This document shows positions 1 to 64,000 of a stretch of 64,000 nt of DNA, piece after piece. Every line of letters begins with the position of its first letter. Position 1 is the stretch's first letter. The DNA comes from Verrucomicrobiia bacterium (GTDB lineage: Bacteria > Verrucomicrobiota > Verrucomicrobiia > Opitutales > Cerasicoccaceae), in the NCBI GenBank assembly GCA_030425485.1, contig JAUIAM010000007.1, positions 62,001-126,000 on the forward strand. Direction: 5' to 3'. A model generated the notes under the pieces. That model was given only the letters and a program-made list of their open reading frames with translations. It ran no database searches and was not told the origin of the DNA. Position numbers and translations under genes: made by a program.

Positions 1-233
1 TTCGTATCCGCGGGTTTAGATCGCGGTTTAAATATAGTCGTAGCCCTATACCCGCTGGTGCGCACAGATGGATTCTGAGCGATTTTTCGCATTTGGTCGG
101 AGCACACGATGCTGGTACACCGCACTGGACAGTCTGTAGGGTCATTGTGACGAAACAATGTTTCTTTGTTTGTTGCGTAATGTATCTGAAATATGTTGTT
201 GACAGTTGGGTGTAGGTAGGTGATGCTTTATCT
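1..233. other. Upstream non-coding stretch
   Basis: No convincing gene is seen before the first coding region. Around 21-50 a TTTAAATA-containing segment followed by GTAGCCC resembles the left end of the ~140-bp repeat family seen at 31212, 40064 and 63711, but no right end was found. A TTGACA hexamer at 199-204 could be a -35 box for the pseudopilin-like gene if that gene starts at 324; no good -10 box is visible. Confidence 0.3.
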
Positions 234-323
234 ATGCAAGGCATGGTGGTGCTTCCCGAATGTATGAAATATAATCGCGGTGAGAGCGTATGTTGTCATC
301 GGCCAAGTGCGAGGTCGGTTGCT

Positions 324-1022
324 ATGGGCCATGTTCGAGTGCGCAGGGACTGTGGTGTGACCCTGATTGAGCTGCTTGTCGCAGTGATGGTGATGCTTGT
401 TCTCGGCGCGATCGTGGTTCAGGTATCGGGTTCGCTAAAGTCCTCGCAGCAGCTTACAACCTGCTCAAGCAATCTGAGGCAAATTGGTGTGGCCGCTAGT
501 TTGTATGCAGCCCAAAATGGCGGCATGCTCTTGTCCTTTCGCTCCTATCATGACTCAGATGATCCGCGGGCGACGGATAGTAAATTCTGGTGGCCACAGG
601 TGCTGGCTCCCTATGTGGATCTAGGTGAGTTTGAGCATGGGGAGCGCGGTGGGACACTGTCGGAGCTGTCATGCCCAACGGGTGCTGAGGCAATCGGGCC
701 CAGTGGCTGGTGTACGACGTACGCTATGTTTGAGCCCGTACCGGGTGTGCGCGTATCAGAGATAAAGGATCCGTCTAATAAGGTCTATATTGGTGATTCC
801 TCCTGGAGCGGACGCCGTGCAGGCTGGAGCGGAGATGCCGAGATGGTTGCTCGCGAAGAGGGGGTAAACGATCGTGCGATTATGCTGCGCCACGGGGGAG
901 GGGCTAATTTCCTTTTTCACGATGGCCATGTAGAGTTGATAGAGGGTGAGGACTTGCCCTCGGAGAACGGTCACGGCGGTACAGATCATGCGTTCAGGCG
1001 TATGTTTGATTGGAGATACTGA
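324..1022 (+). CDS. Type II secretion pseudopilin-like protein (prepilin N-terminal methylation domain)
   Basis: The protein begins with a short basic leader, then GVTLIELLVAVMVMLVLGAI, the class III (prepilin peptidase) signal with the conserved Glu five residues after the cleavage Gly, followed by one hydrophobic helix. The C-terminal part carries FLFHDGHVE, the H-x-DG-type motif common in Planctomycetes/Verrucomicrobia pseudopilin-like proteins. Such proteins are expected in the inner membrane with a periplasmic domain; their function in these phyla is not settled. I prefer the ATG at 324 (232 aa) because it leaves a normal short leader; the frame is also open from an ATG at 234, which would put about 40 residues before the cleavage site. 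It lies upstream of a LacI regulator, as often seen near sugar-use genes in this group. Confidence 0.8.
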   Translation: MGHVRVRRDCGVTLIELLVAVMVMLVLGAIVVQVSGSLKSSQQLTTCSSNLRQIGVAASLYAAQNGGMLLSFRSYHDSDDPRATDSKFWWPQVLAPYVDLGEFEHGERGGTLSELSCPTGAEAIGPSGWCTTYAMFEPVPGVRVSEIKDPSNKVYIGDSSWSGRRAGWSGDAEMVAREEGVNDRAIMLRHGGGANFLFHDGHVELIEGEDLPSENGHGGTDHAFRRMFDWRY

Positions 1023-1152
1023 TAGGGTAGAGGCTGTCTGTAGCTGGTTGCCTGAAGGATGCTGAAACAAGCCTGAAAGTCGTCACGCAACGCAATCCGC
1101 CATAGGCTAAAAAACAAATTGACGCACTTCTGTCTCGCAACGACTATGAGTT

Positions 1153-2226
1153 ATGCCTACCGTACGTGCGATCGCGAAACATGTTAACCTGAGTCCGGCG
1201 ACAGTCAGTCGTGCATTGCGTGGCGTTGATGGCGTGAGCCCGGAGACGATTGCCAAGGTCCAGGGTGCGGCGGAGGAGTTGGGTTACGGTGGTCGGCGGC
1301 GCGGCAGGTCTCGGAAGACGATCGCCCTGCTTATCACCACACAGGTCGATGGGGGCTTGTTTGAGCTGGCGCGGCGCCATGTCCTGTTGCTGAACGAGGA
1401 ATTTTCCCGCCGGGGCTGGCAACTGCATCCCGTTATGATACCGGAAAACCCGGTTGAGGGTGAAAAGGTATTGTCTGAATTTATCGCAAAGGCCGGTACG
1501 CATGGTGTCGTCATGGACGGTTGCATTATGATCGGTCGCTTGCCAGCTGAGCTATTGCCAAGGTATCATCGCTTGTTGGCTGAGCGTTTTACCGGAAGCA
1601 TTGTCATGCTCTGTCGGCATGACATTTACAATGGTCTTGGCGGTGTTGCAATCTTGGACTACGACGCCGGTATTGAAGCGGCAAACGTGTTGATCGAAAA
1701 GGGGCATCGCAAGTTTGGCTGGATTGGCTCGCTCGGTAGCGAGACAAATGCCGCCGAGCGCCTGGGCGGGGTGTATACCGCGCTGCGGAAGGCTGGATGC
1801 AGGCTTTCCCATGAGATGTGGATGAATGACCGCGACCCGCTGCCCGCCTCGGAGGTTTCCCGTATGTTTAAGGCCGAACTGCCGAAGAAGCGGGCGGATT
1901 GGCCTACGGCCTGGATCTGCTCAACCGACTGGCTTGCGGCCAAGCTCATTGTGTGGGCTCGTGGCGAAGGGCTTAGTGTGCCCGGCGATCTTAGTGTTGT
2001 GGCGTTCGACAATACGCAGGTTGCGGAGGAGTTGGCTGAATGTGTTATTACATCCATGACCTACGACTCCGAGCAGATTGCGCGTATGGCAGTCGAGCTT
2101 CTGGAGTTGCAGTTCGATTCCACGGACGGTCGCCCTATGGTCTGCGCGTTGCCGCTGTCTGTTCGCCGCGGCAAGACGGTGGCCGCTCCGTCTGCAAAGA
2201 AAAAGCGCGCCCGCTCTTCCCGCTAG
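1153..2226 (+). CDS. LacI/GalR-family transcriptional regulator
   Basis: A 357-aa protein with an N-terminal LacI helix-turn-helix (residues 2-21, including LSPATVSRAL) and hinge, then a periplasmic-binding-protein-like effector domain to about residue 340. The C-terminus ends in a lysine/arginine-rich tail (KKKRARSSR). LacI proteins bind palindromic operators as dimers and usually respond to a sugar. The next gene encodes a secreted LamG/GH20-like glycosidase, so it is a plausible target, but no clear LacI-type operator could be assigned by eye. The effector is unknown. A clear family call; specificity is not predictable. Confidence 0.9.
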   Translation: MPTVRAIAKHVNLSPATVSRALRGVDGVSPETIAKVQGAAEELGYGGRRRGRSRKTIALLITTQVDGGLFELARRHVLLLNEEFSRRGWQLHPVMIPENPVEGEKVLSEFIAKAGTHGVVMDGCIMIGRLPAELLPRYHRLLAERFTGSIVMLCRHDIYNGLGGVAILDYDAGIEAANVLIEKGHRKFGWIGSLGSETNAAERLGGVYTALRKAGCRLSHEMWMNDRDPLPASEVSRMFKAELPKKRADWPTAWICSTDWLAAKLIVWARGEGLSVPGDLSVVAFDNTQVAEELAECVITSMTYDSEQIARMAVELLELQFDSTDGRPMVCALPLSVRRGKTVAAPSAKKKRARSSR

Positions 2227-2635
2227 GCACGCAACGGTGGCCTGTTGCTGCTTTGCCGACCTATGGGGATTGAGCAGCATTTGTCCCTTGCTGAGCGTGA
2301 TGGTGTATCTGGCCGATATCGCCCTGGGATAGGGCTATTCAATTGAGATGCGACTGCGATGTGCTTTTTCGCCGATTCCACTCGTTGGTATAGGCATTCG
2401 CTTGATATGAAATGAAACAAGTTGCGCAAATATCCAGAAAAAGATTGCGAGAATGTGTTGACATGAAACGTGTGTCAGGGTAGCTGTTGGGTATGAACTC
2501 AACCTTTGTGGCGGGCGTCCTGGCTTGGGGTTTATTGTTCGCTTCAATCTGGCATGTGGGCGTGGCGCACGAGCAAATGCTGACGCGATAAGCTGGCCCG
2601 TAATGTTGGCTAAAATGATCTCATTCCGTTAATCT
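2227..2635. other. 409-bp intergenic gap between LacI regulator and GH20-like gene
   Basis: No open reading frame with believable composition was found on either strand. It should hold the promoter of the downstream glycosidase gene. A loose dyad with 5-bp arms (TGACA...TGTCA, 2459-2477) is the only symmetric element noticed, and it is too weak to call an operator. No terminator hairpin is evident after the LacI gene. Confidence 0.4.
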
Positions 2636-5263
2636 ATGTTACCTAATTCTGTATCTTCCGTGGTTCGACTCTTGGCTTATATTGGCACGCTGACAGCAGC
2701 GCTCATGCTTGTGGCAGCTCCTTGCTTTGGAGATGTTGTCGACTTTCAGCAATTGGCGACACAGGACGACTGGGATGCAGGGGTTTCCCGTGTGGCGGGG
2801 CCGGGCGGCGAGGCCTGGTATTTACAGCCGGGGGAGCGGCAATTCATTCCGGTTAAGGGAGTGCGCTTTCCCAAGGAGTATAGCTATGGTGTGTGGTTTC
2901 AGTTTGATCCAGGCGCAACGGACGGCGTGCATTCCTTACTCAGTTCGGACCGCTACCGGAGGTATAATCTCAGCATATTCGACGGTGAAAGTATTGATCT
3001 TAACTACAGCCAAAAGGGAGGCGGACGCGGGCTGTTTCGGGCTGAGTACGATTTTGAACCCGGGCGGTGGTACCAACTGGTGGTGACTCAGGCCAAAGAA
3101 GGTGGGGTTGCCTTTTACGTGAATGGCGAGCTGGTGATGTTTGCAGCTCCGCCTGTGCCTGCTATGGCCTCGTTTCCGGTCGAGTCGATAGGTGCCTACA
3201 GTGTAGATACCGGTAAGTACGATCACTTCTTCCAGGGAAAGATCGGGAGTCCCAAGCTGTATGACTACGTTCTATCTGCTGATGAGGTGCGCGCCTTGTA
3301 TCAGGACGGTACGCGTGTTCCGGCCATCCTGCCTATTCCACAGCAGGCGATTTTCGCAGAGAATGAGGCCCCACTTGCCTTAAGTGGCCTGCGCAACGTT
3401 GTTCTGGAGGACAAATTACTGGACCGCACAACGCCCGCTGTTGTGGAGTTGGTCGGCACGCTAAATGCGGCGACTGGCTATCAGTTGAAGGTCAGTGAAT
3501 CTGCCAGTAATGTTGCCATGTCCATACGTATCCGTAAGGGCGCTGTGCCGCCCGGGCTCTCGGCTGATGCTGCTGCGGAGGCCTATGTCATGCGGGTCGA
3601 TTCTGATGGTATCGAAATCACCGCCCTTACGTCTCGTGGGGCGATGTACGGCATCTATACGCTGCTAAGTTATGTGGAGCTGCACCCGAAGGCGTTGCCA
3701 CAGGTCACGATCAACGATTGGCCGGAGTTTCCTTTTCGCGGCTTTCTTTACCTCGACCATGGCGAGCCGCCCTCCATCGGCACAAAGGAGATTCAGAGAG
3801 ATATGCGTAAACTGATTCCGAGACTGTCCAAGCATCGCATCAATCAGTTGCAAATACGCTGTGTCGACTGGATTCTGCTTGAGGATCCAGAGGTTGCCCA
3901 GGCGGTGCGTGAGTTGATTCAGTACGCTGAGACGTACCACGTAGACATCGCGCCGCTGAGCCGCAGCTACGGCCATGCGAAGGGATTTTTGTGGAAAGAC
4001 CTGCGGACGGGCCACACGGATACCATCTATGACGAGCAGGTCGCGCTAGCAGGAGACGAGGCGGTCGCCCTGAGTGTGCGCAATGTTATCGTGACAAACA
4101 ATACCCCCATCGTGATCAAGGCAGCTGATGGCACAGTTTATGAAGAGGGTGAAGACTACGAGGTCATCAATGGTGAGCTGAAGACGGAGTGGGACCACCC
4201 GCCGAACACTCCGTCTCCCTGGTCGCGTCCACGCCTGCTTGAGACTAATGAGCCGTGGCGTATTCGTCGTCTCGATGACGGAAGGATTACGGATGGGGAA
4301 ATTGTCGCCGTTACCTACGATGTGCCGCGTGTGCTGCGTGGGCAGGGGCATGGCGCCTACAACCCGTTTAGCGAGTACACCCGCGAGATTCAGAGCACGA
4401 GCCTGAGACTGATGGAGGAGCTGCTGAGAGATGATACACTCGAGAGCAAATACCTGAACCTCGGGCTTGATGAAATCTGGACACTAAAGGGGGAAGGGCG
4501 CTCGGATGCTGAACGTGATCTTAGCGAAGAAGAGATGTTTGTCTACGAGGCCAATCTGCTGTCGGAAGAAATTCAGGCTAACAACCCCTCGCGGCGGCTG
4601 ATGATCTGGAGCGACATGCTCGATCCACGGCAGACGCCGAGCTGGAAGCAAACCCTGGATGTGGAGGCGATGGTAACCGCTGACTTGAGTCGCGATATTA
4701 TCCTGATGCCCTGGTACTATGGCTCGGATTCGAGGTCGATCACCAGCATCTATGGCAGCTTGCGTTATTTTACTGAGGAGGGCTTTAGCCTCGCGGGGAC
4801 GAGTGGTCATGACCCACTGAATAATCTGCTCTGGGGAGAAGCTTTGCTTTATACAAAGTACGACCTCATGGGGGACCCCGAGGGAATGCTCTACACCACT
4901 TGGGCGCATGGTGGTGGTGACAAGATGATCGGGCTGTCTGCATTTACGCAGGCGACTTGGTCCCCGGGGCAAGTACGGGTAGAAGCCGCCCTGGAGCTGG
5001 CGGAACTGCTGCGTCAGGCTGGGCTGGGGGGCGCCATTACCCGAAAGAAGTGGGACCCGGAGTCTGTTGATTTCGCGGCACTGAAAGCATTTCCAGACAA
5101 GGGGCTGATTCCCTGGATGTTGCGTGCCTCCCTGGCTGAGGTGCAGCAAGACATGCTGTTTATGGGCGCTGATCGCCTGACCGTACTCAAGCGAGCAGGT
5201 TTTGATATCCCGTTTTACTCTGGTCTTGGCTTGGCTTGGCTGGAGCATGCACAAGCCAGGTAG
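2636..5263 (+). CDS. Secreted LamG + GH20-like glycoside hydrolase
   Basis: An 875-aa protein with a signal peptide (about residues 1-32, ending near PCFG). Residues ~55-225 look like a LamG/concanavalin-like carbohydrate-binding domain (YYGVWFQFD-type start, YVNGELV, ALYQDG end). Residues ~235-360 fit the beta-hexosaminidase N-terminal domain (glyco_hydro_20b; SRGAMYGIYTLLSYVE), followed by a TIM-barrel start at WPEFPFRGF. Asp612-Glu613 in LNLGLDEIW match the catalytic Asp-Glu pair of GH20, although the usual H-x-G-G preceding residues are replaced. Residues ~482-565 appear to be an inserted beta-rich segment. The likely substrate is a beta-linked N-acetylhexosamine glycan, but this is uncertain. 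It is flanked by LacI and AraC regulators. No C-terminal sorting signal is visible. Confidence 0.75.
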   Translation: MLPNSVSSVVRLLAYIGTLTAALMLVAAPCFGDVVDFQQLATQDDWDAGVSRVAGPGGEAWYLQPGERQFIPVKGVRFPKEYSYGVWFQFDPGATDGVHSLLSSDRYRRYNLSIFDGESIDLNYSQKGGGRGLFRAEYDFEPGRWYQLVVTQAKEGGVAFYVNGELVMFAAPPVPAMASFPVESIGAYSVDTGKYDHFFQGKIGSPKLYDYVLSADEVRALYQDGTRVPAILPIPQQAIFAENEAPLALSGLRNVVLEDKLLDRTTPAVVELVGTLNAATGYQLKVSESASNVAMSIRIRKGAVPPGLSADAAAEAYVMRVDSDGIEITALTSRGAMYGIYTLLSYVELHPKALPQVTINDWPEFPFRGFLYLDHGEPPSIGTKEIQRDMRKLIPRLSKHRINQLQIRCVDWILLEDPEVAQAVRELIQYAETYHVDIAPLSRSYGHAKGFLWKDLRTGHTDTIYDEQVALAGDEAVALSVRNVIVTNNTPIVIKAADGTVYEEGEDYEVINGELKTEWDHPPNTPSPWSRPRLLETNEPWRIRRLDDGRITDGEIVAVTYDVPRVLRGQGHGAYNPFSEYTREIQSTSLRLMEELLRDDTLESKYLNLGLDEIWTLKGEGRSDAERDLSEEEMFVYEANLLSEEIQANNPSRRLMIWSDMLDPRQTPSWKQTLDVEAMVTADLSRDIILMPWYYGSDSRSITSIYGSLRYFTEEGFSLAGTSGHDPLNNLLWGEALLYTKYDLMGDPEGMLYTTWAHGGGDKMIGLSAFTQATWSPGQVRVEAALELAELLRQAGLGGAITRKKWDPESVDFAALKAFPDKGLIPWMLRASLAEVQQDMLFMGADRLTVLKRAGFDIPFYSGLGLAWLEHAQAR

Positions 5264-5424
5264 GGACTGCTCCGGGGGAACACAGCGCTTGTATTGATCG
5301 CCTGAAATTGATATGCGTGATCTATGTTTCCTTCTGCTGCATGGTTAACGAATGGTAGCGATTCAGGCTTAACGGTGGATTCGCTAAGGCTGAACATCCA
5401 TTCTCCATTAGCGGGGGCCACGGT

Positions 5425-6375
5425 ATGAGTATAAAGCTATGCTCCTTTAGCTCTTCGGTGTTCCCATTAACAAGTATCTCGGACCAATATGTGCAGGTAG
5501 ACCGTGGTCAAAATCTAACAGTAAAATCTACCGAATACCGTGTGGTATTCTTCCTGGGAGATAGCATACGCATGTCCGTAAAAGACGGCCCCAGTTTCGA
5601 TATTATGAGCGGAGATGCGTGCGCTATCGGACCGAATATCGAGGTAGAGTACAGTCCTGTACCGGGCGTGAGGCAGGCGCAGAATCATGTGCTTGTGGTC
5701 AGGCTTTCGCGTGACTTACTGGATGATCACGCATACATGAAGCTGGAGCATAAAGGCGGGACTTGGGCGCCGTTTCTATTGCAGTTGAAGCCATCTTTTG
5801 ACGTTAAGCATTTTCCGCAACTTCTTAAAGAAGAGGGGGCCAGGGAGGTTGTTCAATTGATTCGCGTGCACTTAAATGGAAGCGGAAGTAGCGCGGACTG
5901 GAAAGTCAGTAGCTTATGCTACGCCTTGCTGGCATACCTGCCGGACAACCAATGTGCAGAGGTAAATCGTGCCGCATCGATTGATCGCGGGGCGGCGTCT
6001 GTTCGGCATGCCTGTCATTATATCCAGGAGCATTTTAAGGAGAAGCTGACCCTTTCCGCCATTGCGTGGGCGGTACAGTTGAGCGGTGAGCACCTGGAGC
6101 GACTGTTTAAGAAACACCTTGGCATAACGGTATTTGAATACCTGCACCGCCAGCGAATCGGGGAGGTAAAAAAGCTTCTTCAGACAACGGATTGGTCGGT
6201 TGCGCAGATTGCGCAGGCCTCGGGCTATTCGTCGTCAAATTTGCTCGGTAGACACTTCAAATCGCGCACGGGAATGACGGCTGTTGCGTACCGTATGGAC
6301 ACCAGGAAAAGGGAAATTCTCTCGCCGAGCAAAATTGATGAGACAGGTCATGAACTTGTTTCGCAATATCAATAA
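5425..6375 (+). CDS. AraC-family transcriptional regulator
   Basis: A 316-aa protein whose C-terminal ~100 residues form the double helix-turn-helix of AraC regulators: first HTH around LTLSAIAWAVQLSGEHLERL, second around VAQIAQASGYSSSNLLGRHF, followed by the typical R-x-G-M-T-A-x-x-YR ending. The N-terminal ~180 residues are a cupin-like sensor domain without a recognisable ligand motif. It lies between the secreted glycosidase and the first of two LamG/PEP-CTERM genes, all on the same strand, so it may regulate either side. The effector is unknown. Confidence 0.9.
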   Translation: MSIKLCSFSSSVFPLTSISDQYVQVDRGQNLTVKSTEYRVVFFLGDSIRMSVKDGPSFDIMSGDACAIGPNIEVEYSPVPGVRQAQNHVLVVRLSRDLLDDHAYMKLEHKGGTWAPFLLQLKPSFDVKHFPQLLKEEGAREVVQLIRVHLNGSGSSADWKVSSLCYALLAYLPDNQCAEVNRAASIDRGAASVRHACHYIQEHFKEKLTLSAIAWAVQLSGEHLERLFKKHLGITVFEYLHRQRIGEVKKLLQTTDWSVAQIAQASGYSSSNLLGRHFKSRTGMTAVAYRMDTRKREILSPSKIDETGHELVSQYQ

Positions 6376-6504
6376 CAGGCGATGAATGCAAAGGCCAGTA
6401 TATTTACATTCTGGCAGATAAATGGTACACTTTCGTCATGGAGGTTTGGGTTTTATGAAACCTGACAAGCTCTAACTATCACCCCAATAACCTATAGACA
6501 TACT

Positions 6505-7386
6505 ATGGAACGAAAGATACTGACGACTCTCTCTGCTGTGCTCATGCTGCTGGCCGTGGGCCAGCCAACAGTCAATGCGGCTACGGTTGGCTATTGGCGC
6601 TTTGAAGAGGGTAATTTCCTGGGCGATTCCAGCGGGAATGGCTACACACTTACCAACGGAACAATGAGCGCAAGTGTTACACAGACGACTCCGCTTCCAA
6701 GCGCGGGTAATGGTTCCGATTTCTTTAACCCCGTTCCCCAGACGGGTGCAGTGAACAATGGCCTTGGGAGTAAAGGCGCGGACGCGGCATTTTTGCGTTC
6801 GGGTGTTTTCGACCTAAATGCTATGTCAGCGACAGAGACTTACTCGGTAGAGATGCTGGTGAATGTTTCCAGTGTGAGTGGTAATGCCTTCATCATGTCT
6901 TATTATGATACGTCGGAGACGCGCTCATGGATCATGCAACTGACCTCTGCTCGTGAGCTGAATTTCCAAGTCAGCGAGACGGGCTCAGGTTATACGATTG
7001 CAGACCCTGGTATTACTCTGGACCTGAATACGGACTACTATCTCGGTGTCGTGGTTGACCTGACATCGGCCGTACAGGCAGAGCGAAGCGTTACCTTCTA
7101 CCTGCAGGACCTGACCAATGGCGGCGCTTTGACCTCCACCATCGTCGATAATTATGCTCCAGAGACGACGTTTGCCTCGAATGATACCGGTATCGCAATT
7201 GGGGGCACATACAATATCAGCGGCCTGGCTTCTCGCATTGGACTCTCCTTTGATGAGGTGCGTTATTCCAACGCAGCACTGAGTCAGGGCGAGCTGCTGG
7301 TATCGATTCCGGAGCCTTCCTCGCTCGGCATGCTGGCAGGTCTGCTCGGAGTCGGCCTTGTGCTGCGACGCCGGACAGCTAAGTAA
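6505..7386 (+). CDS. LamG-domain PEP-CTERM surface protein (copy 1)
   Basis: A 293-aa secreted protein: signal peptide (~1-25, ending VNAA), a LamG/concanavalin-like beta-sandwich (WRFEEGNFLGDSSGNGYTL to FDEVRYSNAALSQGEL), and a C-terminal PEP-CTERM signal (IPEPSS, hydrophobic helix GMLAGLLGVGLVL, then RRR). PEP-CTERM proteins are processed by an exosortase and delivered to the envelope or exopolysaccharide; no exosortase lies in this window. The next gene is a close paralog, and both share the A-rich/C-rich leader just before the start codon (CTCTAAC...CACCCC). Role unknown; a carbohydrate-binding surface protein is the natural inference. Confidence 0.85.
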   Translation: MERKILTTLSAVLMLLAVGQPTVNAATVGYWRFEEGNFLGDSSGNGYTLTNGTMSASVTQTTPLPSAGNGSDFFNPVPQTGAVNNGLGSKGADAAFLRSGVFDLNAMSATETYSVEMLVNVSSVSGNAFIMSYYDTSETRSWIMQLTSARELNFQVSETGSGYTIADPGITLDLNTDYYLGVVVDLTSAVQAERSVTFYLQDLTNGGALTSTIVDNYAPETTFASNDTGIAIGGTYNISGLASRIGLSFDEVRYSNAALSQGELLVSIPEPSSLGMLAGLLGVGLVLRRRTAK

Positions 7387-7634
7387 GGCTGCGCTAGCAT
7401 TAGTTTTTCTCGATTAACGGCTGGTCGTTCTGTTTAACAGGCGGCCAGCTGTCTTGTTTATGGAATGCTATGTTTGCGGTGAGTGATAACGTCTATGGGG
7501 GTTCGTTCTGTGCTCGGTTTGTGCGCCGTCACCTGAGCAACCATTTTCCAAGAAAGTATTAGGGTTGTAGTTTAGCGGTTTTACGATTTAATCACATCTG
7601 CCTGACTCTAACACCCCATCAACCCGAATAGACT

Positions 7635-8519
7635 ATGAAACGAAAGACACTAACCACACTCTCAATTGCGCTTCTACTACTAGCTGTGGGGCAGCCCTGC
7701 CTGAGTGCAGCTACAATTGGCTACTGGCGTTTTGAGAATGGTAACTTTCTCGGAGATTCCAGTGGCAACGGCTACACGCTGTCGGATGGTACGAGTACGT
7801 TGGTAACTCAGACCACACCGCTCCCTGGCGCGGGTACGGGTTCACATTTCTATAATCCCATTCCCCAGACTGGTGCCGCAAATAATGGCCTGGCGACCAA
7901 AGGACTAAACAATTCGTTCCTGCGCTCCACTGTGATTGATTTGGAAGCAGTTTCAGCCACTCAGACATATACGTTTGAGATGCTCTTTAACATCACAGAG
8001 TATGCGAATAAAAACAGCTTTCTCGCCAGCTATTATAATTCTGATGAAGCCCGTTCATGGGTAATTCAGATTACGGAAACGCGTGGTCTGAATTTTCAAG
8101 TGAGCAACACGGGGGTAGGTTATATCATTGCGGATTCCGGCATGACTCTGGACCTGAACACAGACTACTACCTCGGTGTGGTGGTGGACTTGACTTCGGC
8201 TATCCAGGCAGAGCGCAGCGTTACCTTTTACCTGCAGGATCTCACCAATGGTAGCGCATTGTTCTCCACCGTAGTGGATGATTACGCACCCAATACGACC
8301 TTCGCTGCGGACAATACCGGGATCGCGCTTGGCACTGCCTACAACCGAAGCGACCTTTCCGACCGGATCGGTGTTTCCTTTGACGAGGTGCGCTTTTCCA
8401 ATACCGCGCTGAGCGAAGGCGAGCTCTTGGCATCGGTCCCTGAGCCCTCAGCTTCCGCCTTGCTGGCTGGTCTGATAGGCATTGGCCTGGTGCTGAGGCG
8501 TCGCGCTACGAAGCCCTAG
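7635..8519 (+). CDS. LamG-domain PEP-CTERM surface protein (copy 2)
   Basis: A 294-aa paralog of the preceding gene: same signal peptide pattern (starts MKRKTLTTLS versus MERKILTTLS), same LamG-like domain, same VPEPSAS + hydrophobic helix + LRRR sorting tail. The two proteins are alignable end to end without large gaps, and short stretches after both stop codons are also alike (CTGGTCGT-CTGTTT), so the pair arose by tandem duplication of gene plus flank. Divergence is spread evenly, suggesting both copies have been kept under selection. Exosortase substrate by family; function unknown. Confidence 0.85.
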   Translation: MKRKTLTTLSIALLLLAVGQPCLSAATIGYWRFENGNFLGDSSGNGYTLSDGTSTLVTQTTPLPGAGTGSHFYNPIPQTGAANNGLATKGLNNSFLRSTVIDLEAVSATQTYTFEMLFNITEYANKNSFLASYYNSDEARSWVIQITETRGLNFQVSNTGVGYIIADSGMTLDLNTDYYLGVVVDLTSAIQAERSVTFYLQDLTNGSALFSTVVDDYAPNTTFAADNTGIALGTAYNRSDLSDRIGVSFDEVRFSNTALSEGELLASVPEPSASALLAGLIGIGLVLRRRATKP

Positions 8520-8732
8520 GCAGAAACGTTTTTCAACTGAGTCGCTGGTCGTACTGTTTCACCGCTGGCTACTTTCTATTGTGTATGCCCGCGCTACAGT
8601 CGGTGGACAACCGACACAAAACGCACAAGCTAACCTAACACTAGCCGGGTGCAGCTACCGACTTCTATCCGAACTGCGGGCAAATACATAAGCCTTAAAA
8701 AAACCTGATAAGCAGGAACTAAGGAAAGTAAA

Positions 8733-8817
8733 TGGTGCTCAGGGAGGGATTCGAACCCTCACACCTTGCGGCACTGCCGCCTGAAGACAGCGTGTCTGCC
8801 AATTCCACCACCTGAGC
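8733..8817 (-). tRNA. tRNA-Leu(CAG)
   Basis: On the minus strand an 85-nt cloverleaf can be folded: acceptor stem GCTCAGG/CCTGAGC, discriminator A, encoded CCA, D-arm GGTGGAATTGGCAGACA, anticodon stem CTGTC/GGCAG with loop TTCAGGC (anticodon CAG), a long variable arm (typical of type II tRNA) and T-arm with GGTTCGAATCC. The same acceptor stem occurs in the tRNA-Leu(TAG) at 31102. Confidence 0.97.
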
Positions 8818-8894
8818 AGCCGGGGAAACGAGAAACAAAAAGCTTGTGGGGCCCCCGTGTCAATGCCTTTGCGTGAGAATTTTGCGCAATTCCT

Positions 8895-9638
8895 TTACTC
8901 CCCCTGTGAGAGATAATCCGGGATATGGGGCAAGGTTTGCTCAAACTGCCCCGAGGGCAGGCGCGCGAGGTAGGGGTCGCTCTGCGGGGTGAGGTCAACG
9001 GGCTCGTCCGGCAGCTCGTCCTCGTCCCAGTTCATGTCCTCGATGATATCGGTCTCATCGAAAAAATGGCTGATGCGGCGCGGCTCGTCGTCAAGCACGG
9101 TCAGGGGTTGGTCGAGCTTGCCTTTTTTGACCATGGTAAAAAGGCAGGGGAAGTATCGTTTCTCGAAACCGAGCTGGAAGTTGCGTATCCATTTATTGGA
9201 TACGTTTTCGCGGCGGTTCAGCAGAACGGCGTCGGCGAAGTGGATTGCGGCTTCGTGCCAGGGGTCCAGCGCGGGCTGAGTCTCGGCTAACTGGCAGTCT
9301 ACCACGACCATGACCCGTGAGAGCTCCAGGCGGTAGGCCTTGAGCCAGGCCTTAAAGGCTTCGAGTTGATCGCGAAAGTCTCGCGTCGTATTGAGCAGGA
9401 AAAAGACCGTGCTCTCGGCCCCGGGGGAGGGTGCGCTATTGGCGTCAATACCATCCCAATTGATCAGGTCGACATTGCCGAGGGCGGCCAGTTGCTCGTC
9501 GAAGGGGGAGTCCGGCTCTGGCTCGCTGACAAAGATGTCGCAGGGCTCGCCGCTGTCGATCCCCTCGGAGATAAGGTTAAACAGCACCTCGCGCCGACCG
9601 GAGCCGGGGATGCCAATGATGAGATATGCGCCGGGCAT
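8895..9638 (-). CDS. Degenerate G3E/CobW-like P-loop protein, downstream of aroC
   Basis: A 247-aa protein. The order of motifs matches the GTPase domain of the COG0523/CobW group: a glycine-rich loop GIPGSGRRE (residues ~9-17), a Walker B-like hydrophobic strand ending in Asp (VMVVVD), and ADAVLLNRREN where NKxD is expected. The P-loop lysine is replaced by arginine, and the specificity motif is altered, so nucleotide hydrolysis is doubtful. No metal-binding CxCC motif is seen. The C-terminal ~70 residues are acidic (IIEDMNWDEDELPDE). The start codon lies four bases after the aroC stop, so it is almost certainly co-transcribed with aroC. Function unknown; the family call is tentative. Confidence 0.6.
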   Translation of the reverse strand: MPGAYLIIGIPGSGRREVLFNLISEGIDSGEPCDIFVSEPEPDSPFDEQLAALGNVDLINWDGIDANSAPSPGAESTVFFLLNTTRDFRDQLEAFKAWLKAYRLELSRVMVVVDCQLAETQPALDPWHEAAIHFADAVLLNRRENVSNKWIRNFQLGFEKRYFPCLFTMVKKGKLDQPLTVLDDEPRRISHFFDETDIIEDMNWDEDELPDEPVDLTPQSDPYLARLPSGQFEQTLPHIPDYLSQGE

Positions 9639-9641
9639 GGG

Positions 9642-10757
9642 TTACGCCTCCGGTTGGTGGCTGCGGGCCTGCTGGGCCATCCAGTTATCCATCAGGACGA
9701 GCCACGTCATAGCCTCGACGATGGGGACGGCGCGAGGAACAACGCATGGGTCGTGGCGCCCGCGACCCATGAGCTCGGTTTCGGTACCGTCCTTATCCAC
9801 GGTTTCCTGAGACTGGAGGATGGTCGCGGTGGGCTTGAAGCCGACACGGAAGTAAAGCTCCTCACCATTGCTGATACCACCCTGCACGCCTCCGGAGCGA
9901 TTGCTGCGGGTGCGGATCTGGCCGTCGCGGTTTTCAAAGACATCATTGTGCTCAGAGCCCTTGAGTAGCGTACCGGCAAAGCCGCTGCCCACCTCAAAGC
10001 CCTTCGTTGCTGGGAGGGAGAGCATGGCTTTGCCCAAGTCTGCCTCCAGGCGGTCAAAGACGGGTTCGCCCAGGCCGACGGGCAGGCCCTTTACGCGGCA
10101 GACGATGACGCCTCCGACGGAGTCGCCCTGCGAACGCGCTTCCTTGATGCGGGCAATCATCTGCTCGGCCAGGGCGGGGTCTGGGCAACGTACGGCGGTC
10201 TGCTCGACGGATTCGAGGCTGGGAAAGGGTAGCGCGGGGGCCTCACCCGTGCCAAAGTCCGGCATGGCAATGTCGTGAATGCGCTCGACGTAGGCGCGCA
10301 CCTCGATCTTGGACTGGGCGGACAAGGCTTTTGCCGCGATGGCTCCGGCGGCAACGCGGCCGATGGTTTCGCGGGCGGAGGAGCGCCCGCCGCCCTCGTG
10401 GTTGCGGATGCCGTACTTGGTCTGGTAGGTGTAGTCCGCGTGCGAGGGGCGGTACTTGTCCTTCATTTCACTGTAGGCCTGCGGACGGTGATCCGAGTTG
10501 GGTACGGTAATGGCGATCGGGGTGCCGAGGGTTTTGCCTTCGTAGGTGCCGGAGACGATGGTGGCCGTATCGGTCTCCTTGCGGGGCGTGCTGATGTCAC
10601 TTTGACCCGGCTTGCGGCGGTCCAGTGCGGGCTGGATGTCTGCCGCAGCATCGAGGGGAATGTTCGACGGGCAGCCGTCCACGACAACGCCGATGCCCCC
10701 GCCGTGGCTCTCGCCCCAGGTGCTAATGCGAAAATACTTTCCGAAAGTGTTACCCAT
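9642..10757 (-). CDS. aroC: Chorismate synthase
   Basis: A 371-aa enzyme converting 5-enolpyruvylshikimate-3-phosphate to chorismate with reduced FMN, the last step of the shikimate pathway, in the cytoplasm. The start at 10757 gives the canonical N-terminus [19 protein letters not shown] (first signature with catalytic His). Further family signatures follow: [10 protein letters not shown] and a C-terminal [15 protein letters not shown] region. The frame is open upstream but that part is non-conserved. It follows two small HTH-containing genes by 37 bp and is followed after three bases by a G3E-like gene, so a four-gene minus-strand unit is likely. Confidence 0.95.
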
Positions 10758-10794
10758 TGCCGTACGATGACGATGCCCCCGGGCGGGTAAAAGT

Positions 10795-11136
10795 CTAAAA
10801 TTGCCGGGCGATGAATCCGCTGAGGGACTGCTGGACCTTTTCCAGTTCGTTCCGGGTGCGATGGCGGAGCAGGGTCGTGACGCGATCGAGAAAATCGTCT
10901 GGCTCGTAGTTAGCCGTTTCCAGAAGGAAGAGCAGGAGCCCGTCGCGGTGGATCTGGTAGTTTTTACGGCGCACGTTGCGCGAGCGGCCATTGGCCGCGT
11001 GGCCAAGGATGCGCTGGTTGTCAAAGGCATCGCGTACGTACTGGTCCGAGCGGCCAATGATGGCGGCAACTTCCTTGGGGGAAAACCATTCCTGATTTTC
11101 GGGCAGGAGAAAGGAAAAATGATCGTTCAGTTTCAT
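10795..11136 (-). CDS. Small HTH-domain protein upstream of aroC
   Basis: A 113-aa protein starting MKLNDHFSF. Residues ~14-50 ([20 protein letters not shown]) form a predicted helix-turn-helix of the MerR/excisionase-like (HTH_17) type, followed by a basic segment ([16 protein letters not shown]) that resembles the wing, and a C-terminal helical region. The ATG at 11136 is chosen because upstream in-frame residues lack conserved character and would overlap the preceding gene. It sits between a 77-aa gene and aroC, opposite a divergent XRE regulator. Likely DNA-binding; target unknown, perhaps the intergenic region at 11381-11565. Confidence 0.7.
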
Positions 11137-11146
11137 GGCGTGGCTG

Positions 11147-11380
11147 TTAGGTACAGGGGCTGAGAGGTTTTTGATAGCGCATGGCGAGTTTGATCGCGTG
11201 CGATTGTTGCTCGATGCTGCGCAGGGCGCGGGCCTGCTCACGCAGTTGTCCGGCCATGCTTTCACTGGGAAGGAATTCAGCGAGATCTTCGTAAAGGTTT
11301 GCCCGGCAGGTAAGGGGCTCGGATTCGAGTTTGCACAGGACGTAGTCGACCAGGCGGTTAGCAGCAGATGGGTGGGTCAT
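11147..11380 (-). CDS. Small hypothetical protein, first gene of the aroC-side unit
   Basis: A 77-aa protein (MTHPSAANRLVDYVLCKLES...) predicted to be all helical, with no recognised domain. The ATG at 11380 is the first plausible start; the longer open frame reads through the AT-rich promoter region. It ends 10 bp before the start of the next small HTH gene and is transcribed divergently from the XRE-type regulator at 11566. Codon usage is consistent with a real gene, but the evidence is mainly position and composition. Confidence 0.55.
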   Translation of the reverse strand: MTHPSAANRLVDYVLCKLESEPLTCRANLYEDLAEFLPSESMAGQLREQARALRSIEQQSHAIKLAMRYQKPLSPCT

Positions 11381-11440
11381 GAGATCAAATGGCTTTCGTG
11401 AGGCAAAAATGCGTAAGTTAAAGATTGGATTGGTTATTAG

Positions 11441-11455
11441 TACTATAATATAGTA
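11441..11455. promoter_or_regulatory. Perfect palindrome TACTATA-A-TATAGTA in divergent promoter
   Basis: A 7-bp perfect inverted repeat with a one-base centre lies in the AT-rich 185-bp space between two divergently transcribed units, one starting with an XRE regulator. TATAAT within it (11444-11449) could itself be a -10 box. A second, shorter dyad TGGAA-ATA-TTCCA lies at 11498-11510. The position fits an autoregulated operator for the XRE protein; this is inference. Confidence 0.5.
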
Positions 11456-11565
11456 TAAGTATGTTTTTGATTGTCTAATATTGCGATAGAACAATACTGG
11501 AAATATTCCATTTGTAAATAGTAAAAATGTAATTATTCTACTCTGTGATAGAAAATACCTGCGCC

Positions 11566-12066
11566 ATGTCCCACTCAAGCAACCACACCTCAGTCGAGCC
11601 AGAGCAGTTCAGTATGCGCTTTCGCATGCTCATGAGTTACCACAACCTAACCCTTAAAGACATCGCTGAACATACGCAAAATGCGGTTTCCACGGTGGGT
11701 ACGTGGAAAAACGGCCGCGTTCCTTCTTCGGAGGTGGCACGTAATGCTTTGGCGAATATATTCCATGTTAGTGTAAATTTTCTACTCTACGGAAAATGTG
11801 AGCCTGAGAATGTCGAGCGTGAATCGGCGATGTACTCTGTGCTCAACAGTATCGATTCCGTCGTGGGAGAGCCTGACGGGCAATCGGAGGTGCGGGAGCC
11901 CGCTGCTTCCCTCAAACAAGATGAGGTGCCGTATCGGCGGGATTTGATTGAGCGCTATTTGAAGCAGTTTCTGGATCAGGCTGAGAGTGAGCCTGGCGGG
12001 CTGGCACATACCTGGTATCACCTGCGACGGGAGTTTCCCCTGGATCTGTTTTCCCGCCTGCATTAG
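11566..12066 (+). CDS. XRE-family (Cro/CI-like HTH) transcriptional regulator
   Basis: A 166-aa protein with an N-terminal lambda-repressor-like HTH (residues ~15-75: FRMLMSYHNLTLKDIAEHTQ, VSTVGTWKNGRVPSSEVARN, ANIFHVSVNFLLYG). The remaining C-terminal part has no recognised peptidase or ligand motif and ends in a predicted helix. I start at the ATG at 11566; an in-frame GTG at 11545 would add seven residues. It diverges from two small genes, one of them also HTH-bearing, across an AT-rich spacer with palindromes. Such an arrangement resembles a phage-type switch, but no phage genes are nearby. Confidence 0.8.
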   Translation: MSHSSNHTSVEPEQFSMRFRMLMSYHNLTLKDIAEHTQNAVSTVGTWKNGRVPSSEVARNALANIFHVSVNFLLYGKCEPENVERESAMYSVLNSIDSVVGEPDGQSEVREPAASLKQDEVPYRRDLIERYLKQFLDQAESEPGGLAHTWYHLRREFPLDLFSRLH

Positions 12067-12183
12067 TAGCAGCCAGGTCTCCGGGTATTCTTTTCATGTA
12101 CTCGGACTTGTGTGTTTTTATACCTGAAATTTATCGCTTAGGGTTGAAAGCGGTGCGGATCGCCTCCATCATTTGATGCACAC

Positions 12184-13272
12184 ATGCAGTACAATCAACT
12201 GGGGCGTAGCGGTCTGCGGGTGTCCAAGCTCTGTCTTGGCACCATGACCGGGTTTAACGGGGAAGATCAGGCAATGAGCAATCGCATCGTGAGCGAAGCG
12301 ATTGACGCCGGGATCAATTTCATCGATACGGCGGATTGCTATAAGGGGTCCGAGGAAACACTGGGCAAGGCCCTGAAAGCAGATGGTCGGCGGGATCAGG
12401 TTGTTTTGGCCACGAAGTTCGGCTGGTACACCGGTGAGGGGCCCAACGACTACGGATCGAGTCGCCACCACATTATCAATGCCTGCGAGCGCAGCTTGCG
12501 TCTACTGCAAACGGACTATATCGACCTGTATATCCAGCACGTCGTCGATGCCAATACGCCCTGGGAGGAAACGATTCTTGCCCTGGACACCCTCGTGCGG
12601 CAAGGGAAGGTGCGCTACATTGGCTGCTCAAAGCATCCTTCCTCCATGATTGTCGAAGCTCTCTACGAAAGCCAGCGACTTGGCGCGGCGCGGTTCATCA
12701 GCGAACAGCCGCCCTACAACCTGCTGGATCGCAGCCCGGAGAATGAACTCATCCCGACCTGCCAACGCCATGGGGTGGGCATTACGCCCTTTGCGCCGAT
12801 TGCCGCAGGGCTGCTGACCGGAAAGTATCAGGTGGAGCAGTCGGCTGAATCCGGTCGCTTCGCCAAGCGCAACCCGAGTAAGAACGGGCCTTTCACGCCA
12901 GAGGCCATTGAAGCCGTCCAGCAATTGGTACCGCTGGCCGAGGCCCGTGGCGTTAGCCTGGCCGAGTTTAGCATGGCCTGGGTTATGCAGGCGCCGGGCG
13001 TCAGCTCTGTGGTGCTGGGGGCCCGCACGCCCGAGTACCTGGCATCGGGGGTCAGTGCTGGTGAGCTGGTGCTCACCGAAGATGAGCTCGCCGCTATTGA
13101 CGAAATCGTGCCGCCTGGTACTGCCGTGAGCAACTACTACGAAGCGAATATCTACCGACCGTTTCGCATGGGATTTTCTTCCCGGGCGCGTTCTGCGGGA
13201 GCGGGGGCATTTGTGCCCGATAACCAAACGGGTTCGGGGAAGTTTGCCGGCAGGCCCGAGAAGCCGTCATAG
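12184..13272 (+). CDS. Aldo/keto reductase
   Basis: A 362-aa NAD(P)H-dependent oxidoreductase with the aldo/keto reductase TIM barrel. The catalytic tetrad is visible: Asp48 (INFIDTAD), Tyr53, Lys78 (LATKFGW) and His119 (YIDLYIQHVVD). The sequence type is that of the YghZ/Tas-like or beta-subunit-K+-channel-like group (LGRSGLRVSKLCLGTMTG start). The last ~35 residues extend past the usual end and look disordered. It is a single gene with no obvious operon partner; the physiological aldehyde or ketone substrate cannot be predicted. Confidence 0.92.
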   Translation: MQYNQLGRSGLRVSKLCLGTMTGFNGEDQAMSNRIVSEAIDAGINFIDTADCYKGSEETLGKALKADGRRDQVVLATKFGWYTGEGPNDYGSSRHHIINACERSLRLLQTDYIDLYIQHVVDANTPWEETILALDTLVRQGKVRYIGCSKHPSSMIVEALYESQRLGAARFISEQPPYNLLDRSPENELIPTCQRHGVGITPFAPIAAGLLTGKYQVEQSAESGRFAKRNPSKNGPFTPEAIEAVQQLVPLAEARGVSLAEFSMAWVMQAPGVSSVVLGARTPEYLASGVSAGELVLTEDELAAIDEIVPPGTAVSNYYEANIYRPFRMGFSSRARSAGAGAFVPDNQTGSGKFAGRPEKPS

Positions 13273-13384
13273 CCCCCCTGCGGTTGATGGACTTGCGATG
13301 CATCTCTTCCTTGGCAAATTCGCTGTGATTTTGGAGGATAATTGTCACTTGTTTTTCACGGTGGTATCGCTACGGTAGTGCTTA

Positions 13385-15229
13385 ATGGACCTGCCTGATC
13401 GAGAGACGCCACTGGGGCTTTTTCGCAAGAACATGTCGGGTGGCATGATGGGGGCTGCCTACAAAGCCCTTGGCCCCATGTTGGAAAAGACCCTCAAGTT
13501 GGTTGAGGTGGATCAGGCGTACCTGCGTGTCGCGCAGGACCACAGCACGCCTAACTTCTTTCAACGTGCCATGCGCTCGATGAATATCTCCTACGAAATT
13601 TCGGAGGAGGACCTCGCACGTATTCCACAGGAGGGGCCAGTCATTGCGGTGAGTAATCATCCCTACGGTGGGTTGGACGGGATTGTGCTTGGCGCGATGC
13701 TTTCGTCGGTTCGCGACGATGTGAAGGTGATGGCCAACTACCTGCTGGAGGTCATGGTGGAGATCAAGCCGTGGCTGATCGCGGTGGACCCCTTTGAGCG
13801 CCCCGAGTCGGCCCGCTTTAACATCAGGGCTATCAAGGAAACGCTACGCTTCCTCAGGGACGGCGGCTGTATGGGGACTTTTCCTTCGGGGACGGTATCG
13901 CACTTTCTCTTGCGGCAGTTCCAGATAACAGACCCGCGCTGGAACCCGAACACTGCGGCGCTGGTGCAGAAGTCCAAGGCCACGGTGGTACCGATTTATT
14001 TTGAAGGGCGCAACGGCCCGTGGTTTCAGTTTGCGGGTATGTTCCACGAGCGCATGCGGACGATGCTGCTGCCGCGCGAGATGATCCGCATGATGGGCAC
14101 GACGCTCCACCTGCGGGTGGGTAACCCCATTCCGCATCGGCGCGTAGCGGAGTTTACCAGTAACGAAGAGTTGATCCAGTTCCTGCGCCTGAACACCTAC
14201 ATCCTGGCCAAGCGGGCCAAGGAGACCACGCCGCGCAAGCGTTTTTCCTTTCCGCGTCTGCCGCGTAAGGTCGATGTCGAGCAACCCCTGGCTGAAGCCG
14301 TACCGGAGGAAAAGCTGAGGGAGGAGATCAAGGCTCTGCCTGAGGAGCAGCAGTTGCTTACGCATGGCGATTTTGAAGTGTATTACGCCTTTGCCGCGCA
14401 GATCCCGAATATCCTCGAGGAACTGGGCCGCCTGCGGGAAAAAACTTTTCGCGAGGTGGGCGAGGGGACCGGGGAAGCCTCGGACACGGACCGCTTTGAC
14501 CTTTATTACAGGCACCTCTTCATGTGGGACGAGAAAGCCGGGAAGATCGTCGGGGCGTATCGCATTGGCCTGACCGATGAGATCCTGCTCACCCACGGTC
14601 CGTCCGGCCTCTACACCAGTACGCTATTCAAGTTCAAACCCGGCTTTCTGGAGAAGCTGGACCCGGCGCTGGAGATGGGGCGCTCATTCATCGTGTCGGA
14701 GTACCAAAAGAAGCACGCCACACTTTCGCTCATTTGGCGCGGCATCGGTCACTTTGTCAGCAAGCACCCCCAATACAGCGTGCTTTTTGGCCCGGTCAGC
14801 ATTAGTCAGGAGTACAACGCCATCTCGAAGGACCTGATGGTGAAATTCTTGCGTAAAAACCGTCTGAGCCCCGAGCTGGCCCATCTGGTCAAGGCCAAGA
14901 ACCCACCACGGGGTGGACCGCAGATTCGCGGGAGTGAAAAGAAGGCGCTTTTTGAGTCGGTCAAAAATGTGGATGACGTGTCGGCGCTCATTTCGGAGAT
15001 CGAAACGGACCAGAAGGGCATCCCCGTGCTCCTGCGCCATTACCTGAAAATGAATGGCCAACTGCTGTCTTTCAACGTGGACAATGATTTTGGCTACTGC
15101 GTGGACGGTCTGATCATCGTCGATCTGACCAAGGCAGATATGCGGTTGCTGCGCTCATACATGGGGCCAGAGCGTTGCGAGAAATTCATGGAATTCCACC
15201 AACTCGACCGGGCCGAAGCCGGAGTATAG
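13385..15229 (+). CDS. Bifunctional acyltransferase, OlsF-like (PlsC-type domain + OlsB/GNAT-like domain)
   Basis: A 614-aa fusion. Residues ~60-270 are a lysophospholipid acyltransferase domain of the hemolysin-associated type, with NHPYGGLDG (His92, Asp98) and a later GTFPSGTVS motif. Residues ~330-560 match the OlsB/hemolysin-like N-acyltransferase (GNAT-fold) domain, with the characteristic VGAYRIGLTDEIL and FEMGRSFIV-like (LEMGRSFIVSEYQ) motifs. In characterised OlsF proteins this domain order makes ornithine lipid: the C-terminal domain N-acylates ornithine, the N-terminal domain O-acylates lyso-ornithine lipid. By analogy this protein may make an aminolipid in the inner membrane. Not in an evident operon. 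Confidence 0.8.
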   Translation: MDLPDRETPLGLFRKNMSGGMMGAAYKALGPMLEKTLKLVEVDQAYLRVAQDHSTPNFFQRAMRSMNISYEISEEDLARIPQEGPVIAVSNHPYGGLDGIVLGAMLSSVRDDVKVMANYLLEVMVEIKPWLIAVDPFERPESARFNIRAIKETLRFLRDGGCMGTFPSGTVSHFLLRQFQITDPRWNPNTAALVQKSKATVVPIYFEGRNGPWFQFAGMFHERMRTMLLPREMIRMMGTTLHLRVGNPIPHRRVAEFTSNEELIQFLRLNTYILAKRAKETTPRKRFSFPRLPRKVDVEQPLAEAVPEEKLREEIKALPEEQQLLTHGDFEVYYAFAAQIPNILEELGRLREKTFREVGEGTGEASDTDRFDLYYRHLFMWDEKAGKIVGAYRIGLTDEILLTHGPSGLYTSTLFKFKPGFLEKLDPALEMGRSFIVSEYQKKHATLSLIWRGIGHFVSKHPQYSVLFGPVSISQEYNAISKDLMVKFLRKNRLSPELAHLVKAKNPPRGGPQIRGSEKKALFESVKNVDDVSALISEIETDQKGIPVLLRHYLKMNGQLLSFNVDNDFGYCVDGLIIVDLTKADMRLLRSYMGPERCEKFMEFHQLDRAEAGV

Positions 15230-15438
15230 CAAAAAGTCCTGCGCGACCGGTCCCGTTGGCATTTTCCACCTCGTTGCGACAGATTAAATCGAAGATGCTC
15301 TAAACAGCTTAAAGCAAGTTACTTGTATATCTTTTTAGGGCACCTGCGGGCTGAAATCGCACCATCTGGGTTAAAAACCTCAAAAAGTGGTGATTTTTTT
15401 CTTAAAGTCTTTAGAAATTTAACCGATTAGTGCTCTCA

Positions 15439-16206
15439 ATGAAAGTACGCCTGTTTGCCACACTCATCACTGGAATGCTCGCCGGGGCTGCCTCTGTGCA
15501 CGCTTTAGCGGTTAATTTTACCAGTGGTCCCACCGATACCGCCAACGGATACATCAATATTCCGATTGGTGCTTCGCCGACCATTTACACCAACATCGGT
15601 AACCTCGGTTACGATATTCGCTTTAACTACACCAACAACAGTGTGATCAGCGCCACGTCGGCCCCCTCCACGGACGGTCCGGCCTTTGACTCCGTTCTGG
15701 CGCTGCTTGCGAACAACAGCTTTCTTGAGGTGGAGTTCCTCCAGACGGGTACGAACAACCCCATCAGTGTCCTCGGGGTACAGTTTCGCATCGATGACGT
15801 CGAAGTCGGTGGTGGCACGAACGAGGCTTTAACGGGCTTCAGCTACGTCGATAAGAACGGCAACCTGCAGAATCCGCTCTTTAGCGATACTGACATCTTT
15901 ACCGCTGACCCAGGCACCGTTGTCGACAATGGCGGCACAGAGTTTTACTACGCAGGCCTGAACAGCACCTTCCAGACCGGGCGCGGCACGTTGGTCGACC
16001 TGAGCGAAACCGCTATCCAAAGCTTCCGTATCGAGCGTAATGCTATTGGCAGCGGCACCTCAGCCCTGACGCTTGGTCTGGGTGAGCCTACCCCAATCCC
16101 CTTCGATGGCAGCCCGCTCCTGGGCATGGCTGCAGTAGCGGGTTACCTTGGCTGGCGTGTGCGCCGCAAGAACAATGGTGCTGACGCAGTCGAAGCCACC
16201 GCGTAA
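15439..16206 (+). CDS. Secreted protein with PEP-CTERM-like (PFE/PFD-type) C-terminal anchor
   Basis: A 255-aa protein with a signal peptide (MKVRLFATLITGMLAGAASVHA) and a beta-rich, Asn/Thr/Gly-rich ectodomain with no recognised family. The C-terminus has TPIPFDGSPLLGM, a hydrophobic helix and RRK, i.e. the three-part layout of exosortase/archaeosortase-type sorting tails, but with PFD-GSP in place of PEP, resembling the PFE-CTERM variant known from cyanobacteria. A short tail (NNGADAVEATA) follows the basic cluster. I start at the ATG at 15439; an in-frame GTG at 15430 is also possible. It is followed by a good rho-independent terminator. Confidence 0.75.
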   Translation: MKVRLFATLITGMLAGAASVHALAVNFTSGPTDTANGYINIPIGASPTIYTNIGNLGYDIRFNYTNNSVISATSAPSTDGPAFDSVLALLANNSFLEVEFLQTGTNNPISVLGVQFRIDDVEVGGGTNEALTGFSYVDKNGNLQNPLFSDTDIFTADPGTVVDNGGTEFYYAGLNSTFQTGRGTLVDLSETAIQSFRIERNAIGSGTSALTLGLGEPTPIPFDGSPLLGMAAVAGYLGWRVRRKNNGADAVEATA

Positions 16207-16234
16207 CCAGTTCCCCAAGGCGTAACTTTCGATC

Positions 16235-16268
16235 GGCCTGCCCCACACCCGGGGCGGGCCGTTTTTTT
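16235..16268 (+). terminator. Rho-independent terminator after PFE-like anchored protein gene
   Basis: GGCCTGCCCC (16235-16244) pairs with GGGGCGGGCC (16251-16260), leaving a 6-nt loop, followed by a run of seven T residues (16262-16268). Confidence 0.92.
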
Positions 16269-16418
16269 GCACCTAGTGACTAAGGGACTATCGTGTCCGA
16301 GGCTTACTCAGATGTCCGCGGAATTACTTGCGCACATTTGCCCAATCTACAGACAGAAGGTCTCTAATGTTCTACTGGTAAGCTCGATCCGGTATCGGGC
16401 TTGTCCAGGGAAGGTTTG

Positions 16419-19400
16419 CTACTCCTCGCTTTGCTTCAACTTGTGAATAGGCGAGTCCGTTTCGATGTGCAGCGTGCGCTGCGGGTAGGGGATGTTGATC
16501 CCTTCTTCGCGGAATCGCTTGATAATCGCGTGGTTGATCGCGCTTTGTGTGCCGAGGCGGTTGTCCATGTTGGCAAGGTAGGCGAAGCAGATGAAGTTAA
16601 GCGATGAGTCGGCCAACTCGGTAAAGAACACTCGCGGTTCGGGGTCGGCAATGACATCAGGCATGCTTTTGAGGATGCTCATGAGCACTTCGGTGACCTT
16701 GTCTGTATCGCTGTCGTAGTTGACGCCGACGTTGATCTTGAGGCGTGTGAGCGTGTCCGAGAGCGTCCAGTTGATCAGCTTGCCGGTAATGATCGTCTTG
16801 TTCGGCACAATGACTTCGCGCCTGTCAAACTCGTTGATCGTGGTGCCGCGAATACGTATGCGGGAGACGACGCCCGTCGTGTCGTCGATGGTAACAATGT
16901 CGCCCACGCGAATCGGACGCTCGAAGAGCAGGATGATACCCGCCACGAGGTTGCCAAAAATCTCCTGCATGCCAAAGCCCAGGCCAACCGTAATCGCAGC
17001 GATGAGCCACTGCACCTTGGCCCATTCTACCTGAATGATGAAGCTGGCCCAAATCACGCCCAGCAGAACGATGAAGTAGGCGACCAGGGTTGAGAAGGCG
17101 TGTCGGTTACCCGGGGTGATTCCCTTGATTCGCCGGAAAACCACGATCTCGATCACGCTGGGGAGATTGATCGCGAGAACAGCCGTCGTGATGCAACATA
17201 TGATGAGCATGGTCAACTGACCGAGCTTGAAATAGGGGTCGTCCGCGGTTCCCAGCAGGGCGGTATCGCCAAGTGTGCGGAAAGCTGGCAGCGCGCTGCG
17301 CCAGATGAAGACAAAGCCTATGGCAAAAATAACGATGCGCAGGAGGTTCAGGATATGCCGGACCTGTGGGTCGATTTCGCGCCATTTGCTATCGTCTACG
17401 ATGTCGCTGTTCTCCTGCTTGGCTTCCTCCTCCTTTTGCTGGAGCATGGCCTGGTAGCGATTGAGGCGGATGTAGCGCGTGAGCACGCCGTCCAGGATGG
17501 CTATCCCGGCAAAGAGCCAGACGGTCTGCATGGTCGAGCGAATCATGGCCATGACCCCCACCATGTAGCCGAGTGCAATCAGCATGGTGAGTAAACTAAT
17601 CCATAGCAGGATGCCCACGTAGGCCGACCAGCGCAGCGAGCTGTGGCGAAACAGTCCGAAGCGGATGCCATCCGCCCCCAGGATGCCCCGCAGGGGATGA
17701 AATACCCGGTGAAAGGCCCACAGCAGCAAGCACATGGCCGAAATATACAGTACGCGAGAGCCCGTGATGGTCTCAAACTCTATTCCGTAGAAGTAGAGGA
17801 AATTTGCCACGATGGCGACGACGTAGGCGGGCAGCATGATACGCTTGATCGTCGAGTTGATGACCGTGCACGACTGGCTGCTCCAGCGAAAGTGCAAGGC
17901 GCCGAGGTTATCGTGACGCGTAAGACGGTAGAGCACGACGAGCGAGATCGTGCCAGCTATAATGCCGAGGCAGGCCTGCGCCACGGCGTCAGCAAACTCA
18001 TTGTCCACGCTGGGAGCATTGACCGTCCAGGCGACACCGATCAGGAATACGACTGGCAGCAGCCCGAGGAAGCACTCGAAGAGCAGTAAGAGCAGCGTAT
18101 CGGTGAACTTGCTCTGTCCGAGCGGACGCTTGCGAATGGGGCGTAATGGTTTGGCCACACGGTAGGCCACAATGGCCATTGCCAGCACTGCGAGGATGGA
18201 AATGACCAGCCGTTCAGTTGCGTCACTAAAGACGTTGTCGGCCAAGTTTAAGGTCCGTGTCAGGACAATCCGTAAGATCGAGGGCAGGATGCGCAGGTCC
18301 TCGCGCGAAATCGGTTCCTGGTCAGGAATCCAGAGCGCATTCTCCGCTGTAAAGGCATCGAACGACTCGATGGCCTGCATGGCATCAAGGGCTTCGGTGT
18401 CGGTGGCGATGAGTTGCTCAAAGTAATGGTTGGTGTCGCTCAGCAGTCCTTCGAGGATGTCTTTCCGCTGGTTGAGCAGTTCCTGGATCAGCTTGCCCGT
18501 GACTTCCTCTGCATTCGGGTCTGCATGGTCGGAAATATGGGATTCAGTCGATCGAAGCAGCTCCTCGTAGGTCAAGTTGCGTTGGCGGGCGCTTTCCAGA
18601 TCGAAGAGCGTGAGTTGGGCCTTGCGGATGGCTTCGCTGTACAGGTAGCGCTGGTCCTTGATGTCCTCAATATCGGGCAGGCGACGGCTTTCACGCTGGA
18701 GGAGTTCGCCCACAGATTGGGAATAGCCGGAAATGGCCATCCGCTGCTGGAGTTGTTCTAGCCTGAGTTGGATGTCCGAGGTAGTTTTTTCGTACTCGCT
18801 CGACTGCTCTGAGAGCACGTCGATCTTGTGCGTCAGGTCTTTGCGCTGCTCGATCCAGCGCTGATTCTGCTGCGCGAGTTCCTTCAGCGCGGGGTGCTCC
18901 ATGGCTGCCGCGCGGAGGGTATCGCGCACTTTACTTTCCTGCTCGCGCAGGGCGCTGCTGCGCAGGGCGTCCACATGGTCTTCCAGCAACGAAATACTCT
19001 GGCTCATGCGGGAGACTTTGGCCTCATTCAGAGAACGCTGGGCGGTGCGGTAGGCCTTACGCTGGTCGGACGAAGCCGCTTTTCTCTCCAGGAGCTGGAT
19101 GTGGACCATGAGCTCCTGTATCTTGGCCTTGCGGGCCAGCCGGTCCGGGAAGTCGCCCCCGGTTTGCTTCTTTAAGTCGGCCAGGCGGGCGCGCAACTCA
19201 TTCAGGGCATTGGCGACCTGGAGCTTCTCCTCCGTGAAGCCGGAGATCTGGGCTTGTAAGTTTTGGCCGACCGTAGTGAGCGCGTCGAGGTCAAGCTTGA
19301 GCTTATTGAGCATGCTCTCGGCTTCGCTCAGCGTATTGGGAAAGTCTTTGAGCGGCTCTTGCTCCTGCTCAAGCTTGGCCTGCTCAGTCAAGGTTTCGGT

Positions 19401-19778
19401 ATCGGAGCTGGCGGCCTTGATGACGGCTTCGAGGCTGGTTAGCTCGCCGGACCACTTGCTTTGCTGGGCAATGGAATCACGCGCCTGCCCGACCATCTTG
19501 TACTCGCTGGTGGCGGGTTTGTCCTTTTCGGGGGCAGGGTAGCGCCCGGCGATGCTCTCGATGTAATCCGCCGTAATGACATCGGGCAGGACCTCAGTGG
19601 TGGCTTTATTCGTATCGGTACCGGCAGGGTCTGCGGGCGCAGGTGTCGCCTCCGGTGCGGCGCCGTCCTGGGCGTGTAATTGCCCGGAGACGATGGCAGC
19701 CTGTAAGGCAAAAAGCAGGAGGGCTGAATGAGCAGCGAGTTTGGCGGTATGCATTAAGCCCGAGAGCACGCGTAACAT
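16419..19778 (-). CDS. Large MscS-family mechanosensitive channel (MscK/MscM-like)
   Basis: An 1119-aa protein, the size of E. coli MscK and MscM. After a signal peptide (~1-37) comes a long periplasmic, Glu/Lys/Gln-rich coiled-coil region (~residues 60-510), then about eleven membrane segments, and a C-terminal MscS core: pore helix region LIAAITVGLGFGMQEIFGNL, then the beta domain with ERPIRVGDIVTIDDTTGVV and VPNKTIITGKLINWTLSD. Such channels open on membrane tension and release osmolytes on hypo-osmotic shock. A separate small MscS-type gene lies at 27498. No partner genes. Confidence 0.92.
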   Translation of the reverse strand: MLRVLSGLMHTAKLAAHSALLLFALQAAIVSGQLHAQDGAAPEATPAPADPAGTDTNKATTEVLPDVITADYIESIAGRYPAPEKDKPATSEYKMVGQARDSIAQQSKWSGELTSLEAVIKAASSDTETLTEQAKLEQEQEPLKDFPNTLSEAESMLNKLKLDLDALTTVGQNLQAQISGFTEEKLQVANALNELRARLADLKKQTGGDFPDRLARKAKIQELMVHIQLLERKAASSDQRKAYRTAQRSLNEAKVSRMSQSISLLEDHVDALRSSALREQESKVRDTLRAAAMEHPALKELAQQNQRWIEQRKDLTHKIDVLSEQSSEYEKTTSDIQLRLEQLQQRMAISGYSQSVGELLQRESRRLPDIEDIKDQRYLYSEAIRKAQLTLFDLESARQRNLTYEELLRSTESHISDHADPNAEEVTGKLIQELLNQRKDILEGLLSDTNHYFEQLIATDTEALDAMQAIESFDAFTAENALWIPDQEPISREDLRILPSILRIVLTRTLNLADNVFSDATERLVISILAVLAMAIVAYRVAKPLRPIRKRPLGQSKFTDTLLLLLFECFLGLLPVVFLIGVAWTVNAPSVDNEFADAVAQACLGIIAGTISLVVLYRLTRHDNLGALHFRWSSQSCTVINSTIKRIMLPAYVVAIVANFLYFYGIEFETITGSRVLYISAMCLLLWAFHRVFHPLRGILGADGIRFGLFRHSSLRWSAYVGILLWISLLTMLIALGYMVGVMAMIRSTMQTVWLFAGIAILDGVLTRYIRLNRYQAMLQQKEEEAKQENSDIVDDSKWREIDPQVRHILNLLRIVIFAIGFVFIWRSALPAFRTLGDTALLGTADDPYFKLGQLTMLIICCITTAVLAINLPSVIEIVVFRRIKGITPGNRHAFSTLVAYFIVLLGVIWASFIIQVEWAKVQWLIAAITVGLGFGMQEIFGNLVAGIILLFERPIRVGDIVTIDDTTGVVSRIRIRGTTINEFDRREVIVPNKTIITGKLINWTLSDTLTRLKINVGVNYDSDTDKVTEVLMSILKSMPDVIADPEPRVFFTELADSSLNFICFAYLANMDNRLGTQSAINHAIIKRFREEGINIPYPQRTLHIETDSPIHKLKQSEE

Positions 19779-19854
19779 GGTGCCAGTGTCGGAACATTAC
19801 CGCCTACGGTCAAGCCCTGTGCGTCTGGCATACACGGCCGACACAGTACGAAAG

Positions 19855-19928
19855 TGGCAGGCTCGCAGGGACTCGAACCCCGACAGATGGAACCAGAATC
19901 CATAGTGCTACCATTACACCACGAGCCT
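19855..19928 (-). tRNA. tRNA-Gln(CTG)
   Basis: A 74-nt minus-strand cloverleaf: acceptor AGGCTCG/CGAGCCT, discriminator G with encoded CCA, D-arm with GGTAGCAC, anticodon stem ATGGA/TCCAT and loop TTCTGGT (anticodon CTG), T-arm GGGGTTCGAGTCCC. Confidence 0.96.
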
Positions 19929-20090
19929 AGCAGGGGGGAGAAAACAGCAGCCCTTGTGGCGGATGTCAAGCGGTCAGTTTACCCCCTTTTCAGCAAAGCC
20001 AAAATGTGTCGCTCTGGCACACCGCGGTCATTCGCGTTCTTGTCTCCTGTGACACGCGCCGATAGATTCGGGCCAACTTTTCCCATAACG

Positions 20091-20103
20091 TGCCAATTTG
20101 GCA
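20091..20103. promoter_or_regulatory. Palindrome TGCCAA-T-TTGGCA upstream of clpB
   Basis: A 6-bp perfect inverted repeat with a one-base centre, about 90 bp before the clpB start and next to AT-rich DNA that could contain the promoter. It is not a CIRCE element. It may be an operator for a stress regulator, or chance. Confidence 0.3.
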
Positions 20104-20195
20104 TGGTATTATATTTTTGAAAGTATATATGCTGTTGGTTATCAACGCATTGTTAATTTTTCACCATTGGCCCGAACCCTGCAAACCTGTTCACT

Positions 20196-22799
20196 ATGAA
20201 TTTAGACTTAAACCAATTTACCCAAAAGGCCCGTGAATCCATCACCGAAGCACAGGCCGAAGCCCGCCGCCGCAACCACCAACAGGTTGACGGCTGGCAC
20301 CTCATGCATGCCCTCGTTAACCAGGACGGCGGCATCGTTCCGTCCATCCTGGAGAAGCTCGACATCCAGCCCAGTGCCGTCTCGCTAGCTTTGGGGCGGG
20401 AGCTGGACAAGCTGCCCGCGGTGACGGGTGCAGTCGATGCCTCGCACGTCTATGTCACCCAATCGGTGCAAAACGCGCTCTCTGCCGCTGAAGCCCAGGC
20501 CAAGCGATTGAAGGATGACTACCTCTCGGCTGAGCACCTTTTCCTCGGGCTGCTGGATACAAAGGAGCCGGCACTGAAGAAGTTTTTTGCCAGCTTCGGC
20601 CTGACCGCAGATAAGGCACTTGCCGCTATGCAGCAAGTACGCGGCAACCAGCGCGTGACTTCCGAGAACCCCGAGGCTACCTATGAAGCCCTGAAAAAGT
20701 ACGGCATCGACCTCGTTGAGCAGGTCAAGAAAGGCAAGGTCGATCCCGTGATCGGGCGCGATGACGAAATCCGCCGCGTCATCCGTATCCTGTCCCGCAA
20801 GACCAAGAACAACCCCGTGCTCATCGGTGAGCCCGGCGTCGGTAAGACTGCCATCGTTGAGGGGCTGGCTCAGCGCATCGTCCGCGGAGACGTGCCCGAG
20901 GGGCTCAAGGACAAGACCGTGTTCTCGCTCGACATGGCCTCACTGCTCGCGGGTGCGAAGTACCGGGGCGAGTTTGAGGAACGCCTCAAGGCCGTGCTCA
21001 ACGAAATCAAGGGCAGCGATGGCCGCATCCTGCTCTTTATTGATGAGCTGCATACCATCGTCGGCGCAGGCAAAGCCGACGGTGCCATTGACGCCGGTAA
21101 CATGCTAAAACCCATGCTCGCTCGCGGCGAACTGCACTGCATCGGTGCGACCACGCTGGACGAGTACCGCAAGTACATCGAAAAGGACGCCGCGCTCGAG
21201 CGACGTTTCCAGACCGTACTGGTGGACCAGCCCACGGTCGAGGACACCATCTCGATCCTGCGCGGGCTGCGCGAACGCTTTGAGGTGCACCACGGCGTGC
21301 GCATCCAGGACAACGCTCTTGTTCAGGCCGCCGTGCTCTCGCACCGCTATATTTCCGACCGCTTCCTGCCCGACAAGGCCATCGACCTCGTCGACGAAGC
21401 CTGTGCGCAGATTCGCACGGAAATGGACTCTATGCCCACGGAGCTCGACGCACTCAACCGCCGCGTGATGCAGCTTGAGATCGAGGAGGCTGCCCTTCAG
21501 TTGGAAAAAGACGACGCCTCAAAAAAGCGTCTCGATGAGCTGCGCAAGGATCTGGCCGAGACCCGCGAGCAGTGCAATGCCCTGCGCGCGCGTTGGGAAA
21601 ACGAAAAGGCCGAACTGGGTAAGGCCCAGAAGGTGCGCGAGGAGATCGACGCTGTGCGCCGCGAGATGGAGCAAGCCGAGCGCGACTACGACCTGCAAAA
21701 GCTGGCTGAACTGCGCCATGGCAAACTCCCCCAGCTCGAAGCCGAGCTCAAGCGCCTCGAAGCCGAAGAGCACGCCGAAGTCGAGCGCGGCGATACCTTG
21801 GTCAAAGAAGAAGTCTCCTCGGAGGAAATCGCTGAGATCGTGGCTCGCTGGACGAACATCCCCGTTACGCGCCTCGTCGAGGGCGAAAAGGAAAAACTGC
21901 TTAACCTCGAAAGCGTGCTGCACGAGCGCGTCATCGGCCAGAATGAGCCCGTGACCCTCGTCAGCGAAGCCATCCTGCGCGCACGCTCCGGCATCAAGGA
22001 CCCGCGCCGTCCGATCGGCTCGTTTCTCTTCCTCGGACCGACCGGTGTCGGCAAGACCGAGCTGGCCAAGACCCTGGCCGAGTCACTCTTTGACAGTGAG
22101 CAGAACCTGATCCGACTCGATATGTCCGAGTATATGGAAAAGCACGCCGTGGCTCGCCTCATCGGTGCGCCTCCCGGCTACGTCGGCTACGAAGAAGGCG
22201 GCCAGCTCACCGAGGCCGTACGCCGAAAACCGTACTCAGTCATTCTCTTTGACGAGATCGAAAAGGCCCACCCGGATGTCTTCAACGCGCTCCTGCAAAT
22301 CCTCGACGACGGTCGCCTGACTGACTCGCAGGGCAGGGTGGTTGATTTCAAAAACACGGTCATCATCATGACCTCAAACGTCGGCTCGCGCTACCTCATC
22401 GATGGTGTGACTGCGGGCGAGATCAGTGACACCGTGCGCGAGTCCGTCATGGCCGAACTGCGCGCGGGTTTTCGTCCGGAGTTCCTGAATCGCATCGACG
22501 ACATCGTGCTGTTCAAGCCGCTCGCCCTGGAGGAGATCACCAAGATCGTGGACCTGCTCGTGGCCGATCTGAATCGCCGCCTCGAAGACCGTGGCGTCAA
22601 AGTCGCACTCGACGACGAGGCCCGGAAGTGGGTGGGCGAAAAGGGCTTTGATCCGGTCTACGGTGCGCGTCCGCTCAAACGCTTCCTCCAGAAGCAGGTG
22701 GAAACCCGCCTCGCCCGCGCCCTCATCTCCGGCGACATCACCGAAGGCCAAACCGCTACGTTCTCCGTCGAAGACGGGGAGTTGGTGATGGCTTCTTAG
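20196..22799 (+). CDS. clpB: ATP-dependent chaperone ClpB
   Basis: An 867-aa AAA+ disaggregase that, with DnaK, extracts polypeptides from aggregates in the cytoplasm. Domains in order: Clp N-domain double repeat (~1-145), AAA1 with Walker A GEPGVGKT (211-218) and pore loop near [10 protein letters not shown], the coiled-coil M-domain (~400-525, rich in Glu/Lys/Arg and LEIEEAAL-type repeats that distinguishes ClpB from ClpA), AAA2 with Walker A GPTGVGKT (614-621), pore loop GYVGYEEGG, and the small C-terminal domain. Full length. A VapC-type gene on the other strand overlaps its last bases. Confidence 0.97.
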
Positions 22800-23191
22800 C
22801 TGAGTTGGTAGAATTCGCGTGGGCTGACCATCCTTACGCTCTCATATTGCCCCAGTACGAGTAAGTCCTGATCACCTGTTACGAGGTACTCCGCCCCGGC
22901 GGACGTGGCTGTCCCGATGACAGTTACGTCGTCGGGGTCGCGGCAAATACCTGTAGCTAATTTCTGGGGCACGACAGTTTGGAAATGGTCGTTGTAGTGT
23001 GCCATGACATCGCGTACGTGTGCTCCCTCAAATTTTAGTTTCATCCGCAGCTTTTCTTCCAACTCTGCCGCGAGGAATGCGCTGGTAAAAAGCTCATGCT
23101 GCTCCAGGCATAACACATAAACTGACGCACACAGACCGCGGGCAGCCAAGGCCGCGATAACGACATTGGTATCCAGCACGACACAACTCAT
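22796..23191 (-). CDS. PIN-domain toxin (VapC-like, COG1569 type)
   Basis: A 131-aa predicted RNase. The PIN acidic residues are visible: Asp7 (VVLDTNVVI), Glu43, Asp88 (CRDPDDV) and Asp107/Asp109 (VTGDQDLL). VapC-type toxins cleave RNA, often tRNA or rRNA, when freed from the antitoxin. Its start codon overlaps the stop of the upstream RHH gene (ATGA overlap), so the two are translationally coupled. Its 3' end overlaps the convergent clpB stop by four bases. Confidence 0.88.
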
Positions 23192-23403
23192 GAGATCGTG
23201 TCAAAAACGTCTTCATCGGTGAGGATTCCCTGCGCCTCGGCATAGGGCAGGGATTTGCTCCGAAGTTGTCTAAAGCGCTGTACCGCTACATACCGACGTA
23301 GTGAGTCACGCACAAGATCACTGACGGGCTTGTGCTCCGCTTCGCTGAGTCTTTGCAGATCACTCTTGAGCGAGTCAGGTATGCGAACGGTTATATTACT
23401 CAT
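23188..23403 (-). CDS. Ribbon-helix-helix antitoxin (VapB-like)
   Basis: A 71-aa protein with an N-terminal ribbon-helix-helix (SNITVRIPDSLKSDLQRLSE, then VSDLVRDSLRRYV), the DNA-binding dimerisation fold used by CopG/RHH antitoxins. The C-terminal part should wrap the PIN toxin encoded immediately downstream. I choose the ATG at 23403 because it gives the canonical RHH start; upstream in-frame sequence is not family-like. As in other TA pairs it probably represses its own operon. Confidence 0.85.
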   Translation of the reverse strand: MSNITVRIPDSLKSDLQRLSEAEHKPVSDLVRDSLRRYVAVQRFRQLRSKSLPYAEAQGILTDEDVFDTIS

Positions 23404-23514
23404 GTAAGACAATGTAGTGCGCGGGCCCTGCGGTGTCAAGGTGACAGTAGCCTGGGCCAATCGAGGGATCTGATTAGCTTGGTGAGAGCACCCGTTTCAA
23501 CTGGTCACACCCCG

Positions 23515-24567
23515 CTACGGAGCCCACTGATACACGCGGACGTAGTCGACCTGGAGGGTTTGGGGGAAGGCGGAGTCGGGGAGGTTGTTGGCGTTTTGGC
23601 CGGTGCCGTTGAAGAAGCCGCCGTTGACCGCGACGTTGATGATGAGGTAAAAATCTTGGTCGAAGGGCGCGGTGTCGGACTCCGGTTCGGCGGCGCTGTG
23701 CCACTGCTCTTTGGTCAGCGTTTGGATGTGCGCTCCGTCCACATACCACTCGATGCGGTCGGCGTACCATTCGATGGCATAGGTGTGGAAGGCCTCGGAA
23801 AAGTCGGGTCCGTCGCCGGGTAGGTAGTAGGTGGTGCCGCGATAGGTGTTGGCTGGCCAGGTGCCGCCGTAGTGGATGGTGGCGTAGGTGCGGTCGGTCT
23901 GTGTGCCCTTGGACTCGAGGATGTCGATCTCGCCGCTGGCGGCCCAGACGCCGTACTCGCTGTCGGAGGGCAGCATCCAGACTGCGGGCCAAATACCTTC
24001 GCCGCCGGGCACCTTGGCCCGTACCTCGATGCGGCCATAGGTCCAGTCACCGCGCTGAAGCGTGCGCAGACGGGCAGAACTATAGGGCTGGGTTTTACCG
24101 TCGTTGCTGGTGTAGGCGTCGCGATAGACGGAGACATTGAGCAGCCCGTTGGCGAGGTAGGCGTACTTCTCCGACATGCTGTAGTGCTGGGCTTCGTTGT
24201 TACCGCCGCCGTAGTTGTTTTCCTCTTTGCCCCATTTGGCCAGGTCAAGACTTTCGCCTTCAAATTCATCGGCCCAAACGAGCACCCACTGGTTGTTCAG
24301 CTCAACAACGCGGTAAAAGTCCGGATTCGCGCTGGTAAAGTCGTGCAGCTGTTGGAGCGTTTCACCGTTACCTGCAATCGGGTCGCCGACGTCGCTCCAG
24401 TCGTCGTCGGTCAGGTCGTCCGTGCGTTGCAGTTGGTAGTACTTGCCCGGCTCGGTGGCGATGTCGAGCCGCACGGCCCGGTTAATGCTGAGTGCGGGCT
24501 CAGCGCGCAGGCTGAGCGTGAACAGGGTCGCCAGGCATAGCCCGGCAAGGGTGGTCCTTGTTATCAT
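23515..24567 (-). CDS. Secreted glycoside hydrolase family 16 (laminarinase/beta-glucanase type)
   Basis: A 350-aa protein: signal peptide (~1-22), a short beta-domain (~28-88, LDIATEPGKYYQLQRTDDL...FYRVVEL) of a type common in secreted Verrucomicrobia proteins, and a GH16 catalytic domain (~92-350). The catalytic motif EIDILE spans 213-218 (Glu213 nucleophile, Asp215, Glu218 acid/base). WPAVWMLP and the C-terminal QVDYVRVYQ strand are typical of bacterial beta-1,3-glucanases. The likely substrate is laminarin or another beta-1,3/1,4-glucan, hydrolysed outside the cytoplasm. It follows a PEP-CTERM gene on the same strand by 77 bp. Confidence 0.92.
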   Translation of the reverse strand: MITRTTLAGLCLATLFTLSLRAEPALSINRAVRLDIATEPGKYYQLQRTDDLTDDDWSDVGDPIAGNGETLQQLHDFTSANPDFYRVVELNNQWVLVWADEFEGESLDLAKWGKEENNYGGGNNEAQHYSMSEKYAYLANGLLNVSVYRDAYTSNDGKTQPYSSARLRTLQRGDWTYGRIEVRAKVPGGEGIWPAVWMLPSDSEYGVWAASGEIDILESKGTQTDRTYATIHYGGTWPANTYRGTTYYLPGDGPDFSEAFHTYAIEWYADRIEWYVDGAHIQTLTKEQWHSAAEPESDTAPFDQDFYLIINVAVNGGFFNGTGQNANNLPDSAFPQTLQVDYVRVYQWAP

Positions 24568-24644
24568 GCAGTTCCTTTGGTAGCAGGAGATACTGCATGA
24601 GAGGGCTCCGGCGCGGGATTATTCCCAGGGCGGAGATGTTTAGG

Positions 24645-25571
24645 TTAAACCGCGTAGCCTCGGTGTCGGCGCACGAAGATAAGGGCAAGCATGAGCAGGC
24701 CGGACAGGGCGGGGCCGCTAGCGGGCTCGGGGACAGCCATGGCAAAGGCGCTGCCGATCTCGGCGGGACCGGTTTCTTCGTAGTGCCCGTCATAGGGCAG
24801 TCGGCCGTGGTATTGGTCGTAGTCGAGCAGGAGGGCGTTTATGTCCGAGTCGTACCAGAGGTGCCCCATGGTGGTTTTGGGCCCGGAGTCGGGATAGCCA
24901 CCGTCGTAGTATGCCGGGTCGAGCGGATCGACAAAATGCAGCTCGGCGCCCTCGGAGAACTGCATGATGCCGTCGTCGTTTGCATCGAGCCAGTTGATGC
25001 CGACGGCAAAGAGCTCGTGGCCACCACCATGCTCATAGGTGATGTTAAAGATGGTGGCAGATTTCATGCCCAGGGCGCTTAGGAGAAAGCTGGAGGTGGG
25101 CTTGCCGTTTTGGATGTAGCTCGGCTTGTCGTACGGGGCGCTGCCCCAGTAGTCGGGGTCAAACATCCCGTAGAAAACGGTATTGGTAAAGCCCTTGTCC
25201 TGGCGGATGTATTTGTCGAGGGCGTAGGGGATATGATTGTACTCCGTGCCGGAGCTGGTGGTGTTCATGTAGGCCGCGCCAATGAGTGTGTTGGCCGTGT
25301 CGTACCAACTGCTGTAGCTGGAGCCAGTCAAGGCGGTGCCGTAGACCTCGGGGGCAAAGTTTTGCAGGTAGGTCATGGCATTGGTGCTGGAGGTGGGCAC
25401 GCAGGCCTCGTTGCCGACATAGCTGTGCTCCGTGTCCAGGCTGTACTGGTCGAGCCAGCCATAGCCCACCGAAGGCAATGAAACGCTGTACTGGGTTGCA
25501 GCGTCGAGTGAAGGGTTCACTGCGAGAGCGGTGGTAAGTACGAGTGCGTAGTAGCGAGTCGTAAATGGCAT
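24645..25571 (-). CDS. PEP-CTERM protein with cysteine-peptidase-like ectodomain
   Basis: A 308-aa protein with a signal peptide (~1-24, ending LDA), a central domain and a PEP-CTERM tail (VPEPAS, hydrophobic helix, RRHR). The central domain has Cys57 in EACVPTSSTNAMTYL, resembling the catalytic Cys/helix start of C39- or papain-like peptidases, and His185 in GGGHELFAVGINW followed by Asp215 in HFVDPLD. This Cys-His-Asp order fits a papain-like fold, but the protein could also be an inactive relative. It is expected to be exosortase-processed and surface exposed. Upstream of the GH16 gene on the same strand. Confidence 0.65.
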   Translation of the reverse strand: MPFTTRYYALVLTTALAVNPSLDAATQYSVSLPSVGYGWLDQYSLDTEHSYVGNEACVPTSSTNAMTYLQNFAPEVYGTALTGSSYSSWYDTANTLIGAAYMNTTSSGTEYNHIPYALDKYIRQDKGFTNTVFYGMFDPDYWGSAPYDKPSYIQNGKPTSSFLLSALGMKSATIFNITYEHGGGHELFAVGINWLDANDDGIMQFSEGAELHFVDPLDPAYYDGGYPDSGPKTTMGHLWYDSDINALLLDYDQYHGRLPYDGHYEETGPAEIGSAFAMAVPEPASGPALSGLLMLALIFVRRHRGYAV

Positions 25572-25647
25572 AGTGGTTAAGCGTTCAGAAACGGCTTAAC
25601 GCTCCACATGTCATGTGTCAATTCTTTGCTAAAACCGGGGTGAGCAA

Positions 25648-26382
25648 TCAGCTCATCCACTTCTTTCGCCGCATGGGCTTTTGGGAGAATTCACCCGACT
25701 GCTGTTCCATCATGAGCGATTTAAAGAGCAGGAAAAAGAAAGTGATGAAGATCGAGCCAACGAGGCATATGAAGAGCTCAACCCGTATACTGTGCGAGTA
25801 AAGCAGCGCATCAATGTAGCCCTCGATCGAATGCGCATCCGGGTGGTCGATCCAGATTTTTGTTACCCACGAGACGTAAATCATGAGGAAGAGCCAGACG
25901 TAGTTGCGCTTAAATCGTCGCAGAATGGCCGTGAGCTTGCTGATCTTAAAAGAGGGCATGAGCAGGTCTTCGGACATGACCTTTTTCCAGTCGCCTTGGA
26001 GCAGCTTGCTGTTGCACATCATCACGGGCATGATGAAGTGGGCCTCAAGCATGCGGACGCGGGCGCGAAAGGCATCGTAGTAGCGGTAGCGCCGTGCTTC
26101 GATGAAGAGCAGCAGCAGCACGATGTAGTTGGCCAGGATAAAAATGAGCTGTGTGTGCTTGGGCGAGCCCAGGCCAAAGGTAATCATGGCCGAAGCCGCA
26201 ACGATGGCCCAGTTGGTCGTGACATCCAGCCGCTGTCGCCAAATCATGATGCGTCCGAGTTCGCCACGGTAGAAGTGAACCATGACCGCGTAGTAGTCCT
26301 TGGCCTCGATGGGGGGCAGGTTAGTGCCTTCGGTGATCTCGTCGAGGTTCGTATCGTGCTTGAAGTATGCGTCTGCTGCCAT
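25648..26382 (-). CDS. DUF2270-type integral membrane protein
   Basis: A 244-aa protein with about four membrane segments: WAIVAASAMITFGLG, QLIFILANYIVLLLLFI, VWLFLMIYVSWVTKIWI and ELFICLVGSIFITFFFLLF. The sequence around ARRYRYYDAFRARVRMLE matches the DUF2270 family. The N-terminal ~60 residues of the longer open frame are non-conserved, so I start at the ATG at 26382 (MAADAYFKHD). Function unknown. It diverges from psd with 65 bp between the starts. Confidence 0.75.
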   Translation of the reverse strand: MAADAYFKHDTNLDEITEGTNLPPIEAKDYYAVMVHFYRGELGRIMIWRQRLDVTTNWAIVAASAMITFGLGSPKHTQLIFILANYIVLLLLFIEARRYRYYDAFRARVRMLEAHFIMPVMMCNSKLLQGDWKKVMSEDLLMPSFKISKLTAILRRFKRNYVWLFLMIYVSWVTKIWIDHPDAHSIEGYIDALLYSHSIRVELFICLVGSIFITFFFLLFKSLMMEQQSGEFSQKPMRRKKWMS

Positions 26383-26447
26383 TGAAACAAGTGTTTGAAT
26401 GCGAGAGCTGATTATCAACACAGCAGGCAAATGTATGCGAGGGAAAA

Positions 26448-27437
26448 ATGGGCAAACCGGGAGGGACTTGTGCGTCGGATACGATTGGGTTTGTCGAGTC
26501 GGCTGAGAGTGCTCAGGCTGCGTCGGATATGGCATCGAGCGCCCCTTACCAAGTCTACTCACGCGAACATCAGCAACTCATACCCGAGCCGGTCTATGGC
26601 GAGGCCTGGCTGAACTGGATTTACGGCAACCCGCTCGGACGCCTCACGCTGGAGCTGGCCGTCAAGCGGGCCTGGTTCTCGCGCTGGTATGGCTGGCGAA
26701 TGAGCCGCCGCGCCAGTACCAGCAAGGTCGTGCCCTTCATCCAGCAGTATGGACTGGATATTGGGGAAATGGCCCTGCCGCCAGACCATTGTGAGAGCTT
26801 TAATGACTTCTTTTCGCGTCGGCTTAAGCCCGAGGCCCGCCCCGTGGACCCGGACCCGGACTGCGTGGTGTTTCCCGCCGATGGCCGACACCTGGGCTTT
26901 CAGGACGTATCCGCTACGGATGCCTTTTATGCCAAGGGCCAGCGCATGGATCTGGCCAATCTCCTCGGCGATGCGGACCTGGCCGCGCAGTACGCGGGCG
27001 GTGCGATGGTGATTTCTCGCCTTTGTCCGCTCGATTACCACCGCTTTCATTATCCCGCTGAGGGTGTTCCGGGCGATACGCTCCTCATCAACGGCGCGCT
27101 TTACTCGGTCAACCCGATATCGCTGGCCCGCCGCCTGTCCGTCCTCTGGGAAAACAAGCGCACCCTGACCCCGCTCAAAACCGAGCGTTTCGGACAAATC
27201 CTGATGCTTGAAGTGGGGGCGACCTGCGTGGGCAGCATCGTGCAGACTCACGTGGCAGGTCAGCATACGGACAAGGCCGGGGAGAAGGGCTACTTCCGCT
27301 TCGGCGGGTCCATGTGCATTACGTTGTTCGCCCCTGGTCGGGTGCGCCTGGCCGATGACCTGGTTCAGCAATCTGCCCAGGGAGTCGAGCTCCACGCGCT
27401 CTTTGGCCAGCCGATGGCGCGCCGCGCCGGAGCATAA
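26448..27437 (+). CDS. psd: Phosphatidylserine decarboxylase proenzyme
   Basis: Makes phosphatidylethanolamine by decarboxylating phosphatidylserine at the inner membrane. The proenzyme self-cleaves at a Gly-Ser bond to give a pyruvoyl group; here the site is FGGSM with Ser288 (329-aa numbering). Other family motifs are present: FNDFFSRRLKPEARPV, FPADGR (autocatalytic Asp), SRLCPLDYHRFHYP with the conserved His residues. The type is the longer, Clostridium/plant-like PSD rather than E. coli-type. The ATG at 26448 has a GAGGG five bases upstream; the ATG at 26529 (MASSAPYQVYSR) fits the conserved region better and is a real alternative. No pssA nearby. Confidence 0.92.
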   Translation: MGKPGGTCASDTIGFVESAESAQAASDMASSAPYQVYSREHQQLIPEPVYGEAWLNWIYGNPLGRLTLELAVKRAWFSRWYGWRMSRRASTSKVVPFIQQYGLDIGEMALPPDHCESFNDFFSRRLKPEARPVDPDPDCVVFPADGRHLGFQDVSATDAFYAKGQRMDLANLLGDADLAAQYAGGAMVISRLCPLDYHRFHYPAEGVPGDTLLINGALYSVNPISLARRLSVLWENKRTLTPLKTERFGQILMLEVGATCVGSIVQTHVAGQHTDKAGEKGYFRFGGSMCITLFAPGRVRLADDLVQQSAQGVELHALFGQPMARRAGA

Positions 27438-27465
27438 AAAAGACGCTCCCGCGGTGGGAGCGTCT
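27436..27465 (-). terminator. Terminator of mscS (minus strand)
   Basis: AGACGCTCCC (27441-27450) pairs with GGGAGCGTCT (27456-27465). On the minus strand the hairpin is followed by six T residues. It lies between the convergent psd and mscS genes and overlaps the psd stop codon. Confidence 0.85.
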
Positions 27466-27497
27466 TGCTGGAAAGGTATCGTGCGGATGGGCGCGCG

Positions 27498-28322
27498 TCA
27501 GGCAGCCGGCTTGGGCTCGACCTGGTGCATGTGGACGTCCTGCTGGGGGAAGGGGATGGAGATGCCTTCTTCGTCCAGGCGCATCTTGATCGCCATTTGC
27601 AGGCGGAAATACACGTCCCAGTACTCGGCGGTCTTGACCCAGGGGCGGACGGCAAAGTTCACGCTGCTGTCCGCCATTTCGAGTACGCCAACGGTGTAGG
27701 TAGGGTCCTTGAGCACGCCGTCGTCCTTGTCGAGGATGTCGCAGAGAACTTCCTTCACTTTGAGGAGATTATCCTCGTAGCTGACGCCGACAACGAGGTC
27801 CATGCGGCGCGTATCGTTGTGGGAAAAGTTCGTGATCGGCCCGGAAGTCACCTGTCCGTTAGGGATGATGATCTTCTTGTTATCGGGAGTCTTCAGGTGA
27901 GTGTCGAAGATGCTCAGGTCCGTAACGCTACCCATGATGCCACCGGCCTGGATGAAGTCACCGATCTTAAACGGTTTGAAAACGAGAATCATGACGCCTG
28001 CGGCGAAGTTGCCCATCGAGCTTTGCAGGGCGAAACCAATGGCGAGGGTAAAGGCACCGAAGATGGCCACGGCCGAGGTCGTATTAAAACCAATTTCCTC
28101 TAGCGCCGCAATAATCACCACGGCCATGAGCAGGAAGTAGAGCACATTGCTGGAAAAGGAGACCACGGCGGCCTCGACATTACGCTTGGTCAGGACCTTG
28201 CGGAAAATGTCACGTACAACGCGAGCGATAATGCGCCCGACAATAAGGATGATGATCGCGAAGACCACCGGCAGTGCGTATTCCTCGATGAGGTCGATAA
28301 TTTGATTGGTATCCATATCCAT
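27498..28322 (-). CDS. mscS: Small-conductance mechanosensitive channel MscS
   Basis: A 274-aa inner-membrane channel that opens on membrane stretch. Three membrane segments: PVVFAIIILIVGRIIARVV, VLYFLLMAVVIIAALEEIG, and the pore-lining TM3 with small residues (FGAFTLAIGFALQSSMGNFA). The beta domain follows (FKIGDFIQAGGIMGSV, IPNGQVTSGPITNFS), then the alpha/beta vestibule. Length is close to E. coli MscS (286 aa). Ends with its own terminator. Confidence 0.95.
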   Translation of the reverse strand: MDMDTNQIIDLIEEYALPVVFAIIILIVGRIIARVVRDIFRKVLTKRNVEAAVVSFSSNVLYFLLMAVVIIAALEEIGFNTTSAVAIFGAFTLAIGFALQSSMGNFAAGVMILVFKPFKIGDFIQAGGIMGSVTDLSIFDTHLKTPDNKKIIIPNGQVTSGPITNFSHNDTRRMDLVVGVSYEDNLLKVKEVLCDILDKDDGVLKDPTYTVGVLEMADSSVNFAVRPWVKTAEYWDVYFRLQMAIKMRLDEEGISIPFPQQDVHMHQVEPKPAA

Positions 28323-28416
28323 AGGGTGAAGTGCGTTAGCTGTTCAATGCAGCCGAGTAATTGGTTGCCCTTTATGCTCGGCTTGAAGAGTAATGTCCTT
28401 AAGTTGAAGACTTTGA

Positions 28417-30327
28417 ATGAAAACGTCGAGCATCTCTCTGCGTGTCGCAGATTTTCTTAAAAGCTACCCCCCATTCTCCTACATCAGTTACGAGGACCTC
28501 GTAAAGCTCTCCGGCAGTGGGCGCGTAAAGTTCCACGAAGAGGGTGAGCATGTCTTTGATATGGGAGAGCCCCGGGGACGGCATTTTTACGTCATTCAAC
28601 AGGGCACGGTAAACATCTACGGACGCAACGACAAAGGCTTGGACGAACTGGTCGATGTACGCGTGGAGGGCGACATCCTCGGCGTCTACTGGGTGACAGA
28701 GGAGCAGCCCTACCTTTACTCCGCCATCACGGCCAGCGATACACTGCTTTACGCCCTGCCTTTTGACAAATTCATGCCCCTGATTAGCCAGTATCAGGAT
28801 GCAAAGCGCTACCTGGCGGATTACTTTTCCGGCCGCCACGGGCCCGCGGATGCCGTGTCCGAGAGCGATGCCCAGACCGGACAATGGCTGACCAAGTCCG
28901 GCCCTTCAGAAACCTATGGGCTTAGCCGCTACCTGAGCTGTTCGCCCGACAGTCCGATTAAGGACGTTGCCCGCCTCGTGGCCTCGCAGCAGCACCAGGC
29001 AGTGGTGGTGGTCGATGAGAACGACCTGCCCATCGGCATTATCACGGAGGCCGACCTCTGCGCCCGGGTGGCCACGGGTGACATCTCCACCGAGGCACCT
29101 GTGAGTGAGTTGATGAGCAGTCCGGTCATGACGGTCAACTCAGAGTTGACCACTGGCGACCTGCTCTTGCTCATGCTGACCCACGGTTTGCGCCACCTCT
29201 GCGTCACGCAGGATGGCACGCCAAACAGCCCTGTCGTCGGTGTCGTGGCTGAGCGCGAGTTGCAACTGTTCTTTGGCCGCCTGCCCAACTCCGCCGGTCG
29301 CCAGATGATGGATGCCCCCAACGCTACCGCCTTGGCCCTCCTGCGTGACCGGGCGGACGAGCTCCTGCGCGAGTACCTTGAGACGGACGCGAACATGCCT
29401 TTCCTCATCGAATACGTGGCTCAGGTGGACGGCCTCGTGCTCAAGCGCGCGCTCAAGATGGCCGAGGCGGAACTGGTCTCGCGCGGGCTTGAAAAGCCCG
29501 ACATCGATTACTGCTGGCTGGCCATGCACAGCGAGGGCCGTAAGGAACGCCTCCTGCGCTCTTCTCAGCGCACCGCAATGGTCTACGCCGACCCGCCGGA
29601 GGAATCCGCCCGCTACTGCCGCCGCTGGTTCCTGCACCTGGCCGAGGAGGTGACGGGGATTCTGGCCACATGCGGCTTCCCTATAGACAGCAAGGGCAGG
29701 GTAGCCAGCAGCACGGACTGGTGCCAGCCGCTCTCAGTCTGGAAGGCTAACTTTACCAAGTGGGTTCAGGACCCAGTCGAAAGCCAGATCATTACCCTGA
29801 CTCCGTTTTTCGACCTCCGTCCCGTGGCCGGAAAGGCTCAATTGGCTTACGCCCTGCGCGACCACATCCGCTCCCAGATCAAGGCCAACCCCAGCTTTAT
29901 TCCGCTCCTGGCCAATGACGCGATGGCCAATCTCCCGCCCGTCACCATTTTCCGCGACTCCGTCATGGATAAGGCCGGGGTGCTCTGGACCTGCATTGAC
30001 ACCAAGGTCCACATCCTTTACCCGCTGGTCGATGTGGCCCGCGTCTATGCCCTGGAGCTGAACGAGGAGAGTGCGACCAACACTATTGACCGCTATAAGC
30101 GCGCTGCTGCCCACTTTCCCGAGTCGGCGGAACTCTTTGAAGCCGCCGCCGAAGCCGCGCGCGTTGGCCTGGCCATCCAGTCGCTTATCGGCCATCGCCG
30201 GGGCGATACCGGGCAGTACATCCGACCGGACGAGCTGGACAAAGTCGATCAGGAGCGGCTCAAGAGTATTTTTCGCACGATTGTAAAATTGCTCGATCAT
30301 ACGGCGGCTCACTTCAAGTTGGCATAA
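28417..30327 (+). CDS. CNB + CBS pair + DUF294 nucleotidyltransferase-like signalling protein
   Basis: A 636-aa cytoplasmic protein. Residues ~10-135: cyclic-nucleotide-binding-like domain (FHEEGEHVFDMGEPRGRHFYVI). Residues ~155-290: two CBS motifs (VVVVDENDLPIGIITEADLC; SSPVMTVNSELTTGDLLLLM). Residues ~310-450: DUF294 nucleotidyltransferase-like domain, but the usual GSEGR-x-E-xxx-T-D-Q-D motif reads HSEGRKERLLRSSQRTAM (371-388), losing the metal-binding aspartates. Residues ~470-615: DUF294 C-terminal domain. The downstream DEDDh exonuclease gene begins 22 bp later; pairing of DUF294 proteins with such exonucleases is seen in many bacteria. It is probably a sensor or regulator rather than an active transferase. 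Confidence 0.85.
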   Translation: MKTSSISLRVADFLKSYPPFSYISYEDLVKLSGSGRVKFHEEGEHVFDMGEPRGRHFYVIQQGTVNIYGRNDKGLDELVDVRVEGDILGVYWVTEEQPYLYSAITASDTLLYALPFDKFMPLISQYQDAKRYLADYFSGRHGPADAVSESDAQTGQWLTKSGPSETYGLSRYLSCSPDSPIKDVARLVASQQHQAVVVVDENDLPIGIITEADLCARVATGDISTEAPVSELMSSPVMTVNSELTTGDLLLLMLTHGLRHLCVTQDGTPNSPVVGVVAERELQLFFGRLPNSAGRQMMDAPNATALALLRDRADELLREYLETDANMPFLIEYVAQVDGLVLKRALKMAEAELVSRGLEKPDIDYCWLAMHSEGRKERLLRSSQRTAMVYADPPEESARYCRRWFLHLAEEVTGILATCGFPIDSKGRVASSTDWCQPLSVWKANFTKWVQDPVESQIITLTPFFDLRPVAGKAQLAYALRDHIRSQIKANPSFIPLLANDAMANLPPVTIFRDSVMDKAGVLWTCIDTKVHILYPLVDVARVYALELNEESATNTIDRYKRAAAHFPESAELFEAAAEAARVGLAIQSLIGHRRGDTGQYIRPDELDKVDQERLKSIFRTIVKLLDHTAAHFKLA

Positions 30328-30349
30328 ATCCTGTTTACCGAAGCATACG

Positions 30350-31054
30350 ATGACTTTATTTGGCAAAGCGGACTGCCTGCAGGTCTACCGGGAGGCCTTT
30401 GAGCAAACTTGGGATGACAGCGAAGTCGTGGACAACATCCGTTTCGTGGTGCTGGACACCGAGACCACTGGGCTCGACCCGAGACGTGACCGCATCGTGA
30501 CCATTGGGGCGGTCGTCGTCAGCCACGGCCAGATCATGCTCGAAGACCAGTTTGAGGCCGTGATCAAATTTGACTACAATACCGCCTCGGTTGTCGTGCA
30601 CGGTGTGACCCGAGAAGCCGCCCAGGAAGATGGACTGGAGGAGCCCGACGCGCTCGGGCAGTTCCTCGGCTACCTGCGCGACGGCGTCATCGTCGGGCAC
30701 CATATCGGCTTCGACGTCGACATCCTGAGCGAGCGCTGCCGGGCTCGCTTTGGCATGGGGCTGGAAAACCGCTGGCTCGATACGATGGAACTTACGCTTA
30801 ACCTGGAAGACGCTGGCGCCTTTGCCCAGGACGAGGATGATGCAGACGAGCCCAAACGCCCCGACTTCAGCCTGGATGGGCTGTGTCGCCGCTTCAACAT
30901 CGCCCCGCACGACCGCCACACCGCGCCCGGTGACGCCTTCATCACGGCACAAGTCTTTCTAAAACTGCTCCGCATGGCCAGCCGCCACGGCATGAGCACC
31001 CTGCAAGACATCTCCAAGCGCTGGGTCGACCCGCGCGAGGCTTCTCCGAGATAA
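30350..31054 (+). CDS. DEDDh 3'-5' exonuclease, DnaQ-like
   Basis: A 234-aa protein with the full DEDDh set: Asp36 and Glu38 (VVLDTETTGLDP), Asp122 (VGHHIGFDVDIL), His190 and Asp195 (HTAPGDAFITA). This fold hydrolyses 3' ends of DNA or RNA with two metal ions. It is not the polymerase III epsilon subunit proper, as it lacks the polymerase-binding tail. It is encoded 22 bp after the CNB/CBS/DUF294 gene and is likely co-transcribed. An acidic insertion (AQDEDDADEPKR) sits between Exo II and Exo III. Confidence 0.9.
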   Translation: MTLFGKADCLQVYREAFEQTWDDSEVVDNIRFVVLDTETTGLDPRRDRIVTIGAVVVSHGQIMLEDQFEAVIKFDYNTASVVVHGVTREAAQEDGLEEPDALGQFLGYLRDGVIVGHHIGFDVDILSERCRARFGMGLENRWLDTMELTLNLEDAGAFAQDEDDADEPKRPDFSLDGLCRRFNIAPHDRHTAPGDAFITAQVFLKLLRMASRHGMSTLQDISKRWVDPREASPR

Positions 31055-31101
31055 GCGCTTGCCAAGGGCACTTCATTGGCTAGCGTAGCTCGTTTGGCAA
31101 T

Positions 31102-31188
31102 GCTCAGGTGGCGGAATTGGTAGACGCACTGGACTTAGGATCCAGTGGCCGCAAGGCCGTGCAGGTTCAAGTCCTGTCCTGAGCACCA
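31102..31188 (+). tRNA. tRNA-Leu(TAG)
   Basis: An 87-nt type II tRNA: acceptor GCTCAGG/CCTGAGC, discriminator A, encoded CCA; D-arm GGCGGAATTGGTAGACG; anticodon stem CTGGA/TCCAG with loop CTTAGGA (anticodon TAG); long variable arm; T-arm with GGTTCAAGTCC. Confidence 0.97.
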
Positions 31189-31211
31189 ATGTTTGCGGGG
31201 TTAACCGCGCT

Positions 31212-31344
31212 CCAGAGCAATTTAAATAAAGCCGTAGCCCCATTTAGTTCTGTTTTTACCACGGATCACACGGATGCTCACAGATAGCCTTGGAATAATC
31301 TGTGTGCATCTGCGTAATCTGCGGATGTGTTATTAAAACGCTAT
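31212..31344. repeat. ~135-bp inverted-repeat element, family A copy 1
   Basis: Left end CCAGAGC-AATTTAAATAA and right end ATTAAAACGCTAT are roughly inverted. The inner part has ACCACGGATCACACGGATG on one side and ATCTGTGTGCATCTGCG on the other, which pair with each other. Two further copies lie at 40064 and 63711. It occupies the space between tRNA-Leu and the HisN-like gene. Confidence 0.75.
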
Positions 31345-31351
31345 GCGTGAC

Positions 31352-32161
31352 TCAGACCCCGCGGTTGTGGGCGTGGCGGTTGGGCTTGCTCTTGAGGATC
31401 TCCAGCGCGGCGGCGTGGATCTCGGCAGGTGCGGCCAGTGCGGAGGTCGTACCCACGGTGGCTGGGTTACCCTGCCAGTCGGTGATGATGCCGCCTGCGC
31501 CACGAATAACGGGTATCACGGGCAGGATGTCCCACGGGGCCATCTCGGGGTCGAGCATGAGGTCTGCCTTACCCGAGGCAACGAGCAGGTAGCCGTAGCA
31601 GTCGCCCCAGGCCCGGTTGAGGTAAACCTTTTGCGAGAGGGCAGCGAGGCCGTGCAGTTCGCGCTCGGGGGTGAAATAGATGGGGTCGGTGGTGAGCAGG
31701 AGGGCTTCCTTCAGCTCATCGCATGGGCGGATTTTGACCGGCTTGTCATTGAGCGTCGTGGTCTTGTTGTCGCCGATGACGAGCTCACCGAGGACGGGCT
31801 GGTGGATGCAGCCGATGGCGGGCTCATTCTTGTAAAGCATGCCGATGAGCGTGCCAAAGAGCGGGACGTGGCCCACGAAAGACTTTGTGCCGTCGATCGG
31901 GTCGAGCACCCAGACGAAGTCCGCATCTTCGTTTTCATTGCCAAATTCTTCAGCGATAATGCCGTGCTCGGGGTAACGCTCCTTGATCATGGCGCGCATG
32001 AGGCGCTCGGCTTCGTGGTCGGCCTCGGTCACGGGTGTCGTGTCGGCCTTGCGCTCGATTTCGTAGGAATCAGCGTTCCAGTAGCGCATGATGAGCTCGC
32101 CACTGGCTTGTGCCAACTCCTTGGTGAAAGCTTTGAGTTCCTCGAGATTCGGGATTTCCAT
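31352..32161 (-). CDS. Inositol-monophosphatase-family phosphatase, HisN-like (histidinol-phosphatase type)
   Basis: A 269-aa Mg-dependent phosphatase. Family motifs: Glu in IIAEEFGN, the metal-binding WVLDPIDGTKSFV, and GDCYGYLLVASGKAD plus PEMAPWDILP near the C-terminus. The combination DGTKSF-x-G-x-PLFGTLI and GDCYGY is typical of HisN-type histidinol-phosphate phosphatases rather than SuhB or CysQ, so a role in histidine synthesis is likely but not proven; other sugar phosphates are possible. The ATG at 32161 is preferred to an in-frame GTG three codons upstream. No his genes are adjacent. Confidence 0.85.
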   Translation of the reverse strand: MEIPNLEELKAFTKELAQASGELIMRYWNADSYEIERKADTTPVTEADHEAERLMRAMIKERYPEHGIIAEEFGNENEDADFVWVLDPIDGTKSFVGHVPLFGTLIGMLYKNEPAIGCIHQPVLGELVIGDNKTTTLNDKPVKIRPCDELKEALLLTTDPIYFTPERELHGLAALSQKVYLNRAWGDCYGYLLVASGKADLMLDPEMAPWDILPVIPVIRGAGGIITDWQGNPATVGTTSALAAPAEIHAAALEILKSKPNRHAHNRGV

Positions 32162-32247
32162 GCGAGGCACGCTAGCATGTTGTTGGCAGATGACACGACA
32201 AAAGTCTTGATTTCGACTGATGCTTTTTACGTTTTAATTTGCGATAA

Positions 32248-32925
32248 ATGGGAGCATCTCACTGGAAAGACATACCGATCCACATCCTTGACTTCGAGGG
32301 GAGCTACGCCAGCGGAATTGTCGAGTACGGGGCGGTGACATTGCTCAACGGACAAGTCGTGGACTGCGCGACGCGTGTGTGTCGCCCAGACGGAGTCATC
32401 ACGCCTGTGGAGCGCAGCCAACATGGGATCGAACACGACGTTGCCCTTCGCGAAAAGCCTTTCCATATAGAGTGGGACCGCTTCGTCAACCTGCGCAAAT
32501 CAGGGCCGCTCGGGGCGCATCATGCCTCTGTTGAGCAGCGTTTTCTCAAAGGTGTCTGGCCGTACCCACCGGCCTCGCCGGATTTCCGCCAAGCAGGGGG
32601 CGAGTGCGCCGACTGGGGCCCCTGGGTGGACACGCGGCAGCTCTACACCCGCGTCTATCCTGACGTAGAGAGCCACTCGCTGGGTAAACTCATTGCGACC
32701 TTTAATCTCCAGGCACGCCTCGACGCCTTCGCGCTGGCCCACTGCCCGCCTGAACGGAGCCGCTACCACTGCGCGCTCTACGACGCGCTGGCCTCTGCGC
32801 TTCTGCTGATCTATCTCTGCACGCAGCGGGGCTTTGAGCACATCACGATTGGCTGGCTGCTGCAAAACAGCCTCCCGTCGCAGGCCAAGCGTGACGCCGC
32901 CCGTCAGGGCGATCTCTTTAGTTAA
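32248..32925 (+). CDS. DEDDh-type exonuclease-like protein
   Basis: A 225-aa protein with the DnaQ/RNase T fold: Asp15 and Glu17 (IHILDFEGSY), AHHASVEQRFL where Exo II normally has Asp (here Glu96), and RYHCALYDALAS carrying the Exo III His and Asp. So the DEDDh set is present with an Asp-to-Glu change. It ends with GDLFS. Likely a 3'-5' exonuclease of unknown substrate; activity is less certain than for the exonuclease at 30350. It is divergent from the HisN-like gene and followed by an inverted repeat element. Confidence 0.8.
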   Translation: MGASHWKDIPIHILDFEGSYASGIVEYGAVTLLNGQVVDCATRVCRPDGVITPVERSQHGIEHDVALREKPFHIEWDRFVNLRKSGPLGAHHASVEQRFLKGVWPYPPASPDFRQAGGECADWGPWVDTRQLYTRVYPDVESHSLGKLIATFNLQARLDAFALAHCPPERSRYHCALYDALASALLLIYLCTQRGFEHITIGWLLQNSLPSQAKRDAARQGDLFS

Positions 32926-32956
32926 GGCAGTTTTTCAATAACCCTGGGTAGCATGC

Positions 32957-33092
32957 GTTGTCATCCTGAGTGAGTCCGCCTGGCGGACGCATCGAAGGAT
33001 CTCCACTTGCATCCTTCAAAAAGTAGTGGAGAAGTCTTTGGCTACCGCACGAGGAGATCCTTCGACTCGCTATGCTCGCTCAGGATGACAAC
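32957..33092. repeat. 136-bp nested inverted repeat (CATCCTGAG family)
   Basis: The outer arms GTTGTCATCCTGAG (32957-32970) and CTCAGGATGACAAC (33079-33092) pair perfectly over 14 bp. Inner arms CGAAGGATCTCC (32993-33004) and GGAGATCCTTCG (33053-33064) also pair perfectly, and CTCCACT/AGTGGAG forms the apex. It can fold into one long cruciform. Similar GAAGGATCT...CTCAGGATGAC sequences are dispersed in many unrelated bacterial genomes. Confidence 0.85.
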
Positions 33093-33172
33093 GAACTGAT
33101 TCATTTGCCAACAGAGCAGCGATCTTCGCGACTTCGCGCCTTTGCGTGAGAAATCTCGTCATTCGTCCGCGT

Positions 33173-33757
33173 TCACTTGCCCGGTGCGTTGTGCTTGAGC
33201 TTCTTCTCGTAGTCGAGGAACTCACCGCTTTCGAGGATGTTGATGCCCTCCACGGCCAGCTCGTCAAAGCGCGTATCCCAGGCCGTAAGCGTGTCTTTAT
33301 GCGCCTTGGCGTAGTCCATCTTGCTCATGGCGTAGCAAAGATCGCCACAGTACTGCAATGCGCTGATCTGTGAGAGCAGCAGCTCTGTCCGCAGGTCCAC
33401 ACCGCCGCCCCAGAGGAGCTTGCCCGATGTGCGCTCAGCAGCGCGGTCGCGGGCCTTGACCTCCGTCGGGGGGAGGTTGGTTACCTTGAGGTTCGTGACC
33501 GAGCCGTCCTTTTTCCAGGCATCGAGCTGCTTTGTCACTTCGCCATTGAAGGTCGCGATCTCCTTCACCCAGGCGGTGATCTGCTGGCCCGGGTCCTTGA
33601 TCCACATCAGGTAGTCAACGTCCTGCTCCTGGCTGCTCACGCCGTAGAGTAGGGCATAGCCAGTGGGGGCTTCGGTCGTTGCGGGCTGTGGTTTGCAGCC
33701 GGAGAGGATCAGCGCCACGAGGGCGAGGGGGAGCCAGGAGAGCAGTCGGGTCGTCAT
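33173..33757 (-). CDS. Hypothetical lipoprotein
   Basis: A 194-aa protein with a type II signal peptide and lipobox LSGC (Cys21), so it should be lipidated and membrane-anchored. The mature part is mostly helical and charged (EQDVDYLMWIKDPGQQITAW; RTELLLSQISALQYCGDLCY) with no recognised domain. It stands alone, convergent with a repeat element and divergent from the FGE gene. Confidence 0.75.
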   Translation of the reverse strand: MTTRLLSWLPLALVALILSGCKPQPATTEAPTGYALLYGVSSQEQDVDYLMWIKDPGQQITAWVKEIATFNGEVTKQLDAWKKDGSVTNLKVTNLPPTEVKARDRAAERTSGKLLWGGGVDLRTELLLSQISALQYCGDLCYAMSKMDYAKAHKDTLTAWDTRFDELAVEGINILESGEFLDYEKKLKHNAPGK

Positions 33758-33811
33758 GCCGGTAGATTAGCACTTGTTTACGCGCTGAACAGGCTTAAGT
33801 TAGCTTGATAC

Positions 33812-34840
33812 ATGTCTGAATCCGGAAAAACCTGCTGCACGCCTTCATCTAAAGACAAGCCCGCGCACGCCTCGACCAAAGTCAGCCTGCCCCAGAGCGG
33901 TTGCCGCGAGGGGGTGGCAGCGCCGGGGCAGGGCGGTACGCGGGAGAACATCACCCACGCCAACGCCGGATCGACCGAGGGCATGGTGGAGCTGTCCGGT
34001 GGCAAATTTCTCATGGGCAACGTAGACGAGGATGCCTGGGCTGAGGATGGCGAGGGGCCCGTGCGCGAGGTCGACGTCAACCCCTTCTGGATTGACCGCA
34101 CCACGGTGACCAACACCCAGTTCGCGCAATTCGTCGAGGCCACCGGCTACCAGACCGAGTCGGAGCAGTTTGGCTGGAGCTACGTTTTTCTTGGCCAACT
34201 ACCGGACTCGCGCCAGCGCAAGCTCAAGGCGCAGACGGTCAAGGGCTTGCAATGGTGGTACGCCATCGACGGCGCGTACTGGCGAAAGCCCGAGGGCTCG
34301 GGTTCGAACATCAAAAAGCGCATGGATCACCCCGTTGTCCACGTCTCCTGGAACGACGCCAGCGCCTACTGCCAGTGGGCGGGCAAACGCCTCGCCACCG
34401 AGGCCGAGTGGGAGTACGCCGCCCGCGGGGGACTCGTCCAGCAAAAGTACGCCTGGGGCAATGAGCTCACCCCCGGCGGCAAGCACCGCTGCAACATCTG
34501 GCAGGGCACCTTTCCCAGTAAAAACACCGCCGAGGACGGCTACGCCTGGACCGCTCCCGCCAAGTCATTTCGGGCCAACGACTACGGCCTGTACAACGTC
34601 GCGGGCAACGTCTGGGAGTGGGTAGGGGACTGGTTCGACCCGGTCTGGCACGCGCCCGAGCGCGAGGACACCCGCAACAACCCGCGCGGCCCGCTCACCG
34701 GCCAAAGTAAAGTCATGCGCGGCGGCTCCTTCCTCTGCCACAACAGCTACTGCAACCGCTACCGCGTCGGCGCCCGCACAGCCAACACTCCTGATTCTGC
34801 TACCACGAATTGTGGCTTCCGCACGGTCAGGGATGCGTGA
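33812..34840 (+). CDS. Formylglycine-generating enzyme (sulfatase maturase, FGE/SUMF1 type)
   Basis: A 342-aa protein with the FGE-sulfatase (C-type-lectin-like) fold starting at MVELSGGKFLMG. The two active-site cysteines of aerobic, copper-dependent FGEs are present: Cys309 and Cys314 in GGSFLCHNSYCNRYR, which separates it from the many FGE-like proteins without them. The true enzymes oxidise the Cys of a CxPxR motif in sulfatases to formylglycine in the presence of oxygen. No sulfatase gene is in this window, so the client must be elsewhere. The N-terminus begins with a CCTPS segment seen in bacterial FGEs. No signal peptide. Confidence 0.93.
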   Translation: MSESGKTCCTPSSKDKPAHASTKVSLPQSGCREGVAAPGQGGTRENITHANAGSTEGMVELSGGKFLMGNVDEDAWAEDGEGPVREVDVNPFWIDRTTVTNTQFAQFVEATGYQTESEQFGWSYVFLGQLPDSRQRKLKAQTVKGLQWWYAIDGAYWRKPEGSGSNIKKRMDHPVVHVSWNDASAYCQWAGKRLATEAEWEYAARGGLVQQKYAWGNELTPGGKHRCNIWQGTFPSKNTAEDGYAWTAPAKSFRANDYGLYNVAGNVWEWVGDWFDPVWHAPEREDTRNNPRGPLTGQSKVMRGGSFLCHNSYCNRYRVGARTANTPDSATTNCGFRTVRDA

Positions 34841-34908
34841 GGAAGGACACGTCCTTCGCCTGTGATGCTGGCGCATCACCTTTTTGCCTCACGCCCGCTA
34901 CGCTTATA

Positions 34909-35004
34909 GAGCGCAAAGCACGCAAAGACACATTTGCCATTGTACTTGGGGAATTACGTCCAGCGCTTTGCGTTCTTTGCGCGAGGTAAATACGCCAATG
35001 TGAT
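34909..35004. repeat. Inverted repeat with GCAAAG arms (family C)
   Basis: GCGCAAAGCACGCAAAGA (from 34911) pairs imperfectly with CGCTTTGCGTTCTTTGCGCG (to about 34984). It lies just before the small secreted protein gene. A lone related right arm (CTTCGCGCCTTTGCGTGAG) occurs around 33130-33150. Exact outer limits are uncertain. Confidence 0.55.
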
Positions 35005-35054
35005 AAATCTTGATCTTGCTTGGCGCGACTTTATACAGCGAAGATAAGTTTCGC

Positions 35055-35540
35055 ATGAACATCCTGATAAAAATCATTTTCTCTGCCACGCTCCTTTTCA
35101 TACCCCTTGCGATGAATGCCGATGCGTATGGAATACCTGATGTCAGGGACGATATCGAACATGATATCCCGCTGGCCGACGCCATTAAGCAGGCGAACAA
35201 ACGATTCCCAAGCCGCCAGCCTTTGACCGAAGACGAAGTCATTGCCGCCGTGCGTGCGATGAAGCTGGAAGATCCAAACATATCCGAGGCTATCTACAAA
35301 ATCTATCAAAGAGTTGCGGATGAAAGGATTTTGCCCAGAGGAATGTATTTCAGCTATATTAGCAGGTGGACAACCGATTACGGAGACTTTGTGGTTGATT
35401 GGAAAGACCTCACCTTGATGTCTCTGCCCCTTGGCACCAAAGATGCGGATATTGGGTATGGGTATAAATACCGTATCCGCGCGCGTTTTGTTTCGTGGGA
35501 ACCGGTCGAGGTGATTAACGTTCCTACGAAACTCAAATAA
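35055..35540 (+). CDS. Small secreted hypothetical protein
   Basis: A 161-aa protein with a clear signal peptide ([20 protein letters not shown], then NADA). The mature part has no recognised domain; it contains [17 protein letters not shown] and ends in beta-rich [17 protein letters not shown] start at the ATG at 35055 because it gives the signal peptide; 15 in-frame residues upstream do not. Base composition is more AT-rich than the neighbours, which may indicate recent acquisition. Followed by rpmI. Confidence 0.65.
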
Positions 35541-35652
35541 GGCAGGCAAAGCACTGCCGTTGTTAGGTGTTTTTTTGAAACGCCAAATGTTGTTTTCTCC
35601 TTGCCAAGCCCCTGGAAACCCGTTGTTTTCTTCGCTTTTCCCAAAAACCGAT

Positions 35653-35853
35653 ATGAGTCAGAAAACACGAAAAGCCATGGCCAAGCGCTTCAAGGTGACT
35701 GGTACGGGTAAGGTTATGCGTCGCAAGCCTAACTCCGGTCACCTCATGCGCAACAAGTCCACGAAGCAGAAACGTTCCATGCGTCAGGATCAGCCTGTCG
35801 CCCAGGGTTACGTCCGTCAGCTCCGTGTCGGCCTCCCGCACCACAATATCTAA
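35653..35853 (+). CDS. rpmI: 50S ribosomal protein L35
   Basis: A 66-aa highly basic protein with L35 landmarks [19 protein letters not shown] and [14 protein letters not shown]. The ATG at 35653 is preferred; earlier in-frame residues are not conserved. It precedes rplT by 96 bp as usual, but infC, normally just upstream, is not here; instead a secreted hypothetical gene precedes it. A possible hairpin (GGCAG...CTGCC) lies in the leader near 35541-35558. Confidence 0.95.
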
Positions 35854-35879
35854 GTGGTTCAATAAGCTAATTGAGCACT

Positions 35880-35907
35880 CGGGGTGACAGACATATAGGC
35901 GACCCCG
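35880..35907 (+). promoter_or_regulatory. Small hairpin in the rpmI-rplT spacer
   Basis: CGGGGT (35880-35885) and ACCCCG (35902-35907) can pair in the leader of rplT. L20 represses its own operon in other bacteria by binding leader RNA; whether this hairpin takes part is speculation. Confidence 0.25.
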
Positions 35908-35949
35908 CGGCTCCCAAACCAATACACACACTCCAGAAAGGAAGACAAC

Positions 35950-36321
35950 ATGCCTAGAGCAACCAACGCACCCGCCACCAAGGCACGCCGCAAGCGTACC
36001 CTCAAGAAGGCCAAGGGGTACTACGGGAACAAGTCCCGCCTGTACCGCTACGCCAAGGACGCCGTCCAGCACGCCGGACGCTACGCCTACCGCGACCGCA
36101 AGAAGAAGAAGGGCGAATTCCGCCAGCTGTGGATCGTTCGTATCAACGCCGCCTGCCGCCCGCTCGGCATCAGCTACAGCCGCCTCATGAATGGCCTGCT
36201 TGCTGCCGGTATCGAACTCGATCGCAAGCAACTGAGCGAAATGGCTATCCACGACGAAGCCGCCTTTGCTGCCATCGTTGAGAAGGCCAAGAGCGCACTC
36301 GCGGAAAAGACTCCCGCTTAA
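35950..36321 (+). CDS. rplT: 50S ribosomal protein L20
   Basis: A 123-aa basic protein of the large subunit, needed early in 50S assembly. Typical motifs: [38 protein letters not shown] and [12 protein letters not shown] purine-rich site GAAAGGAAGA lies just upstream of the ATG. Followed by a strong terminator. Confidence 0.97.
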
Positions 36322-36348
36322 GGGCATCGAAATACTTGAACTTTCCGA

Positions 36349-36377
36349 AAGGCGGCCTCAACATGGCCGCCTTTTTT
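36349..36377 (+). terminator. Terminator after rplT
   Basis: AAGGCGGCC (36349-36357) pairs with GGCCGCCTT (36365-36373), followed by T residues to 36377. It separates rpmI-rplT from pheS. Confidence 0.92.
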
Positions 36378-36388
36378 GATATTCACTT

Positions 36389-36463
36389 GCCACAGAGGCA
36401 CGGAGAGCACGGAGCATTTACTTAATCGCTGTATTTCCTCTTTGTTCTCCGTGACTCCGTGGC
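36389..36463. repeat. 75-bp inverted-repeat element, family B copy 1 (upstream of pheS)
   Basis: A 26-nt left arm (36389-36414, starting GCCACAGAGGCACGGAGAGC) is an imperfect inverted copy of the right arm (36438-36463, ending GTGACTCCGTGGC), with a 23-nt centre. It ends 23 bp before the pheS start. The same arms, 28 bp long, flank the GxxExxY gene at 42881-43322. Confidence 0.85.
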
Positions 36464-36486
36464 AGATATTTTAGCTATTTTTTCCC

Positions 36487-37527
36487 ATGAAAGAAGAACT
36501 CGCAGCCATTGTTTTAGAGGTCGAAAGCACCGCGCCCGGTATTGCCAGGCGTGCGGACTTCGAGGCCTTCAAGGCGACCATCTCCGGCCCCAACGGCAAG
36601 CTGACCGCCGTCATGAAGGGCATGAAAAACGTGCCCAAGGAAGACAAGCCCGCCATGGGCCAGCTCATCAACCAGGCCAAGCAGCAGGTCGAGGCCTACT
36701 ACGCCGAAACGCTTGAGCGCATCGAGGCGACGGAGCTTGCGGCCAAGCTCGGGCCCGCCATCGACCCCACGTTGCCCAGTCCGGACATCGGCCCAGGCAG
36801 CCTGCACCCGCTTACCCAGACCCGCCGCCGCATGGAGGAAGCTTTCCGCAAGGTCGGGTTCACCGTGGCCGAGGGGCCCGAAGTCGAGACCGAGTGGTTC
36901 TGCTTTGACGCGCTCAACACGCCCGAGGATCACCCCGCACGCGACGCCCAGGACACCCTTTTCATGCCCGCAGACGCGGCCATCGAGAACGTTAGCAAGC
37001 GCGGGGACGAGCGTTACATCCTCCGCTCGCACACCTCCACGGTACAGATTCGCACCATGCTCAAGGAGAAGCCCCCGCTGCGCATCATCTCGCCGGGCCG
37101 GGTCTTCCGTCGCGACACCACCGACGCCACCCACAGCGCGAACTTCCACCAGATGGAAGGCCTCTACGTGGACAAGAACGTCACCATCGTGGACCTGAAG
37201 GCTATCCTCGACTACTTCGTGGCCGAGATCTTCGGCAAAGGCTCCGAAGTGCGCCTGCGCCCGAGCTTCTTCCCCTTCACAGAGCCATCCTTCGAGCTCG
37301 ACATGAAGACCCCGAACCTGGGCAAGCTTTCCAACCAGTGGATCGAGCTGGGCGGCTGCGGCATGGTCGACCCGAACGTCTTCAAGAGCGTCGGCTACGA
37401 CCCGCAGGAGTGGTCTGGCTACGCCTTCGGTATGGGCATCGAGCGCATTGCCATGATCGTGCACGGCATCGACGACATCCGCTACTTTTACCAAAACGAC
37501 CTGCGCTTCCTGCAGCAATTTGCTTAA
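36487..37527 (+). CDS. pheS: Phenylalanyl-tRNA synthetase alpha subunit
   Basis: A 346-aa class II synthetase subunit that, as an alpha2-beta2 enzyme with PheT, charges tRNA-Phe. The N-terminal coiled coil (~1-85) binds tRNA; the catalytic core has motif 2 (FRRDTTDATHSANFHQMEGL) and motif 3 (GMGIERIAMIVHGIDDIR), and GCGMVDPNVF. Ends 101 bp before pheT, with a family B repeat in the gap. Confidence 0.97.
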   Translation: MKEELAAIVLEVESTAPGIARRADFEAFKATISGPNGKLTAVMKGMKNVPKEDKPAMGQLINQAKQQVEAYYAETLERIEATELAAKLGPAIDPTLPSPDIGPGSLHPLTQTRRRMEEAFRKVGFTVAEGPEVETEWFCFDALNTPEDHPARDAQDTLFMPADAAIENVSKRGDERYILRSHTSTVQIRTMLKEKPPLRIISPGRVFRRDTTDATHSANFHQMEGLYVDKNVTIVDLKAILDYFVAEIFGKGSEVRLRPSFFPFTEPSFELDMKTPNLGKLSNQWIELGGCGMVDPNVFKSVGYDPQEWSGYAFGMGIERIAMIVHGIDDIRYFYQNDLRFLQQFA

Positions 37528-37533
37528 CTATTT

Positions 37534-37608
37534 GCCACAGAGTCACGGAGAGCACGGAGCATTCTGCTTAGCTGTTAATTCTCTCTGTGTCCTCCGTGCC
37601 TCTGTGGC
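37534..37608. repeat. 75-bp inverted-repeat element, family B copy 2 (between pheS and pheT)
   Basis: The left arm (37534-37559) and right arm (37583-37608) match as inverted copies at 22 of 26 positions; the central 23 nt are unrelated to copy 1. Same length as copy 1. It ends 20 bp before the pheT start. Confidence 0.88.
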
Positions 37609-37628
37609 TAAGTCTAAAAAAATCTCCC

Positions 37629-40049
37629 ATGAAAATTTCCCTTACCTGGCTAAAGCACTACGTCGATCTCGACGGCATCACGACTGAGCAGCTCGTCGAG
37701 ACGCTGCCCATGATCGGCCTTGAGGTCGAGGGCGTGGAGTCCACCGCGCTCCCGCAATTTGAAAAGCTCGTCGTAGGCGAAGTGCTCTCGCGTGAGCAGC
37801 ACCCGAACGCCGATCGCCTCGGCGTTTGCATGGTGGACGTTGGCGCAGAAGAGCCGCAGCAAATCGTCTGCGGAGCGAGCAACTACAAGGTCGGCGACCG
37901 TATCCCCGTGGCCCTGCCGGGCTGCAAGCTGCCGGGCGACTTTAAGATCAAAAAGAGCAAGCTGCGCGGCGTCCCCAGTAACGGCATGATGTGCTCGGCT
38001 AAGGAGCTAGGAATGGGCGAGGACCACAGCGGTCTGCTCATCCTCGAGCAGCGACCGGAGATTGGCACACCGATTAACGATGTGTTCCCCGGTGGCGAAA
38101 CTGTGATCGAGCTGGAGCTGACGGCCAACCGCGGCGACTGCCTGAGCCACATCGGCGTGGCTCGTGAGGTCGCGGCCGCCTTTGATCGCGAACTCACCCT
38201 ACCCAAGGTCAAGCAGCACCCCGGCGAAGGTGAGGGGCTCATCAGTGGGGTAGAGGTTCAGAGCGAAGCTTGCCCGCTCTACACGGCAGCCAGCATCAAG
38301 GGGGTAAAAATCGCCCCCAGCCCGGATTGGCTGCGCGAGGCTATCGAGGCCATCGGCCTGCGCCCGATCAACAACGTGGTCGACGTGACGAACTACGTCC
38401 TGCACGAGACAGGCCAGCCCCTGCATGCCTTTGATGCGGCCAAGATCAAGGGCGGTAAGATCATCGTCCGTCAAGCCCAGGACGGCGAGCAGATCAAGAC
38501 CCTTGATGAGGTTGAGCGTAAACTTACCGCTGCCGACACGGTCATCGCCGACGCCGAGCGCGCGCTGGTCGTGGCAGGCGTCATGGGCAGCATCGAGGCC
38601 GAGGTGGACGACTCCACGGTCGACATCGTGCTGGAGAGCGCGTATTTCCGCGCGGGCGCTGTGCGCGGGACTACCCGCCGCCTGAACCTTTTCACCGATA
38701 GCTCACACCGCTTCTCGCGTGACGTCGACCCCGCCGGGGTGGACTTCGCCGCGCGCCGCTGCATCGACCTGATTCTTCAGGTGGCCGGTGGCACCGTGGT
38801 AGGTAAGACCATTACCATGGGCGAGGCCCCGCGTGCCGACCGCACGATCGAAATCACCCCCGACTATGTGCGCCGTGTTTGCGGGTTCAAAGTCGAGGAC
38901 GAAGCCATTGCTGCCGCCTTTACCCGCCTTGGCTTTAAGGTGGACTCAAACGCCTACCAGTGGCGCGTGCTCGTGCCGTCGTTCCGCCCCGAGGTGGATC
39001 GTCCGATCGACCTGGTGGAGGAGTTCATCCGTCTGCATGGTTCCGCTCAGATACCCAGCGCGTCCGTCAAAGCCGTTGGTCTCTCACGCGAGGATGACCC
39101 GCTGGCTGTCTTTAACCGCAAGGCAGTGGAAAAGCTGGCCGGTGCAGCCTTCGCCGAGTGCTCGCACTACACGCTGGTTGACGGCAAGGAACTGGCCACG
39201 TGGTTTGGCCAGGACCGTGCCGACGTCCTCCAGTTGGACAACCCGTTGACCAGCGAGATGAGCCACCTGCGCCCCTCGCTCATCCCGGGCCTGCTCGATG
39301 CCCTGCGCCTGAACTTTAACAAGGGCAACGCTCCGGCTCGCCTGTGTGAAACAGGCCGCGTCTTCCGCTCCGTGGACGGCAAGGTCTCCGAGCTGGCTTC
39401 GGTCGGCTTTGTCATGGTGGTCGATGACGGCCAGCGCCGCTGGCGCGAACGCGAGCAACCGGACTTTTACACCGCCAAGCAGATCGTGGGCGAACTCGCT
39501 GCCCTGGCAGGGGTCAAGCCCGAGAAGCTCGAATACGCACTGCTCGAAGGCGAGCCCCTCTGGCAGCCCGATCACGCCGCGCATGCTTCCTGCTGGAAGA
39601 AAACGGGCTACAAGGCCTTTGCGGGCATGGTCAACGTCTCCGCGCTCAAGGTCTGGGACATCGATTCGATGGTCATCGCCGGTGAGCTCATCCTCGACCC
39701 AAGCCTGCTGGCCAAGGAGCGCAAGCCCGTGCGTCTGGAGAAGTTTTCCAACTTCCCGCCCTCGACCAAGGACCTCGCGCTCATCGTCGACGCGGACACT
39801 CCGGCAGAGAGCGTGCGTAGCCAGATCGCCAAGGCTGCAGCCGAGGCGACAGGTGAGGGCTTCTCCGCAGACGGCGTCAGCGTGTTTGACCAGTACGCGG
39901 GCGAAGGCCTGCCCGAGGGCAAGAAAAGCCTCGGCTTTGCCATCCGCTTCCGTGCAGCCGACCGCACACTGAAGGACAAGGAGGTCAATCAGGCCTTCGA
40001 CCAGATTCAGGCAGCGATCAAGGAAGCTGGCTACGAGGTGCGGGGGTAA
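37629..40049 (+). CDS. pheT: Phenylalanyl-tRNA synthetase beta subunit
   Basis: An 806-aa subunit. Domains in order: N-terminal region with tRNA-binding EMAP/OB-fold (~40-150, VGEVLSREQHPNADRLGV), B3/B4 editing domain (~210-380), B5 (~400-470), catalytic-like core (~480-690) and C-terminal FDX-ACB anticodon-binding domain (~710-806, FSNFPPSTKDLALIVD). Start at 37629 (MKISLTWLKHYV) is canonical. Follows pheS in the usual order. Confidence 0.97.
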   Translation: MKISLTWLKHYVDLDGITTEQLVETLPMIGLEVEGVESTALPQFEKLVVGEVLSREQHPNADRLGVCMVDVGAEEPQQIVCGASNYKVGDRIPVALPGCKLPGDFKIKKSKLRGVPSNGMMCSAKELGMGEDHSGLLILEQRPEIGTPINDVFPGGETVIELELTANRGDCLSHIGVAREVAAAFDRELTLPKVKQHPGEGEGLISGVEVQSEACPLYTAASIKGVKIAPSPDWLREAIEAIGLRPINNVVDVTNYVLHETGQPLHAFDAAKIKGGKIIVRQAQDGEQIKTLDEVERKLTAADTVIADAERALVVAGVMGSIEAEVDDSTVDIVLESAYFRAGAVRGTTRRLNLFTDSSHRFSRDVDPAGVDFAARRCIDLILQVAGGTVVGKTITMGEAPRADRTIEITPDYVRRVCGFKVEDEAIAAAFTRLGFKVDSNAYQWRVLVPSFRPEVDRPIDLVEEFIRLHGSAQIPSASVKAVGLSREDDPLAVFNRKAVEKLAGAAFAECSHYTLVDGKELATWFGQDRADVLQLDNPLTSEMSHLRPSLIPGLLDALRLNFNKGNAPARLCETGRVFRSVDGKVSELASVGFVMVVDDGQRRWREREQPDFYTAKQIVGELAALAGVKPEKLEYALLEGEPLWQPDHAAHASCWKKTGYKAFAGMVNVSALKVWDIDSMVIAGELILDPSLLAKERKPVRLEKFSNFPPSTKDLALIVDADTPAESVRSQIAKAAAEATGEGFSADGVSVFDQYAGEGLPEGKKSLGFAIRFRAADRTLKDKEVNQAFDQIQAAIKEAGYEVRG

Positions 40050-40063
40050 GCGCCGCTTCTGTA

Positions 40064-40206
40064 CTCTAGGGCAGTTTAAATAAAAATGTAGCCGGAGATG
40101 TCTCTATATTTTAACCACGGATCACACAGATGTTCACGGATAACCCCGGAATCATCTGTGTGAATCTGCGAAATCTGCGGACACAATATTTCTTAAAATG
40201 CTCTAG
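40064..40206. repeat. 143-bp inverted-repeat element, family A copy 2
   Basis: Begins with GCAGTTTAAATAAAAATGTAGCC after CTCTAG and ends TTAAAATGCTCTAG. The centre contains AACCACGGATCACACAGATG and its inverted partner ATCTGTGTGAATCTGCG. The outer and inner parts match copy 3 (63711) over nearly their whole length, including GGAGATGTCTCTATATTT. Lies just after pheT. Confidence 0.85.
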
Positions 40207-40210
40207 CTAA

Positions 40211-40243
40211 ATAAAACGGGGTCGCCCATGACAGGCGACCCCG
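40211..40243 (-). terminator. Terminator of the small membrane protein gene (minus strand)
   Basis: CGGGGTCGCC (40217-40226) pairs with GGCGACCCCG (40234-40243). Read on the minus strand it is followed by a T-rich stretch (TTTTAT). Confidence 0.85.
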
Positions 40244-40266
40244 TGAGTTGGCGGGAGAGGGTAGGG

Positions 40267-40656
40267 TTACCGGACCTCCCGGTAGTGTTCCTCGTAGCGT
40301 TCGCGGTTGCGGGCCTTCTTGCGCATCTTGTCGAAGTTGAACATGTTAAAGAAGTGCATGCCACCGAGCACGAGCATGACCACGCCGAGCTTGGTCGCCG
40401 CGTACTCGATGCCATCAACCACGGTGTCGGGCTTGTTGCCGAATTTTAAAAACAGCAGTACGAAGCCAATGTTGATCAGGTAAAAGCCGACCACCAGCAG
40501 GTGGTTGACTGCGTCTGCTCGTGCCTCATCCCCGTGGAAGGCGTCGATGAGAAACAGGCGTCCGTTCTTGTGTAGTGTGCGCGCGACCCAGATGGTCATG
40601 GCGAGTGCTGCCAGCATATAGATGGCGTAGATGGTGATGGTAAGGGTGGTGTTCAT
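40267..40656 (-). CDS. Small integral membrane protein of unknown function
   Basis: A 129-aa protein with three membrane segments: ITIYAIYMLAALAMTIWVA, HLLVVGFYLINIGFVLLFL and LGVVMLVLGGMHFFNMFNF, and a basic C-terminal tail (MRKKARNRERYEEHYREVR). No recognised family. It has its own terminator, and its promoter region holds two near-identical dyads 40 bp apart, so it is probably regulated as a single gene. Confidence 0.75.
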   Translation of the reverse strand: MNTTLTITIYAIYMLAALAMTIWVARTLHKNGRLFLIDAFHGDEARADAVNHLLVVGFYLINIGFVLLFLKFGNKPDTVVDGIEYAATKLGVVMLVLGGMHFFNMFNFDKMRKKARNRERYEEHYREVR

Positions 40657-40686
40657 GATGTGTGGATATTGATTGTTTTAGATTGT

Positions 40687-40708
40687 ATTTTCAGTAAAAA
40701 CTGAAAAT
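40687..40708. promoter_or_regulatory. Dyad 1 (ATTTTCAG-N6-CTGAAAAT), putative operator
   Basis: Perfect 8-bp inverted arms around a 6-bp AT-rich centre, starting 31 bp upstream of the minus-strand membrane protein start. A near-copy lies exactly 40 bp further away, about four helical turns, as expected of a pair of regulator sites on one DNA face. Confidence 0.6.
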
Positions 40709-40726
40709 TAATTCGGGTAAAGTTTT

Positions 40727-40748
40727 ATTTTCGGTAATTTCTGAAAAT
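40727..40748. promoter_or_regulatory. Dyad 2 (ATTTTCGG-N6-CTGAAAAT), putative operator
   Basis: Same 22-bp layout as dyad 1 with one arm changed at two positions or fewer (CGG versus CAG). It is offset by 40 bp from dyad 1. Confidence 0.55.
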
Positions 40749-40930
40749 ATCATCTTGGCATTCAACCTCGCGGGTCATGCCCGATCTGACGTCACATCGT
40801 CGACGCCGAAGAGGTTGCGCTAAGTCCTGGGCTGTCACGACCAGGCGGCTGCTTTTTGGCGGTAATTTGCCTCCGCAGGGCGAAGAAATGCCTTGAAAAC
40901 TGGGCCAAAGCGGAAAGCCTAGGATGCACC

Positions 40931-41224
40931 ATGCCTTCGGACAAAATCGACATTGACTACGTGGCCAAGCTGGCCCGCCTCGACCTCAGCGAAGAGGAGA
41001 AGCAGACTTTTACCGCCCAACTGGGCGACATCCTCGGCTACGTTGATAAACTCAGCGACGTGGACGTCTCCGGCGTTGAGCCCATGGCGCACGCCTTTCC
41101 GCTGGAAAACGTGCTCGACGAAGACGAGCCCCGCGAGCCGCTCACGGTGGTCGAGGCCCTGCGCAATGCACCCGCCCAGCGCGATAACCAGATCGTTGTC
41201 CCCAAAGTCGTAGAAGACGCATAG
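40931..41224 (+). CDS. gatC: Glutamyl-tRNA(Gln)/Asp-tRNA(Asn) amidotransferase subunit C
   Basis: A 97-aa subunit that stabilises the GatCAB complex. Typical motifs: IDYVAKLARLDLSEEEK, FTAQLGDILGYVDKLSDVDV and VEPMAHAFPLENVLDEDEP. The ATG at 40931 is preferred; 25 upstream in-frame residues are not conserved. It is the first gene of a gatC-gatA-gatB cluster. Since GatCAB is present, this organism makes Gln-tRNA(Gln) and/or Asn-tRNA(Asn) by the transamidation route. Confidence 0.95.
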   Translation: MPSDKIDIDYVAKLARLDLSEEEKQTFTAQLGDILGYVDKLSDVDVSGVEPMAHAFPLENVLDEDEPREPLTVVEALRNAPAQRDNQIVVPKVVEDA

Positions 41225-41251
41225 CAAGCGCACGGCGCTTGACCCGATTGA

Positions 41252-41279
41252 GGGGCTAGCCCCTACGGCGCTTTGCGCC
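41252..41279. repeat. GC-rich palindromes in gatC-gatA spacer
   Basis: GGGGCTAGCCCC (41252-41263) is a perfect palindrome, followed by GGCGC-TTT-GCGCC (41267-41279). Similar GC-rich palindromic units occur at 44881 and 49957. Confidence 0.55.
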
Positions 41280-41368
41280 TACCCCATGAATTAAACAGTC
41301 GCGCCCTTCATCACATACATTTATTTGAACAACTTTGAATCATCCTGTGGTTTGCGCTAACCCGTTGG

Positions 41369-41387
41369 GCTCTGCGTCTCTGCGGTT
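41369..41387. repeat. Lone repeat arm upstream of gatA
   Basis: GCTCTGCGTCTCTGCGGTT resembles the right arm of family B (CTCTGTG...CTCTGTGG) with C for T changes. No matching left arm was found. It ends 24 bp before the gatA start, the same relative position as the full elements upstream of pheS, pheT and gatB. Confidence 0.45.
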
Positions 41388-41411
41388 TAATCATTTTCAA
41401 AACACATTCCC

Positions 41412-42872
41412 ATGAGTGATTTAATCTCCAAAACCGCGGCCAAACTCTCCGCCATGCTTGCCGCTGGCGAGGTCTCTTCGGTCGAAGTGACCCAAGCCTT
41501 TATCGACCGCACCGAGGCGGTTGAGGAGCGGGTGAAGGCCTTTAACTCCTGCGATAAGTCGTGGGCGCTCGCTCAGGCCGAGGCCAGCGACAAGCGTCGC
41601 GCCGCAGGGCAGGCGAGTGGTCCGCTGGACGGCATTCCCGTCGCGCTTAAAGACATTATCGCGGTCAAGGACCAGCCCCTGACCTGCTCCAGCCGCATGC
41701 TGGAAAACTTCGTCTCGCCCTACGATGCGCACGTGACCGAGCTGCTTAAGGCGCAGGGTGCGGTGCTCTGGGGGCGGCTCAATATGGACGAGTTTGCCAT
41801 GGGCTCCTCCACGGAGAACAGTGCTTTTCAAACCAGCCGCAACCCCTGGAATCTCGACTGTGTGCCCGGTGGCAGCAGTGGTGGTAGTGCCGCTTGTGTG
41901 GCCGCGCTGGAGGCTCCGCTTTCGATCGGTAGTGACACGGGCGGCTCGATTCGCCAGCCGGCCGCCTTCTGTGGCGTGGTGGGCATGAAGCCAACCTATG
42001 GGCTCGTTTCGCGCTTTGGCCTGGTCGCCTTTGCCTCGTCGCTCGATCAGTTCGGCCCCTTTAGTCGGACGGTGGAAGATGCCGCCATGCTCCTGCAGGG
42101 CATCGTGGGGCACGACGACCGCGACTCGACTTCCTTCAAGGCCGAGGTCCCCGACTACCGCGCTGCGCTTACGCAAAAGCAGGGGCCGTGGAAAATCGGC
42201 GTGCCCAGCGAGTACTTTGCCAAGGGACTCGACCCCGAGATCAAGGCAGCGGTCGAAGACGCGATCAAGTTCTACGAGTCCGAGGGCTGCGCCATTGAGG
42301 AGATTTCGCTCAAAATGACCGAGTACGCGCTGCCGGTTTACTACATCCTGGCCACGGCAGAGGCTTCGTCGAATCTCGGACGCTATGACGGCATCCGTTA
42401 TACCCATCGGGCAAAGAACGCCGAGGACGCGATCGACCTGTACTATAAGAGCCGTGCCGAGGGCTTCGGGCCCGAGGTTAAGCGCCGCATCATCCTCGGT
42501 ACCTACGTGCTCTCCAGTGGCTATTACGACGCCTACTACCTGCGCGCGCAAAAGGTTCGCACGCTCATCCGCGAGGAGTTCATGCAGGTTTTCCAGAATG
42601 TGGACGCCATCCTCACGCCGACCACGCCCACGCCATCCTTCAAGCGCGGCGAGAAGGCTGACCCGCTCTCGATGTACCTAAATGACATTTACACGATCAA
42701 CGTGAACCTCGCCGGACTGCCAGCGATCTCCGTGCCCTGCGGCTTTACCAGTAGCAAGCTGCCCATCGGGTTGCAACTGATCGGTAAGCCCTTTGCCGAG
42801 GCTGACATGCTGGCCATGGCCCACCGCTACGAACAAGCCCACACCTGGAAGGACGCGGTCGCTGCATTGTAG
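41412..42872 (+). CDS. gatA: Glutamyl-tRNA(Gln)/Asp-tRNA(Asn) amidotransferase subunit A
   Basis: A 486-aa amidase-signature enzyme that hydrolyses glutamine and passes ammonia to GatB. The Ser-cisSer-Lys triad is present: Lys80 (GIPVALKDII), Ser155 (PGGSSGGS) and Ser179 (GSDTGGSIRQPAA). Full length. Downstream, gatB is separated by a 442-bp inverted-repeat element with its own gene. Confidence 0.97.
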   Translation: MSDLISKTAAKLSAMLAAGEVSSVEVTQAFIDRTEAVEERVKAFNSCDKSWALAQAEASDKRRAAGQASGPLDGIPVALKDIIAVKDQPLTCSSRMLENFVSPYDAHVTELLKAQGAVLWGRLNMDEFAMGSSTENSAFQTSRNPWNLDCVPGGSSGGSAACVAALEAPLSIGSDTGGSIRQPAAFCGVVGMKPTYGLVSRFGLVAFASSLDQFGPFSRTVEDAAMLLQGIVGHDDRDSTSFKAEVPDYRAALTQKQGPWKIGVPSEYFAKGLDPEIKAAVEDAIKFYESEGCAIEEISLKMTEYALPVYYILATAEASSNLGRYDGIRYTHRAKNAEDAIDLYYKSRAEGFGPEVKRRIILGTYVLSSGYYDAYYLRAQKVRTLIREEFMQVFQNVDAILTPTTPTPSFKRGEKADPLSMYLNDIYTINVNLAGLPAISVPCGFTSSKLPIGLQLIGKPFAEADMLAMAHRYEQAHTWKDAVAAL

Positions 42873-42880
42873 TTAAAATC

Positions 42881-43322
42881 AACCACAGAGGACACAGAGA
42901 GCACAGAGATGGAGTTGAACAAGCTATCCGGAGCAGTCGTTGACGCAGCGATTCAAGTGCACAAAGCGCTTGGGCCTGGATTGTTGGAATCAACTTATGA
43001 AAGGTGTCTTCACCAGGAGCTGACATTGAGGAATATCAACGTTCAACGCCAAGTCATTTGTCCGATTGAGTATCGTGGTTTACAACTAGACGAAGGCTAC
43101 CGCCTTGATTTGCTGGTGGAGGATTCAATTATTGTAGAGCTTAAAGCGGCCGAAGAATTAAATAATATTCATACGGCACAGCTGTTAACATACCTCAAAC
43201 TCACCGGCATGGAGCTTGGTCTTCTTATAAACTTTAACGTTACACTTTTGAAGAACGGCATACGTCGATTGACTACAGCCAAACCGAATAAACCCTCTGT
43301 GCACTCTGTGTCCTCTGTGGTT
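42881..43322 (+). mobile_element. Candidate 442-bp mobile element: 28-bp terminal inverted repeats enclosing a GxxExxY gene
   Basis: The left arm at 42881-42908 (starting AACCACAGAGGACACAGAGA) and the right arm at 43295-43322 are inverted copies matching at 27 of 28 bases. The enclosed gene starts on the base after the left arm and its stop codon begins one base into the final TT of the right arm, so the arm encodes the C-terminal tail. The element fills nearly the whole gatA-gatB gap: 8 bp remain on the left and 15 bp on the right. The arms belong to the same family as the 75-bp repeats at 36389 and 37534. No clear target-site duplication was seen. That it moves is inference. Confidence 0.65.
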
Positions 43323-43325
43323 TAA
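42909..43325 (+). CDS. GxxExxY-family PD-(D/E)XK nuclease-like protein
   Basis: A 138-aa protein of the GxxExxY family (PDDEXK_3 superfamily). The naming motif is at Gly24-Glu27-Tyr30 (GPGLLESTYERCL). Nuclease-like residues are all present: Asp67 (YRLDLLV), Glu77-x-Lys79 (IIVELKA) and Gln91 (HTAQLLTYLKL), so it may be a catalytically competent nuclease. The last ten residues (PSVHSVSSVV) are encoded by the right inverted repeat. Codon use is more AT-rich than in gatA and gatB, which suggests later insertion. The family has no established function known to me. Confidence 0.9.
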   Translation: MELNKLSGAVVDAAIQVHKALGPGLLESTYERCLHQELTLRNINVQRQVICPIEYRGLQLDEGYRLDLLVEDSIIVELKAAEELNNIHTAQLLTYLKLTGMELGLLINFNVTLLKNGIRRLTTAKPNKPSVHSVSSVV

Positions 43326-43337
43326 CCTATATACATC

Positions 43338-44810
43338 ATGGAATTTAAAGCAGACATCGGCCTGGAAGTTCACGTGCAGCTCAAGACGCGCTCGAAGATG
43401 TTCACGCGCGCCCCTTACTACTACGGGGCTGAGCCCAACACCCTGACCGACCCGGTTGTGCTCGCGTTGCCGGGCGTGCTTCCCGTCATGAACAAGGAAG
43501 CCGTGCGCAAGACCGTGCAGCTCGGTCTGCTCTGCAAGTGCGAGATTGCCGAGCGCTGCAAGTGGGACCGCAAGAATTACTTTTACCCGGACAGCCCGAA
43601 GAACTACCAGCTCTCGCAGTTCGACCAGCCGATTTGCAACGGGGGCGAGGTCGAAATCGAGATGCTTGGGGCCTCGCGCAACGTCATGGGCGAGCACCGC
43701 ATGGTCCAGCTCACGCGTATCCACTTGGAGGAAGACGTGGGCAAGCTGACCCACTTCGCCAACGACAGCCTGGTGGACTACAACCGCGCGGGTGCGCCCC
43801 TGTGCGAGATCGTGACCGAGCCCGACATGCACAACGCCGATGAGGTTTTTGCCTTCCTCACCGCCCTACGCAACAACATCGTCGCAGCAGGTCTCTCCGA
43901 CTGCGACATGGAGAAGGGCCAAATGCGCTGCGATGCCAATATCTCTGTGCGCCCCGTCGGACAGGAGCAACTCGGGACCAAGGTCGAGCTGAAGAACATG
44001 AACACCATTTCCGGTGTGCGCAATGCCGTGGCTTACGAGATCAAGCGCCAGATCCACGCCGTCATGAGCAAGGAGCCGATCACCCAGCAGACGCGTCGCT
44101 GGGACCCCGTGACACAGGTCACGAGCAAGATGCGCGACAAGGAGGAGTCTCACGACTACCGCTATTTCCCCGACCCGGATCTCATGCCCGTAGCCATTTC
44201 CGCAGAGCTAAAGGAGGAGTTGGGCAAGGACCTGCCGGAGCTGCCCTTCGACCGCCAGCGCCGCTACATGGCCGAGCTGGACCTGCCGTACACCATCACC
44301 TCCGTACTTTGCCCAGACCGCGCACTGGCTGAGTTTTTCGAGGAAGCCCTCGCCGCCACCAAGGGCAAGGGGGAGCCCAAGGCCGTGGCCAATCTCATTG
44401 TCAACGAGCTCCTGCGCGAGCTTTCTTCGGGCGAGCAGGAGGGCAGCCTGCCGCTGGCCGAAAGTAAAGTCACTCCGGCCCACATCGCCGAGTTGGTTGT
44501 CTTGACCGAAGAGGGTGTCATCACCAAGCAGATCGGCAAGGAGGTCTTTATCGAGATGTACCAGAGCGGCAAAATGCCGTCAGCAATCGTCGAGGAAAAG
44601 GGCCTACAGGCTGAGCAGGGGGACGATGGCGAGCTTGAGGCGATCATTCGCGAAGTCGCCGCCGACCCGAAGCACGAGAAGGCCATTGCCCAGTTCAAAG
44701 AGGGCAACAAGAAGGCGATCAACTCCCTCATCGGACCGATTATGAAAGCGACTCAGGGCAAGGCCGACCCGCGCAAGATCATGGAACTGCTGGCTAAGGT
44801 CCTGGGGTGA
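43338..44810 (+). CDS. gatB: Glutamyl-tRNA(Gln)/Asp-tRNA(Asn) amidotransferase subunit B
   Basis: A 490-aa subunit that phosphorylates the mischarged aminoacyl-tRNA and receives ammonia from GatA. Characteristic motifs: IGLEVHVQLKTRSKMF at the start, CKWDRKNYFYPDSPKNYQ, RIHLEEDVGKL, the YRYFPDPDLMP motif, and C-terminal helical/YqeY tRNA-binding domain (~345-490, ending NSLIGPIMKATQGKADPRKI). Full length. It starts 15 bp after the inverted-repeat element. Confidence 0.97.
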   Translation: MEFKADIGLEVHVQLKTRSKMFTRAPYYYGAEPNTLTDPVVLALPGVLPVMNKEAVRKTVQLGLLCKCEIAERCKWDRKNYFYPDSPKNYQLSQFDQPICNGGEVEIEMLGASRNVMGEHRMVQLTRIHLEEDVGKLTHFANDSLVDYNRAGAPLCEIVTEPDMHNADEVFAFLTALRNNIVAAGLSDCDMEKGQMRCDANISVRPVGQEQLGTKVELKNMNTISGVRNAVAYEIKRQIHAVMSKEPITQQTRRWDPVTQVTSKMRDKEESHDYRYFPDPDLMPVAISAELKEELGKDLPELPFDRQRRYMAELDLPYTITSVLCPDRALAEFFEEALAATKGKGEPKAVANLIVNELLRELSSGEQEGSLPLAESKVTPAHIAELVVLTEEGVITKQIGKEVFIEMYQSGKMPSAIVEEKGLQAEQGDDGELEAIIREVAADPKHEKAIAQFKEGNKKAINSLIGPIMKATQGKADPRKIMELLAKVLG

Positions 44811-44880
44811 TAAACGCGCAGCGTTTCATCCGATTTTAGGGAGGGCAGTTTTTGAATTGCCCGTGGGTACAATTGTGTGT

Positions 44881-44920
44881 CGGGGCAGCGAGCAACGCGA
44901 GCGATGGGGCGACGCCCCAT
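44881..44920. repeat. GC-rich repeat with ATGGGGC-GA-CGCCCCAT palindrome (family E copy 1)
   Basis: A 40-bp unit beginning CGGGGCAGCGAGCAACGCGA and ending in the palindrome GATGGGGCGACGCCCCAT. A copy in opposite orientation lies after ahcY at 49957-49996. AAACGC-GCA-GCGTTT (44812-44826) nearby may belong to it. Confidence 0.6.
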
Positions 44921-45007
44921 GAATCAGATCAAACATTGCATGTTTGATGACAAAGATTTGACAACTTTCCTGTTCCCATGTGCGAACTTGTGCGCTAGTA
45001 TTTTGTC

Positions 45008-46684
45008 ATGTTGAGCATGACACGTTTTACCCTGGCCTTTGTTTCCCTGGCCGTATCGGCCATTTCACTACACGGGGCGGACGAGCAGATCGTCGCGTCC
45101 GACATCTCCGCCGTCACCGTCTACACTGACCGCGCCGAGGTCACCCGCACGGCTGAGCTGGACCTCGCGGCGGGCACACATGCACTGGTCTTTGCCGACC
45201 TCCCGAACAACATCGACCGCAACAGCCTGCAAGTCGACGGGGTGGGGGGCTTTTCGCTTCAGGACGTGCGCTTCGAGACGCGCCAGTTGACCGATCTGCC
45301 CGAGGGGCGGCTGAAGGAACTGCAGGCCGAACGCGAAAAATTGGAGCGGACGCTGGAGCAGTACGGTCTCGATCGTAAGCGTATCGACCAAAACCGCGAA
45401 GCCCTCAATGCCATGCTTTCTCGCGTCACCACCACCCCGAACGACGGGGCCGCTGCCGCTCCGATGGATGCGGTGCAGTGGTCGGAAATGCTATCCTTTT
45501 ATAACCAGCAGTTGGAGAAGCTGGACGTGGCACAGATTGAATTGCAAGTGGTCGAGCAGGAGACGCGTGAGGAAATCAGCCGCGTGCAGCGCGAGATGAA
45601 CGAACTCAACGCCGACCGCCGCCGCCAGTCCAACACCGCCCGCGTGCTCGTCTCAGCCGGCCAACCGGGCAAGGTGCAGGTCGAGCTGACCTACCTCGTC
45701 TACGGTCCGCGCTGGTACCCCAGCTACGCCATTCGCGCCAACACCGAGGCGGGTAACATTGACTTTACCTACTACGGTAACGTGCGCCAGAGCACCGGCG
45801 AGGACTGGACCACGGCCACACTCAAGCTATCCACCGCGCAACCGCAAGTCGGTGGGCGCTCACCGGAGCTGCACCCGTGGTTTGTGCAGGAGCTCAAGCC
45901 GATGCCGGCAGCAGCAGGACGCACTCAGGCTAAGGGCGCAGCGCCTGATTGGGATGGCAGTAGGATGTCGAACCAACTGGTAGCTGCGGACGCAGCCAAT
46001 GAAGTATTCGGCTTTGGGCCCTCTGAGTCTATGCATGTGCCCACGGCCAGCGTGGAGTCCGGGGCCACAGCGGTGGTGTTCGAGATTCCGGGCCAGGCCG
46101 ACATCGCCTCGGACAACCAGCCCGTGCGCGTGACCATCGCCAACGAAGTTTTTGGCGGCACTTACCGCTATTCCGCCGTGCCCAAGCTTTCGCCCCATGT
46201 TTATCTCAAGGCCAAGATGACCAACACGAGCGACTACGCCTTTCTGCCCGGTACGAGTAATATCTACCTCGACGGCAGCTACGTGGGCGAGGCCCAGCTC
46301 GACCTGGTGCCGCCCGGCGGTGAGGAGTGGGTCTGGCTCGGCATCGATCAGGGCGTCAAGGTCGAGCGCAAGCTCCTGACCGAGGAGGATGGCACCTCGG
46401 GCTTCTTTGGCGGGAATAAGAAGCGTACCTTCAGCTACGTTTTCGAGATCGAAAACAACAAGCGCAAGGCGATCGAGCTTGTCCTCTGGGACCAGCTCCC
46501 CATCCCGCAGAACGAGAAAATCGAGGTCAAGCTGATCGAGCCGGACAGCACGAGCGATACCTTTAAAATCAACGACGAGAAATTCGTCGAATGGATCGTG
46601 AACCTCTCTGCTGGCCAGAAGCGCACCATCCCGTACCAGTTTAGCGTCACCTGGCCCGAGGACATGCAGGTCAGCGGACTGTAA
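45008..46684 (+). CDS. DUF4139/DUF4140 (mucoidy-inhibitor MuiA-like) secreted protein
   Basis: A 558-aa protein with a signal peptide (~1-24, ending LHGA). Residues ~35-130: DUF4140 N-terminal domain (VTVYTDRAEVTRTAELDLAAG, the diagnostic motif). Residues ~95-215: coiled coil. Residues ~215-558: DUF4139 beta-rich domain (GKVQVELTYLVYGPRWYPSYAIR and C-terminal IPYQFSVTWPED). Likely periplasmic or outer-membrane-associated. In E. coli-like settings the family name came from a mucoidy phenotype, but the molecular role is unknown. Confidence 0.88.
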   Translation: MLSMTRFTLAFVSLAVSAISLHGADEQIVASDISAVTVYTDRAEVTRTAELDLAAGTHALVFADLPNNIDRNSLQVDGVGGFSLQDVRFETRQLTDLPEGRLKELQAEREKLERTLEQYGLDRKRIDQNREALNAMLSRVTTTPNDGAAAAPMDAVQWSEMLSFYNQQLEKLDVAQIELQVVEQETREEISRVQREMNELNADRRRQSNTARVLVSAGQPGKVQVELTYLVYGPRWYPSYAIRANTEAGNIDFTYYGNVRQSTGEDWTTATLKLSTAQPQVGGRSPELHPWFVQELKPMPAAAGRTQAKGAAPDWDGSRMSNQLVAADAANEVFGFGPSESMHVPTASVESGATAVVFEIPGQADIASDNQPVRVTIANEVFGGTYRYSAVPKLSPHVYLKAKMTNTSDYAFLPGTSNIYLDGSYVGEAQLDLVPPGGEEWVWLGIDQGVKVERKLLTEEDGTSGFFGGNKKRTFSYVFEIENNKRKAIELVLWDQLPIPQNEKIEVKLIEPDSTSDTFKINDEKFVEWIVNLSAGQKRTIPYQFSVTWPEDMQVSGL

Positions 46685-46701
46685 GCTTCACGCACTTGAC
46701 T

Positions 46702-47091
46702 ATGATTCATGCAGACAAGAGAAGGGGCACGGGGCCAAAGGTAATCGTGCTTTGGGTCATTTGGGCTTCGATTTTCAGTGCCCTGTTTTTTTACCGCTCC
46801 TTTCTGGAGGGAAGTTTTGAGGGGAGTGGAATGTTGGCCGAGAATCCCTCACTGTTGTGGGGACTGTACGGAGGCACGCTGGTTATCGCCTTTTCTCTGC
46901 GTTTCTTCCTCCTGACGAGGGCAAGGAAGCTCCAGCAAGCCTTGACGCTCATGATTATCGGGCTGGCAGTCTCCGAGTCGCTTACCTTTTACGGGCTCTT
47001 CCTCTTCCCTGAGTACCTGGACCTGATGTTTTACACGAGTGTGGTGCTGGTCTTTGTCTACATCCCGACTTATGCGAGTCGGTTAAAATAG
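46702..47091 (+). CDS. Small hypothetical membrane protein
   Basis: A 129-aa protein with about four membrane segments ([75 protein letters not shown]). No recognised domain. The ATG at 46702 is used; an in-frame TTG two codons upstream exists. It is AT-richer than its neighbours and lies 17 bp after the DUF4139 gene. Confidence 0.7.
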
Positions 47092-47115
47092 ATCATATAA
47101 GCCCGGTAAATAACG

Positions 47116-47141
47116 CATCAACAAATCCAGATATGTTGATG
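47116..47141 (+). promoter_or_regulatory. Hairpin in the metK leader
   Basis: CATCAACA (47116-47123) and TGTTGATG (47134-47141) form a perfect 8-bp stem with a 10-nt loop, followed by four T residues, 45 bp before the metK start. It may be a weak terminator of the upstream gene or a leader element. I could not match it to a known SAM riboswitch class. Confidence 0.4.
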
Positions 47142-47186
47142 TTTTGGCTTGCGGGTGGGCCGAAAGGGTGTTTTAGATGTCCGCTT

Positions 47187-48362
47187 ATGAATAAAAGCTT
47201 CATCTTCTCTTCTGAGTCCGTCGGCGAAGGCCATCCCGACAAAGTTTCCGATTTTATCTCGGACAGCATCCTGGATGCTTGCCTTGAGAATGACCCCAAG
47301 AGCCGCGTCGCCTGCGAGACGCTGGTTAAGAATAACATGGTCACGATTGCGGGTGAAATCACCACCGCTTCGAAGTTTGACTACGAGAAGGTCGTGCGCG
47401 ACGCCATCCGCGAGATCGGCTACATCGACGCCAAGGACGACGCTGTTTTCCACGCGGACGACGTATTTATTTCCAACTACATCACCAAGCAGTCATCCGA
47501 CATCGCTCAGGGTGTAGATGCCTCCGCTGCCGAGGGTAAGGACACTGACGAGCAGGGTGCCGGCGACCAGGGCATTATGTTTGGTTACGCTTGCACGCAG
47601 ACGCCTGAGCTCATGCCTGCGCCGATCATGTACGCTCACCGCCTGCTCCGCGAGATGGCCCATCAGCGCAAGGAAGTCGGCATCGAATGGCTGCGCCCGG
47701 ACGTCAAGAGCCAGGTCGCTGTCGAGTACGTTGACGGCAAGATCAAGGAGATCAAAAACGTCGTTATCTCCACGCAGCACATTGAGGACGTCAAGCACGC
47801 CACGATTAAGGAATTCTGCATCGAGGAAGTCATCAAGAAGGTACTTCCGACCGAGCTTTTCACGGACAAGACCGAGTTTCTCATCAACCCGACGGGTAAG
47901 TTCGTCATCGGTGGACCGCAGGGTGACTGTGGCCTGACCGGCCGCAAGATCATCGTAGACACCTACGGTGGCTGGGGCCGTCACGGCGGTGGTGCTTTCT
48001 CCGGCAAGGACCCGTCGAAGGTGGACCGCTCCGCAGCGTACTTCACCCGCTGGGTGGCCAAAAACATCGTTGCTGCCGGGCTGGCCGAAGAGTGCGAACT
48101 GCAGGTGGCCTACGCCATCGGCTATCCGCGCCCGACCAGCATCAAGGTGGAAACCTTCGGCACGGCCAAGGAAGGCCTGAGTGACGAGAAGATCGCCGAA
48201 GCCGCCCAGAAGGTGTTCAGCTTCAAGCCGGCAGACATCGTGACCCAGCTCGACCTGCTGCGTCCGATCTACCGCGAATCCACCAACTACGGCCACTACG
48301 CGAAGGAAAACCTCCCCTGGGAATCCACCGCCAAGGCCGACGAACTCAAGGCCGCACTGTAG
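47187..48362 (+). CDS. metK: S-adenosylmethionine synthetase
   Basis: A 391-aa enzyme making SAM from methionine and ATP. Signature motifs: [17 protein letters not shown] (ATP-binding His/Asp), [12 protein letters not shown] (methionine-site signature), [20 protein letters not shown], and the P-loop-like [19 protein letters not shown]. The ATG at 47187 ([19 protein letters not shown]) gives the canonical start. It is followed by ahcY, so together they cover SAM synthesis and SAH recycling. Confidence 0.97.
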
Positions 48363-48494
48363 TTCGTTCACAAGTTCAAGGGTTTGTAGGTTCTGAAGTT
48401 GTGAGTAGGTAGGCACCCCTTGCTTTTCCTGCGCCCAACGAATGCTTCAAGCCTACGAGCCTTTCAAACTTACCAACTTAACCACCGATTTATC

Positions 48495-49934
48495 ATGGCA
48501 ACTGAAACACAGACCAAGACAGATTATAAAGTAAAGGACATCACCTTGGCGGATTTTGGCCGCAAGGAGATTGAGATCGCTCAGCACGAAATGCCCGGCC
48601 TCATGGCCACGCGCGAAAAGTACAAGGGCGAACAGCCTCTGGCTGGCGTGCGCATCATGGGTTCGCTGCACATGACGATCCAGACTGCCGTTCTCATCGA
48701 GACCCTTAAGGACCTCGGTGCTGACGTTCGCTGGTGCTCTTGCAACATCTTCTCCACTCAGGATCACGCCGCAGCTTACGTGGCCAAGAACCTCGAAGTA
48801 CCGGTTTTCGCCTGGAAGGGTGAGACACTCGAAGAGTACTGGTGGTGCACGCAGCAGGCGCTGACCTGGCCCGACGGCAGCGGCCCGCAGCTCATCGTTG
48901 ACGACGGTGGCGACGCTACGCTCCTCATTCACAAGGGCTATGAGCTCGAAAATGGCAGTGACTGGGTACAAGGCCAGTCCAGCAGCACCGAAGAGCAGGT
49001 CATTAAGAACCTCCTCAAGAAGGTACACGCCGAGAGCCCGAACCACTGGCACGAGGTGGTCAAGGAGTGGAAGGGTGTTTCCGAGGAAACCACCACGGGT
49101 GTACACCGCCTCTACGAGATGCACAAGAAGGGCTCACTGCTCATCCCGGCCATCAACGTCAACGACTCCGTAACAAAGTCCAAGTTCGATAACCTCTACG
49201 GCTGCCGCGAGTCCCTCATCGATGGCATCAAGCGTGCCACTGACGTGATGATCTCCGGTAAGGTTGGCGTCGTCTGTGGCTACGGTGACGTAGGCAAGGG
49301 CTGCGCACAGGCGCTCAAGGCTCAGGGTGCCAACGTCGTTGTGACGGAAGTGGACCCGATCTGTGCCCTGCAGGCCGCCATGGAAGGCTTCCGCGTCATG
49401 ACCGTCGAGGACACCCTCGGCTTCGGCGACATCTACGTTACCACTACCGGTAACAAGGACATCATCACCGCCGATCACATGTCCAAGATGAAGGACCAGG
49501 CTATCGTCTGCAACATCGGCCACTTCGACAACGAAATCCAGGTGGACAAGTTGCAGGATATGCCCGGCGTCGAGCACGAGGAAATCAAGCCCGACCACAT
49601 CGGTGCGGTAGACAAGTACACCTTCCCCACGGGCAACAGCATTTACATGCTGGCCAAGGGCCGTCTGGTCAACCTCGGTTGCGCCACGGGTCACCCGTCG
49701 TTCGTTATGTCCAACAGCTTCACCAACCAGGTACTGGCCCAGGTCGAGTTGTGGAAGAACGTCGAGAAGTACACCCCCGGCGTATACATCCTGCCCAAGC
49801 ACCTCGACGAAGAAGTCGCCCGCCTGCACCTCGAGAAGATCGGCTGCAAGCTGACCAAGCTCAGCACCGAGCAGGCCGACTACATCGGCGTCAAGGTCGA
49901 AGGTCCGTACAAGTCCGAGCACTACCGCTACTAG
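48495..49934 (+). CDS. ahcY: S-adenosylhomocysteine hydrolase (adenosylhomocysteinase)
   Basis: A 479-aa NAD-dependent enzyme splitting SAH to homocysteine and adenosine, relieving feedback on methyltransferases. Motifs: [34 protein letters not shown]-binding [10 protein letters not shown] (262-271) and the C-terminal KSEHYRY of this family (catalytic Lys/Tyr ending). The ATG at 48495 is preferred; 25 upstream in-frame residues are encoded by repeat-like DNA. The 132-bp gap from metK contains imperfect inverted arms (about 48374-48395 and 48452-48472). Confidence 0.97.
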
Positions 49935-49956
49935 CGGGTTGCACCCGCTGGCGTGT

Positions 49957-49996
49957 ATGGGGCGCTGCCCCATCGCTCCCGCAGGTCGCTGCCCCG
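49957..49996. repeat. GC-rich repeat (family E copy 2, inverted orientation)
   Basis: ATGGGGCGCTGCCCCATCGC and the following bases to 49996 are close to the reverse complement of the unit at 44881-44920. It carries the palindrome ATGGGGC-GCT-GCCCCAT. Confidence 0.6.
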
Positions 49997-50021
49997 CTTT
50001 GTGTGGAAATAGAGAGTTTTC

Positions 50022-50054
50022 AAAGGCACTCCCAACACGGGGGTGCCTTTTTTT
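50022..50054 (+). terminator. Terminator after ahcY
   Basis: AAAGGCACTCCC pairs with the downstream GGGGGTGCCTTT around loop AACAC, followed by a run of seven or more T residues. Confidence 0.92.
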
Positions 50055-50106
50055 GTGTAAGGAAAAGCCTTCCGTCCGTACGAATACAGCCATAACTTAA
50101 AAGAAC

Positions 50107-50709
50107 ATGGATACTCTTACCGCAATTCGTGAGCGCCGCTCCGTGAAACGCTACGACCCTGATTTCGTCATGCCCCAGGAGGACATCGACAAGCTACTGG
50201 AGCTGGCCGTGCTTTCGCCGACTTCGTTCAATATTCAGAACTGGCGTATTGTGGCCGTGACGGACGCTGAGCAGAAGCAGAAGATCCGTGCGGCGTCCTG
50301 GAACCAGGCTCAGGTTTCCGAGGCTTCGCTCACGCTGCTCTTGTGCGCTGACTTGAACGCATGGGACAACGAGCCCGAACGCTATTGGCGCGAGGCTCCG
50401 GAGCAGGTCCGTGACATGCTCGTGCCCATGATCCGCCAATTCTACAGCCCGAACAAGACACTGCAACACGACGAGGCCATCCGTTCTGTAGGCATCATGG
50501 GCCAAACCATCATGCTTGCTGCCAAGGCTATGGGCTATGACAGTTGCCCGATGATCGGCTTCGATCCGGTCAAGGTGGGCGAGATTATCAAGCTCCCCAA
50601 GGATCACGTCATCGGCATGATGATCCCCGTAGGCAAGGCACTGGAGCCGGCTCGTCCACGCAGTGGCCAGCTCTCGCTCGACGAGGTCGTGGTCCGGAAC
50701 AGTTTTTAG
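50107..50709 (+). CDS. Nitroreductase-family protein
   Basis: A 200-aa FMN-dependent oxidoreductase of the nitroreductase fold. Motifs: IRERRSVKRYDPDF (FMN phosphate-binding Arg/Ser), LAVLSPTSFNIQNWRI, and a C-terminal VIGMMIPVGKA strand. Members reduce nitro groups, quinones or flavins using NAD(P)H; the physiological substrate is unclear. The protein resembles the YdgI/malonic-semialdehyde-reductase-like group in length. It is followed closely by the DUF3095 gene. Confidence 0.9.
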   Translation: MDTLTAIRERRSVKRYDPDFVMPQEDIDKLLELAVLSPTSFNIQNWRIVAVTDAEQKQKIRAASWNQAQVSEASLTLLLCADLNAWDNEPERYWREAPEQVRDMLVPMIRQFYSPNKTLQHDEAIRSVGIMGQTIMLAAKAMGYDSCPMIGFDPVKVGEIIKLPKDHVIGMMIPVGKALEPARPRSGQLSLDEVVVRNSF

Positions 50710-50745
50710 TGCTAAGTTGCGCAGGGGCATAACCGATAGGAGATT

Positions 50746-51942
50746 GTGAACCCCCGCAACGTCCAGCACCTCGGCCCTGAGTTCCTGCAGACCATCCCGG
50801 TCGTAGAGTCCTTGGCCGATAGCTTGTTGCCGGGAAGGCACGTCGAGCTGCCCGCGAATTGGCTGGTGGCAGTGTCCGACATCAAGGCCTCGACGGAGGC
50901 GATCGATCGTGGGCTATACAAGGAGGTCAACGGCGTGGCTGCCGCGGTTATCGCTTCGGTGCGCAACGCGGTCAGACCCCACGAGCTGCCCTTTGCCTTT
51001 GGTGGCGATGGCGCGACGCTCTGCGTGCCGGAGGAATCCCGCCGTGCAGCGCTTGCCGGGCTGCAGGCTGCGCAGGCCATGGCACACGAGCAGTTCGGGC
51101 TGGAGCTTCGCATTGGCCTACTGTCCTATGCGCGTATTCTCGAAGCGGGCTCGCGTATCTTCCTTTCCCGCCTGCGCATTTCGGATAACATCCACCAGGC
51201 GATTTTCTTTGGCGGTGGACTGGACAAGGCCGAGGTGCTGCTAAAGTCCGGTTGCGGGCAGACCGTTGCGCCCGACGCCGGGCCCGAGCCGATACAGGGT
51301 GCGGATTTTTCCGGCATCGAGTGTCGTTGGGAGAGCCTTCCCAGCCCCCATGGGGAAACGATCAGTTGCCTGTTTAAATCGCGTATCGACGATGAGGCCC
51401 ACACCACGCAGACCTATCAGCGCATCTTCAAAGTCCTGCGCGAGATCTACGGCGATGAGCAAACGATGCACCCCTTTAACAACACCAGCTTGCAGCTCAC
51501 CTTGAGCAATCGCCTGCTCAATACCGAGACGGGAGTCCGCTCGTACGGCAGTGGAAAGTCAGGCTTCTGGCGCTATCGCATCTGGCTAAAGCTGCAAATT
51601 CTGGTGGGAAAGCTCATCATGCGCTACGGCCTGCGCTTCGCCAATGCGGACTGGAGTCACTACCGGCGCGATCTCATCGCTAACGCCGATTACCGCAAAC
51701 TCGACGACGTCTTGCGCATGGTCATTTCCAGCACTCCCGAGCAGCGGCAACGGCTGGAGCAAAGGCTAAAGGACGAGTTTGATCCGGACGAACTAGCCTA
51801 CGGCCTTCACGTTTCAGACGCCGCTTTGGTCACCTGCCTGATTGATTCCTACGAGGGCGAGCATTTCCACTTTATCGATGGCAAGGGTGGGGGCTACGCT
51901 GCCGCCGCCCGGCACATGAAAACGGGCGAAGCGGCTACTTAA
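50746..51942 (+). CDS. DUF3095-family protein (nucleotide-cyclase-like)
   Basis: A 398-aa protein starting at a GTG. The sequence AVSDIKASTEAIDRGLYKEVN and LPFAFGGDGATLCVP resembles the catalytic region of adenylate/guanylate cyclase-like proteins and matches the DUF3095 family. A full cyclase motif set cannot be confirmed by eye. The C-terminal half is helical. Cytoplasmic, with no signal peptide. It overlaps the 3' end of the convergent TfoX-like gene by 8 bp. Confidence 0.8.
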   Translation: MNPRNVQHLGPEFLQTIPVVESLADSLLPGRHVELPANWLVAVSDIKASTEAIDRGLYKEVNGVAAAVIASVRNAVRPHELPFAFGGDGATLCVPEESRRAALAGLQAAQAMAHEQFGLELRIGLLSYARILEAGSRIFLSRLRISDNIHQAIFFGGGLDKAEVLLKSGCGQTVAPDAGPEPIQGADFSGIECRWESLPSPHGETISCLFKSRIDDEAHTTQTYQRIFKVLREIYGDEQTMHPFNNTSLQLTLSNRLLNTETGVRSYGSGKSGFWRYRIWLKLQILVGKLIMRYGLRFANADWSHYRRDLIANADYRKLDDVLRMVISSTPEQRQRLEQRLKDEFDPDELAYGLHVSDAALVTCLIDSYEGEHFHFIDGKGGGYAAAARHMKTGEAAT

Positions 51943-52303
51943 CAGTACGTGTGCGCTTTTTCTTCGGCTTGGGGATGACGCCAAAGCGCGGGTCCTCCTC
52001 ACGAATGTAGTTCACAATACACTCGGCTGCGTCCTCAAAATCATCGTGCTCATCATCCAACAGGAGCCATTTGGGCAGTACGGGGTGGGGCACTAGCTGC
52101 GGGAATTCTGCTATGATCGCGGCGTGTTGGTCCCGCTCAACCGGCACGATGAAGCCGCGCCACGGCGGTTCCTTATCGGCGAGCACGGCAACGATTTTCC
52201 CCTGATAGTAACAGCCGACGCAGCCAAACATCGCACGTTGCAGATAGCCGGGGTGCTCGGCTAGCTCATCCATCAGGTACTGCAGTCGATGCCTTTTGGC
52301 CAT
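51935..52303 (-). CDS. TfoX N-terminal-domain-like protein
   Basis: A 122-aa protein resembling the TfoX_N family: LMDELAEHPGYLQRAMFGCVGCYYQGKIVAVLADK fits its MFGG-x-x-F-x-x-G core, and the C-terminus is lysine/arginine-rich (KPKKKRTRTVK). TfoX-type proteins modulate natural competence in some Gram-negatives, but most stand-alone members are uncharacterised. The ATG at 52303 is chosen; an upstream TTG in the same frame would overlap the repaired end of the LysR gene. Confidence 0.65.
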   Translation of the reverse strand: MAKRHRLQYLMDELAEHPGYLQRAMFGCVGCYYQGKIVAVLADKEPPWRGFIVPVERDQHAAIIAEFPQLVPHPVLPKWLLLDDEHDDFEDAAECIVNYIREEDPRFGVIPKPKKKRTRTVK

Positions 52304-52347
52304 GTTTGATCGCGAATTGGTAAAAACAACGCGGGCTTGCATCTCAC

Positions 52348-53231
52348 TCAAGCTGACCGCTGCAAGGCAAAGGTGTCCATCACGGCCTGTCGATAGACCT
52401 GGACCAGTTTTTCGTTAGCGCGGTGTTTCAGGCAGGCAAGCGAGAGGGGCTCTGTGGGTAAAAACCTTGCCAGATGGCAACGCGCTCCGGGTCGGCATGG
52501 CGCTGGTAGATCAGCTTATCAACCATGGCGAAAGCCAATTCCTGTTCCACGAGGCGGCAGGCCGTCTCGCTGCTATCGATCTTGTATTTCCAGTTCAGCT
52601 TGAGCTTTCGCCGATCGAACTCCTGCTTGACCAGATTGTGGTAGGAGCAATCCTCCGAGACAAAACTGCAGGGGCGTTGTTCGAGGACCGCCCAGCTCTC
52701 CGATTCAAGGTCACTCCAACTGCGCGGATAAATAATGACGGGGTTTGAGTGCGTAAGGGTGACTTTTTCAATGTCCGGCGCTCCGCGCTCACCCTCGATA
52801 TAGCCTACATCAATACTGCCATCCTGAAGCGCCTTGATGTTAGCCCCGGTATTTGAATGCATAAACTCGATTTGCAGCTTTGGGTAGCGCTGTAAAGAGG
52901 CGACGGCCTCATCGATTTTTAACTCCAGCCCATCGTTTATGATGCCTACGCGAAGGATGCCGCTGACCTCGTCGCGCAGCTCGGAGACAAGGCTTTGGGT
53001 CTTCTGTGTTTCGGCCAGAATGACGGATGCCCGCTCCAGCACGCGCTCCCCCTCAGGTGTGAGCAGCATGCCCCGGCGTGTGCGCTCAAACAGCTCAAAG
53101 CCGAACTCCTCTTCGAGTGCTTTTATGTGCCCACTCAGGGTTGGCTGGCTGACGAACAGTCGCTCGGCTGCGGGCCGCAGGCTGCCTTCTTCCGCCAGTA
53201 TGGCAAACGACTTTAGCTGGTATAACTCCAT
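52348..53231 (-). pseudogene. LysR-family transcriptional regulator with apparent frameshift near the 3' end
   Basis: The N-terminal part has a typical LysR winged HTH (MELYQLKSFAILAEEGSLRP, then ERLFVSQPTLSGHIKALEEE) and effector-binding domain (~90-260). The frame as read stops after 267 aa at 52428. The next frame continues with FLPTEPLSLACLKHRANEKL and VQVYRQAVMDTFALQRSA, a normal LysR C-terminus, to 52348. One extra T in the T5 run at 52460-52464 (A5 on the plus strand) would join both parts into 294 aa, the usual length. It may be a sequencing error, a recent mutation or a slippage site. The coordinates given are those of the repaired gene. Confidence 0.8.
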
Positions 53232-53520
53232 CAGTTTGTTTTTAGCGTAATGAGTTTTCCCCCAATGACAAGGCGGCGTTCACCGGGTCCGCATCCTTCG
53301 CTCAGGGTATCCGGGGTGGCCAGCCGTATGCTGGATAGGGTCAATTTGCGCTTGAGAATACTCGTGCGAGTAAGGGTTGGGAATTTCATGCCGACATCGT
53401 AGCATGGACCTTTGGGATCAAGGTGATGGATATTTTCGTAAGTGACTTCGGATTTCCCGAATGCCGGGCAGGGTGTGGTTCTCGCTTGACCCAAACCGTC
53501 TGCCCCCCAACAACTCGAAC

Positions 53521-54519
53521 ATGTTTGTCGATGAAGTGACGATACGCCTGAAGGCAGGCGACGGCGGGGACGGGTGCATGAGCTTCCGCCGGGTAGCGCA
53601 TAACCCAAAGGGTGGCCCCGATGGTGGCAACGGTGGCCGCGGCGGGGACGTGATCCTCGTCTGCGATCCGAACACGGCTGACTTTACCGACTATAAGTTT
53701 AAGCCGCATGCCACTGCTCCTAATGGCGTGCCCGGGAAGGGCTCGGACAAGGACGGGGCCAACGGCAAGTCAATCAAGCTCAAGATGCCGCCGGGAACGG
53801 TGATCTTTGACACCGAGACGGGCCGTCAAGTGCTCGAGCTGGTTGAAATTGGCAAGGAGTATGTCCTGCTCCAGGGCGGCAAGGGTGGCATGGGCAACAC
53901 GACCTTTAAGTCCTCCACCAATCAGGCCCCGCGCAAGTACACCCCCGGCAAGCCCGGCGAGGAGGGGACCTATAAGCTGATCCTGAAAACCATCGCCGAC
54001 GTCGGGCTGGTCGGCTTTCCCAATGCGGGCAAGTCGAGCCTCATTGGCCTCCTGACCGAGGCTGCGCCCCGCACGGCGAGCTATCCCTTTACCACGCTCC
54101 AGCCCACGGTGGGTGTGGTACATTACCCGGACACGTACGAACGCCTCACCTTGGCCGACATCCCCGGTCTGATTGAGGGCGCGCATGAGAATCGTGGTCT
54201 CGGGCACCGCTTTCTCCGCCACATCGAACGTTGCCGCCTGCTGTTGGTCATGATCGACATGGCGGGGACCGATGGCCGCAGCCCGCTCGAAGATTACCAG
54301 AAGCTCATGGATGAACTGCGTCTCTACGATGAATCGATCATGGAAAAACCCCGCATCATCGTAGCCAACAAAATGGACGAAGAGAGCGCCCAGAAGAATA
54401 TTAAGACCTTCCGTAAAAAGGTGAAACACCCCGTGCTTGAGCTCTCCTGCTTAAGCGAAGTCGGTCTGCTACGCCTCAAGGAAACGCTCTACGAAAAAAT
54501 CGTACAGGGACGAGACTAG
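53521..54519 (+). CDS. obgE: GTPase Obg
   Basis: A 332-aa ribosome-associated GTPase involved in 50S maturation and stress response. Domains: glycine-rich Obg domain (~1-160, FVDEVTIRLKAGDGGDG, GGPDGGNGGRGG), then the G domain with P-loop GFPNAGKS (165-172), switch/G3 DIPGLIEGAHENRGLG and G4 NKMD. The C-terminal extension seen in some species is absent. The ATG at 53521 gives the canonical start. Its 3' end meets the convergent lpxI gene. Confidence 0.97.
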   Translation: MFVDEVTIRLKAGDGGDGCMSFRRVAHNPKGGPDGGNGGRGGDVILVCDPNTADFTDYKFKPHATAPNGVPGKGSDKDGANGKSIKLKMPPGTVIFDTETGRQVLELVEIGKEYVLLQGGKGGMGNTTFKSSTNQAPRKYTPGKPGEEGTYKLILKTIADVGLVGFPNAGKSSLIGLLTEAAPRTASYPFTTLQPTVGVVHYPDTYERLTLADIPGLIEGAHENRGLGHRFLRHIERCRLLLVMIDMAGTDGRSPLEDYQKLMDELRLYDESIMEKPRIIVANKMDEESAQKNIKTFRKKVKHPVLELSCLSEVGLLRLKETLYEKIVQGRD

Positions 54520-55364
54520 GCGCGATAACCGACGATCTGGATTTTTAGCTGGGCCGCACGTGCCAACACCTCAGACTTGTCCAGAACGATGGTGTTCTCA
54601 GCTTCGATGGCCGCATGGCGGATGCCCGCCCGGTGCATCGACTCCAGTGTCTTGAGACCAAAGACGGGCACGTCGAAGCGGTAGTCCTGCCCGGGCTTGA
54701 CCGTTTTGACAAAGAGCGGGTCGCGCGCTTCGAAGGTACCTGCGCGCGCGAGCATGGCGTCCGTTCCCTCAAAGCCTTCGACGGCCAAGACAGTGCCACG
54801 GCTCACCACGACACCCTGGCCAATGTCCAGCCGGGCGACTTCCTTTGCGATCCTGGTTCCGTGGGCGAGCACGTCGGGATCGACTTTGCATTTGCCGCCA
54901 GTCATGACGCCTTCCTCGGCCAGTTGGTCATCTAAAAAGGCACGTGCATCCAACTGCTCGACGCCGATTTTGGCAATCTCCCTCGCCAGCGCACCGAAGA
55001 TCGATTCGGCATTGCGCTCCTTAAGTGAAGCGAGGATGGCCACGGCTTTGAGGTCCGGGTGCAGTCCTTTAAAGAGGCGTCGCGGTGTGATTTGCCCGGC
55101 CATAATCGCATAGCGGGCATCGAGTTTCTTAAGGGCGCGGAGCATGTGGCCAACCTGACCGACTTTAATCAAGGCGCGATCGCTATCAGCAAAGCTGTCG
55201 ATGAGGTCCGTCTCGGTCTCTCCGTGAAAGGCAATCAGGCGCAGGGGGATGCCTGCGGCTCGGGCTTTTTCCGCCAGCACGATGGGGTAGCGGGCCTTGC
55301 CCGCAATGATGGCCAACGGGGCACCGGTTTGGAAGGGCTCAGGCAGGAAACGTGAGTGCGACAT
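54516..55364 (-). CDS. lpxI: UDP-2,3-diacylglucosamine pyrophosphatase LpxI
   Basis: A 282-aa member of the LpxI (DUF1009) family, which cleaves UDP-2,3-diacylglucosamine to lipid X in lipid A synthesis, replacing LpxH in many bacteria. Motifs typical of the family: LAIIAGKARYPIVLAEKARA, YAIMAGQITPRRLF, DIGQGVVVSRGTVLAVEGFEGTDAMLAR, and FVKTVKPGQDYRFDVP. It is on the minus strand behind the FecR-like gene, with 2 bp between. Its presence supports an LPS-bearing outer membrane. Confidence 0.93.
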   Translation of the reverse strand: MSHSRFLPEPFQTGAPLAIIAGKARYPIVLAEKARAAGIPLRLIAFHGETETDLIDSFADSDRALIKVGQVGHMLRALKKLDARYAIMAGQITPRRLFKGLHPDLKAVAILASLKERNAESIFGALAREIAKIGVEQLDARAFLDDQLAEEGVMTGGKCKVDPDVLAHGTRIAKEVARLDIGQGVVVSRGTVLAVEGFEGTDAMLARAGTFEARDPLFVKTVKPGQDYRFDVPVFGLKTLESMHRAGIRHAAIEAENTIVLDKSEVLARAAQLKIQIVGYRA

Positions 55365-55366
55365 AA

Positions 55367-56133
55367 CTAGCGCCCGATATAGTGGTCGTCCTTACCGGGG
55401 GTGCGTATTTGCTCTGGAGTCAACAGGACGACAGCTTCCCAAGTGCTTTCCCGTGCAGGGCTGAGCAGGACCATCGTGCGCATACGCCGTGTCATGGTGA
55501 GCGCGTCCTCGATCTCACGCTGAACGCTCGGAGAAATCTCGCTGGCAATCTGGTTGGATACGCTTAGTCGGGCTGCGTCCAGGTCGAGTTGCTGACCACT
55601 TTGCAGGGTCATCTTTTGTCCCGCCCGATTGGTAAAGTATAAAGTGCCTTCCAGCAACTGGAGTTCGGGTGGAATAGCCGCGAGGTTGATATTCAACTGG
55701 CTGACCTGGCCCTTAAGGGTTCCGCTTGGAAGCGTCAGGGTAAAGGTAGAAGTCGGCCATGGCTCAACCTGAGAGAAAAGGGCGCGGCCACTCTCCAGGC
55801 TCAGGGTGAGATCGGAGCGCGAGTTCTCTGTCTCGTACTCGGATTTGAGCTTCGGGTCGGGCAGTTGCTGGTCAAAGCTTTCAAAGACGAGGGCTGAGTT
55901 TTCCTGGAGATAAATGCCCATGCCGTTGGAGAGTACGAGCACGGCGGTATCGTTGCGGCCAGTGGTGAAGCGCTTGCCGACGGGGTCGATGACCTCGTGC
56001 TTGCCCACGGCACTGCCATCAGCCCGGAGTGTCCCGATGATGCTTTTGGTAAAAACAGCACCGTTCTGCGCGCTCTGGGCGAGCAGGGCTGCCGCGCAGC
56101 CGAGGTAGAGGAGGCAGGTTGTTCCCAGGCGGA

Positions 56134-56137
<4 letters not shown>
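55367..56137 (-). CDS. FecR-domain-like secreted protein
   Basis: A 256-aa protein with a signal peptide (~1-20, [20 protein letters not shown]) and a beta-rich body resembling a FecR domain: [23 protein letters not shown] followed by [16 protein letters not shown]. No membrane anchor after the signal. It starts four bases inside the end of leuS and ends just before lpxI, so the three genes are one minus-strand unit. Function unknown. Confidence 0.7.
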
Positions 56138-58809
<2,672 letters not shown>

Positions 58810-58911
58810 TTTGTAAAAAGGCGAGAAATAGCCGCTCAAGGCCCAAGGGGTCAAGCGTTTGTCTGTTTGGCGTGGACTTCCCTGCGCGGCGCTGCCTTGC
58901 TGTTGGCTCCG

Positions 58912-60288
58912 ATGTTGAAGACGCTTTCCCTATTCACCCTCGTTGTTGCACTCTCGTTCTCGCTGGCCGAAGCCAAGCCCGGCGGCTCCCGCCTGAGCGC
59001 CAGCGCAGAAAGCCTGGAGGACATTGACGAGGGGTTTCAGGAGCTGCTGGACTCGGTGGTGCGCCTCGACGTGTGGGAGACGACCTTTGATAAGGGGGCC
59101 AAGCGTACGCGGCACGGGGTTGGCTCCGGAGTCATTATGACCGATGAGGGGCACATCCTGACCAACGCCCACGTGGTCAACCCCTACGCCGAGCGCATCA
59201 TGGTCACGCTGAACAACCTCGAACGCGTGGACGCCGAGTTGGTCGGCTGGGACCACTGGACGGACCTAGCGGTGGTTAAACTCGACGCAGGTGAGCTTTC
59301 GCGCAAGGGGCTGGGTTTTACGCATGCGGCCTTTGGGGATTCCGAGGACCTGATCCCCGGCCAGACGGTTTACGCCGTAGGCACGCCAAACGGCCTCAGC
59401 CGCACCGTCACCCGCGGCATCATCTCGAATACCGAGCGCTACTTTGAAGGCTCGCGCGTGGGGCGGGGGTACGAGACGGGTAATTTCAACACCTGGTTGC
59501 AGACCGACGCCGCGATCAACCCGGGTAACAGTGGTGGTCCGCTCGTTTTGCCCAACGGCAAAGTCATCGGGATTAACACCCGCGGCTATCTCGGGGCGGA
59601 AAACCTCGGTTTTGCCGTTCCGGCGGACATTGCCCGCGAGGTGCTGGCGGGTCTCCTTAAGGATGAGAGCATTACCCGCAGCTACCTTGGCCTGCGCCTT
59701 GGTCCCTTGCAGGACCTGGAGAACTTTTACGAACTCGACTCGAACATCGGCGTGCTCGTGCAGAGCGTCGATCCGGGCTCACCGGCGGAAGAAGCAGGCA
59801 TGCGCCCCGGCGATATCCTGCTGTCTATTGACGGGCAGGAGGTGGATGGCCGTTTCCCGGAGCAGCTCCCGGCTATTCAGAACCTGATCGCCTCGCAGTC
59901 GGTTGGCTCGACGGTTGACCTGCGGGTCAAGCGCGGTTTCCAGACCATGCAACTTCCGCTCGTCACAGAAAAGCTGGAGAGCAGGATCGGGCAGGAAACC
60001 GCCTTCGAAGCCTGGGGTCTCGGGGTGCAGAAAATCAGCCGTTCCACCGCGCGCGAGGGCAACCTCGAAAATGCTGACGGGGTAGTGGTCGTCGGGGTAC
60101 AGCCTGCCTTCCCCGCCTACGAGGCAGGCATCCGTCGGGGGGATATTATTACCAAGGTCAACCGCCAGTCGCTGACCTCGCTGGAGACGCTGGAGTCGAT
60201 TTATTCCGCCTACGAGGCTGAACCCGAAAAGGTGCTCATGGAGGTAAACCGGAACCATCAGGTGGTGTTTATCGTGGTCAAGCCTTAG
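58912..60288 (+). CDS. HtrA/Deg-type serine protease with PDZ domains
   Basis: A 458-aa periplasmic protease. Signal peptide ~1-21. Trypsin-like domain with complete triad: His87 (ILTNAHVV), Asp118 (WTDLAVVKL) and Ser207 ([10 protein letters not shown]). Two PDZ domains follow (~240-340 and ~360-455), including the ligand-site-like [20 protein letters not shown]. HtrA proteases degrade misfolded envelope proteins. A second, triad-lacking relative is encoded 178 bp downstream on the same strand. The ATG at 58912 is selected because it gives the signal peptide. Confidence 0.94.
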
Positions 60289-60465
60289 GCGGAAGCGGGG
60301 CTCGCTCCACCGCATTGAGAATGATGTTCCTGTGGTGCATAATGCGCCTTCTCCAAAACTGTCCAGCAAGCGCTGTATAAAGGGTGATCCGAAGGATCAC
60401 GGGTGAAGGGCTTCGCTCTTCTTTTCGCATTGAAAGACCCGGCAGGGTGGGCTTGACTGCACGCA

Positions 60466-61866
60466 ATGCCAAGCAAGTCCCTCTTTACCTTCGGGCAGGT
60501 CGCTGCGGCCTGCCTTTTTGCCTTCCTTACCCCGCAAGCCGCTGCCGAGCCTGACTACGAGGCTATGTTTGATGAGCGCTTGAAGAGCGTGGTCGTGGTC
60601 GAGCTGTTCGTGCAGCGGCAAATCGATCGCGAGCCGGTGTCCGCCACCGGAGCGGTTATCGACGAGGAAGGCCGCATCATCCTGATCGATAGCGCGTTGC
60701 CTTCGTGGTTTCCGCCCGAGTGGTTCAAGGACATTCGCGTGCGTCCGCCAGGGGAGGACGTCGAGGGCGTACCGGCCACTTATCTCGGACAGGACTTTTT
60801 GACCGGGTTCCACTTTGTGCAGATGGACGAAGGCGCGGAGAACTATACGCCGGTCACTCACTGGGGGCAAGCGGAGCTCAAGCGCGGCCAGTTTCTTTGG
60901 GGGATTGCTGTGATGGATAAGCAGTGGCACTTTGCGCCCTATTACTTGAGCGGTCGCCTCGCCGCGATCGAGAAAATTCCGTGGGATATCGGTTTCACTA
61001 CTACCCCGGCAACCAGTCCCGGATCGCTGGTGTTTGACGAGCAAGGGCGCGTTGCGGGCTGGGGTGGTCGCATCACCATTGAGGAAAAAATCCTCGTGGC
61101 TGAGGACGGGCGTCAGCTCCCCATCGGTCTGAAGGACACCCGGGACACGGCGGCATTTCTGGCGGTGGATACCTTCATGGAGCAGATTCAGCGTATCCCT
61201 ACCGAGCCGATCGGCGACCCGCGCCCCTATCTCGGTACCAGCGGCCTGCAACCTGTGACCCGCGAAGTGGCTCAATTTCTCGGTTTGGAGAACCAGGGAG
61301 CGGTGGTCGTGAGTGACATCATCGAGGCCAGCCCGGCGGACAAGGCAGGGCTCAAGAGCAAGGACATCATTGTCAAACTCGACGGCGAACCACTGCCCAA
61401 GCGGCGTCCGGACTTCATCGTTACGCGACACTTTGACAACGAAATCAGCCGGCACGCCATCGGCGACACCATTACGCTGACTGTTATCCGGGGCGACGAG
61501 GAGCAGGACATCAGCATCACGCTCGACAAGCAGCCCAAGGTACTCAAGGAGGCCCTGCGCGCCTACTACGACGAGCTCGGGCTGGGTATCCGCGAGTTTA
61601 TCCTCTTGGACGGTGTGGCCCGCCGCGAGCTGCGAGTTGACGTTGGCGGCGTCGTGGTGGACTTTATCAAGCCCAACAGCAAGGCCAACACCGCCAAGCT
61701 CGAGCCCGGAGACTGGATCAAGGAGATCGATGGCACCAAGATTAACAGTTTTGCCCAGGCGGAGCAGATTTTTGATGGTGTCGCCAGCGATACGGGAAAA
61801 GCCGAGCTCGTACTGCTGGTCGAGCGCAACAACGAAACCAAGGTCCTTCGGGTAAAGCTGAAGTAA
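60466..61866 (+). CDS. HtrA-like pseudo-protease with two PDZ domains
   Basis: A 466-aa secreted protein (signal peptide ~1-27, ending QAAA). The domain layout mirrors the upstream HtrA gene: trypsin-like domain then PDZ domains (LEASPADKAGLKSKDIIVKL; KANTAKLEPGDWIKEIDG). The catalytic positions are altered: ILIDSALP replaces the His motif ILTNAHVV, the Asp motif is absent, and SPGSLV stands where SGGPLV is expected, leaving only a serine (Ser184). It is probably inactive and may regulate or dock substrate for the neighbouring protease. Its start follows an intergenic gap of 177 bp. Confidence 0.8.
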   Translation: MPSKSLFTFGQVAAACLFAFLTPQAAAEPDYEAMFDERLKSVVVVELFVQRQIDREPVSATGAVIDEEGRIILIDSALPSWFPPEWFKDIRVRPPGEDVEGVPATYLGQDFLTGFHFVQMDEGAENYTPVTHWGQAELKRGQFLWGIAVMDKQWHFAPYYLSGRLAAIEKIPWDIGFTTTPATSPGSLVFDEQGRVAGWGGRITIEEKILVAEDGRQLPIGLKDTRDTAAFLAVDTFMEQIQRIPTEPIGDPRPYLGTSGLQPVTREVAQFLGLENQGAVVVSDIIEASPADKAGLKSKDIIVKLDGEPLPKRRPDFIVTRHFDNEISRHAIGDTITLTVIRGDEEQDISITLDKQPKVLKEALRAYYDELGLGIREFILLDGVARRELRVDVGGVVVDFIKPNSKANTAKLEPGDWIKEIDGTKINSFAQAEQIFDGVASDTGKAELVLLVERNNETKVLRVKLK

Positions 61867-62003
61867 GTGACCGCACGGCACATTTCGTTTTTCAAAACAG
61901 ACACACAGGACAAACCATTCAATCGGCGTAGCGACCATGAGGAGCACAAGGGCGAGGCCCATATTGCTGCTCCAGCCGGAGTCGGGTTAAGCGCCGCGAG
62001 TTT

Positions 62004-62594
62004 ATGTTTACAGGAATCGTAGAAGAAACGGGTGAAGTTGTCACCTTTACGGAAACTGCCGAAGCCTACAGGCTGGTGCTGCGGGCAAAGGTCGTCCAGA
62101 GCGACATGTCCATTGGCGACAGCCTGGCCTGCAACGGCTGCTGCCTGACCCTCGTGGCGGTCGACGGTGACTTGCTGAGCTTTGACCTGCTGGCCCAGAC
62201 GGTTAAGCTGACGTCCTTTGCCGAGCTCAAGCCCGGCAGCAAGATCAACCTTGAGCGTAGCCTGGCGGCCAATGCGCGTCTCGGTGGGCACTTCGTCCAG
62301 GGGCATATCGACGCGCCGGGCAAGATTCACACCCTCGAAGAGCGCGGCAAGGACGTTTACCTGCGGGTAAGCATCCCGGAGGGCACGGGCAAGTACCTCG
62401 CGCCCAAGGGCAGCATCGCCATTGATGGTATCTCGCTCACCGTGGCCGAATTGCACGAAGACGGTTTTGCTTGCTGGATCATCCCGCACACCCGCGAGGT
62501 CACAAATCTTTCCCAGAAAGCAGCCGGCAACACGGTCAACCTCGAGTTTGATATGCTGGCCAAGTACCTCGAACGCCTCATGGCCAAGGAGTAA
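62004..62594 (+). CDS. ribE: Riboflavin synthase alpha chain
   Basis: A 196-aa enzyme that dismutates 6,7-dimethyl-8-ribityllumazine to riboflavin. Two lumazine-binding repeats: the first starts MFTGIVEETGEVVTF and contains DSLACNGCCLTLVA, the second has GHFVQGHIDAPGKI and GISLTVAEL. Full length. No other rib genes or FMN riboswitch are adjacent. Confidence 0.95.
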   Translation: MFTGIVEETGEVVTFTETAEAYRLVLRAKVVQSDMSIGDSLACNGCCLTLVAVDGDLLSFDLLAQTVKLTSFAELKPGSKINLERSLAANARLGGHFVQGHIDAPGKIHTLEERGKDVYLRVSIPEGTGKYLAPKGSIAIDGISLTVAELHEDGFACWIIPHTREVTNLSQKAAGNTVNLEFDMLAKYLERLMAKE

Positions 62595-62682
62595 CCCTCC
62601 TAACCGCCGCTCGCTACATGCTCCGTGATTTTACATGGATTTGCTTTGCGTATTTGCACCTTGGCGTGAGTAAATCCTGTCC

Positions 62683-63687
62683 GTGAAAGCCAAACTGCTA
62701 GCTGTGGTCGATGAGCTGAAACGCCTCCGTGAGGACGGCGTGGACAGTGTGGTCTTGCCTGAGCGGACACTGCAGTCGCTGCGCGAGTCGGTGGCCAAGC
62801 AGCAGGAGCAGGGTGGCGCTGAAAGTACGGCTGCGAACGTGGCTGATTCAGCCCCTGTGGCACAGCCACAAGCACCAGAGAGGTCTGCCTTTTCTGAGCC
62901 AAAGCCAGCCAACACTGACGGCGTTTCCGCGGACGTCTTTGCCCAAATGTCCGATGCGCCCGCGGCGGACAAGCCCAAGGCAAAACCTGCCGCCCGCACC
63001 GGCCACCCCGGCTTGCCGGACTTCGTAAAACCCATCCCCGCGCCGACGCCCTTCACGCTGCCCGGTGGCGACAAGCAGTCACGCTGGGACTGGCTCAAGG
63101 ATAAGGTGTTAGGCGACCCGGTTTGCAACGAGCATGTGGCCGAGGGGCAAAAGGTCGTCCTCGGCGTGGGCGATCTCGATGCGGACATTTTCTTCTGCGG
63201 CGAAGCACCCGGCAAGGACGAGGCCATTCAGGGCGAGCCCTTTGTCGGAAAAGCCGGAGAGTTGCTTAACAAAATCATCAGCGCGATGGGCCTCAAGCGT
63301 GAGCAGGTCTACATCGGCAATATCCTCAACTGGCGACCTGAGCACGACAAGCCCTTTGGCGACCGCAAGCCGGTCGAGGTCGAGATGGCCTACTGCCTGC
63401 CACACCTCAAGGCCCAGATCGAGATCGTCCAGCCCAAGGTCATTGTAGCCCTCGGCGCGACAGCGGTGGACGGGCTCTTTGGCTTCGGTGAGGGTAGGGG
63501 GATTACAAAAAAGCGCGGCCAGTGGCGTGAGTTTGCCGGTATCCCGACCATCCTCAGCTACCATCCGTCCTACGTCTTGCGTCAGCAGATCAACAAGGTG
63601 AAGCGCGAAATCTGGGAAGACATGCTCGCCGTGATGGAAAAAGTCGAACTCCCCGTCAGCGATAAGCAACGCGGCTTCTTTCAGTAG
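62683..63687 (+). CDS. Family-4-like uracil-DNA glycosylase
   Basis: A 334-aa protein starting at a GTG. Residues ~1-125 are low-complexity (Pro/Ala/Lys-rich). Residues ~140-320 form the UDG core: motif 1 GEAPGKDE (173-180), then EPFVGKAGELLN, and motif 2 SYHPSYV (292-298). The enzyme would remove uracil from DNA. Unlike typical family 4 enzymes it seems to lack the four Fe-S cysteines: Trp217 stands in NWRPE where a Cys is usual, and only Cys148, Cys172 and Cys238 are present in the core. Another DNA-glycosylase gene (tag) follows. Confidence 0.85.
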   Translation: MKAKLLAVVDELKRLREDGVDSVVLPERTLQSLRESVAKQQEQGGAESTAANVADSAPVAQPQAPERSAFSEPKPANTDGVSADVFAQMSDAPAADKPKAKPAARTGHPGLPDFVKPIPAPTPFTLPGGDKQSRWDWLKDKVLGDPVCNEHVAEGQKVVLGVGDLDADIFFCGEAPGKDEAIQGEPFVGKAGELLNKIISAMGLKREQVYIGNILNWRPEHDKPFGDRKPVEVEMAYCLPHLKAQIEIVQPKVIVALGATAVDGLFGFGEGRGITKKRGQWREFAGIPTILSYHPSYVLRQQINKVKREIWEDMLAVMEKVELPVSDKQRGFFQ

Positions 63688-63710
63688 TTCACACGTAGAA
63701 ATCTTTTGTT

Positions 63711-63850
63711 CTAGAGCCGTTTAAATAAAACCGTGGCTTGAGATGTCTCTATATTTGAACCACAGATGACACTGATGAAGACAGCTAGATGCGGAATAAT
63801 CTGTGTGCATCTGTGTAATCTGCGGACACAATATTGCTTAAAATGCTCTA
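63711..63850. repeat. 140-bp inverted-repeat element, family A copy 3
   Basis: Ends CTAGAGC and (inverted) TAGAGC, each followed by TTTAA. The inner 25-nt arms at 63760-63784 (CCACAGATGACACTGATG...) and 63801-63825 (CTGTGTGCATCTGTGTAATC...) are imperfect inverted copies. It matches copy 2 (40064) over nearly the whole length. It ends 13 bp before the tag start. Confidence 0.85.
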
Positions 63851-63863
63851 ATAATCATAACCC

Positions 63864-64000
63864 ATGAGCACTTATTGCGAAATTGCACCGGGGCACCCCC
63901 ACCACGGGCCGTACCATGATAACGAGTACGGCTTTCCCATTACAGATGACAACGCGCTCTTTGAGCGGCTGGTGTTGGAAATCAATCAGGCCGGGCTTTC
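63864..64000 (+). CDS. tag: DNA-3-methyladenine glycosylase I, partial (5' end only)
   Basis: The first 45 codons before the window edge read MSTYCEIAPG...YHDNEYGFPITDDNALFERL...NQAGLS. This matches the Tag N-terminus: zinc-ligand Cys, YHDxEWG-like motif (here EYG), DDxxLFExL and QAGLSW. Tag removes 3-methyladenine from alkylated DNA. The gene runs off the right edge. Confidence 0.88.
   Translation, partial: MSTYCEIAPGHPHHGPYHDNEYGFPITDDNALFERLVLEINQAGL

Follow-up and report, generated by a model that had tools for sequence, protein, structure and literature searches.

The Pseudomonas aeruginosa pairs PrtR/PrtN and AlpR/AlpA each combine an XRE-type repressor with a small activator, and in both pairs the repressor carries a LexA-type cleavable domain. 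In the Pseudomonas prophage Pf4, the divergent genes xisF4 and pf4r repress each other, and auto-activation was also shown (PMC7379572). There, a common control region drives a C-type repressor gene one way and an Xis-type gene the other, which makes Pf4r/XisF4 the closest tested precedent for the locus reported here. The excisionase RdfS drives excision of the element ICEMlSym together with an integrase, and the winged-helix proteins RdfS and BldC, the latter a small Xis-like chromosomal protein of Streptomyces, are described as coating DNA with little sequence demand (PMC11963761).

The window analyzed here is a stretch of 64,000 nucleotides from a Verrucomicrobiia genome of 3.8 Mb in 62 contigs, and all coordinates given without a contig refer to it. 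An AT-rich control region separates a plus-strand XRE gene, followed by genes for an aldo-keto reductase and an acyltransferase, from a minus-strand p77-HTH113 operon, downstream of which lie aroC and p247 (Table 1). The gaps are 10 nt between p77 and HTH113 and 37 nt between HTH113 and aroC. A first-pass annotation had described a Cro/CI-like gene opposite a 77-aa and a 113-aa HTH gene leading on into aroC, and the ORF calls bear this out; its range of 11147-12066 takes in XRE and p77 but omits HTH113. Its statement that phage genes are absent agrees with a Pfam search of 13 proteins encoded from 2636 to 19778 in the window (small ORFs were outside this set): none belongs to a phage or integrase family, of the kind that a switch of this type would be expected to have nearby. 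The locus differs from Pf4 in its extra gene p77, in that no phage, integrase or replication gene was found beside the trio and in being kept across families; it differs from RdfS in that no integrase was found. We consider it somewhat probable that the locus is a domesticated chromosomal C-repressor/Xis-type divergent switch, autoregulated via a conserved dyad, next to which aroC has been captured in one genus.

Table 1. Features of the XRE/p77/HTH113 locus in the window.
Feature	Position	Strand	Description
XRE	11566..12066	+	166 aa, Cro/CI-type HTH regulator (ORF call)
p77	11147..11380	-	77 aa, predicted three-helix protein
HTH113	10795..11136	-	113 aa, predicted Xis/BldC-type winged-helix protein, extended at the C-terminus by two more helices
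aroC	9642..10757	-	Chorismate synthase, Pfam 1.6e-134
p247	8895..9638	-	Neighbor of aroC (p247 in 22/30 aroC loci)
O1, ATGTAATTATTCTAC	11527..11541		Conserved dyad, proposed XRE operator; unnamed in the first-pass annotation
Near-invariant block	11513..11554		Contains O1; from the alignment of the four genomes of the genus
Dyad CTGGAAATATTCCAT	11498..11512		Same type as O1; between the promoter-like hexamers of the p77 operon
Promoter-like TTTACA-16-TATTGT	11491..11518	-	Directed toward p77; consensus match only
Dyad TACTATA-A-TATAGTA	11441..11455		Perfect dyad of the first-pass annotation; unconserved in the genus

Alignment searches of 372 genomes sampled from the host order, one order of Verrucomicrobia, detected XRE in 36 (E <= 1e-6) and HTH113 in 81 (E <= 1e-5). 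In a sample of the phylum (n=387) HTH113 was found in seven genomes, all of the same order, and single-sequence searches of 54 relatives yielded HTH113 in 28, XRE in 12 and p77 in seven. The two small ORFs, whose conservation the first-pass annotation had put up for checking, are conserved in relatives. Some of the gene maps came from automated ORF picks, which sometimes chose antisense frames, and were used only where backed by homology or Pfam. HTH113 is divergent from and adjacent to XRE in 31 of the 36 XRE-bearing genomes; 27 of these cases were read in loci (the window, G001 and 25 of 28 further loci) and four by coordinates (G058, G096, G117 and G128). In two of the other five, G123 and G168, HTH113 is invisible because the contig stops within or just after p77. 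G192 (L097) has XRE, with radC occupying the position of the missing p77 and HTH113, and represents a case in which the regulated side of the switch was lost in nature. G048 and G370 hold weak XRE matches with no adjoining HTH113. XRE alone in G192 and the lack of an adjacent HTH113 in G048 and G370 count against the switch reading, as does HTH113 occurring without XRE in 27 of the 70 rows of the HTH113 tree, some of them close to contig ends. p77 accompanies the XRE/HTH113 pair in host families f1, f25 and f27, and none was detected in the f17 and f18 loci read. Within the genus, identity to the window orthologues is 79-81% for HTH113, 65-69% for p77 and 82-84% for aroC, so HTH113 is under roughly the same constraint as a housekeeping enzyme. 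Family f27, with genomes of 0.6-1.1 Mb, has HTH113 in 10 of 14 genomes and contributes 13 genomes to the XRE matches; a regulator kept in genomes of this size is likely to matter.

The perfect dyad TACTATA-A-TATAGTA exists and is the sole match to its sequence in the window at <= 2 mismatches, but the other three genomes of this genus have not kept it. When this 184-nt stretch was shuffled 1000 times with dinucleotides preserved, 63 shuffles held a dyad with exact arms of at least 7 (spacer 0-3); we rejected the named dyad as the key operator. For this palindrome the outcome is the one that the first-pass annotation gave as refuting, absence from orthologous loci. A second dyad had been mentioned without a position, and the candidate found for it, CTGGAAATATTCCAT (11498-11512), is not shared by any of the other genomes of the genus. 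In its place, a 15-bp pattern, GTRKAA-NNN-TTMYAC, of which O1 is the window copy, recurs across the control regions. Since the pattern was taken from these same regions, the first count of it is not independent, and a matrix was built from five f1 and f18 sites and scored on the other families with 500 shuffles per region. Of 39 control regions listed, nine one-base-shifted copies were dropped and 30 scored, 24 of them from outside f1 and f18. In 20 of these 24 loci the matrix found operator-like sites at p < 0.05, a test held out for content only, because the regions had been seen before width and spacing were chosen. The f17 group, consisting of nine loci labelled f17 plus L139, L155 and L156 (no family label, inside the f17 clade of the HTH113 tree), reached p <= 0.006 in all 12 loci, and both f25 loci reached p 0.002. 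Six of ten f27 loci were significant at p < 0.05; the other four, which weigh against the switch reading, were nonsignificant, and the best f27 site is displaced away from the XRE start. The promoter-like pair toward p77 is weak evidence because five such pairs occur in 1651 bases against 1.5 expected. Genome-wide, the dyad pattern was found at 67 places with <= 2 mismatches versus 30 for a backward control. Among the sites inspected, those with 0 or 1 mismatch, one lies inside the XRE gene itself (11771-11785); it is not kept in G002, G003 or G005 and was set aside as probably due to chance. The five others are all inside open frames, so that no regulon can be named.

The first-pass annotation found the connection to chorismate synthesis unexpected. 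As a gene neighborhood it holds in the genus, where aroC lies directly downstream of HTH113 in all four genomes, but it is not general. Of 42 places found with aroC, 30 were read; among those 30 the trio adjoins aroC only in the four loci of the genus, while aroC and p247 are neighbors in 22. Also, nine of the 12 genomes without an aroC match retain HTH113 (G015, G021, G024, G033, G034, G037, G042, G050 and G051), and three of these nine also have XRE (G033, G037 and G050). Eight of the nine are 90-95% complete, and G024 is 64% complete. These figures bear directly on whether XRE or HTH113 is a dedicated aromatic amino-acid regulator that senses an aromatic metabolite and accordingly controls aroC, or, in the sister genus, aroB. 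Such control would agree with the constant position of aroC in the genus, with the sister genus (G005, L060 7381-8502), where the trio is followed by aroB in place of aroC, and with G018 of another family (L069), in which HTH113, located where a contig ends, precedes aroC and p247. It fits poorly with the aroC-less genomes, with the four of 30 aroC loci, with the neighbors in other genomes (dapF, radC, LysR, a ribD-like deaminase and MTHFR) and with the Pfam search, which returned no ligand domain for XRE or HTH113. We regard a dedicated aromatic regulator as improbable and rejected an aro-specific role on the aroC-less genomes and the few aroC loci with the trio. HTH113 without aroC, together with the trio at so few aroC loci, argues for aroC as a captured neighbor, probably co-transcribed with HTH113 in the genus; it is also possible, with low probability, that shikimate genes came under control of the switch separately in two genera. 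The module does not serve aromatic synthesis in general, and adjacency to aroC need not imply its control.

XRE was recognized through its HTH. Its Pfam matches (HTH_31, HTH_26, HTH_19 and HTH_3) are every one under cut-off; the best match to phage repressor PHROGs reaches 1.4e-09, again through the HTH, and profile matches to XRE chains such as DdrO cover the HTH region. Matches to the RstR repressor (18.7 vs 80 bits) and to RmrA and HamA are weak. Whereas PrtR and AlpR have a LexA-type domain, no S24 peptidase domain was matched in XRE by Pfam at E <= 1, and the Pfam search assigned no sensor domain to its C-terminus, a point against the switch reading.

HTH113 is predicted from its structural model to have the phage Xis/BldC-type winged-helix fold. 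The model (mean pLDDT 83.3, residues 50-56 unsure) has helices at 20-27 and 31-39, strands at 46-49 and 58-63, a helix at 64-74 and then two more helices. Among 994 re-aligned PDB chains, beyond which further relatives are possible, Xis and BldC chains fill the top three rows (Z 7.1, 6.7 and 6.7): the mycobacteriophage Pukovnik Xis (Z 7.1, rmsd 1.9, 56 aligned) and BldC (6AMK and 6AMA; Z 6.7, rmsd 1.2, 51 aligned, 12-13% identity), which lacks the two further C-terminal helices of HTH113. The excisionase RdfS (8DGL) scored Z 5.2. BldC is not known to have a divergent XRE partner. Among viral proteins the best fold match was an unnamed one at E 3.6e-4; HTH and excisionase proteins were matched as well, as were AlpA and PrtN, the small activators of the P. 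aeruginosa pairs. Several results weigh on the other side: structural Z values of 5-7 are middling, no match of Foldseek against the PDB reached E 0.001 (the hits were chiefly MarR and MerR chains with E of 0.01 and above), the score to HTH_17 (PF12728) of 16.3 bits is below the gathering cut-off of 27, and the collection of viral contigs scanned with HTH113 yielded no relative. A single-sequence search of the PDB found nothing, and the only three matches of the HTH113 alignment to the PDB (E 0.026 to 0.68) were taken as chance.

Alternatively, HTH113 may be a constitutive nucleoid-type protein, with XRE as a merely fine-tuning autoregulator and no bistable switch. Families f7, f26 and f28, which have HTH113 without a detected XRE, would be explained in this way, and BldC and RdfS, as characterized in PMC11963761, offer a model of DNA coating with weak sequence demand. 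A purely constitutive HTH113 would hardly account for the divergence kept in 31 of 36 XRE genomes or for the conserved dyad, and we regard it as rather unlikely.

p77 is modelled with helices at 6-18, 23-36 and 40-68 (mean pLDDT 84.7) and matched no family in Pfam, PHROGs, NCBIfam or PADLOC. An XRE gene and small genes across a dyad, with flanking genes that differ between families, also recall a toxin-antitoxin-like module, in which p77 or HTH113 would be the toxin and XRE the antitoxin and repressor. Toxin-antitoxin pairs are usually co-directional and form a single operon, whereas XRE is divergent here. Neither p77 nor HTH113 matched a toxin family in Pfam, NCBIfam or PADLOC, p77 was not seen in f17 and f18, the tree groups by host family, and G192 retains XRE without its partners; taken together these points make a toxin-antitoxin module quite improbable.

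Under the switch reading, an XRE dimer would bind the GTRKAA-NNN-TTMYAC dyad and hold down both its own and the divergent promoter. Some signal would lift repression, upon which p77 and HTH113 would be made; HTH113, serving as an activator or in an architectural role, may then coat or bend DNA both at the switch itself and at other sites. The most likely role of p77 is that of a helical partner modulating XRE or HTH113, and in the genus aroC would probably be read from the same transcript as HTH113. The impression of a genetic switch given by the first-pass annotation thus keeps its footing in the divergent synteny, the conserved dyad and the predicted phage-type fold of HTH113, but the palindrome it named is not the conserved element. 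No literature title was found that names the XRE/p77/HTH113 trio in the host order.

Relatives of HTH113 also occur in mobile elements. L074 (in G047) lies one gene upstream and L076 (in G032) directly upstream of MuA-like transposases; the downstream genes match the phage transposase family phrog_310, which we read as MuA-like, and AAA_22/TniB-type ATPases (MuB-like). L077, also in G032, was assigned by its gene cluster. HTH113 relatives ahead of MuA-/MuB-like genes, as in the early control region of Mu-like phages, indicate that Mu-like elements of the order carry the HTH113 family; the three are only 35-42% identical to HTH113, and no transposase was found near the trio. The HTH113 tree has 70 rows, L058 having been left out of the alignment; it was built from few columns, its bootstrap had not settled, and 24 of its 67 inner branches are open. 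Its well-supported groups mostly consist of rows from one host family, and the phage-type rows form a weakly supported cluster of long branches. The poor resolution and family f1, split into several pieces rather than one group, count against the switch reading. The grouping and the mobile-element relatives make a phage origin of HTH113 and the switch plausible only, and the tree does not give a direction from phage to chromosome. Pairwise identities of XRE and HTH113 are correlated (r 0.79, 30 loci, 0 of 2000 permutations), which speaks for the switch reading, but shared host descent alone would give the same.

If these phage-type parts, with PHROG and viral fold matches and kin upstream of MuA-like transposases, were a degenerate prophage or mobile-element remnant without present function in this genome, the 13 surrounding proteins should not be free of phage and integrase families, HTH113 should not approach aroC in identity within the genus, and neither its retention in genomes of 0.6-1.1 Mb nor the synteny in 31 of 36 genomes with a stop in just two of 36 XRE matches (G033 and G117) would be expected. 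We rejected a mere prophage remnant on the Pfam neighbors and the tree grouping by host family, and consider it very improbable. Beyond the switch reading itself, it is a tentative possibility that an ancestor within the order domesticated a phage-type repressor/Xis switch into a core cellular decision circuit, with HTH113 in a BldC-like, chromosome-wide regulatory role retained even by genomes of about 1 Mb or less and p77 as a new small anti-repressor or co-factor. If true, a lysogeny-type switch would have turned into a fixed cellular regulator, a small circuit of two DNA-binding proteins and one conserved operator that persists even in genomes of 0.6-1.1 Mb.

HTH113 has a second setting in the same genus and family, represented in this genome by G000:C52:25593-25922 (loci L061, L063, L064, L072, L073 and L079-L082). 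Its neighbors there are a small gene of ribbon-helix-helix-like type and a protein of roughly 210 aa with an RHH-like start; the loci were not all read for every part. The "ECK...GQ" stretch of the longer protein looks like a PD-(D/E)XK nuclease core, judged from the residues, and its L064 copy had no Pfam match. Elsewhere in the window, the adjacent proteins at 6505-7386 and 7635-8519 are 69% identical over 294 columns and by their sequences represent a tandem duplication; both match Laminin_G_3, the first with a PEP-CTERM match just under cut-off. Three tRNA genes were located in the window: tRNA-Leu(cag) at 8733-8817, tRNA-Gln(ctg) at 19855-19928 and tRNA-Leu(tag) at 31102-31188.
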